DNA from: an uncultured Flavobacteriaceae bacterium
Lineage (GTDB): Bacteria > Bacteroidota > Bacteroidia > Flavobacteriales > Flavobacteriaceae
DNA length: 64,000 nucleotides
Reading direction: 5' to 3'
Assembly: GCA_947500385.1 (NCBI GenBank)
Contig: CANMSA010000014.1
Location: forward strand, 124,001 to 188,000
Shown here: piece by piece, positions 1-64,000 of the stretch
How positions within the stretch are numbered: position 1 is the first letter of the stretch
Layout of the letters: each line of letters starts with the position of its first letter
Program-made: the position numbers and the translations under genes
The notes under the pieces: generated by a model
Told to the model about the DNA's origin: nothing
The model's input: only the letters and a program-made list of their open reading frames with translations
Database searches by the model: none

Positions 1-1
1 T

Positions 2-397
2 ATAGGGGCGGCAAACGAAAGTCTTCAAAGCTATTTGCAAGAAAGGGGTGCCGTTACGAACCAAAAGGTTTTTGAACCTTTTCCCTTATACCAACTTTAT
101 GTTAAAGATGGGAGCATGTATACCGCTTTTGACACGTTTAAAGGAAGAGGGCAGTTTCAAGAATATAGCAATTCCAATTTTTTTGATTGCAAAATCAACT
201 TTCAACAATTAGCGGCAGATATGGGAATCCCCCAATTGAAGCGATACACCGCAGTACTCAAAGATTTTAGAATAAGGGCGGGCCAAAAAGAAGGCAACAA
301 TATACGTCTTATGGGGAGCCTTGTAGGACAACAACAAGAGGTAAACATCCTGTCTCAACTACTCTTTCAAACCAAAGGCCCTGTTAAAACGGACTAA
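2..397 (+). CDS. C-terminal part of an unknown protein (5' end outside window)
   Basis: The reading frame is open from base 2 to the TAA at 395-397 with no upstream stop, so this is the last 131 codons of a longer gene whose start lies left of the window. A TTG at 35 is the first possible start inside the window but is probably internal. The visible part is soluble, mixed alpha/beta in character, rich in Gln and Phe (QEYSNSNFFDCKINFQQ), without a transmembrane segment or a recognisable catalytic motif. I do not recognise the family. The next gene on the same strand begins almost 300 bases later, after a possible terminator, so it is probably the last gene of its operon. Confidence 0.7.
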   Translation: MGAANESLQSYLQERGAVTNQKVFEPFPLYQLYVKDGSMYTAFDTFKGRGQFQEYSNSNFFDCKINFQQLAADMGIPQLKRYTAVLKDFRIRAGQKEGNNIRLMGSLVGQQQEVNILSQLLFQTKGPVKTD

Positions 398-412
398 TTC
401 CTTCAAGAAACC

Positions 413-474
413 ACCGGCAAAAAGCGACCGCTTGGTTTGTATGCCTCCTAGATGTAACCTAGGTGCCGGTCTTT
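413..474 (+). terminator. possible branched hairpin terminator
   Basis: ACCGGC at 413-418 pairs with GCCGGT at 465-470, enclosing a second hairpin (CCTAG 447-451 with CTAGG 459-463), followed by CTTTT. It lies just after the first gene's stop. The large loop makes it a weak candidate. The rest of the stretch to 690 shows no gene I can support. Confidence 0.35.
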
Positions 475-690
475 TAGACGGCTTATCGATGAATTGCCAC
501 CGGTTAACAGTTGTATGTATTGCTTAGGAGCAAATAGGAACCCTATAAAACCGACCAAGCCGTCGGTTTGTACTTTTCATGCTTTCAATTCAAAAGCGAG
601 TAGCAAAAACGAACACTTTCGGACGCCTTTTGCGGGAGGTCTGGGAGTTCTTCTTTTCAGGTGCAGGCATATTGTTCGTATTTTAGTGAA

Positions 691-1803
691 ATGAACCTGA
701 GCTATTGGGAGTATAAAACCTGGCTGTCCAATATCGATTATACAATTGTCGGTAGCGGATTGGTAGGTCTAAATTGTGCCTTAAACCTGAAGACCCGGTT
801 TCCCAATGCCAAAGTGTTGGTGCTTGAAAAAGGGATGTTGCCCCAAGGCGCAAGTACCAAGAATGCCGGTTTTGCCTGTTTTGGGAGTATTTCAGAGATT
901 CTTTCAGATTTAAAGACCCATAGCGAAACCGAAGTGCAAGAACTCGTTCAAAAGCGATGGGACGGAATCCAATTACTTCGCAAGACCTTGGGAGATGCCG
1001 AAATCTGTTTTGAACACTTCAGAGGACATGAACTTTTTTTACATTCCCAAGAAGCATTATATACAAACTGCCTCGATCAACTTCGGGACGTAAATACCCT
1101 ACTACGACCTGTTTTTGGAAAAGAAGCATTCAAAACCACGAACAATCGGTTTGGCTTCGACAATGTGAAAGAACAGTATATTACCCATACACAAGAAGGG
1201 CAATTGGATACTGGAAAAATGATGGCCAGATTACTACAATTGGTCCAGAAGAGCGGGGTATTGATTCTCAATGGCGTTCAAGTGGAAACCTTCTCGGAAC
1301 ATGGGACCAACGTACAGGTGCAAACCAATCACTTTGAATACCGAACACAAAAACTATTGATAGCAACAAACGGATTTACCGAGCAATTGTTACAAGAAAA
1401 AGTGCGGCCCGCGAGGGCTCAAGTACTTATTACCGAACCCATTCAAGATCTCCCGATCAAGGGAACCTTTCACCTAGATGAGGGGTATTATTACTTTCGT
1501 AATATCGAGAATCGAATACTATTGGGAGGGGGTAGAAATCTTGACATTAAAGGAGAAGAGACCAGTGAATTTGGCGAAACGGAACAAATTCAGGACAAAT
1601 TGGAAACGCTTTTGCAAACCGTTGTTTTACCCAATACCCCGTTTGCTATTGCGCATCGCTGGAGTGGCATTATGGGAATCGGAAGGCAAAAAAAGCCCAT
1701 TGTAAGGCCAGTGAGCGAAAATGTATACTGCGGGGTGCGCTTGGGAGGCATGGGAGTGGCGATTGGCAGCCTTGTGGGGAACGAGCTCGCATCCTTGGTA
1801 TGA
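691..1803 (+). CDS. FAD-dependent oxidoreductase, DAO family
   Basis: A 370-residue flavoprotein of the D-amino-acid oxidase / glycine oxidase (DAO) superfamily. A dinucleotide-binding GSGLVG motif sits at residues 21-26 after a beta strand, followed by the ELEKG-type acidic turn (VLVLEKG) and the GASTKNAGF segment typical of the family. Near the C terminus HRWSGIMG and GVRLGGMGVAIGS complete the FAD-binding fold. These enzymes oxidise amines or amino acids with FAD; the substrate cannot be read from sequence. The ATG at 691 is preferred to a GTG at 661 because the extra ten residues look non-conserved. It precedes the sugar-acid dehydratase by 55 bases and may be co-transcribed with it. Confidence 0.8.
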   Translation: MNLSYWEYKTWLSNIDYTIVGSGLVGLNCALNLKTRFPNAKVLVLEKGMLPQGASTKNAGFACFGSISEILSDLKTHSETEVQELVQKRWDGIQLLRKTLGDAEICFEHFRGHELFLHSQEALYTNCLDQLRDVNTLLRPVFGKEAFKTTNNRFGFDNVKEQYITHTQEGQLDTGKMMARLLQLVQKSGVLILNGVQVETFSEHGTNVQVQTNHFEYRTQKLLIATNGFTEQLLQEKVRPARAQVLITEPIQDLPIKGTFHLDEGYYYFRNIENRILLGGGRNLDIKGEETSEFGETEQIQDKLETLLQTVVLPNTPFAIAHRWSGIMGIGRQKKPIVRPVSENVYCGVRLGGMGVAIGSLVGNELASLV

Positions 1804-1858
1804 ACGCTTGTTGTTTTTACCAATAATGGCTACTTTAAACTTTCCTTAATACAGGTAC

Positions 1859-3577
1859 ATGGCAAAAAAGAAAGTGCTTCGCAGTAGTGAATGGTTTGGT
1901 GGGAAGGATAAAATGGGTTTTGTTCACCGGTCCTGGTTGCGAAACCAAGGATATCCCGACGATTATTTTAAGGGCAGACCCGTAATTGGAATTTGCAATA
2001 CCTGGTCAGAATTAACACCTTGCAATGGCCATTTACGTGATTTTGCGGAGGTGGTGAAACGCGGTGTGCTCGAAGCGGGTGGTGTGCCTCTGGAGTTTCC
2101 CGTCATGTCACTGGGCGAAACCTTGATGCGGCCTACGACCATGCTATTTCGGAATCTTGCCAGTATGGACACCGAAGAATCCATTCGGGCAAACCCTTTG
2201 GACGGAATCGTACTATTGACGGGTTGTGATAAAACCACGCCCAGCACTATTATGGGCGCTTGTAGCGTAGACCTGCCCACCATTGTGGTTCCCGGCGGGC
2301 CTATGTTGAGCGGACGCTTTAGAGGGGAAAAGATGGGGTCTGGTTCCATGAATTGGATGATCAAGGAAAAACAGAAAAAAGACGGTTATACCGATGAAGA
2401 TTTTACCGAAGCCGAGGTTTGCGTAGCGCGTAGTATCGGACACTGCAATACCATGGGAACTGCCAGCACCATGGCGACCATGACGGAATCGTTAGGGCTT
2501 TGCTTACCAGGATTTTCGTCAATTCCGGCTGCCGACGCACGTAAAAAATTGTTCGCCCAATTGTCTGGCAGACGAATCGTTGAAATGGTAAAGGAAGACC
2601 TAAGGCTTTCAAAAGTTCTTACAAGGGCCGCTTTTGAAAATGCGATAGTAACGAATGCCGCCGTGGGGGGATCCACCAATCTAATCATTCATTTGACCGC
2701 TATTGCAGGTCGTATAGGGGTCGCTTTAAAACTGGAAGACTTCGATGTAATTGGAAGCAAGATTCCCTTATTAGTTAATTTAAAGCCTTCGGGCGAACAC
2801 TTGATGGAAGACTTTTTCTATGCTGGGGGGCTGCCAGTGGTATTAAAAGAACTCACACCATTGCTACGCGATACCAAAACGGTCAATGGAAGAAATATCA
2901 CCGATAATTACAACGAAGCGGTCTGTTATGATTGCGATGTAATCTACCCCTTTGAAAAACCGTTACAACCAGCCGCCGGGATTGCCGTTTTAAAGGGGAA
3001 TTTATGCAAAAACGGGGCTGTTATCAAACCTTCGGCGGCATCGGAACACCTAATGAAACATACAGGAAAGGCGGTCGTTTTCGAAAGTATGGAAGATTAC
3101 CATGAACGAATAGATGATCCTCATTTGGCAATCGATAAAGACAGCGTTATAGTTTTAAAGGGGGTGGGTCCCAAGGGATACCCCGGCATGCCAGAGGTAG
3201 GAAACGTAGATTTGCCCGAAAAGCTGCTTTTGGAAGGAATCACCGATATGGTCCGCATTTCTGATGGCCGTATGAGCGGTACGGCGGCAGGAACCGTTGT
3301 TTTGCATATTTCGCCGGAATCTACCGTAGGAGGTACCTTGGCTTTGGTGCAAAATGGAGATTTGATAGCACTCGATGTAAAGAATAGAAGCCTGGCACTC
3401 TTGGTCTCCGAGGAAGAGTTGTCCCGGCGAAAAGCGAACTGGGAATCACCTGAGCCAGTAGCGTTACGAGGATATGCAAAAATGTATATTGATCATGTAG
3501 AACAAGCGGATAAGGGAGCCGACCTTGATTTTTTAGTGGGAGGCTCCGGGAGTATCGTAGATAGAGACCTTCATTGA
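1859..3577 (+). CDS. IlvD/Edd family sugar-acid dehydratase (L-arabinonate dehydratase-like)
   Basis: A 572-residue dehydratase of the IlvD/Edd family, which removes water from 2,3-dihydroxy acids to give 2-keto-3-deoxy acids using an Fe-S cluster and Mg2+. The three cluster cysteines are visible: C55 (LTPCNGH), C123 (TGCDKTTPS) and C196 (HCNTMGTAST). The N terminus (RSSEWFGG, NQGYPDDYFKGRPVIG) and the C-terminal HVEQADKGADLDFL match the L-arabinonate/xylonate dehydratase branch rather than housekeeping IlvD, in my reading. The likely role is catabolism of a sugar acid by a non-phosphorylating route; no matching aldolase or keto-acid dehydratase is next to it. Length agrees with the family. 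Exact substrate unknown. Confidence 0.88.
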   Translation: MAKKKVLRSSEWFGGKDKMGFVHRSWLRNQGYPDDYFKGRPVIGICNTWSELTPCNGHLRDFAEVVKRGVLEAGGVPLEFPVMSLGETLMRPTTMLFRNLASMDTEESIRANPLDGIVLLTGCDKTTPSTIMGACSVDLPTIVVPGGPMLSGRFRGEKMGSGSMNWMIKEKQKKDGYTDEDFTEAEVCVARSIGHCNTMGTASTMATMTESLGLCLPGFSSIPAADARKKLFAQLSGRRIVEMVKEDLRLSKVLTRAAFENAIVTNAAVGGSTNLIIHLTAIAGRIGVALKLEDFDVIGSKIPLLVNLKPSGEHLMEDFFYAGGLPVVLKELTPLLRDTKTVNGRNITDNYNEAVCYDCDVIYPFEKPLQPAAGIAVLKGNLCKNGAVIKPSAASEHLMKHTGKAVVFESMEDYHERIDDPHLAIDKDSVIVLKGVGPKGYPGMPEVGNVDLPEKLLLEGITDMVRISDGRMSGTAAGTVVLHISPESTVGGTLALVQNGDLIALDVKNRSLALLVSEEELSRRKANWESPEPVALRGYAKMYIDHVEQADKGADLDFLVGGSGSIVDRDLH

Positions 3578-3842
3578 AGTGATTGTATATTAGTGGAAAC
3601 TACTTTTATAGGTTCATTATTAGAATTTTACGCTTTCGACATAGCGGATATTGCCATTTCTTGTTATCTTGTAATCCCTTGAAACCTTAACTGTATACAT
3701 GAACTGTTTATTAGAGGCCTACACATAGGCAGCTTTAACCTCTTCGTAGAACAGCACCTTTGTAAGAGTTCCCTTTGCCGCCCACTCCTATACCGGTAAA
3801 AAACTCCCGAAGTAAGGTACTGGGGACCAAACCAAATTCGAA

Positions 3843-4496
3843 ATGACAAAACAACTACCAAAAGGTACATGGGTGGGCTATGTACTTGTACCAATCTTTC
3901 TGGGTATGGGAAGCTGCGGTTCGCCACGCACGGCACTCGAAAAGAAATACGATAAAGGATGGAAAGAGATCATGCAATCGCAAGAATGGCAGAACTCGTT
4001 TACTGCCAGTGTGGACACCAAACCTATTAAAAATGCCGGGTTTTATGTGATTGCCACTGATGTGGAGATTGGAGGGGAAGAAGATGTTTTGGGAAGGGAA
4101 TACTCCAGAGATTTTCGAAAAAAATATCACTCTTTGGTGTTGAGATCCTATTTTAAGGTCATTACGCAAGCCGAACGGATGAATAGCCGCCTAGAACAGG
4201 AATACGCCTTTTTTAAAAAGGGGATATCTTTGGAAAAAACAGAAAATGCGCATAGTTCAAAAGAGCGCGATCTAAGAGAACAACGGTATCTGGCTCATAA
4301 AACTATGCTGGAAGGTTTGCGTTCCTGGAATGTTTTTAATGAAAATAGAACTGCCGATCTAGATTTCTTTAAAAGAGAGAATATTGGAGACGTGCATAAA
4401 ATGTATGAACAAGGGAAAGCGGATGATGCCCTTATTCGATTTTTAATTTATCGGTTGGCAGATTTGTATCACCGGGAAGACTATGCAATGGAATGA
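3843..4496 (+). CDS. predicted lipoprotein, unknown function
   Basis: 217 residues beginning with a signal peptide that ends in GMGSC, a plausible Bacteroidota lipobox, with Ser and Pro after the cysteine. The mature part is hydrophilic and rich in charged residues, with a likely helical stretch (RMNSRLEQEYAFFKKG, SSKERDLREQRYLAH). I recognise no domain. Its TGA overlaps the ATG of the following GreA-like gene by four bases (ATGA at 4493-4496), so the two are translationally coupled and presumably form one operon. A 265-base gap separates it from the dehydratase. Confidence 0.65.
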   Translation: MTKQLPKGTWVGYVLVPIFLGMGSCGSPRTALEKKYDKGWKEIMQSQEWQNSFTASVDTKPIKNAGFYVIATDVEIGGEEDVLGREYSRDFRKKYHSLVLRSYFKVITQAERMNSRLEQEYAFFKKGISLEKTENAHSSKERDLREQRYLAHKTMLEGLRSWNVFNENRTADLDFFKRENIGDVHKMYEQGKADDALIRFLIYRLADLYHREDYAME

Positions 4497-4948
4497 AAAC
4501 GGTAACCAAGAATATACTTTTCAGTTTTTGCAAGACCTATGTTGAAGACCGAATTGCCCGACTAAACGCTCATATTCTGGGATTGCAAGAATCCCTAGGT
4601 TCAGAGACCAAGAGCAGTGCCGGAGATAAACATGAAACAGGAAGGGCAATGGTACAACTCGAACGAGAGAAACTAGGCAAGCAGTTGGCGGAGGCTGAAA
4701 AAATGCAACAAGTATTGCAAAAGGTAGTACGGGAACAAGGCTCCGAAAAGGCTGGCTTGGGAAGCTGGGTAAAAACTTCAAAAGACCATTATTATTTGGC
4801 CATATCGGCCGGTGCCTATACGAATACGGGCGAAACGACTTATTGTGTTTCGATGGCAACCCCTATTGCGCAATCGCTTTTGGGAAAGTCGAAGGGCGAG
4901 GCGCTAGTCTTTAATGGAACTACCAGTATCATTACCGAAATTCTGTAA
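4493..4948 (+). CDS. GreA/GreB-like protein (often mislabelled 3-oxoacyl-ACP synthase)
   Basis: A 151-residue protein with an N-terminal helical hairpin (about residues 15-80, with SSAGDKHETGRAMVQLE) and a C-terminal small beta domain (LGSWVKTSKDHYYLAIS ... YCVSMATPIAQSLLGKSKGEALVFNG). This layout, and the phrases TPIAQSLLGK and GDKHETGRAM, fit the GreA/GreB transcript-cleavage superfamily. Short Bacteroidota proteins of this type often carry the label 3-oxoacyl-ACP synthase, but no ketosynthase Cys-His-His triad fits in this length. The acidic tip of GreA is not obviously conserved, so an RNA-polymerase secondary-channel role is inference. Coupled to the lipoprotein upstream; converges with arfB. 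Confidence 0.7.
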   Translation: MKTVTKNILFSFCKTYVEDRIARLNAHILGLQESLGSETKSSAGDKHETGRAMVQLEREKLGKQLAEAEKMQQVLQKVVREQGSEKAGLGSWVKTSKDHYYLAISAGAYTNTGETTYCVSMATPIAQSLLGKSKGEALVFNGTTSIITEIL

Positions 4949-4949
4949 A

Positions 4950-5390
4950 CTACTCAAAGTCCAATTTACGACGGTCCAATTTTTTCTGTGAGGCTTTCTT
5001 TTTTGCTTTCAAACGTTTTTCGGTCGCCGTTTTGGAAGGCTTGGTTTTTTTTCGCTTTTTGGGTACCGTCAAGGCCTCCTCTAGAAGTTGAAAAAAGCGC
5101 GTAATCACCAATTCCTTGTTCTTCAGTTGACTTCTACGTTCATCGCATTGCAATACCAATTGCCGATCTTTGTTGATGCGATTGGCTAATTTTTGAAGAA
5201 TTCGCTCTTTTTGGGGACGTGATAGTGACTTCGAACCTTCAATATCGAATGCCAACACTACCTTGGTAGAAACCTTGTTTACATGCTGACCGCCAGGGCC
5301 ACTGCTCCTTACCGCCTTACATTGCAGTTCCTGTAGAATGGTTTCTTTGTCCAAGAGATGGTTTTTGGACAAAGGTAGCCAAAAGCGCAT
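4950..5390 (-). CDS. arfB: peptidyl-tRNA hydrolase ArfB, alternative ribosome rescue factor
   Basis: 146 residues of the ArfB/YaeJ family, a codon-independent release factor that hydrolyses peptidyl-tRNA on stalled ribosomes. The GGQ catalytic motif lies in SSGPGGQHVNKVSTKV at about residues 29-44, and the protein ends in a long lysine/arginine-rich tail (KKRKKTKPSK, KRLKAKKKASQKK) that in the family inserts into the empty mRNA channel. It lacks the codon-recognition domains of RF1/RF2, as expected for the short family. It is transcribed towards the GreA-like gene, with stops one base apart, and sits six bases downstream of the lipoprotein gene at 5397-6215. Confidence 0.92.
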   Translation of the reverse strand: MRFWLPLSKNHLLDKETILQELQCKAVRSSGPGGQHVNKVSTKVVLAFDIEGSKSLSRPQKERILQKLANRINKDRQLVLQCDERRSQLKNKELVITRFFQLLEEALTVPKKRKKTKPSKTATEKRLKAKKKASQKKLDRRKLDFE

Positions 5391-5396
5391 GTTTCC

Positions 5397-6215
5397 TTAC
5401 TTCTTGTAGGAGATGGCCATAATATTGAATTCTGAGTTGTTCTCGGTATTTCCGCTATCGTTCAAGGGTTCGTTTGCATAGCTAGCCCTTGACGTGGGGC
5501 AACCTCTTTCCTCCCCGCCCCATTGTGTCGCTTCGATTACAATTTTTGAAATCTTTTTGTTCTCGGTATTGAGCAAAAATCGATAGGAACCCATAGAATC
5601 CGGTAAATGCCCTTCCAGTGAGAATTCATCTAACAAAATACCGCTGGCAATTTCTGTGTCGTTGCTATCGAACGCCGTCCATTTACCGGACTCATCGACC
5701 CGTAACAAACCACCATCGCTACAGCTTTTTCCTTCTTTTGCCTGTCGGCCCTCATCGGGGTCCATTTGCCCCACCTGAAGTAGTACATTGGTCACAGGGC
5801 TTCTAAATCGCAAAACGAGCTGCTCACTGGCCTGTACCACTTTGCCTTGGTATTCGTAGTAGTAATCTATCTGTTTCCATCTGCCTCCGGCCACCCCGAA
5901 ACCATCATCTTTGAACTGGGTTTCAAAAAGTACACGCCCGGCGCTGCCATCTATTTTGTAGGCATTCATAATGATATCATCGCCCCAGGCTTGGTCCCCG
6001 GCCCCATCGTTGGTAAGATAGTCGGCATTTGCCGTAAGCGAAACCAAGATCTCATTTTCGGAATCATTTTCGGGATCGTCCTCCTTTACATCGTCACCTT
6101 TGGGATCTGAACTTTCTTGTTGGGAATCAAGGGCATCGTCTGTATCGTCACAGGCCAATGGCACAACCGATACTAACAGCACGAGTAAGCCGCATACGAA
6201 AGCATTCTTTTTCAT
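5397..6215 (-). CDS. predicted acidic lipoprotein, unknown function
   Basis: 272 residues with a clear lipoprotein signal peptide ending in VVPLAC (C22). Behind it is a very acidic low-complexity linker (about residues 23-55, DDTDDALDSQQ ... EDDPENDSENE) of the kind that spaces surface lipoproteins from the membrane. The remaining 200 residues look like a beta-rich domain (RVLFETQFKDDGFG, YYYEYQGKVVQ, LVLRFRSPVTNVLLQVGQ) with three cysteines. I do not recognise a family. It may be exported to the cell surface; this is inferred from the acidic stretch after the lipid-anchored cysteine. It shares strand and close spacing with arfB. Confidence 0.7.
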   Translation of the reverse strand: MKKNAFVCGLLVLLVSVVPLACDDTDDALDSQQESSDPKGDDVKEDDPENDSENEILVSLTANADYLTNDGAGDQAWGDDIIMNAYKIDGSAGRVLFETQFKDDGFGVAGGRWKQIDYYYEYQGKVVQASEQLVLRFRSPVTNVLLQVGQMDPDEGRQAKEGKSCSDGGLLRVDESGKWTAFDSNDTEIASGILLDEFSLEGHLPDSMGSYRFLLNTENKKISKIVIEATQWGGEERGCPTSRASYANEPLNDSGNTENNSEFNIMAISYKK

Positions 6216-6330
6216 AGCAAGATTAAGATTGTTGGGTATTCTTTAAACGCGGTAGATGCCGTCAAATTATACCGTTAGAGCTATTTTCGATAAATGGGCG
6301 CAAGAATTCAAAAAGGGGCATTTAAGACCG

Positions 6331-7308
6331 TCATAACCCTGCCATTCGCTGATTGATAACGTCTAGCGACACATTTAGAAAAACTACCTTTTCATCATCA
6401 ATGACCTTATGGTGATTAAAGTAGATGTTTTGATCTTCATAGGTTCCAACGATCATATAATGACCACCCATATAATAAGAACCTTTTACCACCACTTCCA
6501 AGCCCGATTTTTCAGAAACTTTGAATTCGTGTGCATATACGATAATACGGCGTTTGGTATCGGCATAGGTTTTTACAATGTTAATGGGAATTTTGTTCGC
6601 TTCACCGAACAAGGAGGCGATATAGAGGTCTTTGGGTTGGGAATAAAGATTTTTCGGGGTGTTTTTGGCAATGATCCGTTGGTCTTTAAGCACAATCACA
6701 CGATCTGCAAAAGGAAGTACGTCATTATGGTCATGGGTCGCTGTAAGTACCGTAATTCCCTTGTTTCGAAGATAAGCGAACAAATTTCTCCGCAAACTAT
6801 TCTTGCGAAAGTTATCAATGTGGCTAAAGGGCTCGTCTAACAACAAAACTGCCGGTTCTTGGGCCAGGACGCGTGCTAGGGCCACACGTTGTTGTTGCCC
6901 TCCGCTAAGGTATTTGACCTTTGTCTTGGCAAAATCGGTCATTTCGATCATTTCTAGCAGCTCGTCGGTTCTGCGCTGCATTTCTTCCGGCTCGAAAACG
7001 GACAAGTATTGACTTACATTTTCGGCTACCGTCGTATACGGCATTAAGTCAAAGTCTTGCGATAGGTACTTCATATACGATTCTCCCGGCACCAAATTAT
7101 ATAGGGGTCCCAGAATCTGGGTTTCATCCCAATAGACCTCTCCGATTCTGATATGTAAAAGGCCGTAAATTATTTTTAGGAGGGTACTTTTACCACAACC
7201 ACTTTCACCAATTATGGCGACATGTTCTCCCTTGTGTACTTTTAGATTAATATCTTCTAGTACGGGTGTTTCGTCGTAGGCAAAGGACACGTGGTCAACT
7301 TGAAGCAT
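6331..7308 (-). CDS. ABC transporter ATP-binding protein (PotA/FbpC-like)
   Basis: 325 residues. The nucleotide-binding domain occupies residues 1 to about 235 with all motifs: Walker A GESGCGKST near residue 35, signature LSGGQQQR, Walker B VLLLDEP and the switch histidine in TATHDH. About 90 residues follow (KIPINIVKTYADTKRR to the end) that resemble the C-terminal regulatory/TOBE region of iron or polyamine importers. No permease or binding-protein gene lies beside it, so the transporter partner must be elsewhere. The relatively long gap downstream and the start of the next gene far upstream suggest a single-gene unit. Confidence 0.85.
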   Translation of the reverse strand: MLQVDHVSFAYDETPVLEDINLKVHKGEHVAIIGESGCGKSTLLKIIYGLLHIRIGEVYWDETQILGPLYNLVPGESYMKYLSQDFDLMPYTTVAENVSQYLSVFEPEEMQRRTDELLEMIEMTDFAKTKVKYLSGGQQQRVALARVLAQEPAVLLLDEPFSHIDNFRKNSLRRNLFAYLRNKGITVLTATHDHNDVLPFADRVIVLKDQRIIAKNTPKNLYSQPKDLYIASLFGEANKIPINIVKTYADTKRRIIVYAHEFKVSEKSGLEVVVKGSYYMGGHYMIVGTYEDQNIYFNHHKVIDDEKVVFLNVSLDVINQRMAGL

Positions 7309-7335
7309 ATAGTCTAGTTCTGTTCTGGGGGATAC

Positions 7336-7370
7336 GAAAAAATCCGTTTCAATTAGAGAAACGGATTTTA
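7336..7370 (-). terminator. rho-independent terminator
   Basis: A perfect 12-bp stem, AAAATCCGTTTC (7339-7350) with GAAACGGATTTT (7358-7369), loop AATTAGA, followed on the minus strand by a T run. It lies 18 bases beyond the stop of the small secreted-protein gene at 7388-7546. Confidence 0.8.
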
Positions 7371-7387
7371 ATCAAAATTATTGATAG

Positions 7388-7546
7388 TTAATCTTTAAAT
7401 TCTTTAAAAACTGCTTGGTAAGGAAGTTGTTTAAAGCCCATATTATAGAGGGTACTCGGGTATTTCACAGGTTGTTGTTTTTCAGATTGAGCTTGCAATG
7501 CAATACTGAAGCAGAGCAGCAAGCATGTCAATAGTGTTGTTTTCAT
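7388..7546 (-). CDS. small secreted protein, 52 residues, unknown
   Basis: A 52-codon frame with ATG at 7546 and TAA at 7388-7390. The first 20 residues form a clean signal peptide (MKTTLLTCLLLCFSIALQAQ) with a signal-peptidase I-type ALQAQ junction. The mature part is only about 32 residues (SEKQQPVKYPSTLYNMGFKQ, then LPYQAVFKEFKD). It is enclosed by two strong terminators, one after it (7336-7370) and one just upstream that ends the preceding gene, so it has its own transcript. Function unknown; the framing and signal peptide make it a real small gene in my judgement. Confidence 0.65.
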   Translation of the reverse strand: MKTTLLTCLLLCFSIALQAQSEKQQPVKYPSTLYNMGFKQLPYQAVFKEFKD

Positions 7547-7584
7547 ATCATAGGATGTAAAAAAGAAGTGGCTAAAAATAGCAT

Positions 7585-7620
7585 AAAAAACCTGCTGGAA
7601 GCAGCGTTTCAGCAGGTTTT
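7585..7620 (-). terminator. rho-independent terminator
   Basis: AAAACCTGCTG (7587-7597) pairs with CAGCAGGTTTT (7610-7620), an 11-bp perfect stem with a GC-rich core and flanking A and T tracts. It follows the monooxygenase-like gene ending at 7658 on the minus strand and ends the asd operon. Confidence 0.8.
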
Positions 7621-7657
7621 AACATATTTTCGGATATTTTGGAACTTCTTCGAAGTA

Positions 7658-7960
7658 CTAGGCCGCAAAAACCTCATAATGCTGTACTTTTTCTTCAAAC
7701 TCCAATAAAAAGTCATCGTCTTCGGGGTAGTACTTGGCCTTGTCTGGTTGGGCCCCCGCAAAATTGTGAATAACATCCATATTTTGCCAATAGGTAATCA
7801 ACGTAAAATGCCCTTCGTTCTCGTGAACATGCCGTAAGAACGAATGGTTCACGTATCCGACGGTTTTTTGATAATCAGGCACTGCAATCTTTACCAGAAA
7901 ATCGCTGTACCTATCATAGTGTTCCAGGCGTGTTCTCCCATGCCAGATCCTAGCTATCAT
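7658..7960 (-). CDS. antibiotic biosynthesis monooxygenase (ABM) domain protein
   Basis: 100 residues fitting a single ABM / dimeric alpha-beta barrel fold: MIARIWHGRTRLEHYDRYSDFL at the start, then the FTLITYWQNMDVIHNFAG segment, where the WxxMDVIHxFAG pattern is characteristic. Related proteins are small cofactorless oxygenases, haem-degrading enzymes or simply unknown stress proteins; no specific role can be given. Its ATG overlaps the 3' end of asd by 11 bases, so it is translated from the same message and ends at the terminator at 7585-7620. Confidence 0.8.
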   Translation of the reverse strand: MIARIWHGRTRLEHYDRYSDFLVKIAVPDYQKTVGYVNHSFLRHVHENEGHFTLITYWQNMDVIHNFAGAQPDKAKYYPEDDDFLLEFEEKVQHYEVFAA

Positions 7961-8963
7961 AGGAGAGGTTTTTTACGAGCAGTTCATGCGCAACCAAGTA
8001 TTCTGCTATTTGCACCGCATTAGTAGCCGCCCCTTTTCGAAGATTATCGGAAACAATCCACATATTCAGTGTATTTCGCTGGGTTTCGTCCCTTCGAATT
8101 CTTCCCACAAAAACCTCGTCCTTATTATGGGCGTATATAGGCATCGGATAGGTATTGGTGTCCGGGTTGTCCTGTACCGTAACCCCAGGGGTATCGTTCA
8201 AAAGGCGGCGAACTTCATTCAGTTCAAAATCATTTTCGAATTCTACGTTGACCGATTCGGAATGCCCTCCTGCGGTAGGAATGCGTACCGCTGTGGCCGA
8301 AACCGAAAAAGTACGGTCGTTCAAAATCTTTTGCGGTTCCCTGGCGAGTTTCATTTCTTCCTTGGTATACCCGTTTTCTAAAAAAACATCGCAATGGGGC
8401 AGCGCATTCCTGCCAATGGGATAAGGGTAGGCCATTTCGCCTTCCACACCGGCAATTTCATTCTCTAACTGGCGAACTGCCTTTATTCCAGTACCGGAGA
8501 CCGATTGGTAGGTAGAGACCACGACCCGTTTCATTTGATATTTTTTATGCAAGGGTGCGAGTGCCATCACCATTTGTATGGTAGAACAATTGGGATTGGC
8601 AATAATTTTATCTTCGGTTGTCAGCTCTTCCGCATTTATTTCGGGGACAATCAGTTTTTTGGTGGGGTCCATACGCCAAGCAGAGGAATTATCTACCACG
8701 GTGGTCCCAACTTCTGCGAATTTGGGCGCCCATTCCAAAGAGGTGTCCCCGCCAGCTGAAAAAATGGCCAATTGCGGTCTCGCCGCAAGCGCATCGGATA
8801 GGCCAATAATTGAATATTCTTCTCCATTGAATTCAAGGGTTTTACCTATGGATCGTTCCGAAGCGACCAGCAATAATTCCGATATGGGAAAATTACGTTC
8901 TGCCAGCACTTTCAGCATTACCTCACCCACCATTCCGGTGGCCCCGACTACAGCTACTTTCAT
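7950..8963 (-). CDS. asd: aspartate-semialdehyde dehydrogenase
   Basis: 337 residues. The enzyme reduces aspartyl-4-phosphate to aspartate semialdehyde with NADPH, the branch point to lysine/diaminopimelate, threonine and methionine. The N-terminal VVGATGMVGEVM is the NADP-binding loop, the nucleophile is C126 in ANPNCSTIQ, and the acid/base histidine lies in RIPTAGGHSESVNVEF. Length is normal. Its 3' end overlaps the ABM-domain gene by 11 bases. The gene begins a short minus-strand operon, separated from mscL by the terminator at 9077-9124. Confidence 0.96.
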   Translation of the reverse strand: MKVAVVGATGMVGEVMLKVLAERNFPISELLLVASERSIGKTLEFNGEEYSIIGLSDALAARPQLAIFSAGGDTSLEWAPKFAEVGTTVVDNSSAWRMDPTKKLIVPEINAEELTTEDKIIANPNCSTIQMVMALAPLHKKYQMKRVVVSTYQSVSGTGIKAVRQLENEIAGVEGEMAYPYPIGRNALPHCDVFLENGYTKEEMKLAREPQKILNDRTFSVSATAVRIPTAGGHSESVNVEFENDFELNEVRRLLNDTPGVTVQDNPDTNTYPMPIYAHNKDEVFVGRIRRDETQRNTLNMWIVSDNLRKGAATNAVQIAEYLVAHELLVKNLSYDS

Positions 8964-9076
8964 TACTTTCTATTTAGACTACAAAAGTAGGGTAAGAACC
9001 GATAGTGAACAAGGAATAGAAAGGAATAATTTAATTTATAACAAAATGTTATAAATATCACAATCGGTTTTGTAAA

Positions 9077-9124
9077 AGAAAAAACCCTACCTGTTCGATT
9101 TTTACATCTCGGGGTAGGGCTTTT
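9077..9124 (-). terminator. terminator of mscL
   Basis: On the minus strand AAGCCCTACC and GGTAGGGTTTT pair around a roughly 20-base loop, followed by a T-rich tract. It is placed between the mscL stop and the asd start. Confidence 0.7.
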
Positions 9125-9180
9125 AGTTGGTTATTATAGTGTAGCGGTTACCATCGTTGCTCTTAGGAGCAATTAGGGTA

Positions 9181-9585
9181 CTACTTTTTTAGGCTATCTC
9201 TAATTTCGGCCAACAACTCTTCCGCGGTCGGTCCTGCAGGTGCTTCTGGCTCTGGGGGTGTTTTTGTTTTGTTATAGGCTTTCACAATTAGGAACATTAC
9301 AAAACCAACAATCAATAAGTTTATAATGGTATTGATCCAAGCTCCGTAAGCAATCACTGCCCCACCAGCTTCTTGAGCGGCTGCAAGGGTATCGTACTCT
9401 TTTCCATCCATCGCAAAGTGAAGATCGGCAAAGTCCATTCCTCCAGCAAAATAGCCTACGAAAGGCATTGCGATATTGTTTACAAACCCGGTAATAACAG
9501 CACCGAGTGCTCCGGCCATGATAACTGCAACCGCAAAATCAATTACGTTACCAGTCATGATGAAATCCTTAAACTCTTTTAACAT
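9181..9585 (-). CDS. mscL: large-conductance mechanosensitive channel
   Basis: 134 residues. MscL is the homopentameric inner-membrane safety valve that opens under hypo-osmotic tension. The N terminus MLKEFKDFIMTGNVIDFAVAV contains the amphipathic S1 helix, then TM1 with the tightly packed AVIMAGALGAVI glycine/alanine gate, a periplasmic loop (about 50-75), TM2 (TIINLLIVGFVMFLIVKAY) and a C-terminal helix ending EELLAEIRDSLKK that forms the cytoplasmic bundle. Length and order match the family. It is a single-gene unit ended by the hairpin at 9077-9124. Confidence 0.97.
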   Translation of the reverse strand: MLKEFKDFIMTGNVIDFAVAVIMAGALGAVITGFVNNIAMPFVGYFAGGMDFADLHFAMDGKEYDTLAAAQEAGGAVIAYGAWINTIINLLIVGFVMFLIVKAYNKTKTPPEPEAPAGPTAEELLAEIRDSLKK

Positions 9586-9660
9586 TATAGTGTTTTTAAT
9601 TGGTTAATAGTACCGCAATTTAATGAAAAAAAAGAATCATAACAAAATGTTAATACACTT

Positions 9661-10770
9661 TTAGTGGCCTATGAATACGCGCTTTACTCGTTGTGAAATA
9701 CCTGTCAACAACTCATAAGAGATGGTATTGGCAGTGGCGGCGAAATTTTCGGCGCTTGCGCCTTTGCCGAAAAGAAGAACTTCGTCACCCTCCTTGCATT
9801 CTATATCGGTAATGTCTATCATGATCATGTCCATACAAACATTGCCGATAATCATTGCCTTTTTATCATGTACAAATACATAAGTTGCGCCATTTCCATA
9901 CTGCCTCCCAATGCCATCGGCATGCCCTATGGGCAAAGTGGCTATTACTTGATGGCCATTGGCCTTAAACGCTCTGTTGTAACCAACGCTTTCACCGGGT
10001 TCTATGCGATGTATTTGTGAAATTATAGTCTTTAAGGTGGCGACCGGTTTTAATTCTTGATCGAATTTAGCTTCGTTTCCAAACCCGTAGAGTCCTATTC
10101 CGCTCCGGACCATATCGTATTGCGCGGCTGGATAGTTAAGGATTCCGGAAGTATTTAGAAGATGTTGCAATGGGCGGTAGCCCAATTTGGGATGAAACGC
10201 CGTGGTAATTTTTTCAAAGGAGGATATTTGCCCCTCGGTAAACCTCGCCTCGTCCAAATCGTCCGAGGCGGCCAAGTGCGAAAAAATGGCTTCTACCTTT
10301 ATCTCGTCCCTATCGCTCAGGCATTCCATAATATGCGCTACATCGTTTTCACAAAAGCCCAAACGGTTTAAGCCGGTATTGAACTTCAAATGAACAGGAT
10401 ATTTTTTTTGATCTAATTTTTGGGCCGCCGCCAAGAACAACCGCAAAATGCGAGGGGAGTAAATGCTTGGCTCCAAGCAGCTTTCGATCATTGCCTCGAA
10501 GTTCGTTGGTTGCGGCTGCAGTACCAATATAGGTCTTGAAATACCAGCCTCGCGGAGCGCTACACCTTCTTTCACATAGGCCACGGAAAAATAGTCGACA
10601 CCTAAGGTTTCCAATTTGAATGCGATTTTCGTGGCATCGCTTCCGTATGCGAACGCTTTTACGACTGCCATGAACTTGGTTTCGGGTGCCACCTTGCTTC
10701 GTAGATATCGATAGTTATGGGCAAGTGCATCCAAATCGATTTCAAGAACGGTTTCTTGGGCCTTAGCCAT
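9661..10770 (-). CDS. alr: alanine racemase
   Basis: A PLP enzyme that makes D-alanine for peptidoglycan. Counting from the ATG at 10770, the PLP-binding lysine is K38 in AVVKAFAYGSD, and the catalytic tyrosine lies in SVGYNRAF; GNVCMDMIMID and TLPIGHADG are the usual C-terminal beta-domain motifs. The total is 369 residues, the normal size. A further in-frame start lies at 10809, but it would overlap tdk by 47 bases and add a non-conserved leader, so the inner ATG is preferred. This still overlaps tdk by eight bases, giving a coupled tdk-alr operon. Confidence 0.95.
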   Translation of the reverse strand: MAKAQETVLEIDLDALAHNYRYLRSKVAPETKFMAVVKAFAYGSDATKIAFKLETLGVDYFSVAYVKEGVALREAGISRPILVLQPQPTNFEAMIESCLEPSIYSPRILRLFLAAAQKLDQKKYPVHLKFNTGLNRLGFCENDVAHIMECLSDRDEIKVEAIFSHLAASDDLDEARFTEGQISSFEKITTAFHPKLGYRPLQHLLNTSGILNYPAAQYDMVRSGIGLYGFGNEAKFDQELKPVATLKTIISQIHRIEPGESVGYNRAFKANGHQVIATLPIGHADGIGRQYGNGATYVFVHDKKAMIIGNVCMDMIMIDITDIECKEGDEVLLFGKGASAENFAATANTISYELLTGISQRVKRVFIGH

Positions 10771-11407
10771 TTGCTTTTCTTTGATTGGGGTTGATTTGTT
10801 CGGCCTCAACGTTCATTTGACTTACCTTTTCCTTTAGCATGGCCTTATAGAAAGCTGCCCGACTCAGGGGTTCGTATGCTTCCGTTTCCCCGAGCATGAC
10901 CAGTTTGTCGTTACTCGATTTTCGAAAGCTATAATTGGCCAAATTTCCCGTACGCGTGCAAATAGCATGTACTTTGGTTACATATTCCGCGGTCGCCATC
11001 AATGCCGGCATTGGCCCAAAGGGATTCCCTTTAAAGTCCATATCGAGCCCTGCCACCACCACGCGAACGCCTTTGTTCGCTAAATCGTTACAGACCGTTA
11101 CAATTTCATCATCGAAGAATTGGGCTTCATCTATTCCTACTACCTGGCAGCCATCGGCCAACAGACGTATGTTGGCAGCGGCCGGTACCGGGGTAGACCT
11201 TATCTCGTTCGAATCGTGGGAAACCACCATATCATCGTGGTATCGGGTATCGACCATCGGTTTAAAAATCTCCACCTTTTGCTTGGCAAATTGTGCTCTT
11301 TTAAGCCTGCGAATCAGTTCCTCGGTCTTTCCAGAGAACATAGAGCCACAGATGACCTCTATCCACCCGAATTGTTCTTTATGGTTAACCGTATTTTCGA
11401 GAAACAT
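10763..11407 (-). CDS. tdk: thymidine kinase (type II)
   Basis: 214 residues. It phosphorylates thymidine in the salvage pathway. The P-loop GSMFSGKTEE is at residues 21-30, DEAQFF at 93-98 with the catalytic Glu94, and the lasso region follows C150. Many family members bind zinc through two CxxC pairs; here the region reads AICTRTGNLANYSFRK and only one of the cysteines remains, so zinc is probably not bound. I recall this as common in Bacteroidota, so it need not mean loss of function. Translationally overlaps alr. Confidence 0.93.
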   Translation of the reverse strand: MFLENTVNHKEQFGWIEVICGSMFSGKTEELIRRLKRAQFAKQKVEIFKPMVDTRYHDDMVVSHDSNEIRSTPVPAAANIRLLADGCQVVGIDEAQFFDDEIVTVCNDLANKGVRVVVAGLDMDFKGNPFGPMPALMATAEYVTKVHAICTRTGNLANYSFRKSSNDKLVMLGETEAYEPLSRAAFYKAMLKEKVSQMNVEAEQINPNQRKANG

Positions 11408-11409
11408 TT

Positions 11410-11470
11410 CGTAATTTTAGACGAAAATAGAATGTTTTTTCGTTCTATTTATAAGAATGCCAAAATTACG
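11410..11470. promoter_or_regulatory. nested inverted repeats between divergent genes
   Basis: CGTAATTTT (11410-11418) is the exact inverse of AAAATTACG (11462-11470). Inside it AAATAGAA (11425-11432) pairs with TTCTATTT (11443-11450). The two nested palindromes fill the space between the divergent tdk operon and the gene at 11512, where promoters for both must lie. An operator or a cruciform is possible. Confidence 0.4.
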
Positions 11471-11511
11471 TAAAAAGGCACACCTTTTGATGTAGGTCAA
11501 AATAAAAACTG

Positions 11512-12207
11512 ATGAAGAAAAAATTAAAGGAAGAACTTCGGAAATTATCGACCGACATTATTACGGCGAGAGACTTGAACGAGATTTCGGACCTTTATGA
11601 AGTGGCGAAGACCTTATATGAGAAGCTTGCGGTACTCAAGTTCATTGAAGAGAAATTACAGGATATTGAAATAGATGTATCCAAGAACATTATAGCCGAA
11701 AAATTCGAAAAAATGGCCAATGCCGTGCTCAGTGAAAATACTTCGGTACCCGAAAGCAATCCCCATCAAGAAGATATTATGATTCCCGGGATGGATACGA
11801 TCAAGGATATGGTCTCGGAAATGCCCAGTGATACTCCGGTAGATGAGGTGCTGGCCGAGTTTTTGGGACAGCCCGATTATCTAAAGAACGACAAGGAACT
11901 TTTTATGCCTTCCAAGGAAGAGGCACAGGAAATCAAAACGCCCGAGGCACCGAAGTCGCTGAATGATAAATTAAGCAATAAGGAAATCAAAATAGACCTG
12001 AACAATCGGTTGGCATTTGTAAAACACTTGTTCGATGGGAGCACCGAAGACTACAATCGGGTGCTGTCTCAGCTAAAAACGATCGATAGCCATGAGCGTT
12101 CCATCTCATTCATTGAAAATATGGTAAAGCCCGATCATAACAATTGGCAAGGGAAAGAAGAATATGAAGAACGGTTTATGGACATTATTGAACGTAAATT
12201 TTCGTAA
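11512..12207 (+). CDS. conserved Bacteroidota protein of unknown function
   Basis: 231 soluble residues with three parts: an N-terminal helical/coiled-coil region (about 1-75, KKLKEELRKLSTDII ... LYEKLAVLKFIEEKLQDIE), an acidic disordered linker (80-155, with Pro, Met and Asp), and a C-terminal helical domain (DLNNRLAFVKHLFDG, YNRVLSQLKTIDS, EEYEERFMDIIERKF). I know the C-terminal block as widely conserved in flavobacteria, usually near rsmI as here, but no function is established to my knowledge. The gene ends in a strong terminator. Confidence 0.8.
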   Translation: MKKKLKEELRKLSTDIITARDLNEISDLYEVAKTLYEKLAVLKFIEEKLQDIEIDVSKNIIAEKFEKMANAVLSENTSVPESNPHQEDIMIPGMDTIKDMVSEMPSDTPVDEVLAEFLGQPDYLKNDKELFMPSKEEAQEIKTPEAPKSLNDKLSNKEIKIDLNNRLAFVKHLFDGSTEDYNRVLSQLKTIDSHERSISFIENMVKPDHNNWQGKEEYEERFMDIIERKFS

Positions 12208-12228
12208 AATCGTAAAACAAAACAATAT

Positions 12229-12256
12229 AAACCCTGACGGTATCGTCAGGGTTTTT
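12229..12256 (+). terminator. rho-independent terminator
   Basis: AACCCTGACG and CGTCAGGGTT form a 10-bp perfect stem with a GTAT tetraloop, followed by TTT. It lies 20 bases after the stop at 12207. Confidence 0.88.
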
Positions 12257-12300
12257 GGTTTGGACCTACTTTTACACCTATTACAAAAGAGAGCACTCCT

Positions 12301-12669
12301 ATGAAAACAAATAAGATTGTGTTTTACACGGCTACGGGAATCCTGACTGTTATCATGCTTTTTTCAGTGTTCAATTACGTCACAAAATATGAGATGATCG
12401 CTGGCTTTTTCGAACATTTCAACTACCCTACCTACTTGGTATACCCCCTTGCCATGGCAAAAATTTTAGGACTGGTCGCGGTATGGGGAAATTTTTCGAA
12501 CTGGTTAAAAGAATGGGCCTATGCCGGTTTCTTTTTCGACACGCTATTGGCCTTTTTTGCCCACTACCTTACCGACGGCAACGGCTATAGCTTTGCCTTA
12601 GCGGCCTTAACGGCTACCCTGGTTTCCTACTTCTTTGAAAAGAAGGTCCGGAATTCATCTTTTTCCTAA
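12301..12669 (+). CDS. DoxX-like small integral membrane protein
   Basis: 122 residues with four predicted transmembrane helices: about 6-26 (IVFYTATGILTVIMLFSVF), 45-62 (VYPLAMAKILGLVAVWG), 70-88 (WAYAGFFFDTLLAFFAHYL) and 93-111. The pattern F..FNYPTYLVYPLAMAKILG followed by WAYAGF matches the DoxX/DoxD-like family of four-helix membrane proteins. Members have been linked to redox or thiosulfate metabolism in archaea, but most bacterial copies have no known role. It stands alone between a terminator and rsmI. Confidence 0.75.
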   Translation: MKTNKIVFYTATGILTVIMLFSVFNYVTKYEMIAGFFEHFNYPTYLVYPLAMAKILGLVAVWGNFSNWLKEWAYAGFFFDTLLAFFAHYLTDGNGYSFALAALTATLVSYFFEKKVRNSSFS

Positions 12670-12750
12670 AGGGAAGCTATCGAATACGAGGGCTTAGGTG
12701 CAAGGGTCGCTATCAAAACAAAAAGGCTATTTTTGATAAAATTTGAATCA

Positions 12751-13422
12751 ATGGGCAAGCTATACTTGGTACCAACTCCTATCGGAAATTTGGAAGACAT
12801 GACCTTTCGCGCCGTCAAGGTTTTGAAAACGGTAGATGTGATATTGGCCGAAGATACGCGTACCAGTGGTAAATTACTACAGCATTTTGAGGTGAAGACA
12901 CCAATGCAGAGTCATCATATGCACAATGAACACAAGACGGTAAATTTTTTGATCGAACGGCTCAAAGGAGGGGAAACCATGGCGTTGATTTCTGACGCGG
13001 GTACCCCGGCCATTTCAGACCCCGGCTTTTTGCTGACCCGGGCATGCGTCGAGAACGAAATTGAAGTCGATTGCTTGCCGGGCGCCACTGCCTTTGTTCC
13101 GGCATTGGTAAATAGTGGCCTCCCAAACGATAAGTTTGTTTTTGAAGGGTTTTTGCCTATTAAGAAAGGACGCCAGACACGCTTAACACTCTTGGCGGAA
13201 GAAACGCGTACGCTTATCTTCTATGAATCTCCCCACAAGCTATTAAAAACACTTACGCAGTTGGTCACTTATTTTGGAGCAGATCGCCCGGTTTCGGTTT
13301 CTAGGGAATTGACCAAGATGTACGAAGAAACCATTCGAGGAACCGCAGCGGAGGTGTTGGCACATTATACGCAGAAACCTCCGAAGGGAGAACTGGTCAT
13401 TGTGGTCGGGGGAAAGAAATAA
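12751..13422 (+). CDS. rsmI: 16S rRNA (cytidine-1402-2'-O)-methyltransferase
   Basis: 223 residues of the tetrapyrrole-methylase-fold family. It methylates the ribose of C1402 in the decoding centre of 16S rRNA using SAM. LVPTPIGNLEDMTFRA near the start, AEDTRTSGKLL, and LISDAGTPAISDPG (the SAM-binding loop) are family hallmarks. The ATG at 12751 is chosen over a TTG at 12733 because MGKLYLVPTPIGNL is the usual N terminus. It converges with the propeller-protein gene, sharing the hairpin at 13425-13463. Confidence 0.95.
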   Translation: MGKLYLVPTPIGNLEDMTFRAVKVLKTVDVILAEDTRTSGKLLQHFEVKTPMQSHHMHNEHKTVNFLIERLKGGETMALISDAGTPAISDPGFLLTRACVENEIEVDCLPGATAFVPALVNSGLPNDKFVFEGFLPIKKGRQTRLTLLAEETRTLIFYESPHKLLKTLTQLVTYFGADRPVSVSRELTKMYEETIRGTAAEVLAHYTQKPPKGELVIVVGGKK

Positions 13423-13424
13423 AT

Positions 13425-13463
13425 CAAAAAACCCCAGAAATACAAAAGGGCGCTTTCTGAGGT
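13425..13463 (-). terminator. hairpin terminator between convergent genes
   Basis: CCCCAGAAA (13432-13440) pairs with TTTCTGAGG (13454-13462) apart from one mismatch. On the minus strand a run of six T follows, so it mainly serves the gene at 13489-14907, and it lies just after the rsmI stop on the other strand. Confidence 0.65.
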
Positions 13464-13488
13464 CGTTTATAAGATCGTGAAGGTTTTA

Positions 13489-14907
13489 TTACCGCCTTTC
13501 AAAAATAAGTTTTGTTTCCTCACAGGGTGAAAAAGAATAGATATCACTGGCGCCCTTGCCTCCCGGCCGGTCGCTTGCAAAGTAGCCCGATAGGGACGTT
13601 TCATCTATACTGAACGAGAAATCATTACCAGCGCTATTAATAGAACTTCCTAGGTTGTTGACCTTGCCAAAAAGACGATTTTCATTCATAGATACCTCAT
13701 AGATATCCGAACCGCCATATCCGGGATGCCCGTTCGATGAAAAATAAAGAGTTTGATGCGTACTAAAGGGTGAGCTTTCATTGGCAGGAGTGTTGATTGC
13801 AGGGCCTACATTTTTTGGTGGTGAGAAGGTGCCATCTTCGTAGATATCCACTACGAAAATGTCGTTGCCTCCAATACTTCCCGGCATGTTCGAAACAAAA
13901 TAAAGTTTTGTACCATCGGGACTTACAGCAGGTTCCTCTGTGGTATAGGTGTTGCTTGTAAAAGATAGGGGAAGGGGATCGGACCAAGTATCCCCTACTT
14001 TAATGGTCTTGTAAATTTTAGATAGTTTTTCCCCATTCTCGATCATTGCGTTCGAAGGACTGCTGCGGGTGAAGTAACAGGTTTTACCGTCGGTGGTATA
14101 GGCCGATGAGGTCTCGTTATAGCGCGTATTGATTTGCGCCGATAGTTTGACGGGTACTCGTTGCGTTGCAGCGTTGATGGAATACAGATCGGAATGCTGT
14201 GCGTTGTTCTTGGTAAACCAGTTGACCTTCATTTGGGGGTCTTCTGCCGAAGCAAATACCAAATCGCCTTCTGTGTTCAAAACAGGGGAGAAATCGGCAT
14301 AAGCGGTATTGAAATCAAGATTTTGGATGCGAACGGCGCTTGTAGAAAACAAATGGCTACCTCCTTGCGTCATAGGTTTCGAAGGAATACCTTTTTCTTT
14401 TTTGGCTCTTTTTTTGGACAAGGCCAACATATGGGCGGCTTTATTGTATTTACCAACTCCTTGCAAGGCTTTTGAGTACTTGTATAGATCATCAGCGCTC
14501 ATGTGATCTCTGTGCTTTTGGTAAAGCGCATCGAACCACTGAAATGATTTATCCATACGAGTGGCATAGTAGTGTGCATTTCCGATACGTTGTAGTAACC
14601 CAAAGGTAGGTTGTGCATATTCGTCTTCTAAAACCCCTTCGTACAGGGCCGCTGCCTCTTGATAGCGCATTTTAAAAACATAACGGTCAGCGTCTTTTAA
14701 TTGTTGGGCTACGTAAAAGTCTTTACGAAGGCCGTTTAATTCGTTCGATTGGGAAGCTATTTTAGGCTTATTTTGAACGTTTTCCTCAAAATGGATGCTC
14801 GCTTGTGCATGGGGGTTTGCTTTTTTAAGGGCCTCCTGCGAATACGTACTTTGGAAACAAAAATGGGTAAGGGAAAATAGGGACAGATAGAAAACAGTCT
14901 TTTTCAT
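13489..14907 (-). CDS. TPR/PD40 beta-propeller secreted protein (PorE-like, without OmpA domain)
   Basis: 472 residues with a cleavable signal peptide (to about residue 23, STYSQ). Residues 65-190 resemble TPR-like helices (KMRYQEAAALYEGVLEDEY, GLLQRIGNAHYYA, DDLYKYSKALQGVGKY). From about 205 to 465 there are PD40/WD40-like propeller blades with YADFSPVLNTEGDLVFAS, EEPAVSPDGTKLYFVSNM and DIYEVSMNENRLFGK. This is the TPR plus propeller part of the flavobacterial PorE family of type IX secretion, but those end in a carboxypeptidase-regulatory and an OmpA peptidoglycan-binding domain that this protein lacks: it stops after the propeller and only 66 bases separate it from rsmI. It may be a shortened paralogue. 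No PorP/SprF gene is adjacent. Confidence 0.75.
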   Translation of the reverse strand: MKKTVFYLSLFSLTHFCFQSTYSQEALKKANPHAQASIHFEENVQNKPKIASQSNELNGLRKDFYVAQQLKDADRYVFKMRYQEAAALYEGVLEDEYAQPTFGLLQRIGNAHYYATRMDKSFQWFDALYQKHRDHMSADDLYKYSKALQGVGKYNKAAHMLALSKKRAKKEKGIPSKPMTQGGSHLFSTSAVRIQNLDFNTAYADFSPVLNTEGDLVFASAEDPQMKVNWFTKNNAQHSDLYSINAATQRVPVKLSAQINTRYNETSSAYTTDGKTCYFTRSSPSNAMIENGEKLSKIYKTIKVGDTWSDPLPLSFTSNTYTTEEPAVSPDGTKLYFVSNMPGSIGGNDIFVVDIYEDGTFSPPKNVGPAINTPANESSPFSTHQTLYFSSNGHPGYGGSDIYEVSMNENRLFGKVNNLGSSINSAGNDFSFSIDETSLSGYFASDRPGGKGASDIYSFSPCEETKLIFERR

Positions 14908-15294
14908 TTGGGGGAAGGTTTATATTTATGTGCATTTATTCTTACATAACTATGAAAGTCAAGTTTTAATATACAAATACGAATTTTTGTTGTAAGAACG
15001 TAAAAAAGTGATATGAAATTGTCATTTTGTGCTAAAAATATATCTTAAATTTCTGCGAACCTTTGAATAGTGTTCTTTGTTAACCCTGTTTTTTTCGCTT
15101 ACTGCAAGAGAATGATGGTTTTTCCATAGTGCGCACGCCACTATTTTGGAACATATCATAATTTGATATTTGTGTAGGGTTCGAAAAACGCTCCAAATGA
15201 ATGGTGTAAACAGTCTTTTTCACAACTTAAATGTAGGAAGAAGTAGCTCGTTGTTGTTCAAAACGAGCAAAGAAATTTAGAAACTTTGTCCAAA
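14908..15294. other. 387-base non-coding stretch
   Basis: An AT-rich gap that must hold the promoter of the propeller gene. GCTCGTT (15246-15252) pairs with AACGAGC (15262-15268), a 7-bp hairpin just beyond the stop of the Crp-like gene that may act as its terminator, though the T run is poor. I see no gene. Confidence 0.5.
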
Positions 15295-15879
15295 TTAATA
15301 GGTCGTACTTGATCGCAGTCTGCTAAAAGTTTCCGGTTTCATATTGAGGTATGATGCGAGATATTTTTGCGGTATTACCTTTAAAGCGTCCGGGCATCTT
15401 TGCATAAAAGCAATATACCGTTCCTCTGCGGACATGGTGAGGATTTCTACTTCCCGAAACAATCTTCCGAAAAGTACCTCCCTAAAAAAATGGTGCCCCC
15501 ACTTATGAAATTCCGGGAACTGTTCGAAAAGTGATTGGTAGGCGTCCAAATTAATTTTCAATAATTTGGAGGGTTTCAACGCTTCTAAGAATGTAGGGGA
15601 TGCCTGCTGTGCAATAAAAGAATCGAAAACGCCGGAAGGTCCTCCGGCATAGGAAAAACCAAGAACTACCTTTTCGCCTTTTTGGTCTAGTATATAAAGT
15701 ACCTGTACCCCTTCCAATACGAAGTAAAAATAGCGTTCAATTTTCCCTGCCTCCGTAATAAGGGTTCCTTTCGGCACCTCCGTTGTGGACCACAGTGCGC
15801 GAAACCCGACTTTTTGAGCATCCGTAAAGGGAATTTCAGAGAAAAAACTGCACAGCTGTTCAAAAGCATCATCATTCAT
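15295..15879 (-). CDS. Crp/Fnr family transcriptional regulator
   Basis: 194 residues. Residues 20-115 form a cyclic-nucleotide-binding-like beta roll (VPKGTLITEAGKIERYFYFVLEG, GFSYAGGPSGVFDSF), followed by a long dimerisation helix and a C-terminal winged helix (ERYIAFMQRCPDALKVIPQKYLASYLNMKPETFSRLR). The PEXFSRLR recognition helix is typical of Bacteroidota Crp-like sensors. The cAMP-contact Arg/Glu pattern of true Crp is not evident, so the signal is unknown. It follows the DinB-like gene by 51 bases on the same strand, and the two may be one unit. Confidence 0.85.
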   Translation of the reverse strand: MNDDAFEQLCSFFSEIPFTDAQKVGFRALWSTTEVPKGTLITEAGKIERYFYFVLEGVQVLYILDQKGEKVVLGFSYAGGPSGVFDSFIAQQASPTFLEALKPSKLLKINLDAYQSLFEQFPEFHKWGHHFFREVLFGRLFREVEILTMSAEERYIAFMQRCPDALKVIPQKYLASYLNMKPETFSRLRSSTTY

Positions 15880-15930
15880 AGGCGACCATTTGAACTACAA
15901 AAAAAGGGTTTTTCTGAACCTAAATAGGGG

Positions 15931-16521
15931 CTAAAGTTCTTTTTTTGATAGGATTTCTTTTGTTTCTTCAATTTGAACAAGATGGCGCTCTGCATGACAA
16001 AGTATGAATTCAAAAGCCTCGGGGAGGTAGAAATTAACGATACTACCAATGGCCGAAGGGATTTTCATATGACGTAGATTTTTATGCCTTCCCATGAGGA
16101 TGGCTTCTTTTAGGTGGCCGTGCAGGTGTTGAAACTGTTCAAAAGTAGGTCCTAGATGGTCTTTTCCATGCGTAGTGTCAATAGCTTCGGGCTCGAACCG
16201 TTTCATCGTTTTCATTTTCCATTTTCTGGTTTGCCCTTTTGGGCGTTGGCCATTGATAATAAAACCTTGCCAGATACGTGCCTTAAACGGTTCTTTATCG
16301 TTCTCAATTGGCTTTGCCCGGTTTAAGGCATCGGATACTTTATCAACGTAATGACCGTATGCAATGTTGAGGTGCTCTATTATTTCTAAAATGCTCCAAG
16401 CTTGTGTATTTGGAGCACTTGTCAACATATCTATGGGAAGCGATTGCAAGGAACCTATTTTTTCCATGAGGAAGTTTAAGCGTTGAATTTGGTTTTCCGC
16501 ACTGATGAATAAGGCTGCCAT
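15931..16521 (-). CDS. DinB-like four-helix-bundle protein
   Basis: 196 residues of the DinB/YfiT superfamily: long helices with the metal-site histidines in WSILEIIEHLNIAYGHYVD (about residues 42-60), near HGHLKEAI (about 134) and in LCHAERHLVQIEETKEIL (about 174-191). Members are metal-binding proteins, sometimes damage-induced or thiol-dependent S-transferases; this one cannot be assigned. The phrase HAERHLVQIEE is the usual C-terminal signature. It precedes the Crp-like regulator. Confidence 0.75.
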   Translation of the reverse strand: MAALFISAENQIQRLNFLMEKIGSLQSLPIDMLTSAPNTQAWSILEIIEHLNIAYGHYVDKVSDALNRAKPIENDKEPFKARIWQGFIINGQRPKGQTRKWKMKTMKRFEPEAIDTTHGKDHLGPTFEQFQHLHGHLKEAILMGRHKNLRHMKIPSAIGSIVNFYLPEAFEFILCHAERHLVQIEETKEILSKKEL

Positions 16522-16648
16522 GAAGTTTGTTTTTAAGGGATGAACATGTCAAAATTCTGATTTTTTAAAAAAGGAAATGTTGATGTGTATCAAGAAATGC
16601 AGTTGTGTTTGCGTATTTTAGAGGAGAATAAAAACCAGTATAGATCAG

Positions 16649-17221
16649 TTGAAACAATTACTGAAAGAGATTCGAAAGTGCGAAGTATGCAAAGCGCATT
16701 TGCCCTTAGGGCCGAGGCCGATCGTCACCGGGCATCCCGATGCGAAGATCATTATCATTGGCCAGGCACCGGGAACCAAAGTGCATGCTACGGGAGTTCC
16801 TTGGGACGACCCTAGTGGAAAGCAATTACGGAAATGGCTGGGAATTTCGGATGCCGACTTTTATGATGAGACGAAAGTGGCATTGGTACCGATGGGTTTT
16901 TGTTATCCCGGAAAAGGAAAAGGGGGCGATCTGCCACCGCGACCGGAGTGTGCCCCTTTGTGGCATGACAGGTTATGGGAAAAAATGCCCAAAATAGAAT
17001 TGATTATTTTAATCGGCACCTATTCACAAAGACAATACTTGGCAAAAAAGGCCGAAAAGAACCTCACGGAAACGGTGCGGGCCTATCGAAACTATGTGCC
17101 CCGATATTTCCCTTTGCCACATCCCTCTCCGAGAAATCGTTTTTGGTTGCACAAGAACCCTTGGTTTGAACAAGAGGTACTTCCTAATTTGAAGGAGAGG
17201 GTTGGGCTTATCTTACCATAA
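16649..17221 (+). CDS. uracil-DNA glycosylase family protein with Fe-S cysteines
   Basis: 190 residues from a TTG start at 16649; the frame opens at 16622 and no ATG precedes the conserved part, so TTG is the best start. Four cysteines at C11, C14, C85 and C101 have the spacing of the 4Fe-4S cluster in family-4 uracil-DNA glycosylases. Motif 1 is GQAPG (38-42) and the C-terminal HPS loop is in PLPHPSPRNR (158-160). It should excise uracil from DNA or act as a related repair enzyme; it is shorter and less typical than family 4, as motif 1 lacks the usual acidic residues after GxAPG. Convergent with the gene at 17248. Confidence 0.8.
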   Translation: MKQLLKEIRKCEVCKAHLPLGPRPIVTGHPDAKIIIIGQAPGTKVHATGVPWDDPSGKQLRKWLGISDADFYDETKVALVPMGFCYPGKGKGGDLPPRPECAPLWHDRLWEKMPKIELIILIGTYSQRQYLAKKAEKNLTETVRAYRNYVPRYFPLPHPSPRNRFWLHKNPWFEQEVLPNLKERVGLILP

Positions 17222-17247
17222 CCGTTTTTTTTTAGGATTAAGATCGG

Positions 17248-17655
17248 CTACAGGCCATCAAATATTCCACTTATAAATTCTCCGATACCCTCGAAAAGCC
17301 CTTCGAATACAACGCCGAAGTCGATCCACGAGGCATCCATATCCGCTATTGGAATATCGACCTGCGCCGTATTTGCGGAATTTGAAAGTCCTTGCAGCAT
17401 TTCCATTTTCATTTGCACATAATCGCAAGTTTCATTGATGGCCACATGATACGCTTCAAAAGATTCTTGTGAACAAAAGGTACTCATCGCCCAGCAAATA
17501 AAGTCGATCGATGCCCAAGTACTACTTTGGTGTGCTCTTTTCACTTGGGTCGGTGTATAGTGTTTCTTTTTCCCGTGTTCTTTGAGCAGTATATTCCCTA
17601 ACTCCCGTATATATTTCTTTTTGTCTGCCGGCGCGGCCGGACAATCATTGGCCAT
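17248..17655 (-). CDS. hypothetical protein
   Basis: 135 residues, soluble, with a basic N-terminal half (DKKKYIRELGNILLKEHGKKKHY) and a hydrophobic C terminus (WIDFGVVFEGLFEGIGEFIS) that could be an amphipathic membrane-active helix. Four cysteines are present (C5, and in FICWAM, FCSQE, ETCDY). I do not recognise the family. It lies 46 bases after the AhpD-like gene on the same strand and may be in its operon. Confidence 0.6.
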   Translation of the reverse strand: MANDCPAAPADKKKYIRELGNILLKEHGKKKHYTPTQVKRAHQSSTWASIDFICWAMSTFCSQESFEAYHVAINETCDYVQMKMEMLQGLSNSANTAQVDIPIADMDASWIDFGVVFEGLFEGIGEFISGIFDGL

Positions 17656-17701
17656 ATTTCAAAGATTATAATTGTATTTTACAGGTAAAGACCGGCAGTA
17701 G

Positions 17702-18304
17702 TCAATACCGTGAACCGTCGTGTTTCCCTTTCTCCCAACCTGTTTTTCCCAAATACTGATCGGCACTTTCAACGGCCCCATCTTCAATCGAGGTGCCCAT
17801 ACTGTCGTTCCATCGATTCAGGTAGCCAAAAAGGGATATAACCCCCAGCATTTCTACGATTTCCCCCTCGTTCCAATGTTCATATAAACGGGCTTTTATT
17901 TCGGCATCTACCGCATTCGGCACTTGTGAGGCTTGCAATGAAAAGTCGAGCGCAGCGCGTTCGGCCTCTGAAAAAGCAGGGTGGGTACGATACTCCCAAA
18001 TATTATCGAGTTGCTCTTGTTCCGCCCCGTAACGTTCCGCAGCTCGTATGGCGTGCGCTTGGCAATACCGGCATCCGGTGGCGTTGCTGCTCACCCAGGC
18101 AATCATTCGTTTCAAGGCAGAGGTAACCCGCCCTTCATTGGCCATTACCGCCTTATTGAGGTTGATAAAGGCCTTTGAGATTGCAGGGCGATGCTGCATG
18201 GTAAGCACTGAATTCGGACAAAACCCTAGGGTCTCATTAAAGAATTCAGCCAGTTTTTTGGTTTCAATATCATGATTGGGATCAAGGGGTGAGACTAATG
18301 CCAT
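17702..18304 (-). CDS. carboxymuconolactone decarboxylase / AhpD-like peroxidase-related protein
   Basis: 200 residues of the AhpD-like superfamily. The redox CxxC is in SSNATGCRYCQAHAIRAAERYG, the canonical active-site segment with the proton-relay histidine three residues later. FSEAERAALDFSLQASQVPNAV and VEMLGVISLFGYLNRWNDSMG are the other family blocks of the uncharacterised peroxidase-related group. It probably acts in peroxide or organic hydroperoxide defence with thiol cofactors. The divergent neighbour is an OsmC-like peroxiredoxin, which supports that role. Confidence 0.85.
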   Translation of the reverse strand: MALVSPLDPNHDIETKKLAEFFNETLGFCPNSVLTMQHRPAISKAFINLNKAVMANEGRVTSALKRMIAWVSSNATGCRYCQAHAIRAAERYGAEQEQLDNIWEYRTHPAFSEAERAALDFSLQASQVPNAVDAEIKARLYEHWNEGEIVEMLGVISLFGYLNRWNDSMGTSIEDGAVESADQYLGKTGWEKGKHDGSRY

Positions 18305-18364
18305 ACTGCAAGTTTTTTACGGTGTATTATATTACTTTTGGTGTTCACGAAGAAACGAAAAATT

Positions 18365-18793
18365 ATGGCTACAACAAATCATATCAGTACCAAATGGCTA
18401 GGGAATATGGCCTTTGAAAGCAACAACCCTTCCGGGCACTTATTGAAAATCGATATCGCGAAAGAAGATGGGGGCGACGGTAGCGGATTTCGGCCCAAGG
18501 CACTTATGTTGTCTTCCTTGGCAGGTTGCTCCGGACTTGATGTGGCTTCCTTAATGAAAAAAATGAAATTGGAAGTCGATGAATTTCATATCGAAACCAT
18601 CGCGAATCTTACAGATGAACACCCCAAGTATTACGACGCTGTAATCATAGAATACCACTTTCATGGAGGGAACCTGAAGGAAGACAAGTTGCAAAAGGCA
18701 GTGGACCTTTCCATCGAAAAATATTGCGGGGTCATGGAGATGTTCCGTCGGTTTGCCACCCTAGAGATCAAAACGGTGTTTCACGGGAAATAA
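18365..18793 (+). CDS. OsmC family protein (thiol peroxidase-like)
   Basis: 142 residues from the ATG at 18365; an in-frame start nine codons upstream is possible but less conserved. The family reduces organic hydroperoxides with two cysteines, here SLAGCSGLDVASLMKKM and SIEKYCGVMEMFRRF, in the expected places. GFRPKALMLSSLAGC is the typical first motif. It is divergent from the AhpD-like gene with a 60-base shared promoter region. The last bases of its TAA begin the inverted-repeat unit at 18792-19219. Confidence 0.88.
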   Translation: MATTNHISTKWLGNMAFESNNPSGHLLKIDIAKEDGGDGSGFRPKALMLSSLAGCSGLDVASLMKKMKLEVDEFHIETIANLTDEHPKYYDAVIIEYHFHGGNLKEDKLQKAVDLSIEKYCGVMEMFRRFATLEIKTVFHGK

Positions 18794-19219
18794 ACACAAA
18801 CACAAATATCAAATACAAATTCAAAAGATGCGAAAGGGAAAATTTGACTTGGAGGAGCGGTTTGTTGACTTCGGGGCAACGGCTGTTTTCTTTTGTCAAG
18901 ATTTGCCGAATGATATGCCTGGCCAGTATTATGGGAATCAACTGCTTCGTTCCGCGGGCAGTGCCGCGTTAAACTTTGGAGAAATGCAAGGAGCACAAAC
19001 GGATAAAGATTTTAAAAATAAGGCCTCCATCTCATTAAAGGAATTAAAAGAATCGAGACTAAATCTAAAAATACTAAGCAAAGTGAGCTATGGTGAACGA
19101 GAGAAAAGAAGAGTATTATTGGATGAAGTTGAACAATTAATTAAAATAATGGCTACAATTATCAAGAACAAAAAGTAACCATTCATTTGAGTTTGTATTT
19201 GATATTTGTATTTGAGTTT
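18792..19219. repeat. 28-base terminal inverted repeats around a four-helix-bundle gene
   Basis: The left arm (18792-18819) and right arm (19192-19219) are reverse complements at 26 of 28 positions, including a perfect 17-base core (18803-18819 against 19192-19208, starting CAAATATCAAATAC). The arms enclose exactly one gene. The unit begins on the last two bases of the osmC-like stop codon and ends seven bases before the recJ ATG. The arms are 370 bases apart, so this is not a simple transcription hairpin. It looks like an inserted, possibly mobilisable, unit; no transposase is inside. Confidence 0.8.
18828..19178 (+). CDS. four-helix-bundle protein (23S rRNA intervening-sequence protein family)
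   Basis: 116 residues matching the IVP/four-helix-bundle family, first known from insertions in 23S rRNA genes and related to the Avd accessory protein of diversity-generating retroelements. The signature is QLLRSAGSAALNFGEMQGAQ followed by KDFKNKASISLKELKESRLN. No enzyme motif is known for the family; small basic pentameric bundles that bind nucleic acid are reported for Avd. The gene sits inside near-perfect inverted repeats and its composition is AT-richer than the neighbours, which points to acquisition as a unit. Confidence 0.85.
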   Translation: MRKGKFDLEERFVDFGATAVFFCQDLPNDMPGQYYGNQLLRSAGSAALNFGEMQGAQTDKDFKNKASISLKELKESRLNLKILSKVSYGEREKRRVLLDEVEQLIKIMATIIKNKK

Positions 19220-19226
19220 TAAAAGA

Positions 19227-20915
19227 ATGCGTTGGACCATTAAACCAAGACCGGAACAAGACCAAATCGACCAATTGGCGAAGGTACTAAGGGTAGACGC
19301 ATTGGTAGCCCAACTCTTATTGCAAAGGGGTATTCGAACATATGACGAGGCCAAAAGCTTTTTTAGGCCCAACTTGAGCGACCTTCACGATCCATTTTTA
19401 ATGCAAGACATGGATCGTGCCGTAACCCGCATCGAACAAGCGATTGCCGCTGGGGAGAATATTTTGGTATATGGGGATTACGATGTAGACGGGACCAGTT
19501 CGGTTGCCTTGGTGGCCTCGTATCTCTTGGCGTACTATCCCAATATCGCTACCTATATTCCTGATAGATATGGGGAAGGGTATGGCGTATCTTACCAAGG
19601 AATCGATTTTGCGGAAGACAACGGGTTTACATTGATCATTGCCCTTGATTGTGGGGTAAAGGCCATAGAAAAAGTAGCGTATGCAGCGGAAAAGGGAATC
19701 GACTTCATCATCTGCGACCACCACCGCCCGGGACCGGAATTGCCGAAGGCAGTGGCGATTTTAGACCCTAAAAGGACTGATTGTAACTACCCATATGATG
19801 AACTCTGTGGTTGTGGAGTAGGCTTTAAATTGATCCAAGCGCTGGGAAGCCGTCGTGGGGAGACCATTGATGACTTGCTTCCTTATTTAGATTTGGTGGC
19901 GACGGCCATCGGGGCCGACATTGTTCCGATTACCGGAGAAAACCGTGTCTTGGCCTACCATGGCCTTCAAGTAATCAATCAAGATCCTAGAATCGGGTTC
20001 AAGGCCATTATTGATCAATTGAATAAAAGTAGCTTAACGATTACCGATGTGGTCTTTATCATCGCACCCAGGATCAATGCCGCCGGGAGAATGAAGCATG
20101 GGCAGCATGCAGTGAACCTGCTTACGGAGACCGATCTCGAAAAGGCACAAGCGTTTGCAAAAGAAATAGAGCAATTTAATACGGATAGAAAGGGCCTTGA
20201 CCAAGAGATTACGGAACAAGCCCTGCTACAAATTAGGGCAAACGAAGAGGAAGAGCGTTTTACCTCGGTCGTATATGATCCCGATTGGCATAAGGGTGTA
20301 ATCGGTATCGTAGCTTCGCGTTTGACCGAGACGTACTATCGCCCTACCTTGGTTTTTACCAAAAGCGGCGACGCGTTGGCCGCCTCTGCCCGGTCGGTAA
20401 AAGGCTTTGATGTGTACAACGCACTCCAAGGCTGTTCCGAGTTTATTACACAATTCGGGGGGCATAAATATGCAGCAGGCCTCACCCTGGCAAAGGAGCA
20501 GTACGCGCCTTTTAAAGCGCAATTCGAAAAGGTAGTATCAGAGACCATCGACCCTGCACTGCTCGTACCCGAAGTAACCGTGGATGCCTTGATCGAATTC
20601 AAAGAGATCACGCCCAAATTACTGCGCATTATTCAACAGTTCGCTCCTTTCGGACCGGGGAATATGAGCCCGGTTTTTATGGCGGAAGAGTTGCAAGATG
20701 CCGGCTATGCCAAGGGCGTTGGAGAAGGTGAAAAACACTTGAAATTGGCCGCCAAACAACACGGATGTACACCCATTAACGGTATTGGATTCAACCTGGG
20801 AGACAAGCTTCCGCTGGTAGTCAATAAAAAAAGATTTAGTGCTGTGTTCGGTATCGAAGAGAATGAATGGCAAGGCGTAAAAAGCCTGCAATTGAAGTTA
20901 AAAGACTTAAAATGA
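19227..20915 (+). CDS. recJ: single-stranded-DNA-specific exonuclease RecJ
   Basis: 562 residues from the ATG at 19227 (MRWTIKPRPE); an upstream TTG frame is part of the inverted repeat and unlikely. RecJ digests single-stranded DNA 5' to 3' in RecF-pathway recombination and mismatch/base-excision repair. The DHH phosphoesterase motifs are present: LVYGDYDVDGTSS, ALDCGVKA, CDHHRPGPELP and LVATAIGADIVP, then the DHHA1 domain with the FGGHKYAAGLTL segment and the C-terminal OB fold. Length is normal. The seven-base spacing from the right inverted repeat means any promoter or leader upstream was replaced by the inserted unit. Confidence 0.95.
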   Translation: MRWTIKPRPEQDQIDQLAKVLRVDALVAQLLLQRGIRTYDEAKSFFRPNLSDLHDPFLMQDMDRAVTRIEQAIAAGENILVYGDYDVDGTSSVALVASYLLAYYPNIATYIPDRYGEGYGVSYQGIDFAEDNGFTLIIALDCGVKAIEKVAYAAEKGIDFIICDHHRPGPELPKAVAILDPKRTDCNYPYDELCGCGVGFKLIQALGSRRGETIDDLLPYLDLVATAIGADIVPITGENRVLAYHGLQVINQDPRIGFKAIIDQLNKSSLTITDVVFIIAPRINAAGRMKHGQHAVNLLTETDLEKAQAFAKEIEQFNTDRKGLDQEITEQALLQIRANEEEERFTSVVYDPDWHKGVIGIVASRLTETYYRPTLVFTKSGDALAASARSVKGFDVYNALQGCSEFITQFGGHKYAAGLTLAKEQYAPFKAQFEKVVSETIDPALLVPEVTVDALIEFKEITPKLLRIIQQFAPFGPGNMSPVFMAEELQDAGYAKGVGEGEKHLKLAAKQHGCTPINGIGFNLGDKLPLVVNKKRFSAVFGIEENEWQGVKSLQLKLKDLK

Positions 20916-21183
20916 TGGAAAAACCATCATGCACACCCGTCGATTGCCTTGGCGGCGGTTTATAAATGAAACGCAAGGCTTTCTCTTGCAACCGGTTCGT
21001 TTTTTCATTGCGTAGTAGTCCCGGGAATTATCAATAAGATTTTTCGATTTTCTTTTTCAACTTGTTGGTTTGTTTCTTAAAATAATACGGTTTTCCCATA
21101 ATCGATTTGTTTTGGCCCATCTGATGATCTTAGCAGTTGCAATAGTGATATCTTTACGATAGATTTCTCTAGCCCAGTGTCGC

Positions 21184-22464
21184 ATGGATCCATACGCAGC
21201 CTTACGATTTAAAGAGTTTCGGATATTTTTGGGAGTGCGTTTTGCCATGGTTTTTGCGTGGTCCATGCAGTTCATCGTTATCGAATGGCAGGTATATTCT
21301 ATGACAAAAGACCCCTTGTCCTTGGGTATCATTGGCCTAATGGAAGTCATCCCCGCCGTATCGATGGCTTTGTTTGCGGGGCACGTGGTGGATCAAACGG
21401 AAAAACGCAATTTGCTGGTCAAGTGCATCGTGGGGTTTTCCATTTTAAGCTTGGGATTGTTTGTACTGAGTTACCCGGGTATGGAAGATCGGATAGGGAA
21501 GAATTCAGTGCTTTACAGCATCTACTTTTTGGTTTTTTTAGGAGGAATCGTACGGGCCTTTCTGGGCCCTACTATTTTTTCCCTGATCGCCTTGATCGTT
21601 CCTAAAAAAGTATACCCCAATGCTGCTACTTGGAGCAGTACCACTTGGCAAATGGCAGCAGTACTGGGTCCTGCCCTGGCGGGTTTCAGTATTAGTTGGA
21701 TCGGGGTGCACTGGTCTATGTGCGGTATTCTCGGCTGTAGCTTGGTTGCGCTGATCAATCTCTTTCGCATTTCCAGAAAACCCATACTAAACCCTAAAAT
21801 CGGGGAGCCTGTTTTACAGAGCCTACGGGAAGGGCTACGATTCGTATTCAATAGCAAAGCCATTTTTGGAGCGCTTACCTTGGATATGATTGCCGTGTTA
21901 TTTGGAGGTGCAGTGGCTCTTTTACCGGTATTCGCCCAAGATATTTTGAAGGTAGGCGCAGAGGGTTTTGGCGTGCTTAGGGCCGCACCGGCGGTAGGTG
22001 CCGCCTTGATGATGGTGGCCTCAACCCGTTTCCCGTTACATAAGGCTGCCGGGAAAAAATTATTATTGGCCGTGTTTGGCTTTGGGGTGTGCATGGTCGT
22101 TTTCGGACTTTCTTCCTGGTTTTGGATCTCGGTCGTTGCGCTCTTTTTAAGCGGTGCCCTAGATGGTATTTCGATGGTAGTACGCCAAACGATTCTCCAA
22201 TTAAAGACCCCCGACCATATGCGGGGCCGGGTGGCTTCGGTGAATTCCATGTTCGTGGGGTCTTCCAATGAATTGGGAGCCTTTGAAAGCGGACTCACTG
22301 CGAAATGGATGGGTACGGTAACCGCAGTGGTATTCGGTGGTACCATGACTATGCTTACCGTAGGGCTCACGGCCATCGTATCCCCGAGTTTTCGGAATTT
22401 GGATCTTGAAAAAGACGTAGAAGCCCACGAAGCGGATGAGATACCCGTAGAAGATAAAAAGTAG
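21184..22464 (+). CDS. MFS transporter
   Basis: 426 residues with about twelve transmembrane helices. The start FRIFLGVRFAMVFAWSMQFIV and the segment VDQTEKRNLLVK in the loop between helices 2 and 3, followed by the later RGRVASVNSMFVGSSNELGAFESG, resemble the EntS/MFS_3 group of drug or siderophore exporters. The acidic C-terminal tail (EKDVEAHEADEIPVEDKK) is cytoplasmic. Substrate is unknown. The 268-base gap before it contains an ATGATGG/CCATCAT hairpin overlapping the recJ stop but no T run. Confidence 0.85.
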   Translation: MDPYAALRFKEFRIFLGVRFAMVFAWSMQFIVIEWQVYSMTKDPLSLGIIGLMEVIPAVSMALFAGHVVDQTEKRNLLVKCIVGFSILSLGLFVLSYPGMEDRIGKNSVLYSIYFLVFLGGIVRAFLGPTIFSLIALIVPKKVYPNAATWSSTTWQMAAVLGPALAGFSISWIGVHWSMCGILGCSLVALINLFRISRKPILNPKIGEPVLQSLREGLRFVFNSKAIFGALTLDMIAVLFGGAVALLPVFAQDILKVGAEGFGVLRAAPAVGAALMMVASTRFPLHKAAGKKLLLAVFGFGVCMVVFGLSSWFWISVVALFLSGALDGISMVVRQTILQLKTPDHMRGRVASVNSMFVGSSNELGAFESGLTAKWMGTVTAVVFGGTMTMLTVGLTAIVSPSFRNLDLEKDVEAHEADEIPVEDKK

Positions 22465-22520
22465 GGTATCTGCGACCGTAGGTGTTTAGAAGGCGACTAT
22501 AATCATTCTAAATAACCCAT

Positions 22521-23096
22521 ATGATACGTTCACACTGCTTGTTGCTCTTTGTTCTTTTACTTTCGATCGGCCTACGAGCGCAAGAAGCAAGTGTTGAAAA
22601 ATCGATTTATGGTATTCAAACAGGGTTTTGGGGTGTCTGGGGCTACAACGAAACAAAATTAAGCCCCGAATGGGCCCTGCGCAGCGAAGTAGGACTGTTC
22701 GATTATCTAGGATTGGTAGAGGGGTTGAATTTGGAACCGGTGCTGACCGTAGAACCTCGTTTGTATTTTAAGCTTAAAAAACGCTTGGCCAAAGGAAAGC
22801 GAATCGATAGGAACAGTAGCAGCTTCTTTGGGCTCAAAACCCGCTTTCGACCGGATCTTTTCAATGTTCCCGTAGATACCTATCGTACACAAAAAAACCC
22901 GAGTATCGCTTTTATCCCAACCATTGGTTCACGCAAGAACATCGGGGCGCATTTAAATTATGAATTGGGTTTCGGATTGGGAGTCGAATACTTTCAAAAA
23001 GGGTGGGACGCTTATTTTAATGGTGGTAATCAAGAAACGGAATCAAAACTTTTCTACGCATTTAACATTCACCTGCGCTTTGGGTTTAATCTATAG
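22521..23096 (+). CDS. predicted secreted beta-barrel-like protein
   Basis: 191 residues: a signal peptide to about residue 20 (LSIGLRAQ), then alternating aromatic/hydrophobic strands (IQTGFWGVWGYNETKL, LRSEVGLFDYLG, SIAFIPTIGSRKNIGAHLNYELGFGLGVEY) and a C-terminal FNIHLRFGFNL ending in a hydrophobic/aromatic pattern typical of outer-membrane barrels. I assign no specific family. Its stop overlaps the 3' end of the convergent lpxH gene by 11 bases. Confidence 0.7.
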   Translation: MIRSHCLLLFVLLLSIGLRAQEASVEKSIYGIQTGFWGVWGYNETKLSPEWALRSEVGLFDYLGLVEGLNLEPVLTVEPRLYFKLKKRLAKGKRIDRNSSSFFGLKTRFRPDLFNVPVDTYRTQKNPSIAFIPTIGSRKNIGAHLNYELGFGLGVEYFQKGWDAYFNGGNQETESKLFYAFNIHLRFGFNL

Positions 23097-23865
23097 CTTC
23101 GTGTGGAAATTTTTCCAGGGAAAGTTGGGTCCCATCGAACACCGCATAGGTGTAATAGTGGATCCAGTCACCCAAATTGGTATAACGTGATGTTCCGTTC
23201 AAGTCTATTTCTAATGGCAGGTGCCGATGGCCGAAAATAAAATGATCATAGTGCCGTGTTTCAAGCTTTCTTTTAGCGTACTGCACCAACCACTCCTTAT
23301 CCTCCCCAAGGAATTGGGCATCCTCATCTCCCGAAATCAGTTTATTTTTTACCGAGAAATACTGGGCCAAACGCACTCCCCAATCGGGGTGTAACCAGCG
23401 GTACAACCATTTTGAAAATGGGTTCGTAAATACTTTTTTCATGCGCTTGTATCCCTTGTCATCCGGTCCAAGACCGTCTCCATGTCCTATAAAGAACGAC
23501 ACTCCGTTGATAGTATACTGCTGGGGTTTATGAAAAACGGGAATATTTAATTCTTCCTCAAAATAGCCGTTCATCCATAAGTCATGATTGCCCACAAAAA
23601 AGTAGATTTGAATACCGGCATCCGACAGCTCTGCCAATTTCCCTAGGGTTCGTGTAAAGCCTTTTGGGACCACCATTTTGTATTCCATCCAAAAATCAAA
23701 GAGATCTCCTAACAGAAAAAGGACTTCGACATCGTCTTTGATCCTTTCTAACCATGCTACGAATTTACGCTCGCGAACACGGCTTTGTTCCATAGTCGGC
23801 GCCCCTAAGTGATTGTCACTGGCAAAATATACCTTTTTGCCCGTAGGAATGTTGATGGTCGTCAT
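23086..23865 (-). CDS. lpxH: UDP-2,3-diacylglucosamine diphosphatase-type phosphoesterase
   Basis: 259 residues of the calcineurin-like metallophosphoesterase family. LpxH hydrolyses UDP-2,3-diacylglucosamine to lipid X in lipid A synthesis. Metal-binding motifs are in order: FASDNHLGAP (D17, H19), LLGDLFDFW, VGNHDLW, GHGDGLGP and FGHRHLPLEI. The FDFWMEYK segment is typical of the LpxH/YbbF type. Size is slightly larger than E. coli LpxH, as usual in Bacteroidota. It overlaps the convergent barrel-like gene at its 3' end and follows queD on the same strand by 70 bases. Confidence 0.88.
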   Translation of the reverse strand: MTTINIPTGKKVYFASDNHLGAPTMEQSRVRERKFVAWLERIKDDVEVLFLLGDLFDFWMEYKMVVPKGFTRTLGKLAELSDAGIQIYFFVGNHDLWMNGYFEEELNIPVFHKPQQYTINGVSFFIGHGDGLGPDDKGYKRMKKVFTNPFSKWLYRWLHPDWGVRLAQYFSVKNKLISGDEDAQFLGEDKEWLVQYAKRKLETRHYDHFIFGHRHLPLEIDLNGTSRYTNLGDWIHYYTYAVFDGTQLSLEKFPHEAID

Positions 23866-23935
23866 TACATTGTAAATATAGGAAAAAGCAACAGGGAAGT
23901 ATACATAACCAACAGAACCAATTTTGGCTTTTCTT

Positions 23936-24385
23936 CTAGTTATCGGAAGCGTGCCACTCGGCGAACGAGGTGCGGGTCTCTTGCAACCTTAAAGAATGCA
24001 ACGCAATGTTTTCGGGAAGTCGAGCTTTGATCTTGGCGGCAAAATCGATGACCATATTTTCGCTGGTTGGTTGGTAGTCGGCCAGAATTACCTGGTGACC
24101 CCGATCACTAAGTTCTTTGGCCAGTTCTACATGGGGGGTATTTCTATTAAAAACCGTAGCATGATCAAATCTATCAACGATTTCTTCCTTTACGATTTTT
24201 TTTAAATCTCCGAAGTCGATGACCATTCCTAGTTTTACATGCGCGGTATCCGTAATAGGCGTACCGATCACGGTTACCGACAGTTTGTAGCTATGGCCGT
24301 GTACGTTTCTACATTTTCCGTCATAACCGAAAAGGGCGTGCCCCGTTTCAAAAGTAAACTGTTTCGTGATTCGAATGTTGGCCAT
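23936..24385 (-). CDS. queD: 6-carboxytetrahydropterin synthase
   Basis: 149 residues from the ATG at 24385 (MANIRITKQF); a start seven codons upstream is possible. QueD converts dihydroneopterin triphosphate to 6-carboxytetrahydropterin in queuosine/7-deazaguanine synthesis. The zinc and catalytic residues are seen in FETGHALFG, CRNVHGHSYKL (catalytic Cys, two zinc His) and FDHATVFNR, with the C-terminal ETRTSFAEW containing the substrate-binding Glu. Homologous to 6-pyruvoyl-tetrahydropterin synthase. No other queuosine gene is adjacent. Confidence 0.93.
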   Translation of the reverse strand: MANIRITKQFTFETGHALFGYDGKCRNVHGHSYKLSVTVIGTPITDTAHVKLGMVIDFGDLKKIVKEEIVDRFDHATVFNRNTPHVELAKELSDRGHQVILADYQPTSENMVIDFAAKIKARLPENIALHSLRLQETRTSFAEWHASDN

Positions 24386-24590
24386 AACCTGTAAATTGGA
24401 TGGCAAAGGTACGGATTTTAGGGAATGGGAAAAGAACTTGATCGTCTAAAGAAATGGCTGGTACATAGCGTGGTGGTTACCAAAAAAGGATAGTGCTGCT
24501 ACTTATTTTGTAGCAAAGGCATATACGAATTCCTAGTCTTTTGTCCTTTAACGAATCGGTATTGGGCCCTTTTGTCCACCAATTAATTCC

Positions 24591-25019
24591 CTAATTCATC
24601 AATACAAGATCGAGTTCCCCTTTGCCCAGGGCCGCATGACAGCAGTCTCTCCCTACTTGATAGGAAGCACTGATTACTTCGACCGCATCGATGTACCCCT
24701 TGAAAACGATGTTTCTGCTGATTCCGGGGGTATTCGTATCCGTAAGGTCCGAATAGAGCAAATAGGTCCCGTTTTGACGCCCTAGTTGAATTTCTTCGGC
24801 GCTGAGGTCGGGTGTTAGGTCTTCCTTGCTATCTTGATCGATGACCTCATAGCTATCTAACGGAATGGCGACACCGCTCACATCTTTAACGGTTACCGAG
24901 AAGGAAATAAAAATCTCTGTACAGGCAATTTGATCGCAATTGATAGACAGCTGATCATCAGTACCATTGCAGCCCGCCAAGAAGACGTACAAAAGGCCAT
25001 AAAAGAATACTTTTTTCAT
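24591..25019 (-). CDS. small predicted lipoprotein
   Basis: 142 residues with a lipoprotein signal ending FLAGC (C17). The mature part has paired cysteines (NCDQIACTEIF near the start, GRDCCHAALGKGE near the end) and a beta-sandwich-like pattern (FISFSVTVKDVSGVAI, NIVFKGYIDAVEVISASYQVG). It may be an Ig-like surface or periplasmic protein. I know similar short flavobacterial lipoproteins but no function. The 184 bases between it and queD show nothing further. Confidence 0.65.
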   Translation of the reverse strand: MKKVFFYGLLYVFLAGCNGTDDQLSINCDQIACTEIFISFSVTVKDVSGVAIPLDSYEVIDQDSKEDLTPDLSAEEIQLGRQNGTYLLYSDLTDTNTPGISRNIVFKGYIDAVEVISASYQVGRDCCHAALGKGELDLVLMN

Positions 25020-25098
25020 GATTATTGGGGTGTTTGCCTATCAATTAGATAGCATATACCCAAAAGGTTGCGTACCAACGCTTCTAGCAATGGCGTTT

Positions 25099-25212
25099 TC
25101 AACGCTTGAATTTTCTTCTTGTTCGCACCCGGTTCACAAAATATATAACCAATACCAACAGTGCGAGGATGGGGAAAATAAGGTCGCCGTTTAGAAAGTT
25201 CAAAATGTCCAT
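25099..25212 (-). CDS. 37-residue single-helix membrane peptide
   Basis: An ATG at 25212 and TGA at 25099-25101 bound a 37-codon frame: a short polar N terminus (MDILNFLNGD), one hydrophobic helix (about 11-26, LIFPILALLVLVIYFV), and a basic tail (NRVRTRRKFKR), the arrangement of an inner-membrane helix with cytoplasmic C terminus. It begins 53 bases after the crotonase stop on the same strand. Function unknown; called on helix pattern and position only. A longer frame on the same strand (25022-25246) overlaps it but looks random. Confidence 0.5.
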   Translation of the reverse strand: MDILNFLNGDLIFPILALLVLVIYFVNRVRTRRKFKR

Positions 25213-25265
25213 ATATCCAGTTTTTAAGGTGGTAGTATCTGTACAACGACTTGTTTAGGGGAATA

Positions 25266-26033
25266 TTATTTCTTGAATTTAGAAAGTGCGTTTCTAGTGA
25301 ATTCTGATAGTACCAAGGTGCCGGTAATGCCTGCGCGGTCTACCAACAACTGGTCCCAGTGTTCGGTACCTTCCCACAAGACCTTTTTCCATTCTTCTAG
25401 CCCGTCCGGGTTGTATACCGAGAGTTTTTCGGCAAAGAACTCAATTTCCTTGTCTAGCTCTTTAAGGCTTTCGAACACTTTTGAAAAAAGTCCTTTTTCT
25501 TTTGCCCAATAGGCATTTTTCCATTCAGTAGGAGCGAGCGATAATTCGCAAAGGGCGGCTTTCCCGATTTTTCGCTCTACCGCCGGGGCAATGACCAAGG
25601 GTGCAATACCGATTGTAAGTTCCGATAGGCGCACGGCTGCTTCGACCGATGCAAAGGTATAGTCACAGGCGGCCGCAATTCCTACGCCTCCTCCCACGGT
25701 CTTGCCCTGAATGCGGCCCACAACGACTTTCTTACACGTTCGCATGGCATTGATCAGGTGGGCAAAACCGCTAAAAAAGACCTTGCCTTCTTCCAAGTTT
25801 TCGATAGCCATCAATTCTGAAAAGGAAGCGCCCCCGCAGAAGGCACGATCCCCTTCCGATTTTAAAACGATCACGGTAATCTCCGGATTTTCGGATAGGG
25901 TCTTTATTTCGGCGATGAGTCTATCCAATAATTCGGCGACAAAGGAGTTTCCCGCCGGATGGCCAAATTCTACCGTGGCTACTTTGTTGGTGATGCTTGT
26001 ATAAAGACTTCCGTTCTGTCTGTCAGTGCCCAT
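25266..26033 (-). CDS. enoyl-CoA hydratase/isomerase (crotonase) family protein
   Basis: 255 residues of the crotonase superfamily, which act on acyl-CoA through an oxyanion hole. The two backbone NH-donating segments are SEGDRAFCGGASFSEL and QGKTVGGGVGIAAACDY. The second glutamate of classic hydratases appears in LSELTIGIAP, but the first is less clear (MRTCKKVVVGRIQGK region), so hydratase, isomerase or another CoA reaction remain possible. In flavobacteria similar genes are linked to leucine (methylglutaconyl-CoA) breakdown, which is inference here. Upstream is a MATE transporter. Confidence 0.82.
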   Translation of the reverse strand: MGTDRQNGSLYTSITNKVATVEFGHPAGNSFVAELLDRLIAEIKTLSENPEITVIVLKSEGDRAFCGGASFSELMAIENLEEGKVFFSGFAHLINAMRTCKKVVVGRIQGKTVGGGVGIAAACDYTFASVEAAVRLSELTIGIAPLVIAPAVERKIGKAALCELSLAPTEWKNAYWAKEKGLFSKVFESLKELDKEIEFFAEKLSVYNPDGLEEWKKVLWEGTEHWDQLLVDRAGITGTLVLSEFTRNALSKFKK

Positions 26034-26077
26034 AGGGTTTTATTAAAAAGGACGTTTACATTACTTCGATTTCAAAA

Positions 26078-27412
26078 TTAGGTGTTTTGTAACAAGGGCC
26101 GAAATTTTCTGCGAAACTTCCAGATCAAAGCGCCCCCTCGAACGGCCATCCATACAACAAACGCGATCCAAATACCGGTAAGGCCCCAATCCAGATATTT
26201 CGCAAGCAAAAGGGTGGGTATAAACCCTAAAAATGTGGCTGCCAATAGCGTGTTTCGCAGGTATTTCATTTCTCCCAACCCTTTGAACAAACCATCAAAA
26301 ACAAAGGCTATGGTGTTCATAGGAAGTCCTAAGATCAGAATAAAAAAGATGCTATAGAAGGTTTCTAAAACCACTGTTTCGTTTGAAAATATGCGCCCGA
26401 TAGGATTGTAGAAAACAAATCCGATGATTACCAAAATACCGCTGACACAGACCCCGTACACTATAATTTTCTTAGCGAGTTTCCATAGACTGCCATAGTC
26501 CCTGGCACCCAGTAGTCGTCCTCCCATAATATTGCCCGCTGCACCATAACCGTCGATAAAAAAGGCCGCAAAAAGCCAAATATTTATTGCAATGGTATGC
26601 GCTCCAATAAACCGGTCCCCCAAGGCGGTGGCCTCCCGTACCGCTAGGATCAAAGCGGTATTCAATGCCAGGGCGCGTACAAAAAGATTCAGGCTCATCC
26701 CGATCAATCGCTTCAGTTCGGGATGCCAAGGGCCTTGTATCCGCAAACTAATATCGGTCTTGGTAATCAGGAGTACAAAGGCCATCACGGCCATGATCCC
26801 TTGCGCGATCAAACTGGCCCAAGCGGCGCCCTCTAGATACATAGGTGCTATAAATCCCTCAATGCCGTACACCAACATAAAATCGAGCAACACGTTCAAT
26901 ACAGCCCCCACTAGGGCGATTATCATGGGCCAAAAGGTATTTTGCAAACCGCGAAAAATACCCATTACGGCAAATACAAAGAGCGTCAACGGAAAGCCCC
27001 AGACACGAATGGAATAGTAGCTCACGCAGTAGGTGAGAATTTTACCCGAAGCGTTCAGCAGTTGAAAAATTTCTTCGATGACAAAAACGGTAGACAGCAA
27101 TACCAGAATACTCAAGGAAATATTTAAAAAAATTGCTTGTGCGGGAAGGGTGCTTACCGCTGTAATTTTACCGGCGCCCAGGTACTGGGATATAATGGCG
27201 GAAACTGCACTGCGGGTCTGACCCAACACCCAAATAAGTGTCGAAAGAAACGATCCCACAATACCCGCGGCGGCCAATGATTCGAGACCGTCAACGGGAA
27301 TGTTGCCCACAATGGCCGTATCGGTAATCGACAACAAGGGTTCGGCGATCCCAGCAATCGTAGCCGGAATGGCCAATTTGTTGATGTTCTTAAAATTGAT
27401 GGCGATTCCCAT
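26078..27412 (-). CDS. MATE family efflux transporter
   Basis: 444 residues with twelve hydrophobic helices. The N terminus NKLAIPATIAGIAEPLLSITDTAIVGN is the classic MATE helix 1, and internal pseudo-repeat QTRSAVSAIISQYLGAG and later GYGAAGNIMGGRLLGARDYG mark the two lobes. The family exports cationic drugs or metabolites with Na+ or H+; the substrate is unknown. It is the second gene of a tight minus-strand run: 12 bases after the GNAT gene and 44 before the crotonase. Confidence 0.9.
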   Translation of the reverse strand: MGIAINFKNINKLAIPATIAGIAEPLLSITDTAIVGNIPVDGLESLAAAGIVGSFLSTLIWVLGQTRSAVSAIISQYLGAGKITAVSTLPAQAIFLNISLSILVLLSTVFVIEEIFQLLNASGKILTYCVSYYSIRVWGFPLTLFVFAVMGIFRGLQNTFWPMIIALVGAVLNVLLDFMLVYGIEGFIAPMYLEGAAWASLIAQGIMAVMAFVLLITKTDISLRIQGPWHPELKRLIGMSLNLFVRALALNTALILAVREATALGDRFIGAHTIAINIWLFAAFFIDGYGAAGNIMGGRLLGARDYGSLWKLAKKIIVYGVCVSGILVIIGFVFYNPIGRIFSNETVVLETFYSIFFILILGLPMNTIAFVFDGLFKGLGEMKYLRNTLLAATFLGFIPTLLLAKYLDWGLTGIWIAFVVWMAVRGGALIWKFRRKFRPLLQNT

Positions 27413-27424
27413 AGTTCGGGTTTA

Positions 27425-27925
27425 TTAAAATACCAATTCGTAGCAATGGAAGGGATGCTCACTTTGATCGGGAAAGAATACATCTCCCAATTTTTGATAA
27501 CCTCGGGTTTCGTAAAATTTTTGATTCCGTTTGTTCTGGCTGAAAGTATCGAGACGAACCGAAACGAACCCTTGTTTTTGTGCACGTAGTTCGGCAAAAT
27601 CCATCAATTTTTGGGCATACCCCTTTCCCTGTTGACTAGGATGCACGGCGAGCCGATGAATGTATACATTGTTTCCGGTGGGGGTACGCCATACTACTGG
27701 CCGGTACTCCTCGTCCATCAAGGTAGAAATCACCAAGGTACCACACAGTTTCCCATTCATTTCAAGGACGAACAATTCGTTTCTTTCAAGGTCTTTTTCG
27801 AAAGCAGCCTGGGAGGGGTAGTGCTCATTCCATTGATTGATGCCATTTTTGATCATATGGGCGCTACAATCCTTGGTTAAGTTCATAATATCGGGGATTT
27901 CCGATATCTTTGCGGTGCGAATCAT
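27425..27925 (-). CDS. GNAT family N-acetyltransferase
   Basis: 166 residues from the ATG at 27925; a TTG four codons upstream is less likely. The acetyl-CoA pyrophosphate-binding loop is HPSQQGKGYAQKL in motif A, preceded by VYIHRLAV and followed by VRLDTFSQNKRNQKFYETRGYQKLG (motif B with the Tyr acid). ENNEWNEHYP-like N-terminal part (INQWNEHYPSQAAFEKDL) is seen in aminoglycoside or small-molecule acetyltransferases. The acceptor is unknown. Confidence 0.85.
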   Translation of the reverse strand: MIRTAKISEIPDIMNLTKDCSAHMIKNGINQWNEHYPSQAAFEKDLERNELFVLEMNGKLCGTLVISTLMDEEYRPVVWRTPTGNNVYIHRLAVHPSQQGKGYAQKLMDFAELRAQKQGFVSVRLDTFSQNKRNQKFYETRGYQKLGDVFFPDQSEHPFHCYELVF

Positions 27926-27978
27926 AAACAGGTTCAATTAAGTTGTAAATTTAGAGTATAATTTATCAATAGAAGGTT

Positions 27979-28776
27979 ATGAAAAACATTCTTGTTCCTA
28001 TCGGCACCAACCCTGATTCAGATGCCACTTTGCAGTATGCCGTAGATTTCGCTGCGGTATTCGGTGCCAAAATATTCGTAATGGAAGTATTTAGCGTAAG
28101 CTCCAAGGCAGGCGGATTATCGAATATTGGCGAGAAGGTTGCGCAGAACAGCAAGGAGCATGTGAAGGAGGTCATCGAAAAAATCGATTCAAAAGCCGTA
28201 GAAATAAAGATAGCGACCTACAATGGAGATATTGTTGATGGGTTAAAGGATATTGACAAGGAACTTGGTATTGACCTTATTATACTGGCTCCTTATAGCA
28301 ACGATATTCAGGAAGAACTGTACTTGGGGAATACCACGGGGAAGATTATCAAGCGCACCGATATTCCTACCTTGATTGTCCCAAAAGGAACTACTTTACA
28401 GCCCTTAAAAACGATTTTGACTTCCTTTAAATCGGGGGTGCTGAAGCGCAAGCGTATTTTAGATCCGCTCATGGCCTTCAAAAATAAGTTCGATGCGGCC
28501 GTAAATTTATTGCTGGTAAAAACACCTGGTTATACAGATGATGATTTGAAGGTCGATACTGCCTTAATGGATATCAGCGCACAATTAACGATTACCGAAA
28601 ACCCCACCACCTACCTTGGCGTGTTGGAACACTTTCAATCCCAGCGTCCCGACTTGCTTTGCGTGTTTCGTAGAAAGCGTGGCTTCTTCAAGAGTCTATG
28701 GGAAAAGAATACCGTGTTGAAAGCAGAATTTTACGCTACGATACCGGTATTGGTATTAAGTGTGAAGAAAGATTGA
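27979..28776 (+). CDS. universal stress protein (two Usp domains)
   Basis: 265 residues with a Usp domain at the N terminus (MKNILVPIGTNPDSDATLQYAVDFAAVFGAKI) ending in TTGKIIKRTDIPTLIVPKG, and a degenerate second half (FKNKFDAAVNLLLVKTPG ... FYATIPVLVLSVKKD). The nucleotide-binding GNTTG-like loop (LGNTTGKI) is present in the first domain, so ATP binding is possible there; the second half lacks it. Fused-tandem Usp proteins are common in flavobacteria. It stands alone, divergent from the GNAT gene. Confidence 0.85.
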   Translation: MKNILVPIGTNPDSDATLQYAVDFAAVFGAKIFVMEVFSVSSKAGGLSNIGEKVAQNSKEHVKEVIEKIDSKAVEIKIATYNGDIVDGLKDIDKELGIDLIILAPYSNDIQEELYLGNTTGKIIKRTDIPTLIVPKGTTLQPLKTILTSFKSGVLKRKRILDPLMAFKNKFDAAVNLLLVKTPGYTDDDLKVDTALMDISAQLTITENPTTYLGVLEHFQSQRPDLLCVFRRKRGFFKSLWEKNTVLKAEFYATIPVLVLSVKKD

Positions 28777-28800
28777 AGGTTTCCCTGTCGTTTATTTTGG

Positions 28801-30210
28801 TCATCTTTTCTGAAAGAGGTGGCTAAAAATCAAAAAAAGCGTCCCGCATAGTATCCATGAGGGTAAGGTAAGGAACGATAGAAAAATATCGTATCTAAAG
28901 GATAGGAAATAGCATATACCAAAACTAATTCCCCATGCCAGGGGTACGGCGTAATTAAAATCAAGGTTCTTTTCGGCCGCATAAAACGGAAGTAGGGAAA
29001 ACCGCTTTCCAAAGAAGTGCTCGAACACGATAATGGCTCCGAAGGGAGCTAGTATAAACCCATATAGCGCTACAAACCCCAAGAGTTTCATGGCAAAAGC
29101 GGGAAAAATACCTGCAAAAGTGGCAATGGCACCCGCAATAATGGTGACCCAAAAAGTGCTTACTCGCGGAATAATAGCTTGAAATGCGAGTCCGGCCCTA
29201 TATATAGTTGGGTTTGCAGTGGTCCAGCCGGCAAGCAACACAGCCACAAGCCCAAAAGTCCCAATAGCATTATAAGCAAGGGGCCCAGGTGATACGGGCG
29301 GTGCCTCTCCATTTGTAAGAAAAGCTTGTGCTTCAGGAGTTTTTAGGTATACGGCATAGAGTAGTGCCGCTGCGATCCATGCCATATAGTGCCCTACGTA
29401 CATGCCTGCAGCGGTGGTCCAACCCGAGGAAGCACTTTTTGCAAAGCGAAATACGGAAAGGTCGGACATTCCTATGTGCATGGCGGCGTTGGCGAACCAC
29501 GACCATAGCACTACATGCCAAAGGGTGTACTTTGTTTGCCCCGGAAAGGGCTCGGAACCTTCCCCCCAAAGGTTCCAAAAATCACTGAAACCTTTAATTT
29601 CTAATTGATTTAACGCTACTAATCCGCAAGCCAAAAACGCGAGTACTATGATCGGGGACATCCAATTTGCCGCTTTTGAAACCGTATCGTATCCTTTTGC
29701 GGCGATAAGGGATATCACCGTGCCAATGGCAACAACGATCAGCACCCAGGTGATTCCATTGGGCATGGTATCCGAAAGTTTTGGCATTTCTATTTGAAAC
29801 GGGATTCCTACCGCAGTGGCCGATACGGTGATCATGGACCCTGCCAGGAAACAAAACAAAATCCCATTGGCCAAGTTGTAGCCGGTCACCAATTTTTTCC
29901 CCGCGATTTTCTCTAAATGGTAATAGAGGGTATAGCGATAGTTAACGGCAATTTCGGCGGTTAAAAAACGCCAACTAAGTACGGCCAGAAGGTTTCCTAT
30001 CAATAAGCCTACGATTAGATCAAAAGCGCTTACGCCGGCGGTTAGAAATAAGGGCCCGATCATAAATTCGGTACCTGCGGCATGCTCTCCGGCGTACATC
30101 CCCAGAAAACTCTTCCATCCTTTCCATTTCGAACGGGGTACCGCCATTCGTTCGAATTCCCCACTTTGGTCGGGTTCCATCCTAGCATCCATCGATTTTT
30201 CGGTCATCAT
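28801..30210 (-). CDS. NCS1-type permease in the rhamnose operon
   Basis: 469 residues from the double ATG at 30210, seven bases after the lactate dehydrogenase stop; a longer frame to 30255 overlaps that gene. About twelve transmembrane helices. The segments GWTTANPTIYRAGLAFQAI and NWMSPIIVLAFLACG fit the purine/cytosine permease (CodB/NCS1) family. The first soluble part (about 1-35) is unusually long and acidic. Position as the last gene of a rhamnose catabolic operon suggests it carries rhamnose, lactaldehyde or lactate rather than a base, but this is inference; known rhamnose carriers belong to other families. Confidence 0.8.
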   Translation of the reverse strand: MMTEKSMDARMEPDQSGEFERMAVPRSKWKGWKSFLGMYAGEHAAGTEFMIGPLFLTAGVSAFDLIVGLLIGNLLAVLSWRFLTAEIAVNYRYTLYYHLEKIAGKKLVTGYNLANGILFCFLAGSMITVSATAVGIPFQIEMPKLSDTMPNGITWVLIVVAIGTVISLIAAKGYDTVSKAANWMSPIIVLAFLACGLVALNQLEIKGFSDFWNLWGEGSEPFPGQTKYTLWHVVLWSWFANAAMHIGMSDLSVFRFAKSASSGWTTAAGMYVGHYMAWIAAALLYAVYLKTPEAQAFLTNGEAPPVSPGPLAYNAIGTFGLVAVLLAGWTTANPTIYRAGLAFQAIIPRVSTFWVTIIAGAIATFAGIFPAFAMKLLGFVALYGFILAPFGAIIVFEHFFGKRFSLLPFYAAEKNLDFNYAVPLAWGISFGICYFLSFRYDIFLSFLTLPSWILCGTLFLIFSHLFQKR

Positions 30211-30217
30211 CGTTATT

Positions 30218-31363
30218 TTATACCAAGTGGTTGGGAAAGTCCTTTGTTCGTTCACAGCAAAGCTGTTCCATTACCTGTTGCAACTGGGTTTTTAGCAGCC
30301 CAATGGTGTGATCACCACCTTGGGCACCCAAGGCCGATACCCCGTACATAAAAGATCTGCCCATAAAGGTAAAGGCGGCACCGCTGGCCATGACTCGGGC
30401 GATATCGGGCCCTGAACGCATGCCGCTGTCCATCATTACTTTCAATTTGTTACCATATTTTTGGGCGATGGGAACCAAGGGTTCAATGGTCGAGGTACCG
30501 GCATCGAGTTGCCGCCCTCCGTGGTTGGAAACAATGATGCCGTCGAGTCCCAGTTGAACGGCCCTTTCTGCATCTTCTTCACTGGCCACACCTTTCAATA
30601 CTATCTTCCCTTTCCATTGGTCACGGATCGGTTTTATTTTTTGTTCGTTTAACCTACCCGAAAATGTGTTGTCCATAAATTGCCCAAGTTTGCTCATATC
30701 CAACCCTTTGGGCATATAGGGTTTTAGGGTGGCAAAATTGGGTTGTCCGTATCTTAGGGTTTGCAGGGCCCAGTTGGGTCTGGCCAGAATTTGTAAAATA
30801 TTGTTTAGCGTCATCCTTGGGGGCATCGAAAGGCCGTTTCGGATATCGCGCGGTCGAAAACCAAAGGTTGGGACATCGCAGAGCAATACCAATACATCGC
30901 AATTAGCCGCCTGTGCACGTGCCAAAATATCGTCGCGTAACCGATCCTCCGCAGGGTGGTATAACTGAAACCAAAAGTTGCCCTCGGTAAGTTCGCCGGC
31001 ACGTTCAATGCTAGTGGTCGTTACTGTGCTCAGGATAAAGGGAATGTTATGTTTGAATGCCGAATGGGCAAGGATTTCCCCAGCATTTGGCCACATGAGC
31101 CCTTGCAAGCCAACGGGCGCGATTCCAAAGGGGGCATCATAGGTATGCCCAAAGAGTTCGGTTTTCATGCTAGACCCTTGGTGCTTTCTCAGGTATTGCG
31201 GGCGAAGGGCTACTTTTCGAATATCGGCCGTATTTCTATGGAGGTTTACATCTTCATTGCAGCCCCCATCGAGGTATTCAAAGGCGAATTTGGGTACTCG
31301 TTTTTTGGCCTTCTTGCGAAGGTCTTCAATAGAGGGGTAGTTCGGATTATAGGATAGGGCCAT
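30218..31363 (-). CDS. FMN-dependent alpha-hydroxy-acid dehydrogenase (L-lactate dehydrogenase-like)
   Basis: 381 residues of the LldD/glycolate oxidase family, which oxidise L-2-hydroxy acids with FMN. The TIM barrel starts FAFEYLDGGCNEDVNLHRN; PFGIAPVGLQGLMWP is the FMN-binding loop, KGKIVLKGVASEEDA carries the flavin-contact lysine, and IIVSNHGGRQLDAG holds the catalytic histidine with the substrate arginine. The final SGAAFTFMGRSFMYG binds phosphate. In this operon it would oxidise L-lactate from L-lactaldehyde to pyruvate, completing rhamnose breakdown. It lies ten bases after the kinase gene. Confidence 0.9.
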   Translation of the reverse strand: MALSYNPNYPSIEDLRKKAKKRVPKFAFEYLDGGCNEDVNLHRNTADIRKVALRPQYLRKHQGSSMKTELFGHTYDAPFGIAPVGLQGLMWPNAGEILAHSAFKHNIPFILSTVTTTSIERAGELTEGNFWFQLYHPAEDRLRDDILARAQAANCDVLVLLCDVPTFGFRPRDIRNGLSMPPRMTLNNILQILARPNWALQTLRYGQPNFATLKPYMPKGLDMSKLGQFMDNTFSGRLNEQKIKPIRDQWKGKIVLKGVASEEDAERAVQLGLDGIIVSNHGGRQLDAGTSTIEPLVPIAQKYGNKLKVMMDSGMRSGPDIARVMASGAAFTFMGRSFMYGVSALGAQGGDHTIGLLKTQLQQVMEQLCCERTKDFPNHLV

Positions 31364-31373
31364 ACAAGCGTTG

Positions 31374-32762
31374 TTAGGACATTCGTTTTTGGGGTTTGAG
31401 CTTTTTCATTTGATAGGCACGTTTTAAGAACTTATTCGGCAAGCCATCTTCGGAGAGAACCATGGCAGCTCCCAAGGCCGACCCTAAAGGAGATATGGTT
31501 GTTCGTATTTTTAAATCCGGAAATCGCAATGCCAATAGTGTTGTAAACAGCTCATTATCTACAAAACCTCCATCAATATACACTTTCTGAACGGGACTAT
31601 CCCCAATGGCGGTTCGTAGTGCGTTTTCTTGCTGTGCTACCAATTCTATCATCAGCTGGTGATAGGCTTCCTCGAAGGATGCAAAGGGTGTTAGGTCGGT
31701 GGTCTTTGCTTGCATGCCCGTGCCTATTTCGACTTCTTGAATGAGCGAAGGTCTTGGAGTCGACAAAAGTTGCCTGTATAGGTCTTCCTGGAAAGAAACA
31801 CTTATATGATATGTTTTGGGTTTTTTAAAAAAGGCCGTTAACAAGGCTACTTGTTTTTTATAAATACCTCCTAGAAAGAGACGTGCGGCCCGTACAGGTC
31901 GACCATCGTACATCATGTAATTCAGGACATTGTGCTGTAGGTCTTTTTCGGTCAACAGTTTGTTGTAAAAAGGGTTCAAGGCAATGCTCCACGTGCCGGT
32001 AGATACCAGAACAAATGGCTTTTTTTCATTGAGGTAATATGGCAATAAGGTAGCGGAGCTATCGTGAATCCCTATTCCGAAAGTCATCGTTGTTCCTTCA
32101 AACTGCCCTACCATAGTGCTATTTGCTGCTAGCAAGGGGGGCAACATCGTTTCGAAACCCTCTTTTTGGACCCAATCGTGATACGTACCTTTATCAAAAT
32201 CCCAAAGGGCTGTATGACAACCAATGCTTGTAAACTCGCTAAATGCTACACCTGTAAAAAGATAGCTTAGGTATTGGGGAAAGTGTACCGATCGCGCAAT
32301 CTTCGAAAACACCTTGGGGTGGGTTTTTTTCAACCAATACAACTGTAATCCGGAGTTTAATAAGTTACCACTGATGGGTGCCCCTGTGCTTTCTTCCAGT
32401 GTTTCTTTCGGGCCGTAGGTCTTATAAAACGCTTCCAAAACAGCTGCTGGTATCGGTTTTAGGTAATTGTAGAGGGGCGTTAATACATTTCCCGCTTTAT
32501 CGAGGTGTACGAAACTGGCACCGTAGGTAGAAAAATTAACCTTGGTTAGTTCATATTTTGGAGAGGTAAGTACCGATTTTAGGGTGGTTTTGAGCCATTC
32601 TTCCAGGGATTTCAGGTTTTCCGTAGGAAATCCCGATGCATCTTTGATCTCTTCAAAATACTTGTATTCTTTGTAAACGACTTGGTAGGCGCTATCAAAC
32701 AGAAAAAACTTTTTGTTGGTTTTTCCGATGTCAAAAATAGCGGTCACTTTTTGCCGTGCCAT
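31374..32762 (-). CDS. FGGY carbohydrate kinase (L-rhamnulokinase-like)
   Basis: 462 residues from the ATG at 32762; an upstream start at 32813 would overlap the isomerase. FGGY kinases phosphorylate sugars with ATP. The first phosphate motif is AIFDIGKTNKKFFLFD, the second VSTGTWSIALNPF, and the adenosine motif YIDGGFVDNELF. It lacks the usual long insert of glycerol kinase. In this operon the expected reaction is L-rhamnulose to L-rhamnulose-1-phosphate. It is the functional counterpart of RhaB, but only distantly similar in text, so the symbol is left blank. Confidence 0.85.
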   Translation of the reverse strand: MARQKVTAIFDIGKTNKKFFLFDSAYQVVYKEYKYFEEIKDASGFPTENLKSLEEWLKTTLKSVLTSPKYELTKVNFSTYGASFVHLDKAGNVLTPLYNYLKPIPAAVLEAFYKTYGPKETLEESTGAPISGNLLNSGLQLYWLKKTHPKVFSKIARSVHFPQYLSYLFTGVAFSEFTSIGCHTALWDFDKGTYHDWVQKEGFETMLPPLLAANSTMVGQFEGTTMTFGIGIHDSSATLLPYYLNEKKPFVLVSTGTWSIALNPFYNKLLTEKDLQHNVLNYMMYDGRPVRAARLFLGGIYKKQVALLTAFFKKPKTYHISVSFQEDLYRQLLSTPRPSLIQEVEIGTGMQAKTTDLTPFASFEEAYHQLMIELVAQQENALRTAIGDSPVQKVYIDGGFVDNELFTTLLALRFPDLKIRTTISPLGSALGAAMVLSEDGLPNKFLKRAYQMKKLKPQKRMS

Positions 32763-32772
32763 TTGGGTTTTT

Positions 32773-34053
32773 TTATAGTCCGGTTGCGACGGTTTTCGTA
32801 CCTCGTTCCGCAATCAATTGTTTTCGAATTCCCAAGGTTCGGTATGTGGCAATGGGATCAATGGCACCGCCGTTAATTCTTCTTGCTTCCTTTACCAGGG
32901 GACGTACATCGGTACGATACGCGTCTTGCAAAAGTTCTTGGCAGCGTACAACGTCGTGCTGTAATTGGGCTTCTGCCAATGCTTCCTGATCAATAAGCAA
33001 CGCCTGGGCATAGGCTATCGAGATGGCATCAAGCGACTGGATGAGGTCTTCTAACGGGTCTTTTATATTGTGGCTGGCATCGATCATCCATGCCAAGTCT
33101 TTATTTTTTGGGTCATCTTGCATACCCTGTACCAATTCGTTAAAAATGAGGAATAGGGCATAGGGTTTTATAGATCCTACGGTAAGATCGTCATCCCCAT
33201 ATTTACTATCATTAAAATGGAATCCGCCCAGTTTGTTTTTGAGTAACAAGGTCGCTACGATTTGCTCAATATTGCTATTGGGCAAATGATGGCCCAGATC
33301 TACTAGGGAAAAGGCATTTTCTCCACAGGTATTGGCCAATAGAAAGGAAGTACCCCAATCTTGGATCACCGTACTGTAAAAGTTGGGTTCATAGGGTTTG
33401 TACTCGATCAGCATTTTCCAATCAGCGGGCAATGCGCCATAAATCTCTTTCAGACTGTCGGTGGTATGCTCCAAGGCCTTTTTAAAATTGGTTTGTCCGG
33501 GAAAATTGGAACCGTCCGCAAGCCAGATGGTGATGCATTTAGAGCCCAATTGTGCCCCGATTTCAATAACCTCTTTGTTGTGGGCGATCGCTTGCTCCCG
33601 AACGGCTTTTGACGTATTGCTCAGCGATCCGTACTTATAACTTTCCTTAGCATTTGCGGGGTCCTGAAACGTATTGGAGTTCACGGCATCGAAGGCAATG
33701 TTGTGCAGCTGTGCCAGTTCTTTAATGGCCTTGTAATCGGAGGGAATATCCCATGGAATATGCAGCGATACGGCCCCGGCCGACTGCGTAAGCGCATGAA
33801 TGATCCCAATATCGGCGATTTTCTGTTCTAAGGTCGCAGGTTCACCCCCATAAGAAAACCGCCCAAAACGGGTGCCGCCCGCTCCCAAGGCCCAACTGGG
33901 AATAGCGACTTGAAAAGCCGAAAGTTGGTCGATTATTTCGTGTATCGGCAGGCCCTGTCGGCTTAATCGTTGCGACAATGCATCAAAATCCACATCTTGT
34001 TGTTGTAAGCGTGTTCTGTTGCTGTCTTCGATCTGTTGTTTTGTTCCCTTCAC
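32773..34053 (-). CDS. rhaI: L-rhamnose isomerase (RhaI type)
   Basis: 426 residues from a GTG at 34053, 16 bases after the aldolase/dehydrogenase stop; ATGs at 34101 and 34086 would overlap that gene. The enzyme converts L-rhamnose to L-rhamnulose in a metal-dependent TIM barrel of the Pseudomonas stutzeri type, unrelated in length to E. coli RhaA. Metal and substrate residues lie in SLHIPWDIPSD, FDAVNSNTFQD, VDLGHHLPN, GFHFNDSKYGDDDLT and WMIDASHNIKDP. The SWALGAGGTRFGRF N-terminal block is a hallmark of the family. Length fits. Confidence 0.93.
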   Translation of the reverse strand: MKGTKQQIEDSNRTRLQQQDVDFDALSQRLSRQGLPIHEIIDQLSAFQVAIPSWALGAGGTRFGRFSYGGEPATLEQKIADIGIIHALTQSAGAVSLHIPWDIPSDYKAIKELAQLHNIAFDAVNSNTFQDPANAKESYKYGSLSNTSKAVREQAIAHNKEVIEIGAQLGSKCITIWLADGSNFPGQTNFKKALEHTTDSLKEIYGALPADWKMLIEYKPYEPNFYSTVIQDWGTSFLLANTCGENAFSLVDLGHHLPNSNIEQIVATLLLKNKLGGFHFNDSKYGDDDLTVGSIKPYALFLIFNELVQGMQDDPKNKDLAWMIDASHNIKDPLEDLIQSLDAISIAYAQALLIDQEALAEAQLQHDVVRCQELLQDAYRTDVRPLVKEARRINGGAIDPIATYRTLGIRKQLIAERGTKTVATGL

Positions 34054-34069
34054 GGTATATCTATTCAAA

Positions 34070-36169
34070 TTAGCGTACAAAGGCATTGGCCATGCCCCCA
34101 TCTACATTAATCGTATTTCCGGTACTCTTATCCAATATCCCTACCAGGGCAAAAACGCCATTGGCGATATCGGCCGGCAGGATAATTTCATTGAGCAGGT
34201 TTCTTTTGGCGTAATGGGCAGGAAGCTCTTCTACCGAAATTCCGTAGGCCTTGGCCCGCCCTTCGGCCCATTTGCCTTCCCAAATTTTACTGCCGACGAT
34301 CACTCCATCGGGATTTACGGTATTTACGCGAATGCCGGCGTTCCCCAATTCGGCCGCGGCCAAACGGGTCATGTGCTGTTGGGCGGCCTTGGCAGTGCCA
34401 TAGGCGATATTATTAGGTCCCGAAACTAGGCCATTTTTACTGGCAATATGAATCATATCACCACCGAAACCCTGTTTTTTCATGATTTCCGCTCCCGTTT
34501 TGGTCAGTAAGAATTGCCCCTTGACAAGTACTTCCTGAAGTAAGCTCCAATCTTCCTCGGTCGTTTCGGAAAGGGGTTTGGAAATGGCCAAACCGGCAGA
34601 ATGCACCACAATATCTACCCCGCCAAAGGCAAGACACGCTTGTTCAAAGGCCATTGCTACCGAAGTGGCCTGGGTCACGTTGCAGATGACCCCGGCCGCC
34701 TTATCTTTTTGATAATCGGACAGCGCTGTTTCGATATCGGTCTCCTTTAAGTCGGTCACCACTACATTGGCTCCCTCCGCGATTAATTTATCGGCAATGG
34801 CTTTTCCGATGCCCCCGGCACCCCCGGTGATCAAGGCCACCCTTCTAGAAAGGGGTTTTTCGGCAGGCATTCGCTGTAGCTTGGCTTCTTCCAACAGCCA
34901 ATATTCTATATCGAATGCTTCCTGTCTGGGGAGGGCCGTATATTCGGAAATGGCCTCGGCGCCCCGCATAACATTCATGGCGTTGATATAAAACTCACTG
35001 GCGACACGCGCGGTCTGTTTATTTTTGGCAAAACTGAACATCCCCACACCTGGATACAGAATAATAACAGGATTGGGGTCCCGCATGGCCGGACTGTTCG
35101 CACGTTTGCAGTTTTCATAGTAGTCGGCATACGCTTGCCGATAGGCTTCAAAAGCGGGATTTAATTTTTTGAGGACTTCCTCAGGGGCCGTCAAATCTTG
35201 TATATCTTCCGGATTAATGACCAAGGGCTGTATTTTGGTACGTAAGAAGTGATCAGGGCAGGAGGTTCCCATCGGGGCCAAACGTTCCAAATCATGGCTA
35301 TTGCTAAACTGAAGTACTTCGGGCGCATCGGTAAAGTGCCCGATCATTCTATTATCAGAAGAGCAGAGACCACGAAGTAGGGGCATCAACCGGCCCGCCT
35401 TTTTCAAACGTTTTTCTTTGGGGAGCGATTCTATTTTTGGGCCTCCAAATACGGTGCCATTGGCCGTTATTTTCTGTTGAATATAGTCCGAGGCCATTTC
35501 GATGACCTCTAAACTGTTCATATAGCATTCGTATGAGGTATCGCCCCAGGTAAAAAGGCCGTGGCTTCCCAAAACAATTCCCCGAATGCCAGGGTTCTTT
35601 TCCAAGCATTTTTCCAGCTGCAAGCCCAAATCAAAACCGGGACGTTGCCAAGGTACCCAGCCCATGGTATCGCCCCAAATCTCTTTGGTAATGGCCTCCC
35701 CGTCTTTAGCGGCGGCAATGGCGATCAATGCATCGGGATGCAGGTGATCTATGTGTTTAAAAGGCAAAAGCCCGTGTAAGGGGGTGTCTATGGAGGGCGC
35801 CCTGCTTTCCAAATCGTAGATACAATGATTGAACAGACCTACCATACGATCTTCATCGGAAAGCCCTTGATATACGTTTTTAAGATTTCTGAGTCGTTCC
35901 GTGTAGAGGCCGGCGATGCCTGCTTTGGTAAGGGTACCAATATCCCCACCGGATCCTTTGATCCACATGACCTCGACCTCTTCGTTGGTCAAGGGGTCTT
36001 TTTCAAATGTTTTGCAACTGGTATTGCCACCGCCATAGTTGGTAATCCGTAAATCGGAGCCTAAGATGTTGGACCGATATAGAAATAAGCCCACTTCATC
36101 ACCTTTTAGCGATGCCACTTTGGCATCGTCCCACAAATAATCCACATATTCAAATGTCCTTGTCTGCAT
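34070..36169 (-). CDS. bifunctional rhamnulose-1-phosphate aldolase / lactaldehyde dehydrogenase
   Basis: 699 residues in two domains. Residues 1 to about 430 form a class II aldolase (zinc ligands in HIDHLHPDALIA and GSHGLFTWGDTSYE) that cleaves L-rhamnulose-1-phosphate to DHAP and L-lactaldehyde. Residues about 443 to 699 are a short-chain dehydrogenase with the NAD loop ALITGGAGGIGKAIA, the HSAG motif and the active-site YGTAK in SGPNNIAYGTAKAAQ, oxidising lactaldehyde to L-lactate. The fusion is that of the RhaE-W/YuxG type known in Bacillus and Bacteroidota. It is the first gene of the minus-strand operon. Confidence 0.92.
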   Translation of the reverse strand: MQTRTFEYVDYLWDDAKVASLKGDEVGLFLYRSNILGSDLRITNYGGGNTSCKTFEKDPLTNEEVEVMWIKGSGGDIGTLTKAGIAGLYTERLRNLKNVYQGLSDEDRMVGLFNHCIYDLESRAPSIDTPLHGLLPFKHIDHLHPDALIAIAAAKDGEAITKEIWGDTMGWVPWQRPGFDLGLQLEKCLEKNPGIRGIVLGSHGLFTWGDTSYECYMNSLEVIEMASDYIQQKITANGTVFGGPKIESLPKEKRLKKAGRLMPLLRGLCSSDNRMIGHFTDAPEVLQFSNSHDLERLAPMGTSCPDHFLRTKIQPLVINPEDIQDLTAPEEVLKKLNPAFEAYRQAYADYYENCKRANSPAMRDPNPVIILYPGVGMFSFAKNKQTARVASEFYINAMNVMRGAEAISEYTALPRQEAFDIEYWLLEEAKLQRMPAEKPLSRRVALITGGAGGIGKAIADKLIAEGANVVVTDLKETDIETALSDYQKDKAAGVICNVTQATSVAMAFEQACLAFGGVDIVVHSAGLAISKPLSETTEEDWSLLQEVLVKGQFLLTKTGAEIMKKQGFGGDMIHIASKNGLVSGPNNIAYGTAKAAQQHMTRLAAAELGNAGIRVNTVNPDGVIVGSKIWEGKWAEGRAKAYGISVEELPAHYAKRNLLNEIILPADIANGVFALVGILDKSTGNTINVDGGMANAFVR

Positions 36170-36339
36170 AGGGTTTTTGGTCTTTATGCTGTTCTACAGA
36201 CGAAAGTAGGTGAAGAATTAAGTTTGGGCATCCTGTACTATACTGTTAGGTCAAGATAACCAAAAAGTACCAATATGTTTTTAATTTGATAATTTTGAAT
36301 CATCTATCGAGAACTAGCGCATTTATACTCACCTAAGCT
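36170..36339. promoter_or_regulatory. divergent promoter region of the rhamnose locus
   Basis: The 170 bases between the divergent rhamnose operon and the GntR-type regulator must hold both promoters and the operator. A TAnnTTTG -7 element of Bacteroidota type (TAATTTTG, 36290-36297) is oriented towards the regulator, though no matching TTTG -33 box is at the right distance. I cannot fix the operator by eye. Confidence 0.4.
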
Positions 36340-37392
36340 ATGGAGGCATCAAATATTCAATACATCCAGGTCGACGTTGATTCCAGAATGCCAAAATACA
36401 AGCAAATCGTCGACGCTATTGTGGAAGCTATCGGCCGTGGAAATATGCAGATGGGCGATAAAATTCCCTCGATCAACGAGGTGAGTGAAACCTGTCTTTT
36501 GTCGCGCGATACAGTGGAAAAAGCATATAGTCTCCTCAAGGCCCGGAATATCATAGAGTCCGTAAAGGGCAAAGGGTACTATGTGACCCGTTGCGACCTA
36601 TCTTCCAAGATACGTGTGCTGTTCCTGATCAACAAGCTAAGCGCATACAAGATGCGCATCTTCAATTCGTTCGTAGGAGTCCTTGGAACCAAAGGGACCG
36701 TGGATCTGGATATCTATCATTGTGAGCCCTCTGTATTTATCAATATTCTAGCACAAAAACTACAGCAGTATGATCAGTTTGTGATTATGCCCCATTTTAA
36801 AAATGAAAAGATGCAGCACATGGGATGCACGGAAGACATTCTTGAAGTAATAAAGCAAATTCCCGAGGAAAAGCTTATTATCATGGACCGAAACCTTTTG
36901 AGCCTTTCCATGAAAGTTGGGCGCATTTATCAAGATTTTAATGACGATATATTCAATGCGCTTTCCGCGGGGGTAGAAAAGGTTAAAAACTACCGGAAAA
37001 TTATTTTGGTCTATCCTAGTAAAGCGGTCTACCCTTACCCTAAAGGTATCATTACCGGGTTCAAAAAATTTTGCATCAAACACGAATTTGACTTTGAGAT
37101 TTTAGATGAGATCTATGACGGTATGGAACTACAAATGAAGGATTTGTTCATAACCATCGAAGAAACCGACCTGGTGAATTTGGTCAAGCAGGTCCGCGAC
37201 AGTCATTATAAACTGGGAGAGGATATTGGAATTATTTCCTATAATGATACCCCTTTAAAAGAGCTTTTGGGAATTACGGTCATCAGCACCGATTTTAAAA
37301 AAATGGGAGCCGAAGCCGCCCGAATGATTTTGGAGGATAACCGCACTGCACAGAAAAACGACTTTAACTTCATCGACCGCCATTCCGTATAG
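36340..37392 (+). CDS. GntR-type regulator with LacI-like ligand domain, probable rhamnose regulator
   Basis: 350 residues. Residues 10-80 are a GntR winged helix (YKQIVDAIVEAIGRGNMQMGDKIPSINEVSETCLLSRDTVEKAYSLLK). The rest is a periplasmic-binding-protein fold as in LacI-type regulators (IRVLFLINKLSAYKMRIFNSF, EEKLIIMDRNL, DIGIISYNDTPLKELLGITVISTD). This domain combination is known for sugar regulators in Bacteroidota. It is divergent from the rhamnose operon and just upstream of the PUL, so rhamnose or rhamnulose is the likely effector; that is inference from position. Confidence 0.85.
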   Translation: MEASNIQYIQVDVDSRMPKYKQIVDAIVEAIGRGNMQMGDKIPSINEVSETCLLSRDTVEKAYSLLKARNIIESVKGKGYYVTRCDLSSKIRVLFLINKLSAYKMRIFNSFVGVLGTKGTVDLDIYHCEPSVFINILAQKLQQYDQFVIMPHFKNEKMQHMGCTEDILEVIKQIPEEKLIIMDRNLLSLSMKVGRIYQDFNDDIFNALSAGVEKVKNYRKIILVYPSKAVYPYPKGIITGFKKFCIKHEFDFEILDEIYDGMELQMKDLFITIEETDLVNLVKQVRDSHYKLGEDIGIISYNDTPLKELLGITVISTDFKKMGAEAARMILEDNRTAQKNDFNFIDRHSV

Positions 37393-37616
37393 CTTAAGCA
37401 CGTTATAGTTTATTCGGATATATAAAATCGAAGTCTCGTTTTATAATTCAGCAGACCCATACCGCACAGTACAGTACAGGATGGATGCTATAATTCTACA
37501 GCATATTATTGTTCGAAGTTTGGAGATGCTTTCACCAATGGAATCATAGAAATCGGTAAGGGTACTCCAAATGTCTGACTAGACGACAGAAGATATCAAG
37601 AACAAAAAATTGGAAA

Positions 37617-40600
37617 ATGAAAAAACGAGGACACGTACAAGCCAGTTTCGGGGGATTCTGTTTTGCGTTGATCTTTCTGGGCCTCTTGCTATCGGGCTTC
37701 TCGATACAGGCCCAGGGTAAGATCATTTCGGGAACAGTTAGCTCGGAAAACGGAGCACCTTTGCCAGGGGTTAATGTGATTGCCAAAGGGACCACTATCG
37801 GGGTCTCTGCAGATTTTGATGGCATCTATACCATAGATGTTCCAGAAGGGGTAACCACCTTGGTTTTCTCATATATTGGTTTTTCCCCTCAGGAAATTAC
37901 TATTGGTGACCAGACTACAATTAACGTTGAGCTTCAGGAAAGTGCAGTCGCACTGGACGAAACCGTGGTTATTGGATACGGAACCAGGGATAGGGAAGAC
38001 CTAATAGGCGCCGTATCGGCAATTCAGGCCAAGGGGATAGCGGAACAGCCCATTACCACCTTTGAACAAGCCCTGTCAGGGCAGGTGTCGGGAGTGCAGC
38101 TACGACAAAATGGAGCTCCCGGCGGTGGGCCCGAACTTTTGGTAAGAGGTGTGGCTTCTACCGGAAGCAATAATGCACCCTTGTATGTTGTCGACGGAAT
38201 TCCCTTGGGCAATGTAAACAGCCAACGCGATAATTTTATTCTCAGTGCTATTGACCCTAACAGCATTGAATCCATAAGCGTATTAAAGGATGCCTCTGCG
38301 AAGGCCATTTATGGTTCAAGGGCCTCAAATGGCGTTGTGGTGATTACTACTAAACGTGGCAAGCTAGGCAAGCCGACCATCACCTTTGGCACTTCCGCCG
38401 GGTTTCAGACCATTCCGGAGTTTGAGCAACCCAATGTTATGGATGCGGAAGAGCTAAGACGATTCAGGATAGAATATTTTCAAGACCGGCGTGTTGCGCT
38501 AGGAGCGCTAGGGCAAGGCGAGATAGCGGAGTTGGACCGCCTGATTAATTTAGGCGATTTGGGAGAAGGGACCAATTGGTTTGACGAAATTACCAGAAGC
38601 GCACCCATTTTTGAATACAATGTTGGCATTAATGGGGGTACGGAAAAGGTTCGCTACAACGTTTCAACAAATTATACCAATCAAGATGGTACCTTAATCG
38701 GTACAAAATTCAAAAGATATAGCATCAGGGCAAACTTGGACGTTGATATAACCGATAATATGCGATTTGGTATTAACTTGGCGCCTACACAAACTATTGC
38801 CAATGGGGGCAGAACAGATGCGGGAAGCAATAACTTTAACATTTTCTCCGCTGTACCCCTTTCAAGATGGACAGACCCATCGGCACCCGTTTTTGATGAA
38901 AATGGCGAACTCACCAATGTTGGTTTGGGAAGTCTCATTCCCTTTTATAATGTGAATCCTGTTTATTTGCTGAAAGGTAGAGAAAGTAATCGGCGTACCA
39001 ACCAATTATTGGCAGGGTCATTTCTAGAGGTGGATATTTTAAAAGGATTGACCGCTAGAACTTTTGGCTCCATACAATACATTGATAGACGAAATTCTTC
39101 CTTTGAACCCTCTGATTTTCCAGGCGATGGAGCCTTGACCCCCAACGTTCTGGGTACCCGACAGGCAAGGGCCGGTATTTCGGAGCAAACCAATTTCAAT
39201 TGGATTTGGGAGAACACACTCAACTATTCCACGACTATCGCCGATGCGCATAGGATTGATGTCTTGGCCGGATTTACCATGGAAAACAGGCGATTCGACA
39301 ATACCATTATCAATGCGGTAAATATTATTGACGAATCTATTGTAATACCGAATTCAAACAATACAGACCCTGAAAATATCAACAACTTTACCGGGCGTGG
39401 GGAGGCTGGCGAAAATAGCCTGATTTCACTTATCGCGCGATTGGATTATGCCTATAAAAACAGATACTATGTTACCGGAACCATCCGAAGGGATGGCTCT
39501 TCACGATTCGGCGCGAATACCCGCTATGGAAATTTTCCCTCGGTTGCCGGAGCATGGCGTATATCCAATGAACCCTTTTGGGAAAACATTAAAAACACGG
39601 TTTCGGAATTTAAGCTCGAAGGAGGCTATGGTATCAGTGGTAGCAATGCCAATATTGGTAACTTTCAAGCACAGGGAACCATTACCGGTGGACCGGACTA
39701 CGTTTTTGGAGGTAGTCTTGCACCCGGCAGTGCCGTTTCTGGGTTGCCCAATTCCCTATTGACATGGGAGGAAGCCAAAGAACTCAATTTGGGTGTTGAC
39801 CTAGGCCTTTTTAATAACAAAGTTTTCTTGGGAGTTGATTACTATGATATCGAAACAGAAGGTTTTCTTTCAGGACTTCCATTACCCACTACATCGGGCT
39901 TTAGCAGTATTCTGACCAATTTAGGGAGTATTGAAAATAAGGGCTTTGAAGTAGAACTTCAGCTTAACAATGTGTTCAATGGGAAGGACTTTCAATGGGA
40001 TGCCAATTTTAATTTCACACGAAACCGAAGTAAGGTACTCGATCTTGCCGCTGAATCCGGATTCATCAGACGCGGTGCTATCGCAAGACAGTTTACCGAA
40101 ACTGCTGTTGGCGAGGAGGTAGGGCTCTATCGGGGTTTCAATGTCACCGGACTATTCACGCAGGCTGAAATCGATGATCCCAATGTGCCCAAATATCCCG
40201 GTGCGGTAGAAGGTTCGTTAAAATATGAAGATGGTAATGGCGATGGGGTGCTGGGCGACGAAGAGGATTTTGTGATCATAGGCAATCCGAATGCCGATTT
40301 TACCTATGGCATGGTACATAATCTTCGATACAAAAATTTGGATTTGAGTGTCATTTTTACAGGTGCGGTCGGTCAACAGATCTTTAATGGCACCAATCAG
40401 TACAATGGTAACCAAGACGGGGTTTTTAATTTAGATAGAAGGCAATTGGAACGTTGGCGACCTGGCGACGATCCCACCAACAGGACCATACCGGGCACAG
40501 GAAGTGATCTCAGTCGACAACGCTTTCGTTTGCCAAACTCACTTTCCGTAGATGATGCTAGCTATTTGTGGGTTCGAAACATTACCCTTGGGTATAACAT

Positions 40601-40799
40601 CAACGGAGCCGATATTGGAAATGTCTTCAAAAATGCAAGGATATACACCAGCATTCAAAATCCTTTTTTGTTCACTGAATACGAGAATGGTAATCCTGAA
40701 ATCAACCGTTCCGGTGATACGGCCTTGGTCAGAAATGTGAACTATGGGGCCTATCCGATTTCGAGAGTTTATACCCTGGGCGTAAATGTTACTTTTTAA
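37617..40799 (+). CDS. SusC/RagA-type TonB-dependent outer-membrane transporter
   Basis: 1060 residues: signal peptide to about 32 (FSIQAQ), a carboxypeptidase-D regulatory-like domain (GTVSSENGAPLPGVNVIAKGT, residues 40-105), then a plug domain (VIGYGTRDREDLIGAVSAI ... GVQLRQNGAPGGGPELLVRGVAS) and a 22-stranded barrel ending RVYTLGVNVTF. Such proteins form the outer-membrane channel of glycan uptake, with a SusD lid and energy from TonB. No separate N-terminal STN domain, so it is not linked to an anti-sigma factor. It is followed by SusD after ten bases. Confidence 0.95.
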   Translation: MKKRGHVQASFGGFCFALIFLGLLLSGFSIQAQGKIISGTVSSENGAPLPGVNVIAKGTTIGVSADFDGIYTIDVPEGVTTLVFSYIGFSPQEITIGDQTTINVELQESAVALDETVVIGYGTRDREDLIGAVSAIQAKGIAEQPITTFEQALSGQVSGVQLRQNGAPGGGPELLVRGVASTGSNNAPLYVVDGIPLGNVNSQRDNFILSAIDPNSIESISVLKDASAKAIYGSRASNGVVVITTKRGKLGKPTITFGTSAGFQTIPEFEQPNVMDAEELRRFRIEYFQDRRVALGALGQGEIAELDRLINLGDLGEGTNWFDEITRSAPIFEYNVGINGGTEKVRYNVSTNYTNQDGTLIGTKFKRYSIRANLDVDITDNMRFGINLAPTQTIANGGRTDAGSNNFNIFSAVPLSRWTDPSAPVFDENGELTNVGLGSLIPFYNVNPVYLLKGRESNRRTNQLLAGSFLEVDILKGLTARTFGSIQYIDRRNSSFEPSDFPGDGALTPNVLGTRQARAGISEQTNFNWIWENTLNYSTTIADAHRIDVLAGFTMENRRFDNTIINAVNIIDESIVIPNSNNTDPENINNFTGRGEAGENSLISLIARLDYAYKNRYYVTGTIRRDGSSRFGANTRYGNFPSVAGAWRISNEPFWENIKNTVSEFKLEGGYGISGSNANIGNFQAQGTITGGPDYVFGGSLAPGSAVSGLPNSLLTWEEAKELNLGVDLGLFNNKVFLGVDYYDIETEGFLSGLPLPTTSGFSSILTNLGSIENKGFEVELQLNNVFNGKDFQWDANFNFTRNRSKVLDLAAESGFIRRGAIARQFTETAVGEEVGLYRGFNVTGLFTQAEIDDPNVPKYPGAVEGSLKYEDGNGDGVLGDEEDFVIIGNPNADFTYGMVHNLRYKNLDLSVIFTGAVGQQIFNGTNQYNGNQDGVFNLDRRQLERWRPGDDPTNRTIPGTGSDLSRQRFRLPNSLSVDDASYLWVRNITLGYNINGADIGNVFKNARIYTSIQNPFLFTEYENGNPEINRSGDTALVRNVNYGAYPISRVYTLGVNVTF

Positions 40800-40809
40800 A
40801 ATTTGTGTG

Positions 40810-42273
40810 ATGAAGAACAACAAGATATTTTCAATTCTAATATGTACCGCCGTGCTTGTCCTTGTGGGCTGTGATAGTTTTCTTGATGAGGCTCCTGAAA
40901 CCTTTCGAACCCCTCAGAACTTTTTTGAAACCGAAGATCAAATCAATGAGGCAATAGCGGGAATTTATAATACCAACCGAGGGTTAATGAACGGTGCCCA
41001 TTGGCGTTTTGGTGAAAACCGTTCGGATAACACCAGTTTTCAATTCAATCCTGCCGATAGAGGTGGGATTAACAATGAAGAAGTGGATCTTTTTTTGATG
41101 TTATCGGCCAATCCCAACCTACGCGACTACTGGAATGCCAGTTACTCGGGCATCTCTAGGTCCAATTTCGCATTGGAGAACATTGCTAATGTGACCTTCA
41201 ACGATAACGCTGTAAAACAAGCGAGAAGGGGTGAGATATTGTTTTTGCGCAGCTGGTTCTACTTCAATCTTGTACAACTTTTTGGCGATGTCCCCTATGT
41301 GACCTCGGCTGGAGACACGCCAGATGAAATCTTATCCGATGAGTTTCTGGCAAGGATTCCCGTAGGCCAAGTCTATGCGAATATCATGGCAGATCTCCAA
41401 GAAGCCATTGGTTCTTTGCCCACCCTTGGGAATACAGAAAGTGGAAGGGCCACACAAGGCGCTGCGCTCATGCTAAAGGCGAAAATGCACATGGCCTTGC
41501 AAGAGTTTCAAGCTGCGGAGGCATTGTTGCAACAATTGCAGGGTCAGGGCTACGCATTGCAGGCCGACTACGCAAGTATTTTCGCTCCCGATAACAAAAA
41601 CAACAACGAAATGGTGTTTGAAATACAATATTCATTCGCATTGGGGCAGGCCTCCAATTTCGTTTCGAGATTTGTGCCCTTTAATAGTGGTGTAGACATT
41701 CTTGGGGATAGCGGTCCCGCAGGATCACGGGCCGGACAAAACCAACCGACCCAAAACCTTATCGATCTTTATGATGCGGACGACGCCCGCTTTTCGCACA
41801 ATATCTCTTTTTATGACAATGGTACGACCATAGAACCATGGATGAGCAAATTCAATTATGGATTTGAGGATCAGGGATTACAGGACGTTAATTTTCCAAT
41901 GTTCCGCTACGCGGATGCACTGTTGATGTTGGCCGAGTGTTATAACGAAACGGGCGGCGGCGATCCACAACCCTTATTGTTGCAGGTACGGGGCCGATCC
42001 ATGCCAGATCCTAGTCTTAGTGCGGCGGAAACGTCCGATCTAGGCCAAACCATTGCCGATGAACGTCGCCGAGAACTTGCCTTTGAAAACCACCGCTGGT
42101 TCGATTTACTTCGTACGGGCAAGGCCGTTGAAGTAATGACCGCGCATGGGGCAGCTCAGAAAGCACAAAAACCTACGGTGCCCGCCGAGGCGTATACCAA
42201 CATAAGAACCATATTAGGTATTCCATTGGGGCAGGTTGAGGAATTTGATTTTACGCAAAACGAAGGCTGGTAG
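40810..42273 (+). CDS. SusD/RagB-type surface glycan-binding lipoprotein
   Basis: 487 residues from the ATG at 40810 (an upstream in-frame ATG lies inside the susC 3' end). The lipobox LVLVGC has C21. SusD features: FLDEAPETFRTPQNFFETEDQINEAIAGIYN near the start, TPR-like helices (RGEILFLRSWFYFNLVQLFGDVPYVT) and the C-terminal RRRELAFENHRWFDLLRTG. It forms the lid over the SusC channel on the outer surface and binds the polysaccharide. Length is shorter than many SusD proteins but complete. Confidence 0.95.
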   Translation: MKNNKIFSILICTAVLVLVGCDSFLDEAPETFRTPQNFFETEDQINEAIAGIYNTNRGLMNGAHWRFGENRSDNTSFQFNPADRGGINNEEVDLFLMLSANPNLRDYWNASYSGISRSNFALENIANVTFNDNAVKQARRGEILFLRSWFYFNLVQLFGDVPYVTSAGDTPDEILSDEFLARIPVGQVYANIMADLQEAIGSLPTLGNTESGRATQGAALMLKAKMHMALQEFQAAEALLQQLQGQGYALQADYASIFAPDNKNNNEMVFEIQYSFALGQASNFVSRFVPFNSGVDILGDSGPAGSRAGQNQPTQNLIDLYDADDARFSHNISFYDNGTTIEPWMSKFNYGFEDQGLQDVNFPMFRYADALLMLAECYNETGGGDPQPLLLQVRGRSMPDPSLSAAETSDLGQTIADERRRELAFENHRWFDLLRTGKAVEVMTAHGAAQKAQKPTVPAEAYTNIRTILGIPLGQVEEFDFTQNEGW

Positions 42274-42325
42274 TTACGATTGTTTACCGAACCATACTTA
42301 TTAATTAGATACAAAACAATGCGAT

Positions 42326-44116
42326 ATGAAGACTAGGTTTAATGCAGCACTAATGCTTCTTACGATACTATCCATGGTAATTTTGGGTGGATGTAAAGAA
42401 GATGACCCAACGATGGAGGGCCCATATGCGTTATTTACGTTTGAGATGGCCGACCTTACCGTTGCTTTTAGCAATGAATCAGTTGATAATCCCACGAGTT
42501 ACAACTGGGATTTTGGCGATGGGCAAACGTCCACCGAAGAAAGCCCGACGCACACCTATGCCGAAGGTGGTACCTACACGGTTATTTTAACCACCAGCAA
42601 TAGTTCAGGAGAAAGTAAATTTGAAAGGGTAGTTACCGTTACCGAACCCGAAGAACCGCTACCACCCGTAGTTTTTGAATCATTTGATAGTTATACCGCC
42701 GATGCTTCGGTAGAAGGACAGGGTACGGCAATGGACGGATGGGCAGGGGCATGGACGAAATTAGGCGGAGATGATGTAAATGTGGTGTCGGAGGGGATCA
42801 TAAATAACACTATTGCAGCAATAACATCGGGAAATTCGTTATTGCTGGATGCAAGTGGTACGAATACCCGTTACAAGCGCAATTTCTCAACGCCCTACTT
42901 GGATAATGGAAATACGTACTGGTTCGCTTTCCAAGCGGAGTTTGCCAACACCGACCTCGATGGTGGTGAAGTACAGGTAATGCTTGTTGACAACAATGGC
43001 GAGCTTTTTGGAGGAGGCGGAGGAGACGGCCAATTTTTGGGGTTTGGAAAAACGATTACTCCAGGAGCGTTGGGGATCATGACCTTTGGTCCTTTTAATA
43101 ATGTAGAGGCAACAACGGTCATGGCAGATGGTCCGCTGTGGCTCGTAGCCAAGATAGAAACAAATGGGACCGAGGATCCCGATATCGTTCGCTTGTTCGT
43201 TAACCCTACTCCAGGTGCTGAACCTGCCGAAGGTACTGAGACGGTAAGCTTTGCGGTCCCGGAACTGAATGGCGGTTGGCAGGGAGTCGGCTTTAAATAT
43301 GGTGGGGGAAATGCCTCCATGGTGAAAATTGATGACATCTACATAGGAAATACCTATGCGGATATCACACCTTCCAGTTATTTAGATCTTCCGCCAGCAG
43401 TCTTCGACAACTTTGATCCGTATACTGTTGATACTACCATAGAAGGCCAAGGGGATACTACCAATGGTTGGTCGAGCCCATGGACAAAACTATCTGGAGG
43501 TGATGTGAACGTCGTTGCTGGAGGAATCGAAAATAGCGAACTATCAATAACGACCACAGGAAATGCACTAATAATGGATGCAAGCGTGGGTTCTAGCCGC
43601 TATAAACGCAGCTTATCAGAAGCCTTTGTAGATGATGGCCGAACCTACTGGTTTGCCTTTCAAGCAGCATTTGAAGGTGCGACCGACGACACCGGTGAAT
43701 TGGTGGTGATGCTCGTTGACAACGATGCGGAATCCTTTGGCGGAGGTGGAGGAAATGGCCAATTCTTGGGTATTGGTAAAACCATTTCCGCAGGCGCTCC
43801 TCTTGGTATCATGACCTTTGGCCCATTCAATAACGTAGATGCAACAGATGTGTCAGTAGCAGATGGCCCGCTTTGGGTGGTCGCCAAGATCGAAACCAAT
43901 GGAACCGCCGAACCCGATTTGGTTCGGGTGTTCGTTAATCCTACCCCAGGTACCCAACCAATAAACGGAACAGAGGCCGTTTCATTTGCCGCCCCCGAAC
44001 TGAACGGTGGTTGGCAGGGCGTTGGTTTTAAATTTAGTGGAGGGAGTACTACGGCAAAAGTCGATGATATTTACTTAGGGTATCGCTATGATGATGTTAC
44101 CCCTGAAAACTATTAG
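42326..44116 (+). CDS. PKD-domain surface lipoprotein with two tandem repeat domains
   Basis: 596 residues with lipobox MVILGGC (C23). Residues 33-110 are a PKD domain (SYNWDFGDGQTSTEESPTHTYAEGGTYTVILTTSN). Two roughly 235-residue repeats follow (about 118-355 and 358-596), each beginning VFxxFDxYT and sharing AFQAxF, GQFLGxGKTI, LGIMTFGPFNNV, DGPLWxVAKIETNGT and ELNGGWQGVGFK; they look like jelly-roll carbohydrate-binding modules. Position after SusD marks it as the surface glycan-binding protein (SusE/F role). The duplicated domain could bind a repeating glycan at two points. Confidence 0.8.
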   Translation: MKTRFNAALMLLTILSMVILGGCKEDDPTMEGPYALFTFEMADLTVAFSNESVDNPTSYNWDFGDGQTSTEESPTHTYAEGGTYTVILTTSNSSGESKFERVVTVTEPEEPLPPVVFESFDSYTADASVEGQGTAMDGWAGAWTKLGGDDVNVVSEGIINNTIAAITSGNSLLLDASGTNTRYKRNFSTPYLDNGNTYWFAFQAEFANTDLDGGEVQVMLVDNNGELFGGGGGDGQFLGFGKTITPGALGIMTFGPFNNVEATTVMADGPLWLVAKIETNGTEDPDIVRLFVNPTPGAEPAEGTETVSFAVPELNGGWQGVGFKYGGGNASMVKIDDIYIGNTYADITPSSYLDLPPAVFDNFDPYTVDTTIEGQGDTTNGWSSPWTKLSGGDVNVVAGGIENSELSITTTGNALIMDASVGSSRYKRSLSEAFVDDGRTYWFAFQAAFEGATDDTGELVVMLVDNDAESFGGGGGNGQFLGIGKTISAGAPLGIMTFGPFNNVDATDVSVADGPLWVVAKIETNGTAEPDLVRVFVNPTPGTQPINGTEAVSFAAPELNGGWQGVGFKFSGGSTTAKVDDIYLGYRYDDVTPENY

Positions 44117-44470
44117 AATTTGTAAACGCTTAAGGAACCCCATATGCTGTATTGGGAATACCCTCGGGTCAGGTATCTTATGTAGTCAGGAACAGACACT
44201 AAGCCAAGAGCAACTTAGGGTCAATAATTTAACGCCTAATTGTAAAATTAGGTATTTGTGGGTCGTATCTATCGAGACGTTCTCAAAACAATTGAGTTAG
44301 TTTGATAAGTGCGGCCCACAATTTTGTATTTTACTCGATAATCGAAATCCAACCCTGTATTCCTATGGTGCATTTCGCCAAGGCTTGTCATAAAAATCTA
44401 TTCTTGTTCTATAACAGTCGTTTGAACAAACCGCCCGCTAGTTTGCCAGGAAGTTAAGTCGTACTATTCA
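44117..44470 (+). other. 354-base gap with a structured RNA-like hairpin
   Basis: Besides the hairpin at 44235, a second one pairs 44258-44273 with 44304-44319 (12 Watson-Crick pairs, three U-G pairs and one mismatch over 16 positions), with an internal CTCAA/TTGAG stem, followed by a T-rich stretch. It may be a second terminator or a structured leader of the rhamnosidase-sulfatase message. No gene is seen. Confidence 0.45.
44235..44252 (+). terminator. hairpin after the susCD operon
   Basis: CCTAATT (44235-44241) and AATTAGG (44246-44252) form a 7-bp perfect stem with a four-base loop, 120 bases past the stop of the surface glycan-binding protein. The tract after it is only moderately T-rich. 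Confidence 0.5.
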
Positions 44471-46804
44471 ATGATAAATCGGTCCGTATTCATTCGAGCT
44501 TTAATGATTTCCAGTGTACTGTGCACGCTGCTTTGCTGTGCGCAAAAACATGCGGTATCGCGTGAAAGTCCTGCAAAAATCCCTACTCGGCCGATTCCTT
44601 GGAAAGCAAAATGGATTGCGGCCTCAGAGATCCAAGACACCATAAATACCTGGACCGTTTTTAGAACAATACAGCGGCTTCAGAAAAAACCCGAGACGCC
44701 TGTTTGGGCCCGAATTGCGGTAGATTCTAAATACTGGCTTTGGATCAATGAACGCTTGGTGGTTTTTGAGGGCGGACTTAAAAGAGGACCCAACCCCGAT
44801 GACACCTACTATGATGAAGTAGATGTCTCCAAGTATTTGACCAAGGGAGAGAACACCCTCGCCGTATTGGTATGGTACTTTGGGAAAAATGGGTTTTCGC
44901 ACAATAGTAGTGGTCGGGCGGGATTGTTGTTTCAAGCCAAGGGAGGCGATCTGCAAATTTTTTCCGATGCAAGCTGGAAAGCTTGGCAACACCCGGCCTT
45001 TGAAGAAACGGGGCCGCCCCATCCCAATTTTCGCCTGCCCGAATCCAACATTGGGTTCAATGCACAAAAAGGAGACATGGCCTTTCTTGAAAAAGAATAT
45101 GACGATGCCGAACGCCCCGGTGCCACCGTCCTGGGACAAGCAGGTGCCCCCCCTTGGAACAAACTAGAAAAACGCCCGATACCCCAATGGAAAGATTATG
45201 GGTTAAAGCCCTATCTGGAGGCGCCTTCATTTCCGTTTGTGGCAACAGGCGACACCATAAAAGTACGATTGCCCTATAATGCCCAGATAACCCCTTTTTT
45301 CAAAATTAGGGCTACCGGGGGTCAAAAGCTGGATATTCGCACCGATCACTATTATGGCGGAGGCACGCCCAATGTACGGGCGGAATATACGAGTAGGAGT
45401 GGTGTTCAAACCTACGAAAGCCTTGGCTGGATGAATGGCCATGAGGTACACTACCATATTCCTGAAGGCATACAGGTATTGGATCTTGCGTATCGGGAAA
45501 CGGGATACGACACGGAGTTTACCGGTAGTTTTGAATGTGACGATGAATTTTACAATCGCCTTTGGCAAAAATCCCTGCGTACCCTGTATGTAACGATGCG
45601 GGACACCTATATGGACTGCCCCGACAGGGAACGTGCACAATGGTGGGGCGATGAGGTGTTGGAAAGCGGGGAGGCATTTTACGCTCTATCGCCCAGTAGC
45701 CATGCCCTGGTTCGCAAGGGAATGTTGGAGCTCATGAATTGGCAAAAGCAGGACAGCACTATTTTTTCACCTGTTCCCGCGGGCAATTGGGACAAGGAAC
45801 TGCCAACGCAAATGCTTAGCAGTATCGGCACTTATGGGTTTTGGAACTATTACTGGAATACCGGTGATAAAAAGACCATCGCTACTGTTTATAGTGCGGT
45901 GCGCGACTATCTCTCGGTTTGGAAGTTGAACGAAGAGGGACTTGTACAACTGCGTAAAGGTGGTTGGACCTGGGGGGACTGGGGCGAAAACAAGGACATG
46001 CCCTTACTTTTTCAGACCCAATATTATATGGCTTTGGACAGCTATCGCCGAATGTCCGAGTTATTGGGAGAAACTGAAGAGGTAGTGAGCATCAAAGCAA
46101 GGATGCGGCAGTTCAAAAGCGCGTTCAATCGTACTTTTTGGAATGGGAAGGCCTACCGCTCCAAGGATTATAAAGGTAAAACGGACGACCGGTCGCAGGG
46201 GTTGGCCGTAGTGGCCGGTCTTGCCGATCCAGAGAAGTTTCCGGCAATTTACGAGGTACTCAAAGTGGAACGGCATGCGAGTCCCTATATGGAAAAATAT
46301 ATACTGGAAGCGCTTTTTCAAATGGGGTATGCCGACTTTGCTCTTGAACGCATGCGCCTGCGTTTCCAAACCATGGTAGACCATCCTACCCTTACTACCC
46401 TGTGGGAAGGTTGGGGTATCGGTGCCGCAGGCTATGGAGGAGGCACCGTTAACCACGCTTGGAGCGGTGGGGGACTTACCCTGCTGTCTCAATACGTTGC
46501 GGGAGTAGCTCCTACTTCGGCAGGGTATGCGACCTTCGAAATACGGCCCCGACTAGGATTTTTAAAACGGGTGAAGGCTGAAGTGCCTTCCATAAAAGGA
46601 ATTATTAGGGTTGCCATTACGGTGGGGGAGTCCTATAAGGTAGCGTTGGAAGTGCCTCCCGACACCAGGGCTAAGGTAGTGGTACCCTCGCGCTATACCC
46701 AACTATTTCTGAACGGCAAAAAAATGGTATCGGAAGAAGGAAATACAAACCAGGAGATCATTGTTCCGCCAGGAACGCATCTGTTAATTGCCAATGAACC
46801 ATGA
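44471..46804 (+). CDS. GH78 alpha-L-rhamnosidase, lipoprotein
   Basis: 777 residues with a lipoprotein signal (LLCCAQ; C22 or C23). Residues 40-350 are beta-sandwich modules (ARIAVDSKYWLWINERLVVFEGG resembles the first). The catalytic (alpha/alpha)6 barrel follows, with TMRDTYMDCPDRERAQWWGDE at 376-395, matching the GH78 acid/base region, and LTTLWEGWGIGAAGYGGGTVNHAWSGG near the C terminus, containing the second catalytic carboxylate region. A C-terminal beta-sandwich completes the domain order of GH78. It releases terminal L-rhamnose from glycans. Its TGA overlaps the sulfatase ATG by four bases. Confidence 0.9.
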   Translation: MINRSVFIRALMISSVLCTLLCCAQKHAVSRESPAKIPTRPIPWKAKWIAASEIQDTINTWTVFRTIQRLQKKPETPVWARIAVDSKYWLWINERLVVFEGGLKRGPNPDDTYYDEVDVSKYLTKGENTLAVLVWYFGKNGFSHNSSGRAGLLFQAKGGDLQIFSDASWKAWQHPAFEETGPPHPNFRLPESNIGFNAQKGDMAFLEKEYDDAERPGATVLGQAGAPPWNKLEKRPIPQWKDYGLKPYLEAPSFPFVATGDTIKVRLPYNAQITPFFKIRATGGQKLDIRTDHYYGGGTPNVRAEYTSRSGVQTYESLGWMNGHEVHYHIPEGIQVLDLAYRETGYDTEFTGSFECDDEFYNRLWQKSLRTLYVTMRDTYMDCPDRERAQWWGDEVLESGEAFYALSPSSHALVRKGMLELMNWQKQDSTIFSPVPAGNWDKELPTQMLSSIGTYGFWNYYWNTGDKKTIATVYSAVRDYLSVWKLNEEGLVQLRKGGWTWGDWGENKDMPLLFQTQYYMALDSYRRMSELLGETEEVVSIKARMRQFKSAFNRTFWNGKAYRSKDYKGKTDDRSQGLAVVAGLADPEKFPAIYEVLKVERHASPYMEKYILEALFQMGYADFALERMRLRFQTMVDHPTLTTLWEGWGIGAAGYGGGTVNHAWSGGGLTLLSQYVAGVAPTSAGYATFEIRPRLGFLKRVKAEVPSIKGIIRVAITVGESYKVALEVPPDTRAKVVVPSRYTQLFLNGKKMVSEEGNTNQEIIVPPGTHLLIANEP

Positions 46805-48240
46805 ATATGTTTTTTAAGTCTTGTTTGGTCATGCTGCCGGTTTTCGCTATTGGATGTAAAGAAAATGCCAAAGCGGTTGCGACCGAGGTGCTTGAAAATG
46901 CACCCCCCAATATTGTGCTGATCGTGGCAGATGATATGGGCTACAACGACCTAGGCTGCTATGGGAACGACTTTATAGAAACCCCACATTTGGATAGGCT
47001 TGCAAAAGAGGGCATCCGATTCACCGATGGGTATGCCGCGGCACCGCTATGCAGCCCGTCGCGCGCTAGTTTGCTTACCGGTTTACATCCCATACAGGTG
47101 AATATCACAGAACATATTCATGGGAATCCCCCGGCCGGTCCGCACCAACGCCTAAAGACTCCACCGGTAAGCCAACAGTTAGACCTCGAATTTCAAACCA
47201 CCGCGGAGCTCCTTAAAGCGCAAGGGTACCGTACCGCTCATATCGGAAAGTGGCATTTGGGCGGCGGGGACTTCCTTCCGGAAAAGCAAGGGTTCGATGT
47301 AAACATTGCGGGGGCCTGGAACGGCCTGCCGAAAAGTTTTTTCTACCCGTTTTTTCCTAAAGGCGAAAAGCCGGAAATCCAAGATAGTTCCGAAGAAGGG
47401 GATTACTTGACGGATGTGCTTACCGATAAGGCGGCCGATTTTATAACCGCTCAAAAGGATAGTGTTTTTTTTCTAAGCCTTAATTATTATTCGCCCCATG
47501 TACCTATTGAGGGCAAGGAAGACTTGGTAGAAAAGTATCGTAAAAAAAGGGGGGTTACCAAAGATACGGTCCTTCCCAATATTCATTATGCGGCCATGAT
47601 CGAAAGCATTGATCAAAATGTGGGGAGACTACTGGAACTGATCCAGCAGTTGGGCCTGGAAAAGAATACCCTGGTTATTTTTACCTCCGATAACGGCGGA
47701 CTATCCGTGGAGGAAGTACCCTTTTTTGCTAAGCATACCCCCCCGACCGACAATGGGCCGCTTCGCGATGGCAAGGGATATGTGTACGAAGGCGGTATCC
47801 GAGAGCCGTTTTTGGTGAAGTGGCCCTTGACCATTGCCCCCGGTACCAGCAGTTCACCTGTAATTGCCCAAGACCTGTTCAATACGTTTGCCGAGGTGAG
47901 CAATTCCGATACCAGGGTAGCGGGGAGCGTTAGCCTACTGCCCATTTTAAAGGGGGAAACGCCCCCGGAACGAGGCTTGTTATGGCATTTACCGCATTAC
48001 AGCCCACAACACGGGAAACCGGCGTCGGCCTATCGAGAGGGCGATTGGAAAATAATTCACCATTACGAAGATGACCGCTACGAACTGTTTAATTTACAAG
48101 AAGACCTTGGCGAAACAAGGGATTTGGCAATTTCCAATATAGAGAAATTGGAAGAAATGAAACAAAAGCTACACGCTGAACTAAAGCGATTAAAAGCTAA
48201 GATGCCAGTGCCAAACCCCAATTTTGTGGGGACTGATTAG
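46801..48240 (+). CDS. S1 family arylsulfatase lipoprotein
   Basis: 479 residues with lipobox FAIGC (C19). Formylglycine-dependent sulfatase: the maturation motif CSPSR is at residues 84-88 (Cys84 becomes formylglycine), metal ligands D44 and D45 in VADDMGYND, HIGKWHLGG carries the lysine/histidine pair, and TSDNGG the last Asp/Asn. The substrate is unknown, but coupling to a rhamnosidase gene (ATGA overlap) suggests removal of sulfate from a rhamnose-containing algal glycan such as ulvan. It needs a formylglycine-generating enzyme encoded elsewhere. Confidence 0.93.
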   Translation: MNMFFKSCLVMLPVFAIGCKENAKAVATEVLENAPPNIVLIVADDMGYNDLGCYGNDFIETPHLDRLAKEGIRFTDGYAAAPLCSPSRASLLTGLHPIQVNITEHIHGNPPAGPHQRLKTPPVSQQLDLEFQTTAELLKAQGYRTAHIGKWHLGGGDFLPEKQGFDVNIAGAWNGLPKSFFYPFFPKGEKPEIQDSSEEGDYLTDVLTDKAADFITAQKDSVFFLSLNYYSPHVPIEGKEDLVEKYRKKRGVTKDTVLPNIHYAAMIESIDQNVGRLLELIQQLGLEKNTLVIFTSDNGGLSVEEVPFFAKHTPPTDNGPLRDGKGYVYEGGIREPFLVKWPLTIAPGTSSSPVIAQDLFNTFAEVSNSDTRVAGSVSLLPILKGETPPERGLLWHLPHYSPQHGKPASAYREGDWKIIHHYEDDRYELFNLQEDLGETRDLAISNIEKLEEMKQKLHAELKRLKAKMPVPNPNFVGTD

Positions 48241-48309
48241 TGAATAGGGCGAATGAGGGAATTTTAATACGAGCCTTGAAAAGGTAGTAAGGTCGCTATC
48301 GGTTTTAGC

Positions 48310-48525
48310 TCATTCCTTTCGGTTATGTCGAAAAGGAACTACCGATATAAGAAAGCCCCCGACAAACGAAATCAATACACACAGATACAGCAGCGGATGG
48401 TTAAAATAATCGGTAATCGATGTCATTTTCAGTGGTTTGACCGAAAACCAGAACGACCAAAACAAGAACAAAGAAGTCACAATTATCCCTATGAGGGCTG
48501 TTATTTGGAATTTGGTTTTGGCCAT
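48310..48525 (-). CDS. 71-residue two-helix membrane protein (paralogue of 48844-49059)
   Basis: 71 residues with two hydrophobic helices (about 9-28, ALIGIIVTSLFLFWSFWF; about 45-63, LYLCVLISFVGGFLISVV) joined by a short loop, KPLKMTSITDYFNHP, and a basic tail (PFRHNRKE). It aligns without gaps to the 71-residue protein at 48844-49059, with 42 identical positions by eye. Both lie downstream of the LanC gene on the same strand. Unknown family; candidates for producer immunity or for a membrane accessory of the lanthipeptide cluster. Confidence 0.65.
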   Translation of the reverse strand: MAKTKFQITALIGIIVTSLFLFWSFWFSVKPLKMTSITDYFNHPLLYLCVLISFVGGFLISVVPFRHNRKE

Positions 48526-48843
48526 AAATATTTATTTTGGTGCTTATATTGTTGAAGGCTTCCCTGTTTTGGGACAGGAGATAATATGATCGAACAAACA
48601 TGCTGGCAACCTATGGATTAACGGCCATCTTGTTTGCCATAATGGTATGAAAATGGTACAATCAAGTGGATGATTGCTACACTTACTATACTACTTATGA
48701 TACGCCATAAGCCAAGTGTAATGCCAAAATCCATAATTCTAATTATATAGGAGTTTCCTTCAATGCTGGTTCAACAGGGTTTAATGGACTGGGATAGCGG
48801 GCAAATTAACACCCATTGCATATTGATATGCAACCCTTAAGGA
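48526..48843. other. 318-base AT-rich gap
   Basis: It separates the two paralogous small membrane genes. Short frames only, no hairpin with a convincing T run, nothing I would annotate. The DNA on either side shows that the two small genes arose by duplication rather than by sharing a promoter here. Confidence 0.4.
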
Positions 48844-49059
48844 TTAGTTTTTCCAATTCTTTCGATAGGGCACTACGTTGGCAAGATACCCCCCTAGAAT
48901 CGAAATCAACATACAGAGATATAACATCGGATCGTTCAAATGTTCCGTGATGGATGTTATTTTCAGTGGCTTATCCAAGAACCAGAAAGAACAAAAAAAC
49001 AACAAAGAAGTCAAGATTGCTCCGCGGAGGGCTATTTTTTTAAATTTGGCTTTGGTCAT
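48844..49059 (-). CDS. 71-residue two-helix membrane protein (paralogue of 48310-48525)
   Basis: Same size and layout as its partner: helices at about 9-28 (IALRGAILTSLLFFCSFWFL) and 45-63 (MLYLCMLISILGGYLANVV), with the loop KPLKITSITEHLNDP and basic end PYRKNWKN. It starts 61 bases after the LanC stop, so may be the last member of the same message. Shared invariant blocks are SFWF, KPLK, TSIT and the VVP near the end. Function unknown. Confidence 0.65.
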   Translation of the reverse strand: MTKAKFKKIALRGAILTSLLFFCSFWFLDKPLKITSITEHLNDPMLYLCMLISILGGYLANVVPYRKNWKN

Positions 49060-49120
49060 AGTTAAAAATACGAATTACGGTTGAAATAAGTAGGTGGACT
49101 CTTGTTCCTTTCACAAGAAA

Positions 49121-50338
49121 TCAACTAATCATCAAACATTGGCTCCATTTTAAGGGAGTTGGAGATAAATAGGATAAAATTGCTAAACCAATCCCGGCAA
49201 CCCCATCTAGTAGACAATCTTCTTTTTGCCAAGAACCTATTTCTTTTGGTTGCCATTTCATGTACCCCGCATAGCCATTTTCATGATTTGCCATTTTTAG
49301 TCCTTCAAGAAGCCAATAGTCCGCAGTATTTTTGAAATCAATGACTGCAGTGCTTTTATACAAATAATCAAAAATTAGCATTATACCAAATGCACCGTGA
49401 CATAGCCCTGCGTCTTTTACCATAGTTGTTTCCAAACTTTTTCTGAGTGCTGAATGTTTAAGTATTGCCATCGCTTCTTTATAAAGTATTTTATCGTTAA
49501 GCACTTCGGCAGCATGCCAAAGGGAAAGGCCAATTCCTAAATCTCCGTAACACCAGGCCAACCTAGAATATTCGACTGTTTTCTGTTTTTGATTTATCCA
49601 ACTGGGAAACAAGGACTTACTGGAGGGGGCGTCACTTTTTACACTAAGAATAAAACGAGTCGCTTTTATTAGTAAAGGACTTACCAAGGGTTCGAAATCT
49701 TGATAAATTACTAACCGGGCTAAAAAATTTATTATACTAGACATACCATGGGCCAGCCCCAAATTGATAACCTTAATTTCGTTTTTAGCTTGTACATAAG
49801 ATTCCCAATAGACTAACTCTTTATTTTCAAGGGCAGTTTTTTGCAACACTGAAATTACTTTAATCAGTATTACTTTGTACTTGTTTCTATTTTTTATAGA
49901 GTTAGCATTTTGATAACGTTTTAAGAAATACATAGCTTCACCAAGATACCCATGCAAAAAATCATAGTTATCTTGTTCAAAATTGGAAGCCATGATTTTG
50001 TCCAGAAAAATATCAATCTCCGAAAATATTTCTTTAGAATTAATCTCGAGAAAACCCTCTTCACAAATCATTTCTAAGACCCATCCTATGCCTGCAATAC
50101 CAGAGCAAAACGTTGGAAAGTTAAAGCCTTGATTGATTTCCTCAATTGTTTCCGCAAGTATTTTATGTCCCCTTTCTGAAATGGAATCGTCGTTTAAGAA
50201 TTCGCCATAGAGGATAAAAAAATAAGCTACACCCGTTTTACCGGATAAAAGACCTAGCTTCTTTTCTTTATCATAATGCTGCTGAAGGATGGTGCTTATA
50301 TCAAATAGCTTTTTCTCTAAGCCGGTTTTAACCATCAT
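49121..50338 (-). CDS. LanC-type lanthionine cyclase
   Basis: 405 residues of the LanC/LanCL family, an alpha/alpha toroid that adds cysteine thiols to dehydrated Ser/Thr in class I lanthipeptides. All zinc and catalytic residues can be seen: NYDFLHG with D126 (D141 in NisC), GLAHGMSS with H197, AWCYGDLGIG with C263, and GLCHGAFG with C313 and H314. The fold-repeat glycines are in place (SGKTGVAYF, CSGIAGIGW, LLDGVAGIGLAIL). It begins 34 bases after the S9 peptidase gene. No LanB is next to it, so dehydration must come from elsewhere. Confidence 0.9.
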   Translation of the reverse strand: MMVKTGLEKKLFDISTILQQHYDKEKKLGLLSGKTGVAYFFILYGEFLNDDSISERGHKILAETIEEINQGFNFPTFCSGIAGIGWVLEMICEEGFLEINSKEIFSEIDIFLDKIMASNFEQDNYDFLHGYLGEAMYFLKRYQNANSIKNRNKYKVILIKVISVLQKTALENKELVYWESYVQAKNEIKVINLGLAHGMSSIINFLARLVIYQDFEPLVSPLLIKATRFILSVKSDAPSSKSLFPSWINQKQKTVEYSRLAWCYGDLGIGLSLWHAAEVLNDKILYKEAMAILKHSALRKSLETTMVKDAGLCHGAFGIMLIFDYLYKSTAVIDFKNTADYWLLEGLKMANHENGYAGYMKWQPKEIGSWQKEDCLLDGVAGIGLAILSYLSPTPLKWSQCLMIS

Positions 50339-50372
50339 TTATATCGGTCTTTGAAGCATACGGATAGTGTGA

Positions 50373-52532
50373 TTATTGTGGCTGAAATTCTGGATGTCCC
50401 GTTTGCCAAAGGGCGAAAGCGAAAAAGTCCGACATATTTCTGTATAGCCCTTCGTAAGTTCCATCTCCACCATGTCCACCATCAAAATCTACAGAAAGTA
50501 AAAGTGGGTTAACACTTTTTGTCATGTTCTGAGCACGTGCAATGAATTTGGCAGGGTCCCAAGGAGTTACACTACCATCATTCATTCCCACCTTAATCAT
50601 AATTGCAGGATATTCTTTCTCAACTTTAAGACTATGATAGGAGTCCATTTCTTTCAATGCTTGAAATTCAATGGAATCATTAACAGTCCCGAACTCAGGC
50701 ATGTTGTTTTTACCATTAGGCTGAAATTCATACCGTAACATATTCAAAGCTGGCGAATCCATAATGCCGACCTTGAATAGGTCTGGTCTTTCAGTCAATG
50801 ATTTGCCCACGGCTATGCCTCCTGCGCTTAGACCATAGTTAACTAAATATTGCTGGGAAGTGTATTTTTTTTTAATTAGATATTCAGCACAGGCTATCAA
50901 ATCTTTCCAAGTATTCGCTTTTTTAGTTTTCTTTCCGTCTTCGTACCAATGATTCCCTTTCTCTCCCCCTCCTCTAACGTGAGGAAATACAACAATACCT
51001 CCCTCGTTGACCCAACTTAGAAAAGGAATGAAAAATCTCGGTGAAAAGGAAACTCCATAAGCCCCATAAGTATAAATCAAGGTTCTATTCATTCCATTCT
51101 TTTTCAAATTCTCACCAAATAATATAGAAACTGGCACCTTAGTTCCGTCCCAAGATTCAATTTCTATCTCCTCAATTTTGATTTTTTCAAAATCTTTATG
51201 ATTAGTATTACTTAGACCAACGTTTTCAAATAGTTCAGACTCTAAATCGTATTTGAAATAGGAGATGGGAGCCGTCCAACCGCTGATTGTAACAAACAAT
51301 TTTTCTCCCCTTGAAAACAAACTTGAGGAACCCGCTTTAAACGGTAATTCTAACTCTTTAGTGTGGTTTTTGGAAAGAACAAACATTTTAGCCTCAACTC
51401 CATTTTTTTTTGTGGTATAATAAACATTTTCATTTAAGTATTCAAAATCAGATATTACCTCATCTTTATATTCTGGCACTAAAACTTCCGGATTGTTAAA
51501 GTTTGGAGATTTCAAAGGAGTCCTGCAGATTTTAAAGTTAGGGGAGTTTTTAGCAGTTCGATATATCAAGTAATCATTTACAATATAGTACTGAGAAATT
51601 TTTTCTTTTTTAGAAAAAAGTAGTTGCCAATTTATCTTTTGGACATTAAATTCTTGAAAAATTGAACTGTAGTAAGTATCGCTATAGTTATCGGTATTAA
51701 CTAGTGCCCCCGTAATATAAGATGACTTACAATCAGCAATTGAAATTATTGGAACATCTCCTGTCTGAAAGGGAATATGTTTATTGTGCGCCTTTGAGAA
51801 AAGTGGAAAATTTGACTGGCCTTTACTGCCAATTTTGTAAAAGGTACCTACCGTGTTTAACAGATAAGTTGGATCCTCATACCTAAAATGTGGAATATGA
51901 GTATAAAAGAAACCTGAATTGTCCCGCAGCCATGAAACATTTCCCACAAAACCAGGACTTAACCCTGAAATATCACAAGCCTCTACATTTTTAGTTTTCA
52001 TATCGTAAAGGTACAACTGACCATTTTTTTCTCCTTTTTTTACAAGGTTTATGGCAATTTTTTGATTATCCCAGCTTACCTTAAAATAGCTTATTATATG
52101 TTCTTTATTATAAGAATTTGGGTCGAAAAGCAAAGTTTCATTTGAATCAAGATGTTTTTTGTAGTAGAGTTTTTGAACCCCATCCTCTTTGTCCTTAGAG
52201 AGGTAGAAATAGCTTCCATTTTCTTTAAACCTCAACTTGCGAACAACCTTATCTTGAACGTTTTCATATTTTAGAAACTTGTTGAGGAACCTAGTTCTTG
52301 GTAGTTTGTCTAACCATGATTCAGCTAAAATGTTTTGTTCATTAAACCAATCCAGGACTTTAGAGTCTGCTAAATCCTCCAGGTTTTTATAAGGGTCTAG
52401 AATTTGTTGTCCATGGATTGTTTCACTGAAGTCACCATTTTCGATGGAAGGATAATTAATTTCTGGTTTTAATTGTTGACCGTTGCATGACACAATCACA
52501 AATAAAACTAACAATCTTTTTAACATAGTCAC
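50373..52532 (-). CDS. S9A prolyl oligopeptidase lipoprotein in the lanthipeptide cluster
   Basis: 719 residues with a lipoprotein signal (FVIVSC, C16). The N-terminal part (about 20-430) is a seven-bladed propeller plus linkers, the C-terminal part an alpha/beta hydrolase: YGAYGVSFSP, then nucleophile S569 in GLSAGG, D652 in GMNDGS and H687 in DGGHGGDG. It cleaves short peptides after proline in the periplasm or outside. POP enzymes (FlaP) are known leader proteases of class III lanthipeptides, and the precursor here has a proline next to its leader end. Attachment by lipid implies action after export. Confidence 0.92.
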   Translation of the reverse strand: MTMLKRLLVLFVIVSCNGQQLKPEINYPSIENGDFSETIHGQQILDPYKNLEDLADSKVLDWFNEQNILAESWLDKLPRTRFLNKFLKYENVQDKVVRKLRFKENGSYFYLSKDKEDGVQKLYYKKHLDSNETLLFDPNSYNKEHIISYFKVSWDNQKIAINLVKKGEKNGQLYLYDMKTKNVEACDISGLSPGFVGNVSWLRDNSGFFYTHIPHFRYEDPTYLLNTVGTFYKIGSKGQSNFPLFSKAHNKHIPFQTGDVPIISIADCKSSYITGALVNTDNYSDTYYSSIFQEFNVQKINWQLLFSKKEKISQYYIVNDYLIYRTAKNSPNFKICRTPLKSPNFNNPEVLVPEYKDEVISDFEYLNENVYYTTKKNGVEAKMFVLSKNHTKELELPFKAGSSSLFSRGEKLFVTISGWTAPISYFKYDLESELFENVGLSNTNHKDFEKIKIEEIEIESWDGTKVPVSILFGENLKKNGMNRTLIYTYGAYGVSFSPRFFIPFLSWVNEGGIVVFPHVRGGGEKGNHWYEDGKKTKKANTWKDLIACAEYLIKKKYTSQQYLVNYGLSAGGIAVGKSLTERPDLFKVGIMDSPALNMLRYEFQPNGKNNMPEFGTVNDSIEFQALKEMDSYHSLKVEKEYPAIMIKVGMNDGSVTPWDPAKFIARAQNMTKSVNPLLLSVDFDGGHGGDGTYEGLYRNMSDFFAFALWQTGHPEFQPQ

Positions 52533-52577
52533 AATTTCTTATTAACAGTCTTAATAATACCATTGGGATAAATTAAA

Positions 52578-52610
52578 CCATCGACTTCTAGCCTTTTCAA
52601 AAGTCGATGG
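52578..52610 (-). promoter_or_regulatory. hairpin between precursor and peptidase genes
   Basis: CCATCGACTT (52578-52587) pairs perfectly with AAGTCGATGG (52601-52610) around a 13-base loop. On the transcript it comes after the precursor stop and is followed by TTTAATTTAT, so it could be a partial terminator giving more precursor message than enzyme message, as in many bacteriocin operons. Confidence 0.6.
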
Positions 52611-52633
52611 CCTATATTCATTCCTAATTAATA

Positions 52634-52792
52634 TTAGCCATTCCCATTGGTATCATCATTACACAGAGCGGCAGGCTCTGATTTAGTACCCCCTCCACAG
52701 TCTTGAACGGTTTCTCCACCAAATATATTTTGGGGGTTATTCAATTTGGCAATCTTAAATTTTTTTAAAGATAACTTTTTCTTGACTTTCAT
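52634..52792 (-). CDS. class I lanthipeptide precursor (LanA)
   Basis: A 52-codon frame (ATG at 52792, TAA at 52634-52636). The leader begins MKVKKKLSLKKFKIAKLNN, the Bacteroidota class I lanthipeptide leader (basic, LxLKKFKIAKLNN), continues PQNIFGG, with a Gly-Gly at 25-26, and the core of 26 residues reads ETVQDCGGGTKSEPAALC, then NDDTNGNG. Two cysteines (C32, C44) with Thr/Ser before each (T28; T36, S38) allow two thioether rings. It lies 101 bases before the peptidase gene and 78 after the regulator. No second precursor copy is seen. Confidence 0.88.
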   Translation of the reverse strand: MKVKKKLSLKKFKIAKLNNPQNIFGGETVQDCGGGTKSEPAALCNDDTNGNG

Positions 52793-52870
52793 ATTTAAAT
52801 ATTTTTGTTTGCAAGAAATTTAGTAAAATGAATGATTGAGAAAAAGAAATTCGACTCCAGTTTCATGAAT

Positions 52871-54559
52871 TTAGACTTGTTTTTGATTTAGCTTTTTGAT
52901 AAAATAGGATGGGTTTAGGCCAGTTTTCTTTTTAAAAGCCAGCGAAAAGGATTCGGCATTATTAAATCCTACTTCTTTAGATATTGCATCTATGGTATAT
53001 TTATTTCGTAAACTCAAATTTGTTTGTAACTCCTTAATAGCATAATCTATTCTTAAATCTTTAATGTAGTTTGAATAGGAGGTTTTTTTGTAACGGTTCA
53101 AAACAACCGAAAGATATTTTGAATTTGTTTTTAAAGATTTTGCCAACTTATCAGATTTTAAATCATTGTTTAGAAACTCTAATTCTTTCTCAAATTTTTC
53201 TAATCCAACCAAAATGTTTTGAATTACGTTTTCAGAGATTTTTTTGTCCTCTTCCGGAGTCACCTTAAAGATTTTTTTTGTGTTCTCAGAACTTGATGAT
53301 AAAAGAATCTGAAACCTACTTTCTAAGATATTTTTTCTTCTTATCATCAACATAAGCACTCCAATTAGAACCAGCGCCAAAACAAAAAATGATATTGAAA
53401 GAAAACTTGCCTTTTCTTTATCTTTTTCAAGCCTGTATATAATGTTATCCCTTTGTTCCAGTAAGATAGGGGTATCAAATCCTTCTTTTAGTGTTTTGGA
53501 CAAACTAATTCCATTTGAATTATTTATGCTATCAAACTCAAGTAGCCTATTTGTGAATAGTAGCTGATTTTTTAGGTCATTTGCTTCTTGGTAATGGGAG
53601 ATTAATGTGTAATAAGCAGCCCTAGTTTCAATCGCCCTAATAGCCTGTAATTTGCTGACAGAATCCATTTTTTTGAAATAGTACAAGGCATCGGTGAGAT
53701 TGCCGGTGTTTTCTTTAATTTTACCTAAATAAAATAAGTAGAGTATATGTGTTTTTATTAAATCTGGATGACTTTTATTCAGTTTTGAAAGACCAGAATT
53801 CAAAATGTCCTCAGCTAGTATTAATTTTCCTCTCTTTAATTCGTAGATACCCAGTTGTAACCTGGTTTGAGAGTTCAGTATTGGGTATTTAGAGTTTGAT
53901 TTTAGCAGACCTTCGTCAAGTAAGGGTTTTGCTGAATTTGGTTGATTGGTTTTTAGGAAATATTCCCCAGTTTTCAGTAAAGATTCAACATACTCGATAC
54001 TGTTTTTTTCTTTGCTGACTATACGTTCATATGCTAAACATTCTTCAAATATTTCAAGGGCCTCTTCATTTCTCCCGATTTCCCCCTTTATAATAGCAAT
54101 ATTATGTTTTATAGCATACTCGTAGTATGTATTTCCCTTATCTTTTGCCAACTCTAAGGTTTTCAAATAGGTCTTCAGAGCTTTGTCATATTGACCAGTA
54201 ATGAGGAAATGCCCACCTTTGGAGGTATAGGATAAGATAGGATAGTTCTTTGAATTTAGTCCTTTGGTTAGATTAATAGCACTATCAAGTAATTTTATTT
54301 TTTTGATTTCATCAGGCTCATAGTAAGATTGCCAAGTAAGGGCTTTTCCAAGTTGAAGCGCATTTTTTTCTTTAAGTGCTTTCTTCTTATACGCCTCAAT
54401 ATAGCGAAGAGAAAGTAGGGTGTCTAGATAAACGGGTTTGATTAAATCATGAATTTCTCTAAAGGAGGCGCTTTTTGGGATGGTGATGTCTTGACCTCTA
54501 CTTTCTATAAAATGGAGTAGTTCTAATAAGGTAAAAATAACCAGTATTACTTTTTTCAT
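52871..54559 (-). CDS. membrane-anchored TPR/AraC-type regulator
   Basis: 562 residues from the ATG at 54559 (MKKVILVIFTLLELL); a longer frame exists but the extra residues are not a signal. A signal-like N-terminal helix, a periplasmic TPR region (about 60-360, GQYDKALKTYLKTLELAKDKG, GRNEEALEIFEECLAYE, GNLTDALYYFKKM), a transmembrane helix at 386-407 and a C-terminal AraC-type HTH (462-557, AISKEVGFNNAESFSLAFKKKTGLNPSYFIKK). It could sense an extracytoplasmic peptide or stress and control the lanthipeptide genes directly. Such regulators often sit beside Bacteroidota lanthipeptide genes. AT-rich like the cluster. Confidence 0.85.
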   Translation of the reverse strand: MKKVILVIFTLLELLHFIESRGQDITIPKSASFREIHDLIKPVYLDTLLSLRYIEAYKKKALKEKNALQLGKALTWQSYYEPDEIKKIKLLDSAINLTKGLNSKNYPILSYTSKGGHFLITGQYDKALKTYLKTLELAKDKGNTYYEYAIKHNIAIIKGEIGRNEEALEIFEECLAYERIVSKEKNSIEYVESLLKTGEYFLKTNQPNSAKPLLDEGLLKSNSKYPILNSQTRLQLGIYELKRGKLILAEDILNSGLSKLNKSHPDLIKTHILYLFYLGKIKENTGNLTDALYYFKKMDSVSKLQAIRAIETRAAYYTLISHYQEANDLKNQLLFTNRLLEFDSINNSNGISLSKTLKEGFDTPILLEQRDNIIYRLEKDKEKASFLSISFFVLALVLIGVLMLMIRRKNILESRFQILLSSSSENTKKIFKVTPEEDKKISENVIQNILVGLEKFEKELEFLNNDLKSDKLAKSLKTNSKYLSVVLNRYKKTSYSNYIKDLRIDYAIKELQTNLSLRNKYTIDAISKEVGFNNAESFSLAFKKKTGLNPSYFIKKLNQKQV

Positions 54560-55215
54560 CCTTGATTGAAAAAATCTAAATGGGAAGAAAGTAAAATTAC
54601 CAAAAAACACCAAAAAATACCGATGAAATTGGAATCTAACCGGATGATCAGTGGTATTTGAAAAACAGCCTTATTAGAACTAGAATTTCTTAAATCTAGG
54701 GTCGAAACTCAAGAATTGAGATAACTGTTAGTTGCATCACAATGAAAACTTCTCCAATTTTTTTCCATCAAATTGCGATTCCTTGACTGATGGAAATCGA
54801 AAATTTTTCGATAGAGTGGGTGTTAAATTCTTTTTTTTAGACCATTAAATCAATATATTTTTTGGTTTGGGCGGTTTGTCTTGCTGATAAAAAAGGATAG
54901 AGAAGATTTGAAATACACAACCGTTAACATTGACCTCGTCTAATCGTGGTAAAGACCTCAAAAACAGTGAATTCTTCAATACCACACCGCATTTTAGTTG
55001 GAAATTGCGCCTCTTGATTGGAATACATAGAGCACCATTTGAAACCCAAACAGCGTAAAAAACATCAGAATTTGGTACAAAAACACAAGAAGCAATTGGG
55101 GGTTTTTTGCATTTCAACTTACTATAGTAAAAAAACAAAGGATTACCCGCAAGAAATGGATCGTAAAAGCATCTAATGCTACAGAATACTCTTTTTTAAT
55201 TAAAACAATATAAAA
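54560..55215. other. AT-rich gap upstream of the lanthipeptide regulator
   Basis: About 650 bases without a supportable gene. It contains two adjacent palindromes (54762-54812) and a 97-codon minus-strand frame (54845-55138) that I do not trust: it lacks a domain and its composition is that of the AT-rich surroundings. It separates the lanthipeptide cluster from the YHYH lipoprotein. Confidence 0.4.
54762..54812. promoter_or_regulatory. adjacent inverted repeats, possible operator
   Basis: TTTCCATCA (54762-54770) is the exact inverse of TGATGGAAA (54788-54796), a 9-bp pair with 17 bases between; touching its right arm is a 17-base perfect palindrome, ATCGAAAA-T-TTTTCGAT (54796-54812). They lie about 200 bases upstream of the regulator start and could bind it or another factor. 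Confidence 0.4.
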
Positions 55216-56001
55216 ATGAAACACTTAAAATTTGCTCTTTTTCTTCTTTTGGGGGCTTGTATGGTATCTTGTAGCAGCGATTCGGAAGGTACCGATACTA
55301 CCGATGACACCCCCGATACGCCCGATGCGGTCAGCACTCCTTTATCTGCCTTTGATGAGTTCAATCCTGAGGCGGTCACCATTTCATTCGACGGGGATGA
55401 AATTACCATTGATTCAAACGGGCTGCCCAACCATAGTTCTCCGTATTGGGAAGAGACCGAAGCACTTTATATAGAACCCGTAGTGGCGACGCGCTTAACT
55501 CCAGGACGTATTGGTGGGGATCGCAGTTTTACCGTAACTGTTCCGGCCGCACCGGAAATTGCTGCTACCAGCAGTGCCACCGGCTTGGGACCCATTGGTA
55601 TTTCCGTTACGGGAGTTCCCATTTTTAACGATACCGAAGGACCCAATATACCCCTGGAAGAACAAATTGTGGAAACCTTTGATTATGCCGGAGCGCACAA
55701 TGGCCCCTCGGGCTATCACTATCATGTAGAATCTTCCGATGTGCCTGAAAATACCGTGCTTTCCCACGATGATGATAAATTGGTGGGTATTATGGCCGAT
55801 GGTTTTTTAATTTACGGAAGAAGGGAAATGGACGGCACCTACCCTACAGACCTAGATGAATCGGGCGGTCATTTTGGCGTAACACCACACAGCAACGGAG
55901 TGGAAGTGTATCATTATCATATCATAAATGAATTTTATTTGGGATCCATCATCGCACTCTTTGCTGTTGATTTGAAGGGTACTCCCAATAGTATTATGTA
56001 A
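55216..56001 (+). CDS. YHYH-domain lipoprotein
   Basis: 261 residues with lipobox MVSC (C19) and an acidic Asp/Thr spacer (DSEGTDTTDDTPDTPD) typical of surface lipoproteins. The YHYH domain of unknown function spans about 60-250 with two YHYH motifs (GPSGYHYHVES, VEVYHYHII) and the metal-like PHSNGVE histidine. Such proteins are found with formylglycine-like or peptidase systems in marine bacteria, but no activity is established. Alone, between the lanthipeptide region and the YwqK-like gene. Confidence 0.8.
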   Translation: MKHLKFALFLLLGACMVSCSSDSEGTDTTDDTPDTPDAVSTPLSAFDEFNPEAVTISFDGDEITIDSNGLPNHSSPYWEETEALYIEPVVATRLTPGRIGGDRSFTVTVPAAPEIAATSSATGLGPIGISVTGVPIFNDTEGPNIPLEEQIVETFDYAGAHNGPSGYHYHVESSDVPENTVLSHDDDKLVGIMADGFLIYGRREMDGTYPTDLDESGGHFGVTPHSNGVEVYHYHIINEFYLGSIIALFAVDLKGTPNSIM

Positions 56002-56130
56002 GAAAATAGAGGATACTACATTTAAAGGGAATCATTTTTCATAGCTGCCGCTATTGGAAGTGGCTTCTTTTGAATACCATTGGTAGGTTCCCAATGCGAG
56101 TTCGTTCAATACTCCCAAAATTCATTGAAA

Positions 56131-56772
56131 ATGTACATAAAAATCCGCTCGTTTTTGTTGTTAAGCTTGCTTTGTATAGGATGTTCCGAACAGCAAGAAA
56201 AACCATCAGTGGCGCCTTATGAAACAGTATTGCTGAAAGATACTGTGTTGCGGGAAGTGCCTGAAAATATAGTTTTAAAATCAGCGGTAGAGTACGACCC
56301 TAAAAAAACCCTGTGGACGTTGAACCATGAACCTTATTCTGGATTTGTAGTCAGCTATTATGATGATTGTACCATGAAGGAAAAGTTTGGGATGTTGAAT
56401 GGTAAAAAGCAAGGCCAAAACATGCAATGGTACCCCGACGGGCATTTGAAAAATGTTTCTCATTATGACAAGGGTAAATTACACGGTGAAAAAAGACTAT
56501 GGTCCGGTGGCCCGGAGCATATATTAATTGCGCAATACCAGTATGATACCGGCAAGGCCCATGGAGAACAGAAGAAGTGGTATCCAACGGGGGAGCTGTA
56601 TAAAAAGCTGAACTTGGTCAGAGGAAAGGAGGAAGGGCTACAACAGGCATTTCGAAAAAACGGTGCTTTGTATGCCAATTATGAAGCGCGGGCGGGCAGA
56701 ATTTTTGGAATGAAAAAAGCAACACTTTGTTATGGTCTGGATGCCGAGAAGGTTCGGTATAAAAAACGATAG
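56131..56772 (+). CDS. MORN/YwqK-type repeat lipoprotein
   Basis: 213 residues from the ATG at 56131, with lipobox LLCIGC. The rest carries MORN-like repeats of the YwqK group: KKQGQNMQWYPDGHLKNVSHYDKGKLHGEKRLW, KAHGEQKKWYPTGELYKKLNL, EGLQQAFRKNGALYANYE. Many annotation pipelines call these toxin-antitoxin antitoxins, but there is no toxin beside it and the lipoprotein signal makes a cytoplasmic antitoxin role unlikely. Function unknown. Followed by the bidirectional terminator at 56823. Confidence 0.8.
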   Translation: MYIKIRSFLLLSLLCIGCSEQQEKPSVAPYETVLLKDTVLREVPENIVLKSAVEYDPKKTLWTLNHEPYSGFVVSYYDDCTMKEKFGMLNGKKQGQNMQWYPDGHLKNVSHYDKGKLHGEKRLWSGGPEHILIAQYQYDTGKAHGEQKKWYPTGELYKKLNLVRGKEEGLQQAFRKNGALYANYEARAGRIFGMKKATLCYGLDAEKVRYKKR

Positions 56773-56822
56773 CCGGCGCATAGGCCTATCTTACAACTCT
56801 TTTTTTAGCGACCTCTCTGGTT

Positions 56823-56856
56823 AAAAAAGCCTCACAATCGCTTGCGAGGCCTTTTT
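56823..56856. terminator. bidirectional terminator
   Basis: AAAAAGCCTC and GAGGCCTTTTT pair around a short stem-extending loop (CAA/TTG), with A and T tracts on both sides, between the YwqK-like gene and the convergent EF-hand gene end at 56974. Confidence 0.75.
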
Positions 56857-56973
56857 CATCAACCAATTGCCAAACCAATTTGCAACTATTTTGTAAGGGG
56901 TGGTATAAAACAAGCACCTCCACTTCTTTTAGGGTGGCCAACCTTTAAAAGGCATGATATAGATGTACATGCA

Positions 56974-57264
56974 CTATTGTCGTTTCGGCCTTCTTTCCGG
57001 TCTCGGGGCTTTTTTAAATTCTTCTTCAGTGATGAACCCGTCTTCATCGGCGTCGATTTTTTCAAAGGCCTTTTTTAAACGCCCTTTGGCTTCATTTTTA
57101 GACAATTTGCCGTCTTCATCGGTATCCATCTTTTCAAGCAGCTCCTCAAAAGTGGGAGGTTCTCTTCGTTCTTGTCGGTCTTGAGATTGTGCAAAGGCAC
57201 TTGTAGAAAAAAACACAGCTATTCCGAAAGCGGTTAGCGTTGTTGTAAGCTTGTTGATGTTCAT
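56974..57264 (-). CDS. small secreted EF-hand protein
   Basis: 96 residues from the ATG at 57264; a longer frame reaches 57453 but the inner start gives a clean signal peptide (MNINKLTTTL ... STSAFAQ). Two EF-hand loops bind calcium: DTDEDGKLSKNE (47-58) and DADEDGFITEEE (71-82), each ending in the required Glu. The C terminus is basic (RPERRPKRQ). It follows the CpxP-like gene after a terminator, so has its own promoter or partial read-through. Calcium sensing or binding in the periplasm is likely; the exact role is unknown. Confidence 0.8.
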   Translation of the reverse strand: MNINKLTTTLTAFGIAVFFSTSAFAQSQDRQERREPPTFEELLEKMDTDEDGKLSKNEAKGRLKKAFEKIDADEDGFITEEEFKKAPRPERRPKRQ

Positions 57265-57341
57265 AGTTTTAATTTTACGTATTTGATGGTTTAGATGAGG
57301 TCGCTTGTAGAAACTTGTGCCGAACGTTGTTAAAAAAAGCA

Positions 57342-57370
57342 CAAAAAAAGACCCTACAATCAATAGGGCC
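57342..57370 (-). terminator. terminator of the ECF sigma operon
   Basis: CCCTA (57352-57356) pairs with TAGGG (57364-57368); on the minus strand seven T follow. It lies just past the stop of the CpxP/Spy-like gene. Confidence 0.65.
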
Positions 57371-57382
57371 CGAGGCTTTTGG

Positions 57383-57895
57383 TCAATCTCGATTTTTTGA
57401 TGGGGGTGGTGGTCTGTGTTCCCGGCCTGGTCCGTTTGGGGGTCTATTACCACCCATTGGGCCTTGCTGTTGCAACCCCTCTTTTAGCAATGTCTTAAAA
57501 CGTTCTTTTTGATTTTCGTCGCATAGTTCGCCGACCGAACTGAAAAACCGAAAGGTCTCTAGTGCTTTTGCCTTCTCCATATTCGCAATATCCGCGGCAA
57601 TGGCCTCTATTTCAGAATCATTGACGGTTGCATCGGATACGTTCTCAAACAGCATATTCTTTGAAGTTCTAACGGCATTGCGAATGGAATGTAGTTTTTC
57701 ACGATGGACCCTTTCAAGCGCCTCAAATTTTTGTAATTGTGCTGCATCAAACGCTAGCTGATCGGCAATAAAATGGGCCTGATGATGCCTTGGAGGCCTT
57801 TCCATGGCTGCGGGGCTAAAATGCCTGAACAAGAAAAAACCGTTCATAACGAGTAAGAACGCCAGAATGATGTATAAGAGTAGATTCTTCTTCAT
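57383..57895 (-). CDS. CpxP/Spy-like periplasmic protein
   Basis: 170 residues: an N-terminal hydrophobic helix that may be an uncleaved anchor (LLLYIILAFLLVMNGFFLF, 4-22), a helical region with LTxxQ-like repeats (about 45-140, HFIADQLAFDAAQLQKFEALERVHREKLHSIRN, DENQKERFKTLLKEGL) and a Pro/Gly-rich tail (NRPPNGPGREHRPPPPSK). It resembles the Spy/CpxP chaperone family (heavy-metal sensor domain), found as the sensor/effector of ECF sigma systems. Third gene of the operon behind the sigma factor. Confidence 0.8.
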   Translation of the reverse strand: MKKNLLLYIILAFLLVMNGFFLFRHFSPAAMERPPRHHQAHFIADQLAFDAAQLQKFEALERVHREKLHSIRNAVRTSKNMLFENVSDATVNDSEIEAIAADIANMEKAKALETFRFFSSVGELCDENQKERFKTLLKEGLQQQGPMGGNRPPNGPGREHRPPPPSKNRD

Positions 57896-57900
57896 GCGGT

Positions 57901-58230
57901 TTAATTTTCGTAAGGGTACGCGTCCTTATCCATTTCTGACAGTCCGTATACCGTTGCAAAGTTCTTAACATTTTCCACATATTTGTCATCCGTCGTATTC
58001 GATAACAACGCCAGGAGGTTCAAAACAACGAGCGCAACAAGGATCGCTGCCTGATAACTGATGGTAAGCCAGTTGGAATAGTATACACCATGCTCTTTTT
58101 CCGTCTCCTTCCGGGCCATTTTTTTGAGCACCATGTCCTTGAAAAAAGGAGGAGGGGCACTGTTCTCAATTTCTGAAACACTGTTCAGTGTCTCTTCCAC
58201 CAAGCGGTCAATTTTGCTTTTATTTTTCAT
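57901..58230 (-). CDS. small single-pass membrane protein, probable anti-sigma factor
   Basis: 109 residues: cytoplasmic part (KIDRLVEETLNSVSEIENSAPPPFFKDMVLKKM), one transmembrane helix (about 60-78, ISYQAAILVALVVLNLLALL) and a short periplasmic end. The position directly after an ECF sigma gene (53 bases) and before a CpxP-like gene fits a small anti-sigma protein that holds the sigma factor at the membrane. No zinc anti-sigma motif is seen, so this is inference from arrangement. Confidence 0.65.
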   Translation of the reverse strand: MKNKSKIDRLVEETLNSVSEIENSAPPPFFKDMVLKKMARKETEKEHGVYYSNWLTISYQAAILVALVVLNLLALLSNTTDDKYVENVKNFATVYGLSEMDKDAYPYEN

Positions 58231-58283
58231 CGATTTGGTTTACATACGTTCTTTTAAGATGTCATTAACAAAAAAACCTTGTG

Positions 58284-58865
58284 CTACAGTCGGTCTTTTT
58301 TATAGTGATCATGTAATAGTTTTTGTAAATTCTTTTTTGCCCTGAATATCAAAGACTCGATAGAAGAGACACTTTTTTTGGTAATCTCGGATATTTCTTG
58401 ATGACTCAAATCTTCTATTTTGTTTAGGGTATATACAATGCGCTGTGCCTCTGGCAACCTATTGATCGCGACGAAGAGAATTTCGTTTTTCTCTTTATTT
58501 TCTAGCTGTATTCCCGGGTGGTTGAACTCCGTGAAATAAGTGCTTTTGTCTATAGGGATAGCATTCCCCATTAAGGATTGCCGAAATCCAAAACGCTTTC
58601 GTGTGTTCTTTTTTCGAATAAATTCCAAACTCTTGTTAACGCATATGCGATATATCCAGGTTGATAGTTTGGAATTTCCCTTAAATTTTGAGATGGAATT
58701 AAAGACCTCTACGAACACCTCTTGCGCAATATCTTCTGCATCTTCTTTATTGGGAACGAATGAAATACAGGTACTAAACACCTTTTGTTGGTATTCATCG
58801 AGCAATCGGGCATAGGCCTCATTGATTCCTTCCCGTAAAGCTTCAATGAATTTTTGCTCTTCCAC
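58284..58865 (-). CDS. ECF RNA polymerase sigma factor
   Basis: 193 residues with sigma region 2 (about 10-80, YARLLDEYQQKVFSTCISFVPNKEDAEDIAQEVFVEVFNSI, then FKGNSKLSTWIYRICVNKSLEFIRKK) and region 4 (about 125-185, RIVYTLNKIEDLSHQEISEITKKSVSSIESLIFRAKKNLQKLL). It lacks region 3, so is ECF type. It heads an operon with an anti-sigma-like membrane protein and a CpxP/Spy-like protein, suggesting envelope-stress or metal-stress control. The promoter lies in the next 70 bases upstream. Confidence 0.92.
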   Translation of the reverse strand: MEEQKFIEALREGINEAYARLLDEYQQKVFSTCISFVPNKEDAEDIAQEVFVEVFNSISKFKGNSKLSTWIYRICVNKSLEFIRKKNTRKRFGFRQSLMGNAIPIDKSTYFTEFNHPGIQLENKEKNEILFVAINRLPEAQRIVYTLNKIEDLSHQEISEITKKSVSSIESLIFRAKKNLQKLLHDHYKKDRL

Positions 58866-59592
58866 GCATGCGATTTGGCATACAAATTACATAAATAGGG
58901 GGATAAAGATTCGTTTTGTAAGACAAGTATTTTTACAATCAAAGGAAGTTCTAAAATACGGGTGTAAACGAAACCCATACACCAACCAAAAAATGCTTGA
59001 CGCTACGGTCAAAACTGCTCTTTGTTTGGTGGAGAATACCGCCCCGTAAGTACGGTACTGTTTTTATATCATGCCGTTTTAACCACTAATGGGATTCCTA
59101 AGATGTAGCAGTAAGCTGATTAATAATCCGGAAATGTATCGCCTACTTTTATTTATCGAACAGGCTCCGCTAATGTTTCGATTTCCTGTATGGGTTTTCG
59201 TTCGTTCTGCAGCAGCCTACGAACGATTTTCTTCCTTTCAAAAAAAATCAATTTTCTATCGGGTTTGGAGTGCAGAATGTTTCCTGTTGATACTAAATGA
59301 CACCATTCTAAATAAGAGTCTAATCTGTGAATTGGTGGAAAATTGTGGGTTATCAACAATCAAAACTGAAGGAATTAGAAAATAAGGACTTTAAAATAGG
59401 CAGATTATTATATTTAAGCGATATCAAAACGGTTTGATTTCGTGTAACCATGTTAGGAAAGATCGGTATTTCATTTGAAAGTACTGTCTCAAAAAACCTT
59501 CTTTTTAGGGAATACCCTGTTTAAAACATATAAACTCTTTGATATCAGACGCTCGGTTTAATTCCTTACTTTTAATACACCAATCACCCGCT
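58866..59592. other. long gap between divergent genes
   Basis: Over 700 bases with promoters for the divergent sigma operon and the TPR/LuxR regulator. It contains a tRNA-end-like 14-mer at 59026 and a 98-codon plus frame (59089-59385) that I do not trust, as it has no signal or domain. Otherwise nothing supportable. Confidence 0.4.
59026..59039. repeat. left copy of a 14-base direct repeat (tRNA 3'-end sequence)
   Basis: TTGGTGGAGAATAC occurs here and, in the same orientation, at 63987-64000, where it is the start of a minus-strand tRNA 3' end (CCA included). Such a duplication is what a tRNA-targeted insertion leaves. The 14-base length alone could be chance in 64 kb. Confidence 0.45.
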
Positions 59593-61458
59593 ATGAGACA
59601 CCTTCTAACCTTATTTTTTCTATACTTATTCTTTATCCAATCAATCCAGTCCCAAGAACTGGAAGAAAAGATTGACAGTATTTTAAAAATTATTAAAACG
59701 ACATCAGTAGACACTGTAAAAGCACGGAGTTATTTACAGCTCTCTGAGCTTACAATGTATAATGACCAAAAAATGACCCTGGAATACATTGAAAAAGCGG
59801 ATGCCATTTATCAAAAATCACCAAATCAGAACGGAATTGCCAAACTTTTTGCTCAAAAGGCAAATTACTTTTACCGTCTTGGGGAAATTGATTCTGCGCG
59901 GATTAATTTGGTGAATTCGGTCAGCACCTCTTTAAAGATAGGAGACACCTTGCAGGCGGCTATAATAAGGCATAATGTTGGTATTCTGGATAACTATCAG
60001 GGCAATTTGGAAAGTGCATCCCAGGTTATGGACGAAAATATACAAGTCTTTAAAAAATATGATGACAGTTTACATTTGGCCAACGCTTATTTGATTAAAG
60101 GAACTATTGCCCTTGCCAGCGGTTTCAATAAAATTGGCCTTACGGAGTCATATAATGGTTTAAAAATTCATAGAAAGCTGAAGGACGATCTGAGAATTGG
60201 AGAATCACTGTTCCAAATTGGCCTAATTCATCAAAATACATCAGACCATGCAAAAGCCATTGAAATTCTAAAAGAATCCATTTCATACTTTGAAAAAGCT
60301 GCAAGCCTACAATTAACCGCACAAGCCCTTAATTACATTTCATTTTCACAAATCGAAATGGAGAACTTTAAAGAAGCGGAAACCAATCTGGAAGAATCAT
60401 TGTCCATATCCGAAAAGCTCGATTATACGGCCAATGTTGCCAGGGTATATCAAAACTTGGGGAAACTTGAATTAGGGCGAAAAAACTATAATGAAGCTAT
60501 AGCGTTTTTAACAAAGGCATATGACCTTTGGGTAAAAATAAATGTCCCAAACAACGAAGCAGAGGTTCTTCTAAATATTGGGCGGTCACATTCGAGCGAA
60601 AATAGGGTAAGGAAATCATTGGACTTTTTTGATAGAAGTATTGAAAGGGCAATCTATGCACAAAACAATGAAACCCTTGAGGCGGCCTATTTTGAAAAAT
60701 CATTGGCTCTCGAAAAACTAGGTGAGTATGAAGAATCCCTTACATCCTTCAAGCAAAACAAAATTATAAACGATTCTATTTTCTCTATTGAGTATTCCAA
60801 AGCGACTCAAGAGTTAAAAACGATATACGATACTGAAAAGAAAGAACAGCAAATTGCTCAGCAATCGACCGAGATAGCGCTATTGGAAGAACGGAATAAA
60901 GTGAGTTCTCTTCAAAAGTGGTTGTTGGGTTCTGGTTTGGGACTGTCCCTATTGGTTTTTGGATTTGGTTTTTACGGTATCCAACAAAAAATGAAGCGCA
61001 ATAAATTGGAGCGCGAAAAAGTAGCCGCCGAATTGGCCTTCAAGAAGAAAGAATTGACCACTCAAGCCCTTCATCTGGCCAAAAAAAATGAAACGCTCGA
61101 AAACCTAAAACAAAAAGCAAAAGAGCTCAAAGAGAAAGAGGCTTCTAACAACGGCTATCAACAATTGATTACCTCGATTAATTTTGACCTCCAAAACGAC
61201 AATAATTGGGAAAATTTTGCACGCTATTTCGAAGAGGTCCATAAAGACTTTAATAGTAATGTAGCCAAAAAATACCCAGAGGTCACCCCAAATGAACTTC
61301 GCTTGATAGCGTTGTTAAAAATGAACCTTTCTTCTAAAGAAATTGCCAATATTTTGAACATTTCCATGCCGGGAATCAAAAAAGCAAGGCAACGTTTGCG
61401 CAAAAAAATGAACCTTTCAACGGGTGATTCGTTAGAAAACGCCGTTTTGAGCATCTAG
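59593..61458 (+). CDS. membrane-anchored TPR/LuxR-type regulator
   Basis: 621 residues from the ATG at 59593 (MRHLLTLFFLYLFFIQSIQSQ, a signal peptide); a frame from 59539 adds residues that do not fit. A periplasmic TPR array spans about 20-420 (KEAETNLEESLSISEKLDYT, RVYQNLGKLELGRKNYNEAIAFL, GEYEESLTSFKQNK). One transmembrane helix (WLLGSGLGLSLLVFGFGFYGI), a coiled coil, and a C-terminal LuxR-type HTH (VTPNELRLIALLKMNLSSKEIANILNISMPGIKKARQRLRKKM) follow. It may control the cytolysin-like gene downstream. Comparable in layout to the regulator at 52871. Confidence 0.85.
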   Translation: MRHLLTLFFLYLFFIQSIQSQELEEKIDSILKIIKTTSVDTVKARSYLQLSELTMYNDQKMTLEYIEKADAIYQKSPNQNGIAKLFAQKANYFYRLGEIDSARINLVNSVSTSLKIGDTLQAAIIRHNVGILDNYQGNLESASQVMDENIQVFKKYDDSLHLANAYLIKGTIALASGFNKIGLTESYNGLKIHRKLKDDLRIGESLFQIGLIHQNTSDHAKAIEILKESISYFEKAASLQLTAQALNYISFSQIEMENFKEAETNLEESLSISEKLDYTANVARVYQNLGKLELGRKNYNEAIAFLTKAYDLWVKINVPNNEAEVLLNIGRSHSSENRVRKSLDFFDRSIERAIYAQNNETLEAAYFEKSLALEKLGEYEESLTSFKQNKIINDSIFSIEYSKATQELKTIYDTEKKEQQIAQQSTEIALLEERNKVSSLQKWLLGSGLGLSLLVFGFGFYGIQQKMKRNKLEREKVAAELAFKKKELTTQALHLAKKNETLENLKQKAKELKEKEASNNGYQQLITSINFDLQNDNNWENFARYFEEVHKDFNSNVAKKYPEVTPNELRLIALLKMNLSSKEIANILNISMPGIKKARQRLRKKMNLSTGDSLENAVLSI

Positions 61459-61496
61459 TTTTATCCCAGTAAATACAATGCTACCGCCATGTTTTT

Positions 61497-61682
61497 ATGG
61501 CGAGTATACCATTTGTCTCCCCTCTTTTTTTTATTCCTAAGGGCTCTGCCTCTAGGTTTGTGGTGTTGTCAAAGGCAACGACCGTTTTATGTGGTTTCCT
61601 GCTCGGTATAGGGCTGCAGACCTTCACCGTTCAGGCCACTGAAAACAAAATCAAGTTGAACCACAAAAATTTTAAAAGATGA
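61497..61682 (+). CDS. possible short upstream ORF overlapping the cytolysin-like gene
   Basis: A 61-codon frame whose TGA overlaps the next gene's ATG by four bases (ATGA at 61679-61682). It has a hydrophobic middle (TVLCGFLLGIGLQTFTV) and basic end. The overlap could couple translation, but no homology is known to me and the frame may be chance. Kept as low confidence. Confidence 0.25.
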   Translation: MASIPFVSPLFFIPKGSASRFVVLSKATTVLCGFLLGIGLQTFTVQATENKIKLNHKNFKR

Positions 61683-63652
61683 AAACAAAGAATTACAGCT
61701 ATTGGATAGTACTGATTTTGGTCGGTGTCCTCACAACGATCATTTCCTGCAGTTCTGAAGAAAGCAGTGATCCGCAAGCAATAGATACCGACGGTGATGG
61801 AGTAGTTGATGCCAATGATGATTGCCCGAAACAAATAGGCCCTAGCAGTAATCAAGGATGCCCAACTACCGAAGAGGGTTTAACCTTTGATGAAGTAATC
61901 AATTTAGGGGCAAATCCCAAAGCTTTTCCCATGTCTCGGACCGAAGAGGTTCTCACTGAATCTGAGCCTGTGGATGAAGATTATCCTACTTTGGATGACG
62001 ATGGTGACCCCATTACTGAGCGATTCATATGCACTACCAAAAGAGTTAGTGTACTTGATGGTAATGGGCAGTTTCCCCTTTTTGATAGTAATGCAGATGT
62101 CATTTATCCTGGCAACCTACTTCAAGGGAAAAGCTTGGTCAATGCAACTCCCGCCCCCATTGTGGTCAAAAGGGCGAGCGGAACAATTTCTTATAACCTT
62201 AATAATGGAAACCTCAATTCAAGTTTTACCGTTGAAGAGGTGCGCAAGAGCAGTATTCAAGATGCTATGAACAGTATCATTGCCAACTCTGGAGAGGTTG
62301 TGCCGGCTAATTTTCAATTGGACATTGTGCAGATTGAATCTGAAAGTCAAATGGCCTTGGAGATGGGAATTGATGTAGAAACCTTTACGACTAAAGTATC
62401 AAGCGATATGTCATTTAGTCAAGATCTATCCTACAATAGAACCTTGGTAAAACTACAGCAATCGTACTATACTATGAGTTTTGACCTTCCTACCAGCCCT
62501 GAGGAGATATTCGACACAAGTGTTAGCCCTGAAGACCTTGCTACTTTTGTACAGGCCGATAATCCAGCAACTTTTATTTCATCGGTAACCTATGGTCGAA
62601 TTTTCTATATGCTTATTGAATCTACCTCGAGTAGAACCGAGATGGAAGCCAATATCGATTTCGCGTACGACGGACTTGTCGCATCGGTTGAGGGTGAATT
62701 GGAAACGAACTTTCTAGATAGTCTTGACAATCTTAAAATAAAGGTAATTGCGTATGGCGGTGATACCGCAGGAACGTTTCAATTGGCCGGTGAAACCAGT
62801 ATTTCAGAAATTGCCAATAAAATAGCAGAAAGCACTGATGTAAGAGCTGGTTTACCATTGTCTTATGTAGTGCGCAGCGTTAAACGTCCGGACCTGATTG
62901 TAGGTACTGAACTAGCCACGGAATACAACGTGGTGGATTGTGAACTTAAAGGCGTACTTCCACCTACGAGATTGCAAGCTTTGGTAGACCTCTTTGAAGA
63001 TGATTCCGATGGTGGTGGTATTGGTGCCATGGTAAATGTATCGGCCAGTAATATTCTTGTTTTCAATAAAATGGGTGATAAATATGCTTGGTTCCATGCA
63101 AGCAGCGGCGATGTAAAAGGTATTTTTAGTATTGCCGAACCAAATTCACCCCTTGGTGTTGTACCACTTGATAAAGTAGGGGCCGCCATTCAGGGCAATA
63201 CCCGAAGCCTATATTTTTTTAGCGAAACCGGTAGTATAACGGCAGTCTTGCGTTATGAGATCGAAAATTGGTCGGGAGATATTGACGCGCCTACCTCACC
63301 CATCGGTAATTTTGATGGTATCACCTATTCTACTGTAGAGATATATGGAGACCAAGATGCCTATCCATTTACGGGTGGCGACTTTACAGCAGCGCTAACA
63401 TTTTCAATCACTGCTAGCCAACATGGATTTTTTGGAAATGGTGGAGGGTCATTTGCTTTTTATTTAACCAGTTCTGGTAGTTGGACTGAAACTTCAGCTA
63501 GTCCTTGGTTCGAAAAAGTAGGAGCTGCATGTTATGTTACCTTTGGGGGAGGTACAACCCTTCAATATCTAAGTGTAAACATCGATGGCGATGAATTAAA
63601 GCTAGAGCAGAATAGCCCAAGTATGGTTGACGGCCCTTGGATAATTAATTGA
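61679..63652 (+). CDS. cholesterol-dependent cytolysin-like pore-forming lipoprotein
   Basis: 657 residues with lipobox IISC (C24) and a calcium-binding thrombospondin-type segment (DTDGDGVVDANDD, 36-48). The body matches the CDC fold: YPGNLLQG (143-150) before the VKRASGTISYNL strand, SSVTYGRIFYMLIESTS (301-317), MEANIDFAYDGL, KIKVIAYGGDTAG (353-365) and GLPLSYVVRSVKR. After about 425, where CDCs carry domain 4, the sequence is unrelated; the tryptophan-rich undecapeptide is absent. It resembles the CDC-like proteins of Elizabethkingia. It follows a TPR/LuxR regulator. Confidence 0.82.
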   Translation: MKTKNYSYWIVLILVGVLTTIISCSSEESSDPQAIDTDGDGVVDANDDCPKQIGPSSNQGCPTTEEGLTFDEVINLGANPKAFPMSRTEEVLTESEPVDEDYPTLDDDGDPITERFICTTKRVSVLDGNGQFPLFDSNADVIYPGNLLQGKSLVNATPAPIVVKRASGTISYNLNNGNLNSSFTVEEVRKSSIQDAMNSIIANSGEVVPANFQLDIVQIESESQMALEMGIDVETFTTKVSSDMSFSQDLSYNRTLVKLQQSYYTMSFDLPTSPEEIFDTSVSPEDLATFVQADNPATFISSVTYGRIFYMLIESTSSRTEMEANIDFAYDGLVASVEGELETNFLDSLDNLKIKVIAYGGDTAGTFQLAGETSISEIANKIAESTDVRAGLPLSYVVRSVKRPDLIVGTELATEYNVVDCELKGVLPPTRLQALVDLFEDDSDGGGIGAMVNVSASNILVFNKMGDKYAWFHASSGDVKGIFSIAEPNSPLGVVPLDKVGAAIQGNTRSLYFFSETGSITAVLRYEIENWSGDIDAPTSPIGNFDGITYSTVEIYGDQDAYPFTGGDFTAALTFSITASQHGFFGNGGGSFAFYLTSSGSWTETSASPWFEKVGAACYVTFGGGTTLQYLSVNIDGDELKLEQNSPSMVDGPWIIN

Positions 63653-63943
63653 TAATTCAATGACGATGCTACTCCATATAAGTGACATGGTATTCGATTG
63701 ATGAATTGAAGTACACGATATTGAAACCAATCGTAATGATTAAAGAGTAAAAGTCTCGTAGGTATTCTTACGGGACTTTATGTTCACCTTTTATGGGACT
63801 TAGGTTCCTAAATCCAATATGGAGGTTGAAGCACCCAATAGCTATGATACTTTTTCAAAAAAACCTTCAATAAAGAGTAAAGAAGTATTGAAATGGATCA
63901 AATAATACCAAGCTTAATTCAAAACAAGATTTTAGTGCAAATG
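63653..63943 (+). other. gap after the cytolysin-like gene with a hairpin
   Basis: AAAGTCTCGTA (63750-63760) pairs with TACGGGACTTT (63769-63779) at 10 of 11 positions, a likely terminator of the cytolysin-like gene despite a short T tract. The rest is AT-rich with no gene. Confidence 0.55.
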
Positions 63944-63977
63944 AAAAAAGCTTCAAAAGTAAAAATCTCTTGAAGCC
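63944..63977 (-). terminator. terminator after the tRNA
   Basis: On the minus strand GCTTCAA and TTGAAGC (63950-63956 and 63970-63976) form a 7-bp stem with a T run of six following. It lies ten bases beyond the CCA end at 63988 and fits termination of the tRNA transcript. Confidence 0.6.
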
Positions 63978-63987
63978 TTATAATACT

Positions 63988-64000
63988 TGGTGGAGAATAC
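63988..64000 (-). tRNA. 3' end of a tRNA gene (consistent with tRNA-Ala), cut by the window edge
   Basis: Read on the minus strand the last 13 bases are GTATTCTCCACCA: an encoded CCA, discriminator A, and acceptor strand ATTCTCC with U at position 70, which would give the G3-U70 pair of tRNA-Ala. Only the 3' end is inside the window, so the identity is a guess. Confidence 0.5.

Follow-up and report, generated by a model that had tools for sequence, protein, structure and literature searches.

Class I lanthipeptides of the Bacteroidota have LxLxKx5L-GG leaders, according to the accessible part of a survey in which the distance from a LanC-domain protein to a precursor was limited to seven genes (PMC7268733). 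The same text describes prochlorosin-type systems, in which many precursors are encoded far from their LanM, and a single promiscuous enzyme of the ProcM group is described in the accessible portion of PMC10783134. LanPB prolyl oligopeptidases are assigned to class III lanthipeptides in the part of PMC7268733 consulted, and the stand-alone LanC proteins of Bacteroidales examined in PMC10352776 are, in the sections available, devoid of zinc and catalytic residues and come from screened genomes in which no LanB was found.

The locus described here lies in the window, a 64,000-nucleotide stretch of DNA from an uncultured marine Flavobacteriaceae bacterium. It resembles the Bacteroidota class I set, as covered by the accessible survey text, in its leader motif, its GG site and a genome that encodes split LanB, LanC and a C39 exporter, but differs in that LanB and exporter lie outside the cluster and in having its own prolyl oligopeptidase with an export signal and a TPR/AraC regulator. 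As in prochlorosin-type systems, at least as these are presented in the available text, the precursor is far from its presumed dehydratase; however, the prochlorosin LanM carries out both steps, whereas here LanB would be shared and each LanC satellite has its own cyclase. The locus shares a LanC without neighbouring LanB with the stand-alone Bacteroidales proteins, but both the residues and a LanB are present in its genome.

FlaP is another name for a class III lanthipeptide prolyl oligopeptidase, and the RRNPP regulators of Gram-positive bacteria are cytoplasmic proteins that sense peptides and have an N-terminal HTH followed by TPR repeats. Similar to LanPB/FlaP, as far as the sources consulted describe them, a protease of this family with a Ser-Asp-His triad is encoded beside a lanthipeptide precursor; in contrast, the window precursor is of class I type with a C39-type GG, the S9A protein has an export signal and is also found beside apparently unmodified peptides, and the locus is not a class III cluster. 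The regulator likewise recalls RRNPP proteins in combining TPR and HTH next to a small exported peptide, but its domain order is reversed, its HTH is of AraC type and it appears to span the membrane, which sets it apart from that group. A literature search, with subscription titles mostly outside its reach, returned no description of LanC satellites around a LanB/LanT hub in Flavobacteriaceae, nor of a regulator/GG peptide/S9A cassette, which is weak evidence of absence. Sequence comparison makes it likely that the class I system of this genome has a hub-and-satellite layout and that the window locus is one of its intact satellites, whose precursor is dehydrated in trans by the split LanB encoded on contig C8.

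Organization of the locus

The original prediction placed a regulator, a precursor, an S9A peptidase, LanC and two small membrane proteins on one strand. All of these ORFs are open and co-oriented on the minus strand in an ORF and translation check:

52871..54559, minus strand: regulator; ATG at 54559, ORF reaching back to a TTG at 54613
52634..52792, minus strand: precursor, 52 aa; ORF, NF038153 score below cut-off, orthologous leader in the congener locus L037
52578..52610, minus strand: hairpin between the precursor and S9A genes; folding energy compared with shuffles
50373..52532, minus strand: S9A prolyl oligopeptidase, 719 aa; Pfam domains, triad, closest solved relative 2bkl
49121..50338, minus strand: LanC lanthionine cyclase, 405 aa; LANC_like domain, residues kept
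48844..49059, minus strand: small protein 1, 71 aa, membrane-like by sequence; ORF, tandem paralogue of 48310..48525
48310..48525, minus strand: small protein 2, 71 aa; ORF, paralogue of 48844..49059

The G+C content of the locus is 34.5%, compared with 43.3% for the window. The two 71-aa paralogues are identical at 42/71 residues; the one at 48844..49059, for which tblastn at E 1e-4 gave no match in loci L021–L123, possibly has a role in self-protection.

The precursor leader ends in LSLKKFKIAKLNNPQNIFGG, which contains the LxLxKx5L motif (LSLKKFKIAKL is an exact fit) and the GG, and the core, ETVQDCGGGTKSEPAALCNDDTNGNG, has 2 Cys and 4 Ser/Thr. Against the class I leader model NF038153 the precursor scores 17.9 bits, and 17 bits in the genome scan, under the curated cut-off of 22. 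The leader of the congener locus L037 is without the first Leu of the motif and had no NCBIfam match. Codon comparison between the two indicates that the leader is under purifying selection (18 codons compared, 15 residues kept, 8 codons silently changed and 3 replaced), and the stretch K-(S/T)-E-x-x-x-L-C is common to both cores. Downstream, the hairpin consists of a 10-bp stem (CCATCGACTT/AAGTCGATGG) followed by a T-rich stretch, with a minimum free energy of −30.4 kcal/mol over 96 nt (z = −5.8; 0/200 shuffles as stable). It is likely that this element acts as a partial terminator or processing site that would leave precursor mRNA in excess.

LanC matches LANC_like (5.5e-44). The zinc and catalytic residues that the original prediction described as complete are indeed present (D126, H197, R259, W262, C263, Y264, C313 and H314, roles that we assume by analogy with NisC) and are invariant in 94/94 aligned LanCs, orphans included. 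The S9A protein has Peptidase_S9 (4.9e-42) and N-terminal propeller (4e-34) domains and a catalytic triad (S569/D652/H687); its closest solved relative is the prolyl endopeptidase 2bkl (9.9e-73), and peptide cyclase 1 and OphP are also among its solved relatives. Its N-terminal hydrophobic segment ends in a lipobox-like IVSC, seen by eye although not called by our script rule, and it is probably an exported lipoprotein. The regulator matches TPR_12 (1.3e-11; TPR matches at residues ∼131–315) and HTH_18 (3.9e-12; residues 490–573). Its translation contains an N-terminal signal-like segment and one TM segment between TPR and HTH_18, and it probably spans the membrane, with TPR repeats, one TM segment and a C-terminal AraC-type HTH_18.

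LanB and C39 exporters in the same genome

The absence of LanB and a transporter noted in the original prediction holds for the window, in which genome-wide searches placed neither LanB nor a C39 exporter, but not for the genome. The whole-genome search that it had proposed returned one Lant_dehydr_N match (480.6 bits) and one Lant_dehydr_C match, both on C8, which amount to one split LanB, together with three LanC (C8, C10 and C14) and two C39 exporters (C8 and C41). A LanB hidden in the window was rejected, as the genome's only matches lie on C8; an ABC-ATPase-like ORF at 6331–7308 is 41 kb from the locus and is not a C39 exporter. The cluster on C8 is of class I and complete, with LanT, HlyD, split LanB, LanC and two precursors; C10 holds a second satellite (regulator, two precursors and LanC) and C33 carries another S9A cassette with a Cys-free peptide. 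The three LanC-domain frames are 405–432 aa and thus too short for a kinase-type synthetase. On C14 about 9.6 kb separate the window locus from one contig end, and at least 113 kb lie between the C8 hub and either end of its contig; the two are hence at least ∼120 kb apart, and an assembly break splitting true neighbours was rejected.

Comparison with related genomes, also proposed originally, revealed the same regulator-precursor-S9A-LanC order, with a conserved precursor leader, in locus L037 of a congener (G425; G299 and G425 are one genome), where the regulator, S9A and LanC are 52%, 57% and 48% identical to those of the window. Because the gene order recurs and leader residues are kept, the locus is more than a chance arrangement. 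The congener's LanT-HlyD-split LanB cluster (L193) is without LanC in the 20 kb read, and no precursor was found there: a relaxed ORF filter, which recovers 9/9 known precursors of seven other loci tested, gave just two ribosomal-protein-like ORFs. Its three LanCs lie on contigs other than the hub's, each adjoining a GG-leader precursor. A LanB hub and LanC-precursor satellites are therefore on separate loci in both the window's genome (G000) and G425. An S9A orthologue was found in 2/10 genomes of the genus, own genome included, so the locus is accessory in the genus.

Orphan LanC and LanB across genomes

LanB was found elsewhere in 23/23 searched orphan-LanC genomes, including G313, where it is present as two contig-end fragments; 29 orphan-LanC loci were given, 3 of them in genomes outside the search, the 23 genomes overlap partly with the 299-genome family and the genus samples, and G303 and G138, with LanB in an identical place, look like one genome. 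In the family sample (299 genomes), LanC occurs in 15, LanB in 25 and both in 13, where ∼1.3 would be expected if they were independent; in G102 the two are on one contig, 285 kb apart. G122 from this sample (99% complete, 120 contigs) has LanC and no LanB match, which implies that an orphan LanC need not have a LanB in trans; this LanC adjoins C39 exporter-like, HlyD-like and tryptophan-halogenase-like proteins. In Aquimarina L071, precursors of the C10 type have LanB and two LanCs, one of them short, as neighbours, whereas in G000 and G138 such precursors sit away from LanB: one module, in cis and in trans.

On a tree of 97 collected LanCs (three identical merged, seven near contig ends unlabelled), the paired or orphan state changes 14 times, with 8 to 10 of these changes forced by well-supported branches. 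The window and L037 proteins form a long, isolated pair.

A wider cassette of regulator, GG peptide and S9A

The description of the window as a reduced class I locus proved incomplete: regulator, peptide and S9A together represent a wider cassette that recurs in many Flavobacteriaceae genera and in which lanthipeptide enzymes are optional. Variants have split LanB in cis, LanC, or a C39 exporter with a conserved Cys-free peptide. The last type is found in G110, G344, G345 and G144 (four genera), in which C39 exporter and HlyD adjoin the cassette, the Cys-free cores are alike (GPIDRDKI(R/K).P.RR type) and the genomes gave no LanB match. Loci represented twice (L137/L166, L139/L168, L140/L169 and similar) were counted once by identical protein, and 15/16 distinct cassette peptides were used, L060 being excluded as an erythromycin-esterase-like gene separates its peptide and S9A. 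Of these peptides 9/15 are without Cys, so that an S9A alone is no evidence of lanthionine. Core Pro was rejected as a mark of S9A substrates (13/15 cassette peptides, 145/153 controls). Pro at −7 from the cleavage site occurs in 8/15 S9A-cassette leaders and 5/153 other LanC-locus leaders, the latter chosen by motif and the former with no such requirement.

On the S9A tree, where two proteins with <600 bases upstream were left unlabelled and the upstream view was ∼1.4–1.5 kb for most regulator-free S9As, regulator-linked S9As are clustered but are not one clade (9 changes against a shuffled mean of 14). The clade closest to the window S9A (support 100) includes the L165 cassette with split LanB in cis. 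A strict script rule called a lipobox-like Cys in 13/20 regulator-linked S9As and 7/21 others, and in 0/12 rows of a separate regulator-free clade; by eye, about 18/20 regulator-linked S9As have one, the rule having missed obvious cases such as the window S9A.

L172 and L158 have regulator and S9A without a GG peptide, the G110 regulator gave no passing match to a TPR model, and TPR/AraC regulators also adjoin ordinary lanthipeptide clusters. The wider cassette may serve for the secretion of a peptide, possibly as a signal. We tentatively suggest that TPR-TM-AraC regulator, exported GG peptide and outward-anchored S9A form an undescribed secreted-peptide system of Flavobacteriaceae, plausibly a Gram-negative peptide-pheromone circuit in which modification is a swappable module. 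Read in this way, modification would be absent in the genomes with no LanB match, where GPIDRDKI-type peptides come with a C39 exporter of their own; it would be limited to dehydration where split LanB stands in cis with Cys-free Asp-rich cores, and extended to lanthionine rings in the window locus, with LanB borrowed in trans.

Proposed mechanism and alternatives

In the satellite model, the TPR/AraC regulator would control the locus in response to a signal that it is presumed to sense. The precursor, with its LxLxKx5L-GG leader, would be dehydrated in trans by the single split LanB on C8, and the locus's LanC would close the ring, most likely between Ser/Thr and Cys of K-(S/T)-E-x-x-x-L-C. 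A C39 exporter encoded elsewhere, most likely the C8 LanT and possibly that of C41, would export the peptide and cut after GG, and the S9A protein, placed outside the inner membrane, may trim, mature or clear the exported peptide. The sole Pro of the window core falls inside the candidate ring, and trimming at this position therefore sits awkwardly with the model. Also counting against it are the sub-threshold leader score, the incomplete motif of the congener's leader, genome G122, the Cys-free majority of S9A-cassette peptides and the isolated position of the window and L037 LanCs on the tree.

Among the alternatives raised originally, a distant LanB is supported, although not proven, because the genome has a single split LanB and the congener's hub is without LanC or precursor. 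The two others fare poorly. That LanC works without LanB, on residues activated another way or in another role, is consistent with a window free of LanB and with G122, but another route of modification is not needed in a genome that, like its congener, has a full LanB, and 23/23 genomes of the orphan-LanC search have one; we regard it as very improbable. Decay of a formerly complete cluster would fit the low G+C content, which may point to a foreign or mobile history, and the accessory distribution; it is contradicted by open ORFs, intact LanC and S9A active sites, an orthologous locus at 48–57% identity and the excess of silent over replacing changes in the leader, and is scarcely credible.

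The remaining readings concern the purpose of the locus and of its protease. It is possible, though we hold it tentatively, that the locus is a signalling cassette, whose outer-side TPRs would sense the exported peptide or its S9A product, with rings as an optional decoration in this lineage. The recurrence of regulator, GG peptide and S9A in many genera, the four genomes with exporter, HlyD, Cys-free core and no LanB match, the Cys-free C33 cassette of the same genome and the combination of TPR and HTH_18 domains all point this way. However, such regulators are also neighbours of ordinary lanthipeptide clusters, the outer TPR position is deduced from sequence and the G110 regulator has no passing TPR match, L172 and L158 are without GG peptide, and the regulator-linked S9As are not one clade. 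A role of the S9A protein as leader protease or macrocyclase, comparable to LanPB/FlaP or to plant and fungal cyclases of the prolyl oligopeptidase type, is rather doubtful: its full triad, its relatives peptide cyclase 1 and OphP and the much commoner Pro at −7 in cassette leaders are in its favour, but the protein has an export signal, often lipoprotein-like in this group, while the leader would be removed inside by the C39 protease, its closest match 2bkl is a prolyl endopeptidase rather than a cyclase, and the control peptides, unlike the cassette peptides, were selected by motif.

Implications

Genome mining by cluster takes a shared neighbourhood of LanB and LanC as its unit, and satellites such as the window locus would be missed or scored as broken; a hub-and-satellite view helps to pair orphan LanC or LanB genes with a partner. 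A genus in which several LanC satellites apparently depend on one LanB/LanT hub allows a direct test of whether RiPP loci share enzymes. The wider cassette, in turn, offers candidate secreted peptides, perhaps with a role in signalling, in Bacteroidota.

Locus organization and active sites

The locus (48310-54559) comprises six genes, all on the minus strand, listed here in transcription order:

54559-52871, minus strand, TPR/AraC regulator
52792-52634, minus strand, precursor of 52 residues
52532-50373, minus strand, S9A prolyl oligopeptidase
50338-49121, minus strand, LanC
49059-48844, minus strand, small membrane-like protein, paralogue of the 48525-48310 protein
48525-48310, minus strand, small membrane-like protein, paralogue of the 49059-48844 protein

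This is the gene set of the original prediction, with successive intergenic gaps of 78, 101, 34, 61 and 318 bases. A very stable hairpin (z -5.8) separates the precursor and S9A genes and would, as expected of a partial terminator, yield more precursor message than enzyme message. The G+C content is 34.5% for the locus versus 43.3% for the window, a drop that suggests (recent) acquisition. The region to the left (31374-48240) carries what we take, from the translations, to be a sugar kinase, an isomerase, SusC/SusD-like and rhamnosidase-like proteins and a sulfatase; with such genes it resembles a region for the utilisation of rhamnose polysaccharide.

LanC was predicted to keep all zinc and catalytic residues, and D126, H197, R259, W262, C263, Y264, C313 and H314 are indeed present, each invariant in 94/94 aligned LanCs; we assume their roles from NisC, which a sequence search places among the solved relatives. 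The S9A triad is S569, D652 and H687, and the nearest solved relative is the prolyl endopeptidase 2bkl. Across 41 aligned S9As the serine is kept in all, and the aspartate and histidine in 40 each; the one protein that departs from this is shorter and has a gap at that place. With these intact active sites both enzymes look functional. The S9A N-terminus has a hydrophobic segment ending in IVSC, and the protein is therefore probably an outward-facing lipoprotein.

LanB and exporters in the genome

The genome-wide search suggested with the original prediction covered 6.03 Mb in 123 contigs (99.86% complete). A single Lant_dehydr_N domain and a single Lant_dehydr_C domain turned up side by side on contig C8, together with two C39 exporters, one on C8 and the other on C41. 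The predicted lack of LanB and transporter thus holds in the window and not for the genome. Three LanCs are encoded, on C8, C10 and C14, the last being the window's contig. C8 carries a complete cluster (LanT, HlyD, two precursors, split LanB, LanC), C10 a second satellite, that is, a LanC and precursor locus lacking LanB (regulator, two precursors, LanC), and C20 a precursor without LanC whose neighbours have translations suggestive of a kinase and a response regulator. The leader model gives matches on C8, C10 (two), C14 and C20, above the cut-off in two cases, and weaker ones on C7 and C15. The second exporter has the following setting:

G000:C41 (L020:642-6390), grasp-with-spasm maturase pair, C39 exporter and HlyD

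Its SPASM maturase scores above the cut-off and its ATP-grasp maturase just under. Since the C41 exporter is paired with these maturases, the window peptide more likely leaves the cell through the C8 LanT. The C41 exporter is 64-72% identical to exporters of LanB-free regulator/GG-peptide/S9A cassettes and 57% to the C8 LanT.

Conservation in a congener

In a set of 10 genomes of the genus, ours among them, G425 alone carries an S9A near that of the window (57% identity; other matches <=37%), and a sequence test assigns the orthologous locus L037 to it. Regulator, precursor, S9A and LanC follow the same order in G425, and 15 of 18 compared leader residues are identical (8 synonymous and 3 nonsynonymous codon changes). 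Both cores contain K-(S/T)-E-x-x-x-L-C, the likeliest predicted ring site. The LanB/LanT hub of G425 consists of LanT-HlyD-split LanB preceding a ribosomal-protein operon, with no LanC beside it; a relaxed filter that recovers 9/9 known precursors in seven other loci found no precursor in the 20 kb read, only two ribosomal-protein-like ORFs. The three LanCs of G425 lie on C2, C31 and C40, each with a GG-leader precursor. Because none of its own substrates are present, this hub must work on other loci, if it works at all, which makes the case for satellites served in trans stronger. One alternative originally offered, that a distant LanB serves the locus, thus gains support from the C8 LanB and from a hub without its own substrate.

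At L191 (G425:C2), two more S9A peptidases and a row of exported proteins, probably subtilases by the look of their translations, adjoin the orthologous cassette; at L165 a Peptidase_S8 protein lies between peptide and S9A. Another satellite type, with LanC, a Cys/Gly-rich-core precursor, a DUF6734 protein and a ~230-aa protein, occurs at L199, L132 and L201 (G425, G217 and G373), DUF6734 having been tested in L199 only and the L132 and L201 proteins being alike by eye.

LanC with and without LanB

Twenty-nine of 79 named LanC loci lack LanB in the stretch read (some end at contig edges); 26 were placed, in 23 genomes, and every one of the 23 encodes LanB at another site (present in G313 as two fragments at contig ends). 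Of 299 genomes sampled from the family, 15 have LanC, 25 have LanB and 13 have both; LanC occurs without LanB in G079 (81% complete) and G122 (99% complete). A repeat LanB search of G122 gave no match, and its LanC (L128, G122:C24) adjoins C39 exporter-like, HlyD-like and tryptophan-halogenase-like proteins, a possible LanB-less LanC case. LanB is also frequently present where LanC is absent: in the same sample, 12/25 LanB genomes have no LanC match (one of the 12 a 48-aa fragment only). A tree of 94 LanCs implies 14 changes between the paired and orphan states, and well-supported branches require 8 to 10 of these; in this tree, the LanCs of the window and L037 form a long, separate pair. Precursors of the C10 type lie beside LanB and two LanCs (one short) in Aquimarina L071, and away from LanB in our genome and G138.

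The regulator/GG-peptide/S9A cassette

With the window S9A as query, 42 of 397 family genomes match at E <= 1e-80. Among 41 S9As gathered from these and other loci, which are not a random sample, a window-like regulator lies upstream on the same strand in 20, none is in the stretch seen in 19, and 2 are not judgeable; a GG peptide intervenes in 18/20 (16 distinct peptides). On the tree, S9As linked to a regulator cluster without forming one clade (9 changes versus a shuffled mean of 14, as low in 4/500), and 12 regulator-free S9As, probably housekeeping, form a single fully supported clade. The S9As of the window, L037 and L165 make up another fully supported clade. In L165 a split LanB lies upstream and the 20 kb read contains no LanC; its genome encodes two LanCs elsewhere. 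At L166 and L170 a split LanB lies in cis with no LanC beside it, and the Cys-free, Asp-rich cores suggest dehydration-only products. The cassettes of G110, G344, G345 and G144, which represent four genera, adjoin genes for a C39 exporter and HlyD and encode similar peptides lacking Cys; a search of these genomes for LanB found no match. Our genome holds a second cassette with a Cys-free peptide on C33 (L204:1-3764; leader end NPNYILGG), its regulator cut by the contig start. Proline at -7 from the GG cut occurs in 8/15 cassette leaders versus 5/153 leader-like ORFs of LanC loci, and core cysteine in 6/15 versus 151/153, ratios that are indicative only because the controls were chosen by a motif not required of cassette peptides.

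Proposed mechanism

Starting from the parts, intact sites, gene inventory and conservation observed directly, it is most likely that the C8 LanB would dehydrate the window precursor, the local LanC would then cyclise it, a C39 transporter encoded elsewhere would export and cut the peptide, the local S9A would meet it outside the cell, and the local regulator would control the locus. In the portions of the literature available, PMC7268733 describes class I leaders of Bacteroidota that carry LxLxKx5L and GG, together with split LanB, C39 exporters, precursors distant from their LanM, and LanPB proteases of the POP type in class III clusters. Also described are a single promiscuous ProcM-group enzyme (PMC10783134), proteases outside clusters (PMC8960859) and Bacteroidales LanC genes lacking both LanB and active-site residues (PMC10352776). 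Within those portions, our search found neither a LanB/LanT hub with LanC-bearing satellites nor the regulator/GG-peptide/S9A cassette, and the secreted-peptide system around the locus is possibly new. Given its export signal, the S9A would be expected to work on the core after export and not on the leader, and its role may be core maturation, core clearance or keeping a signal short-lived.
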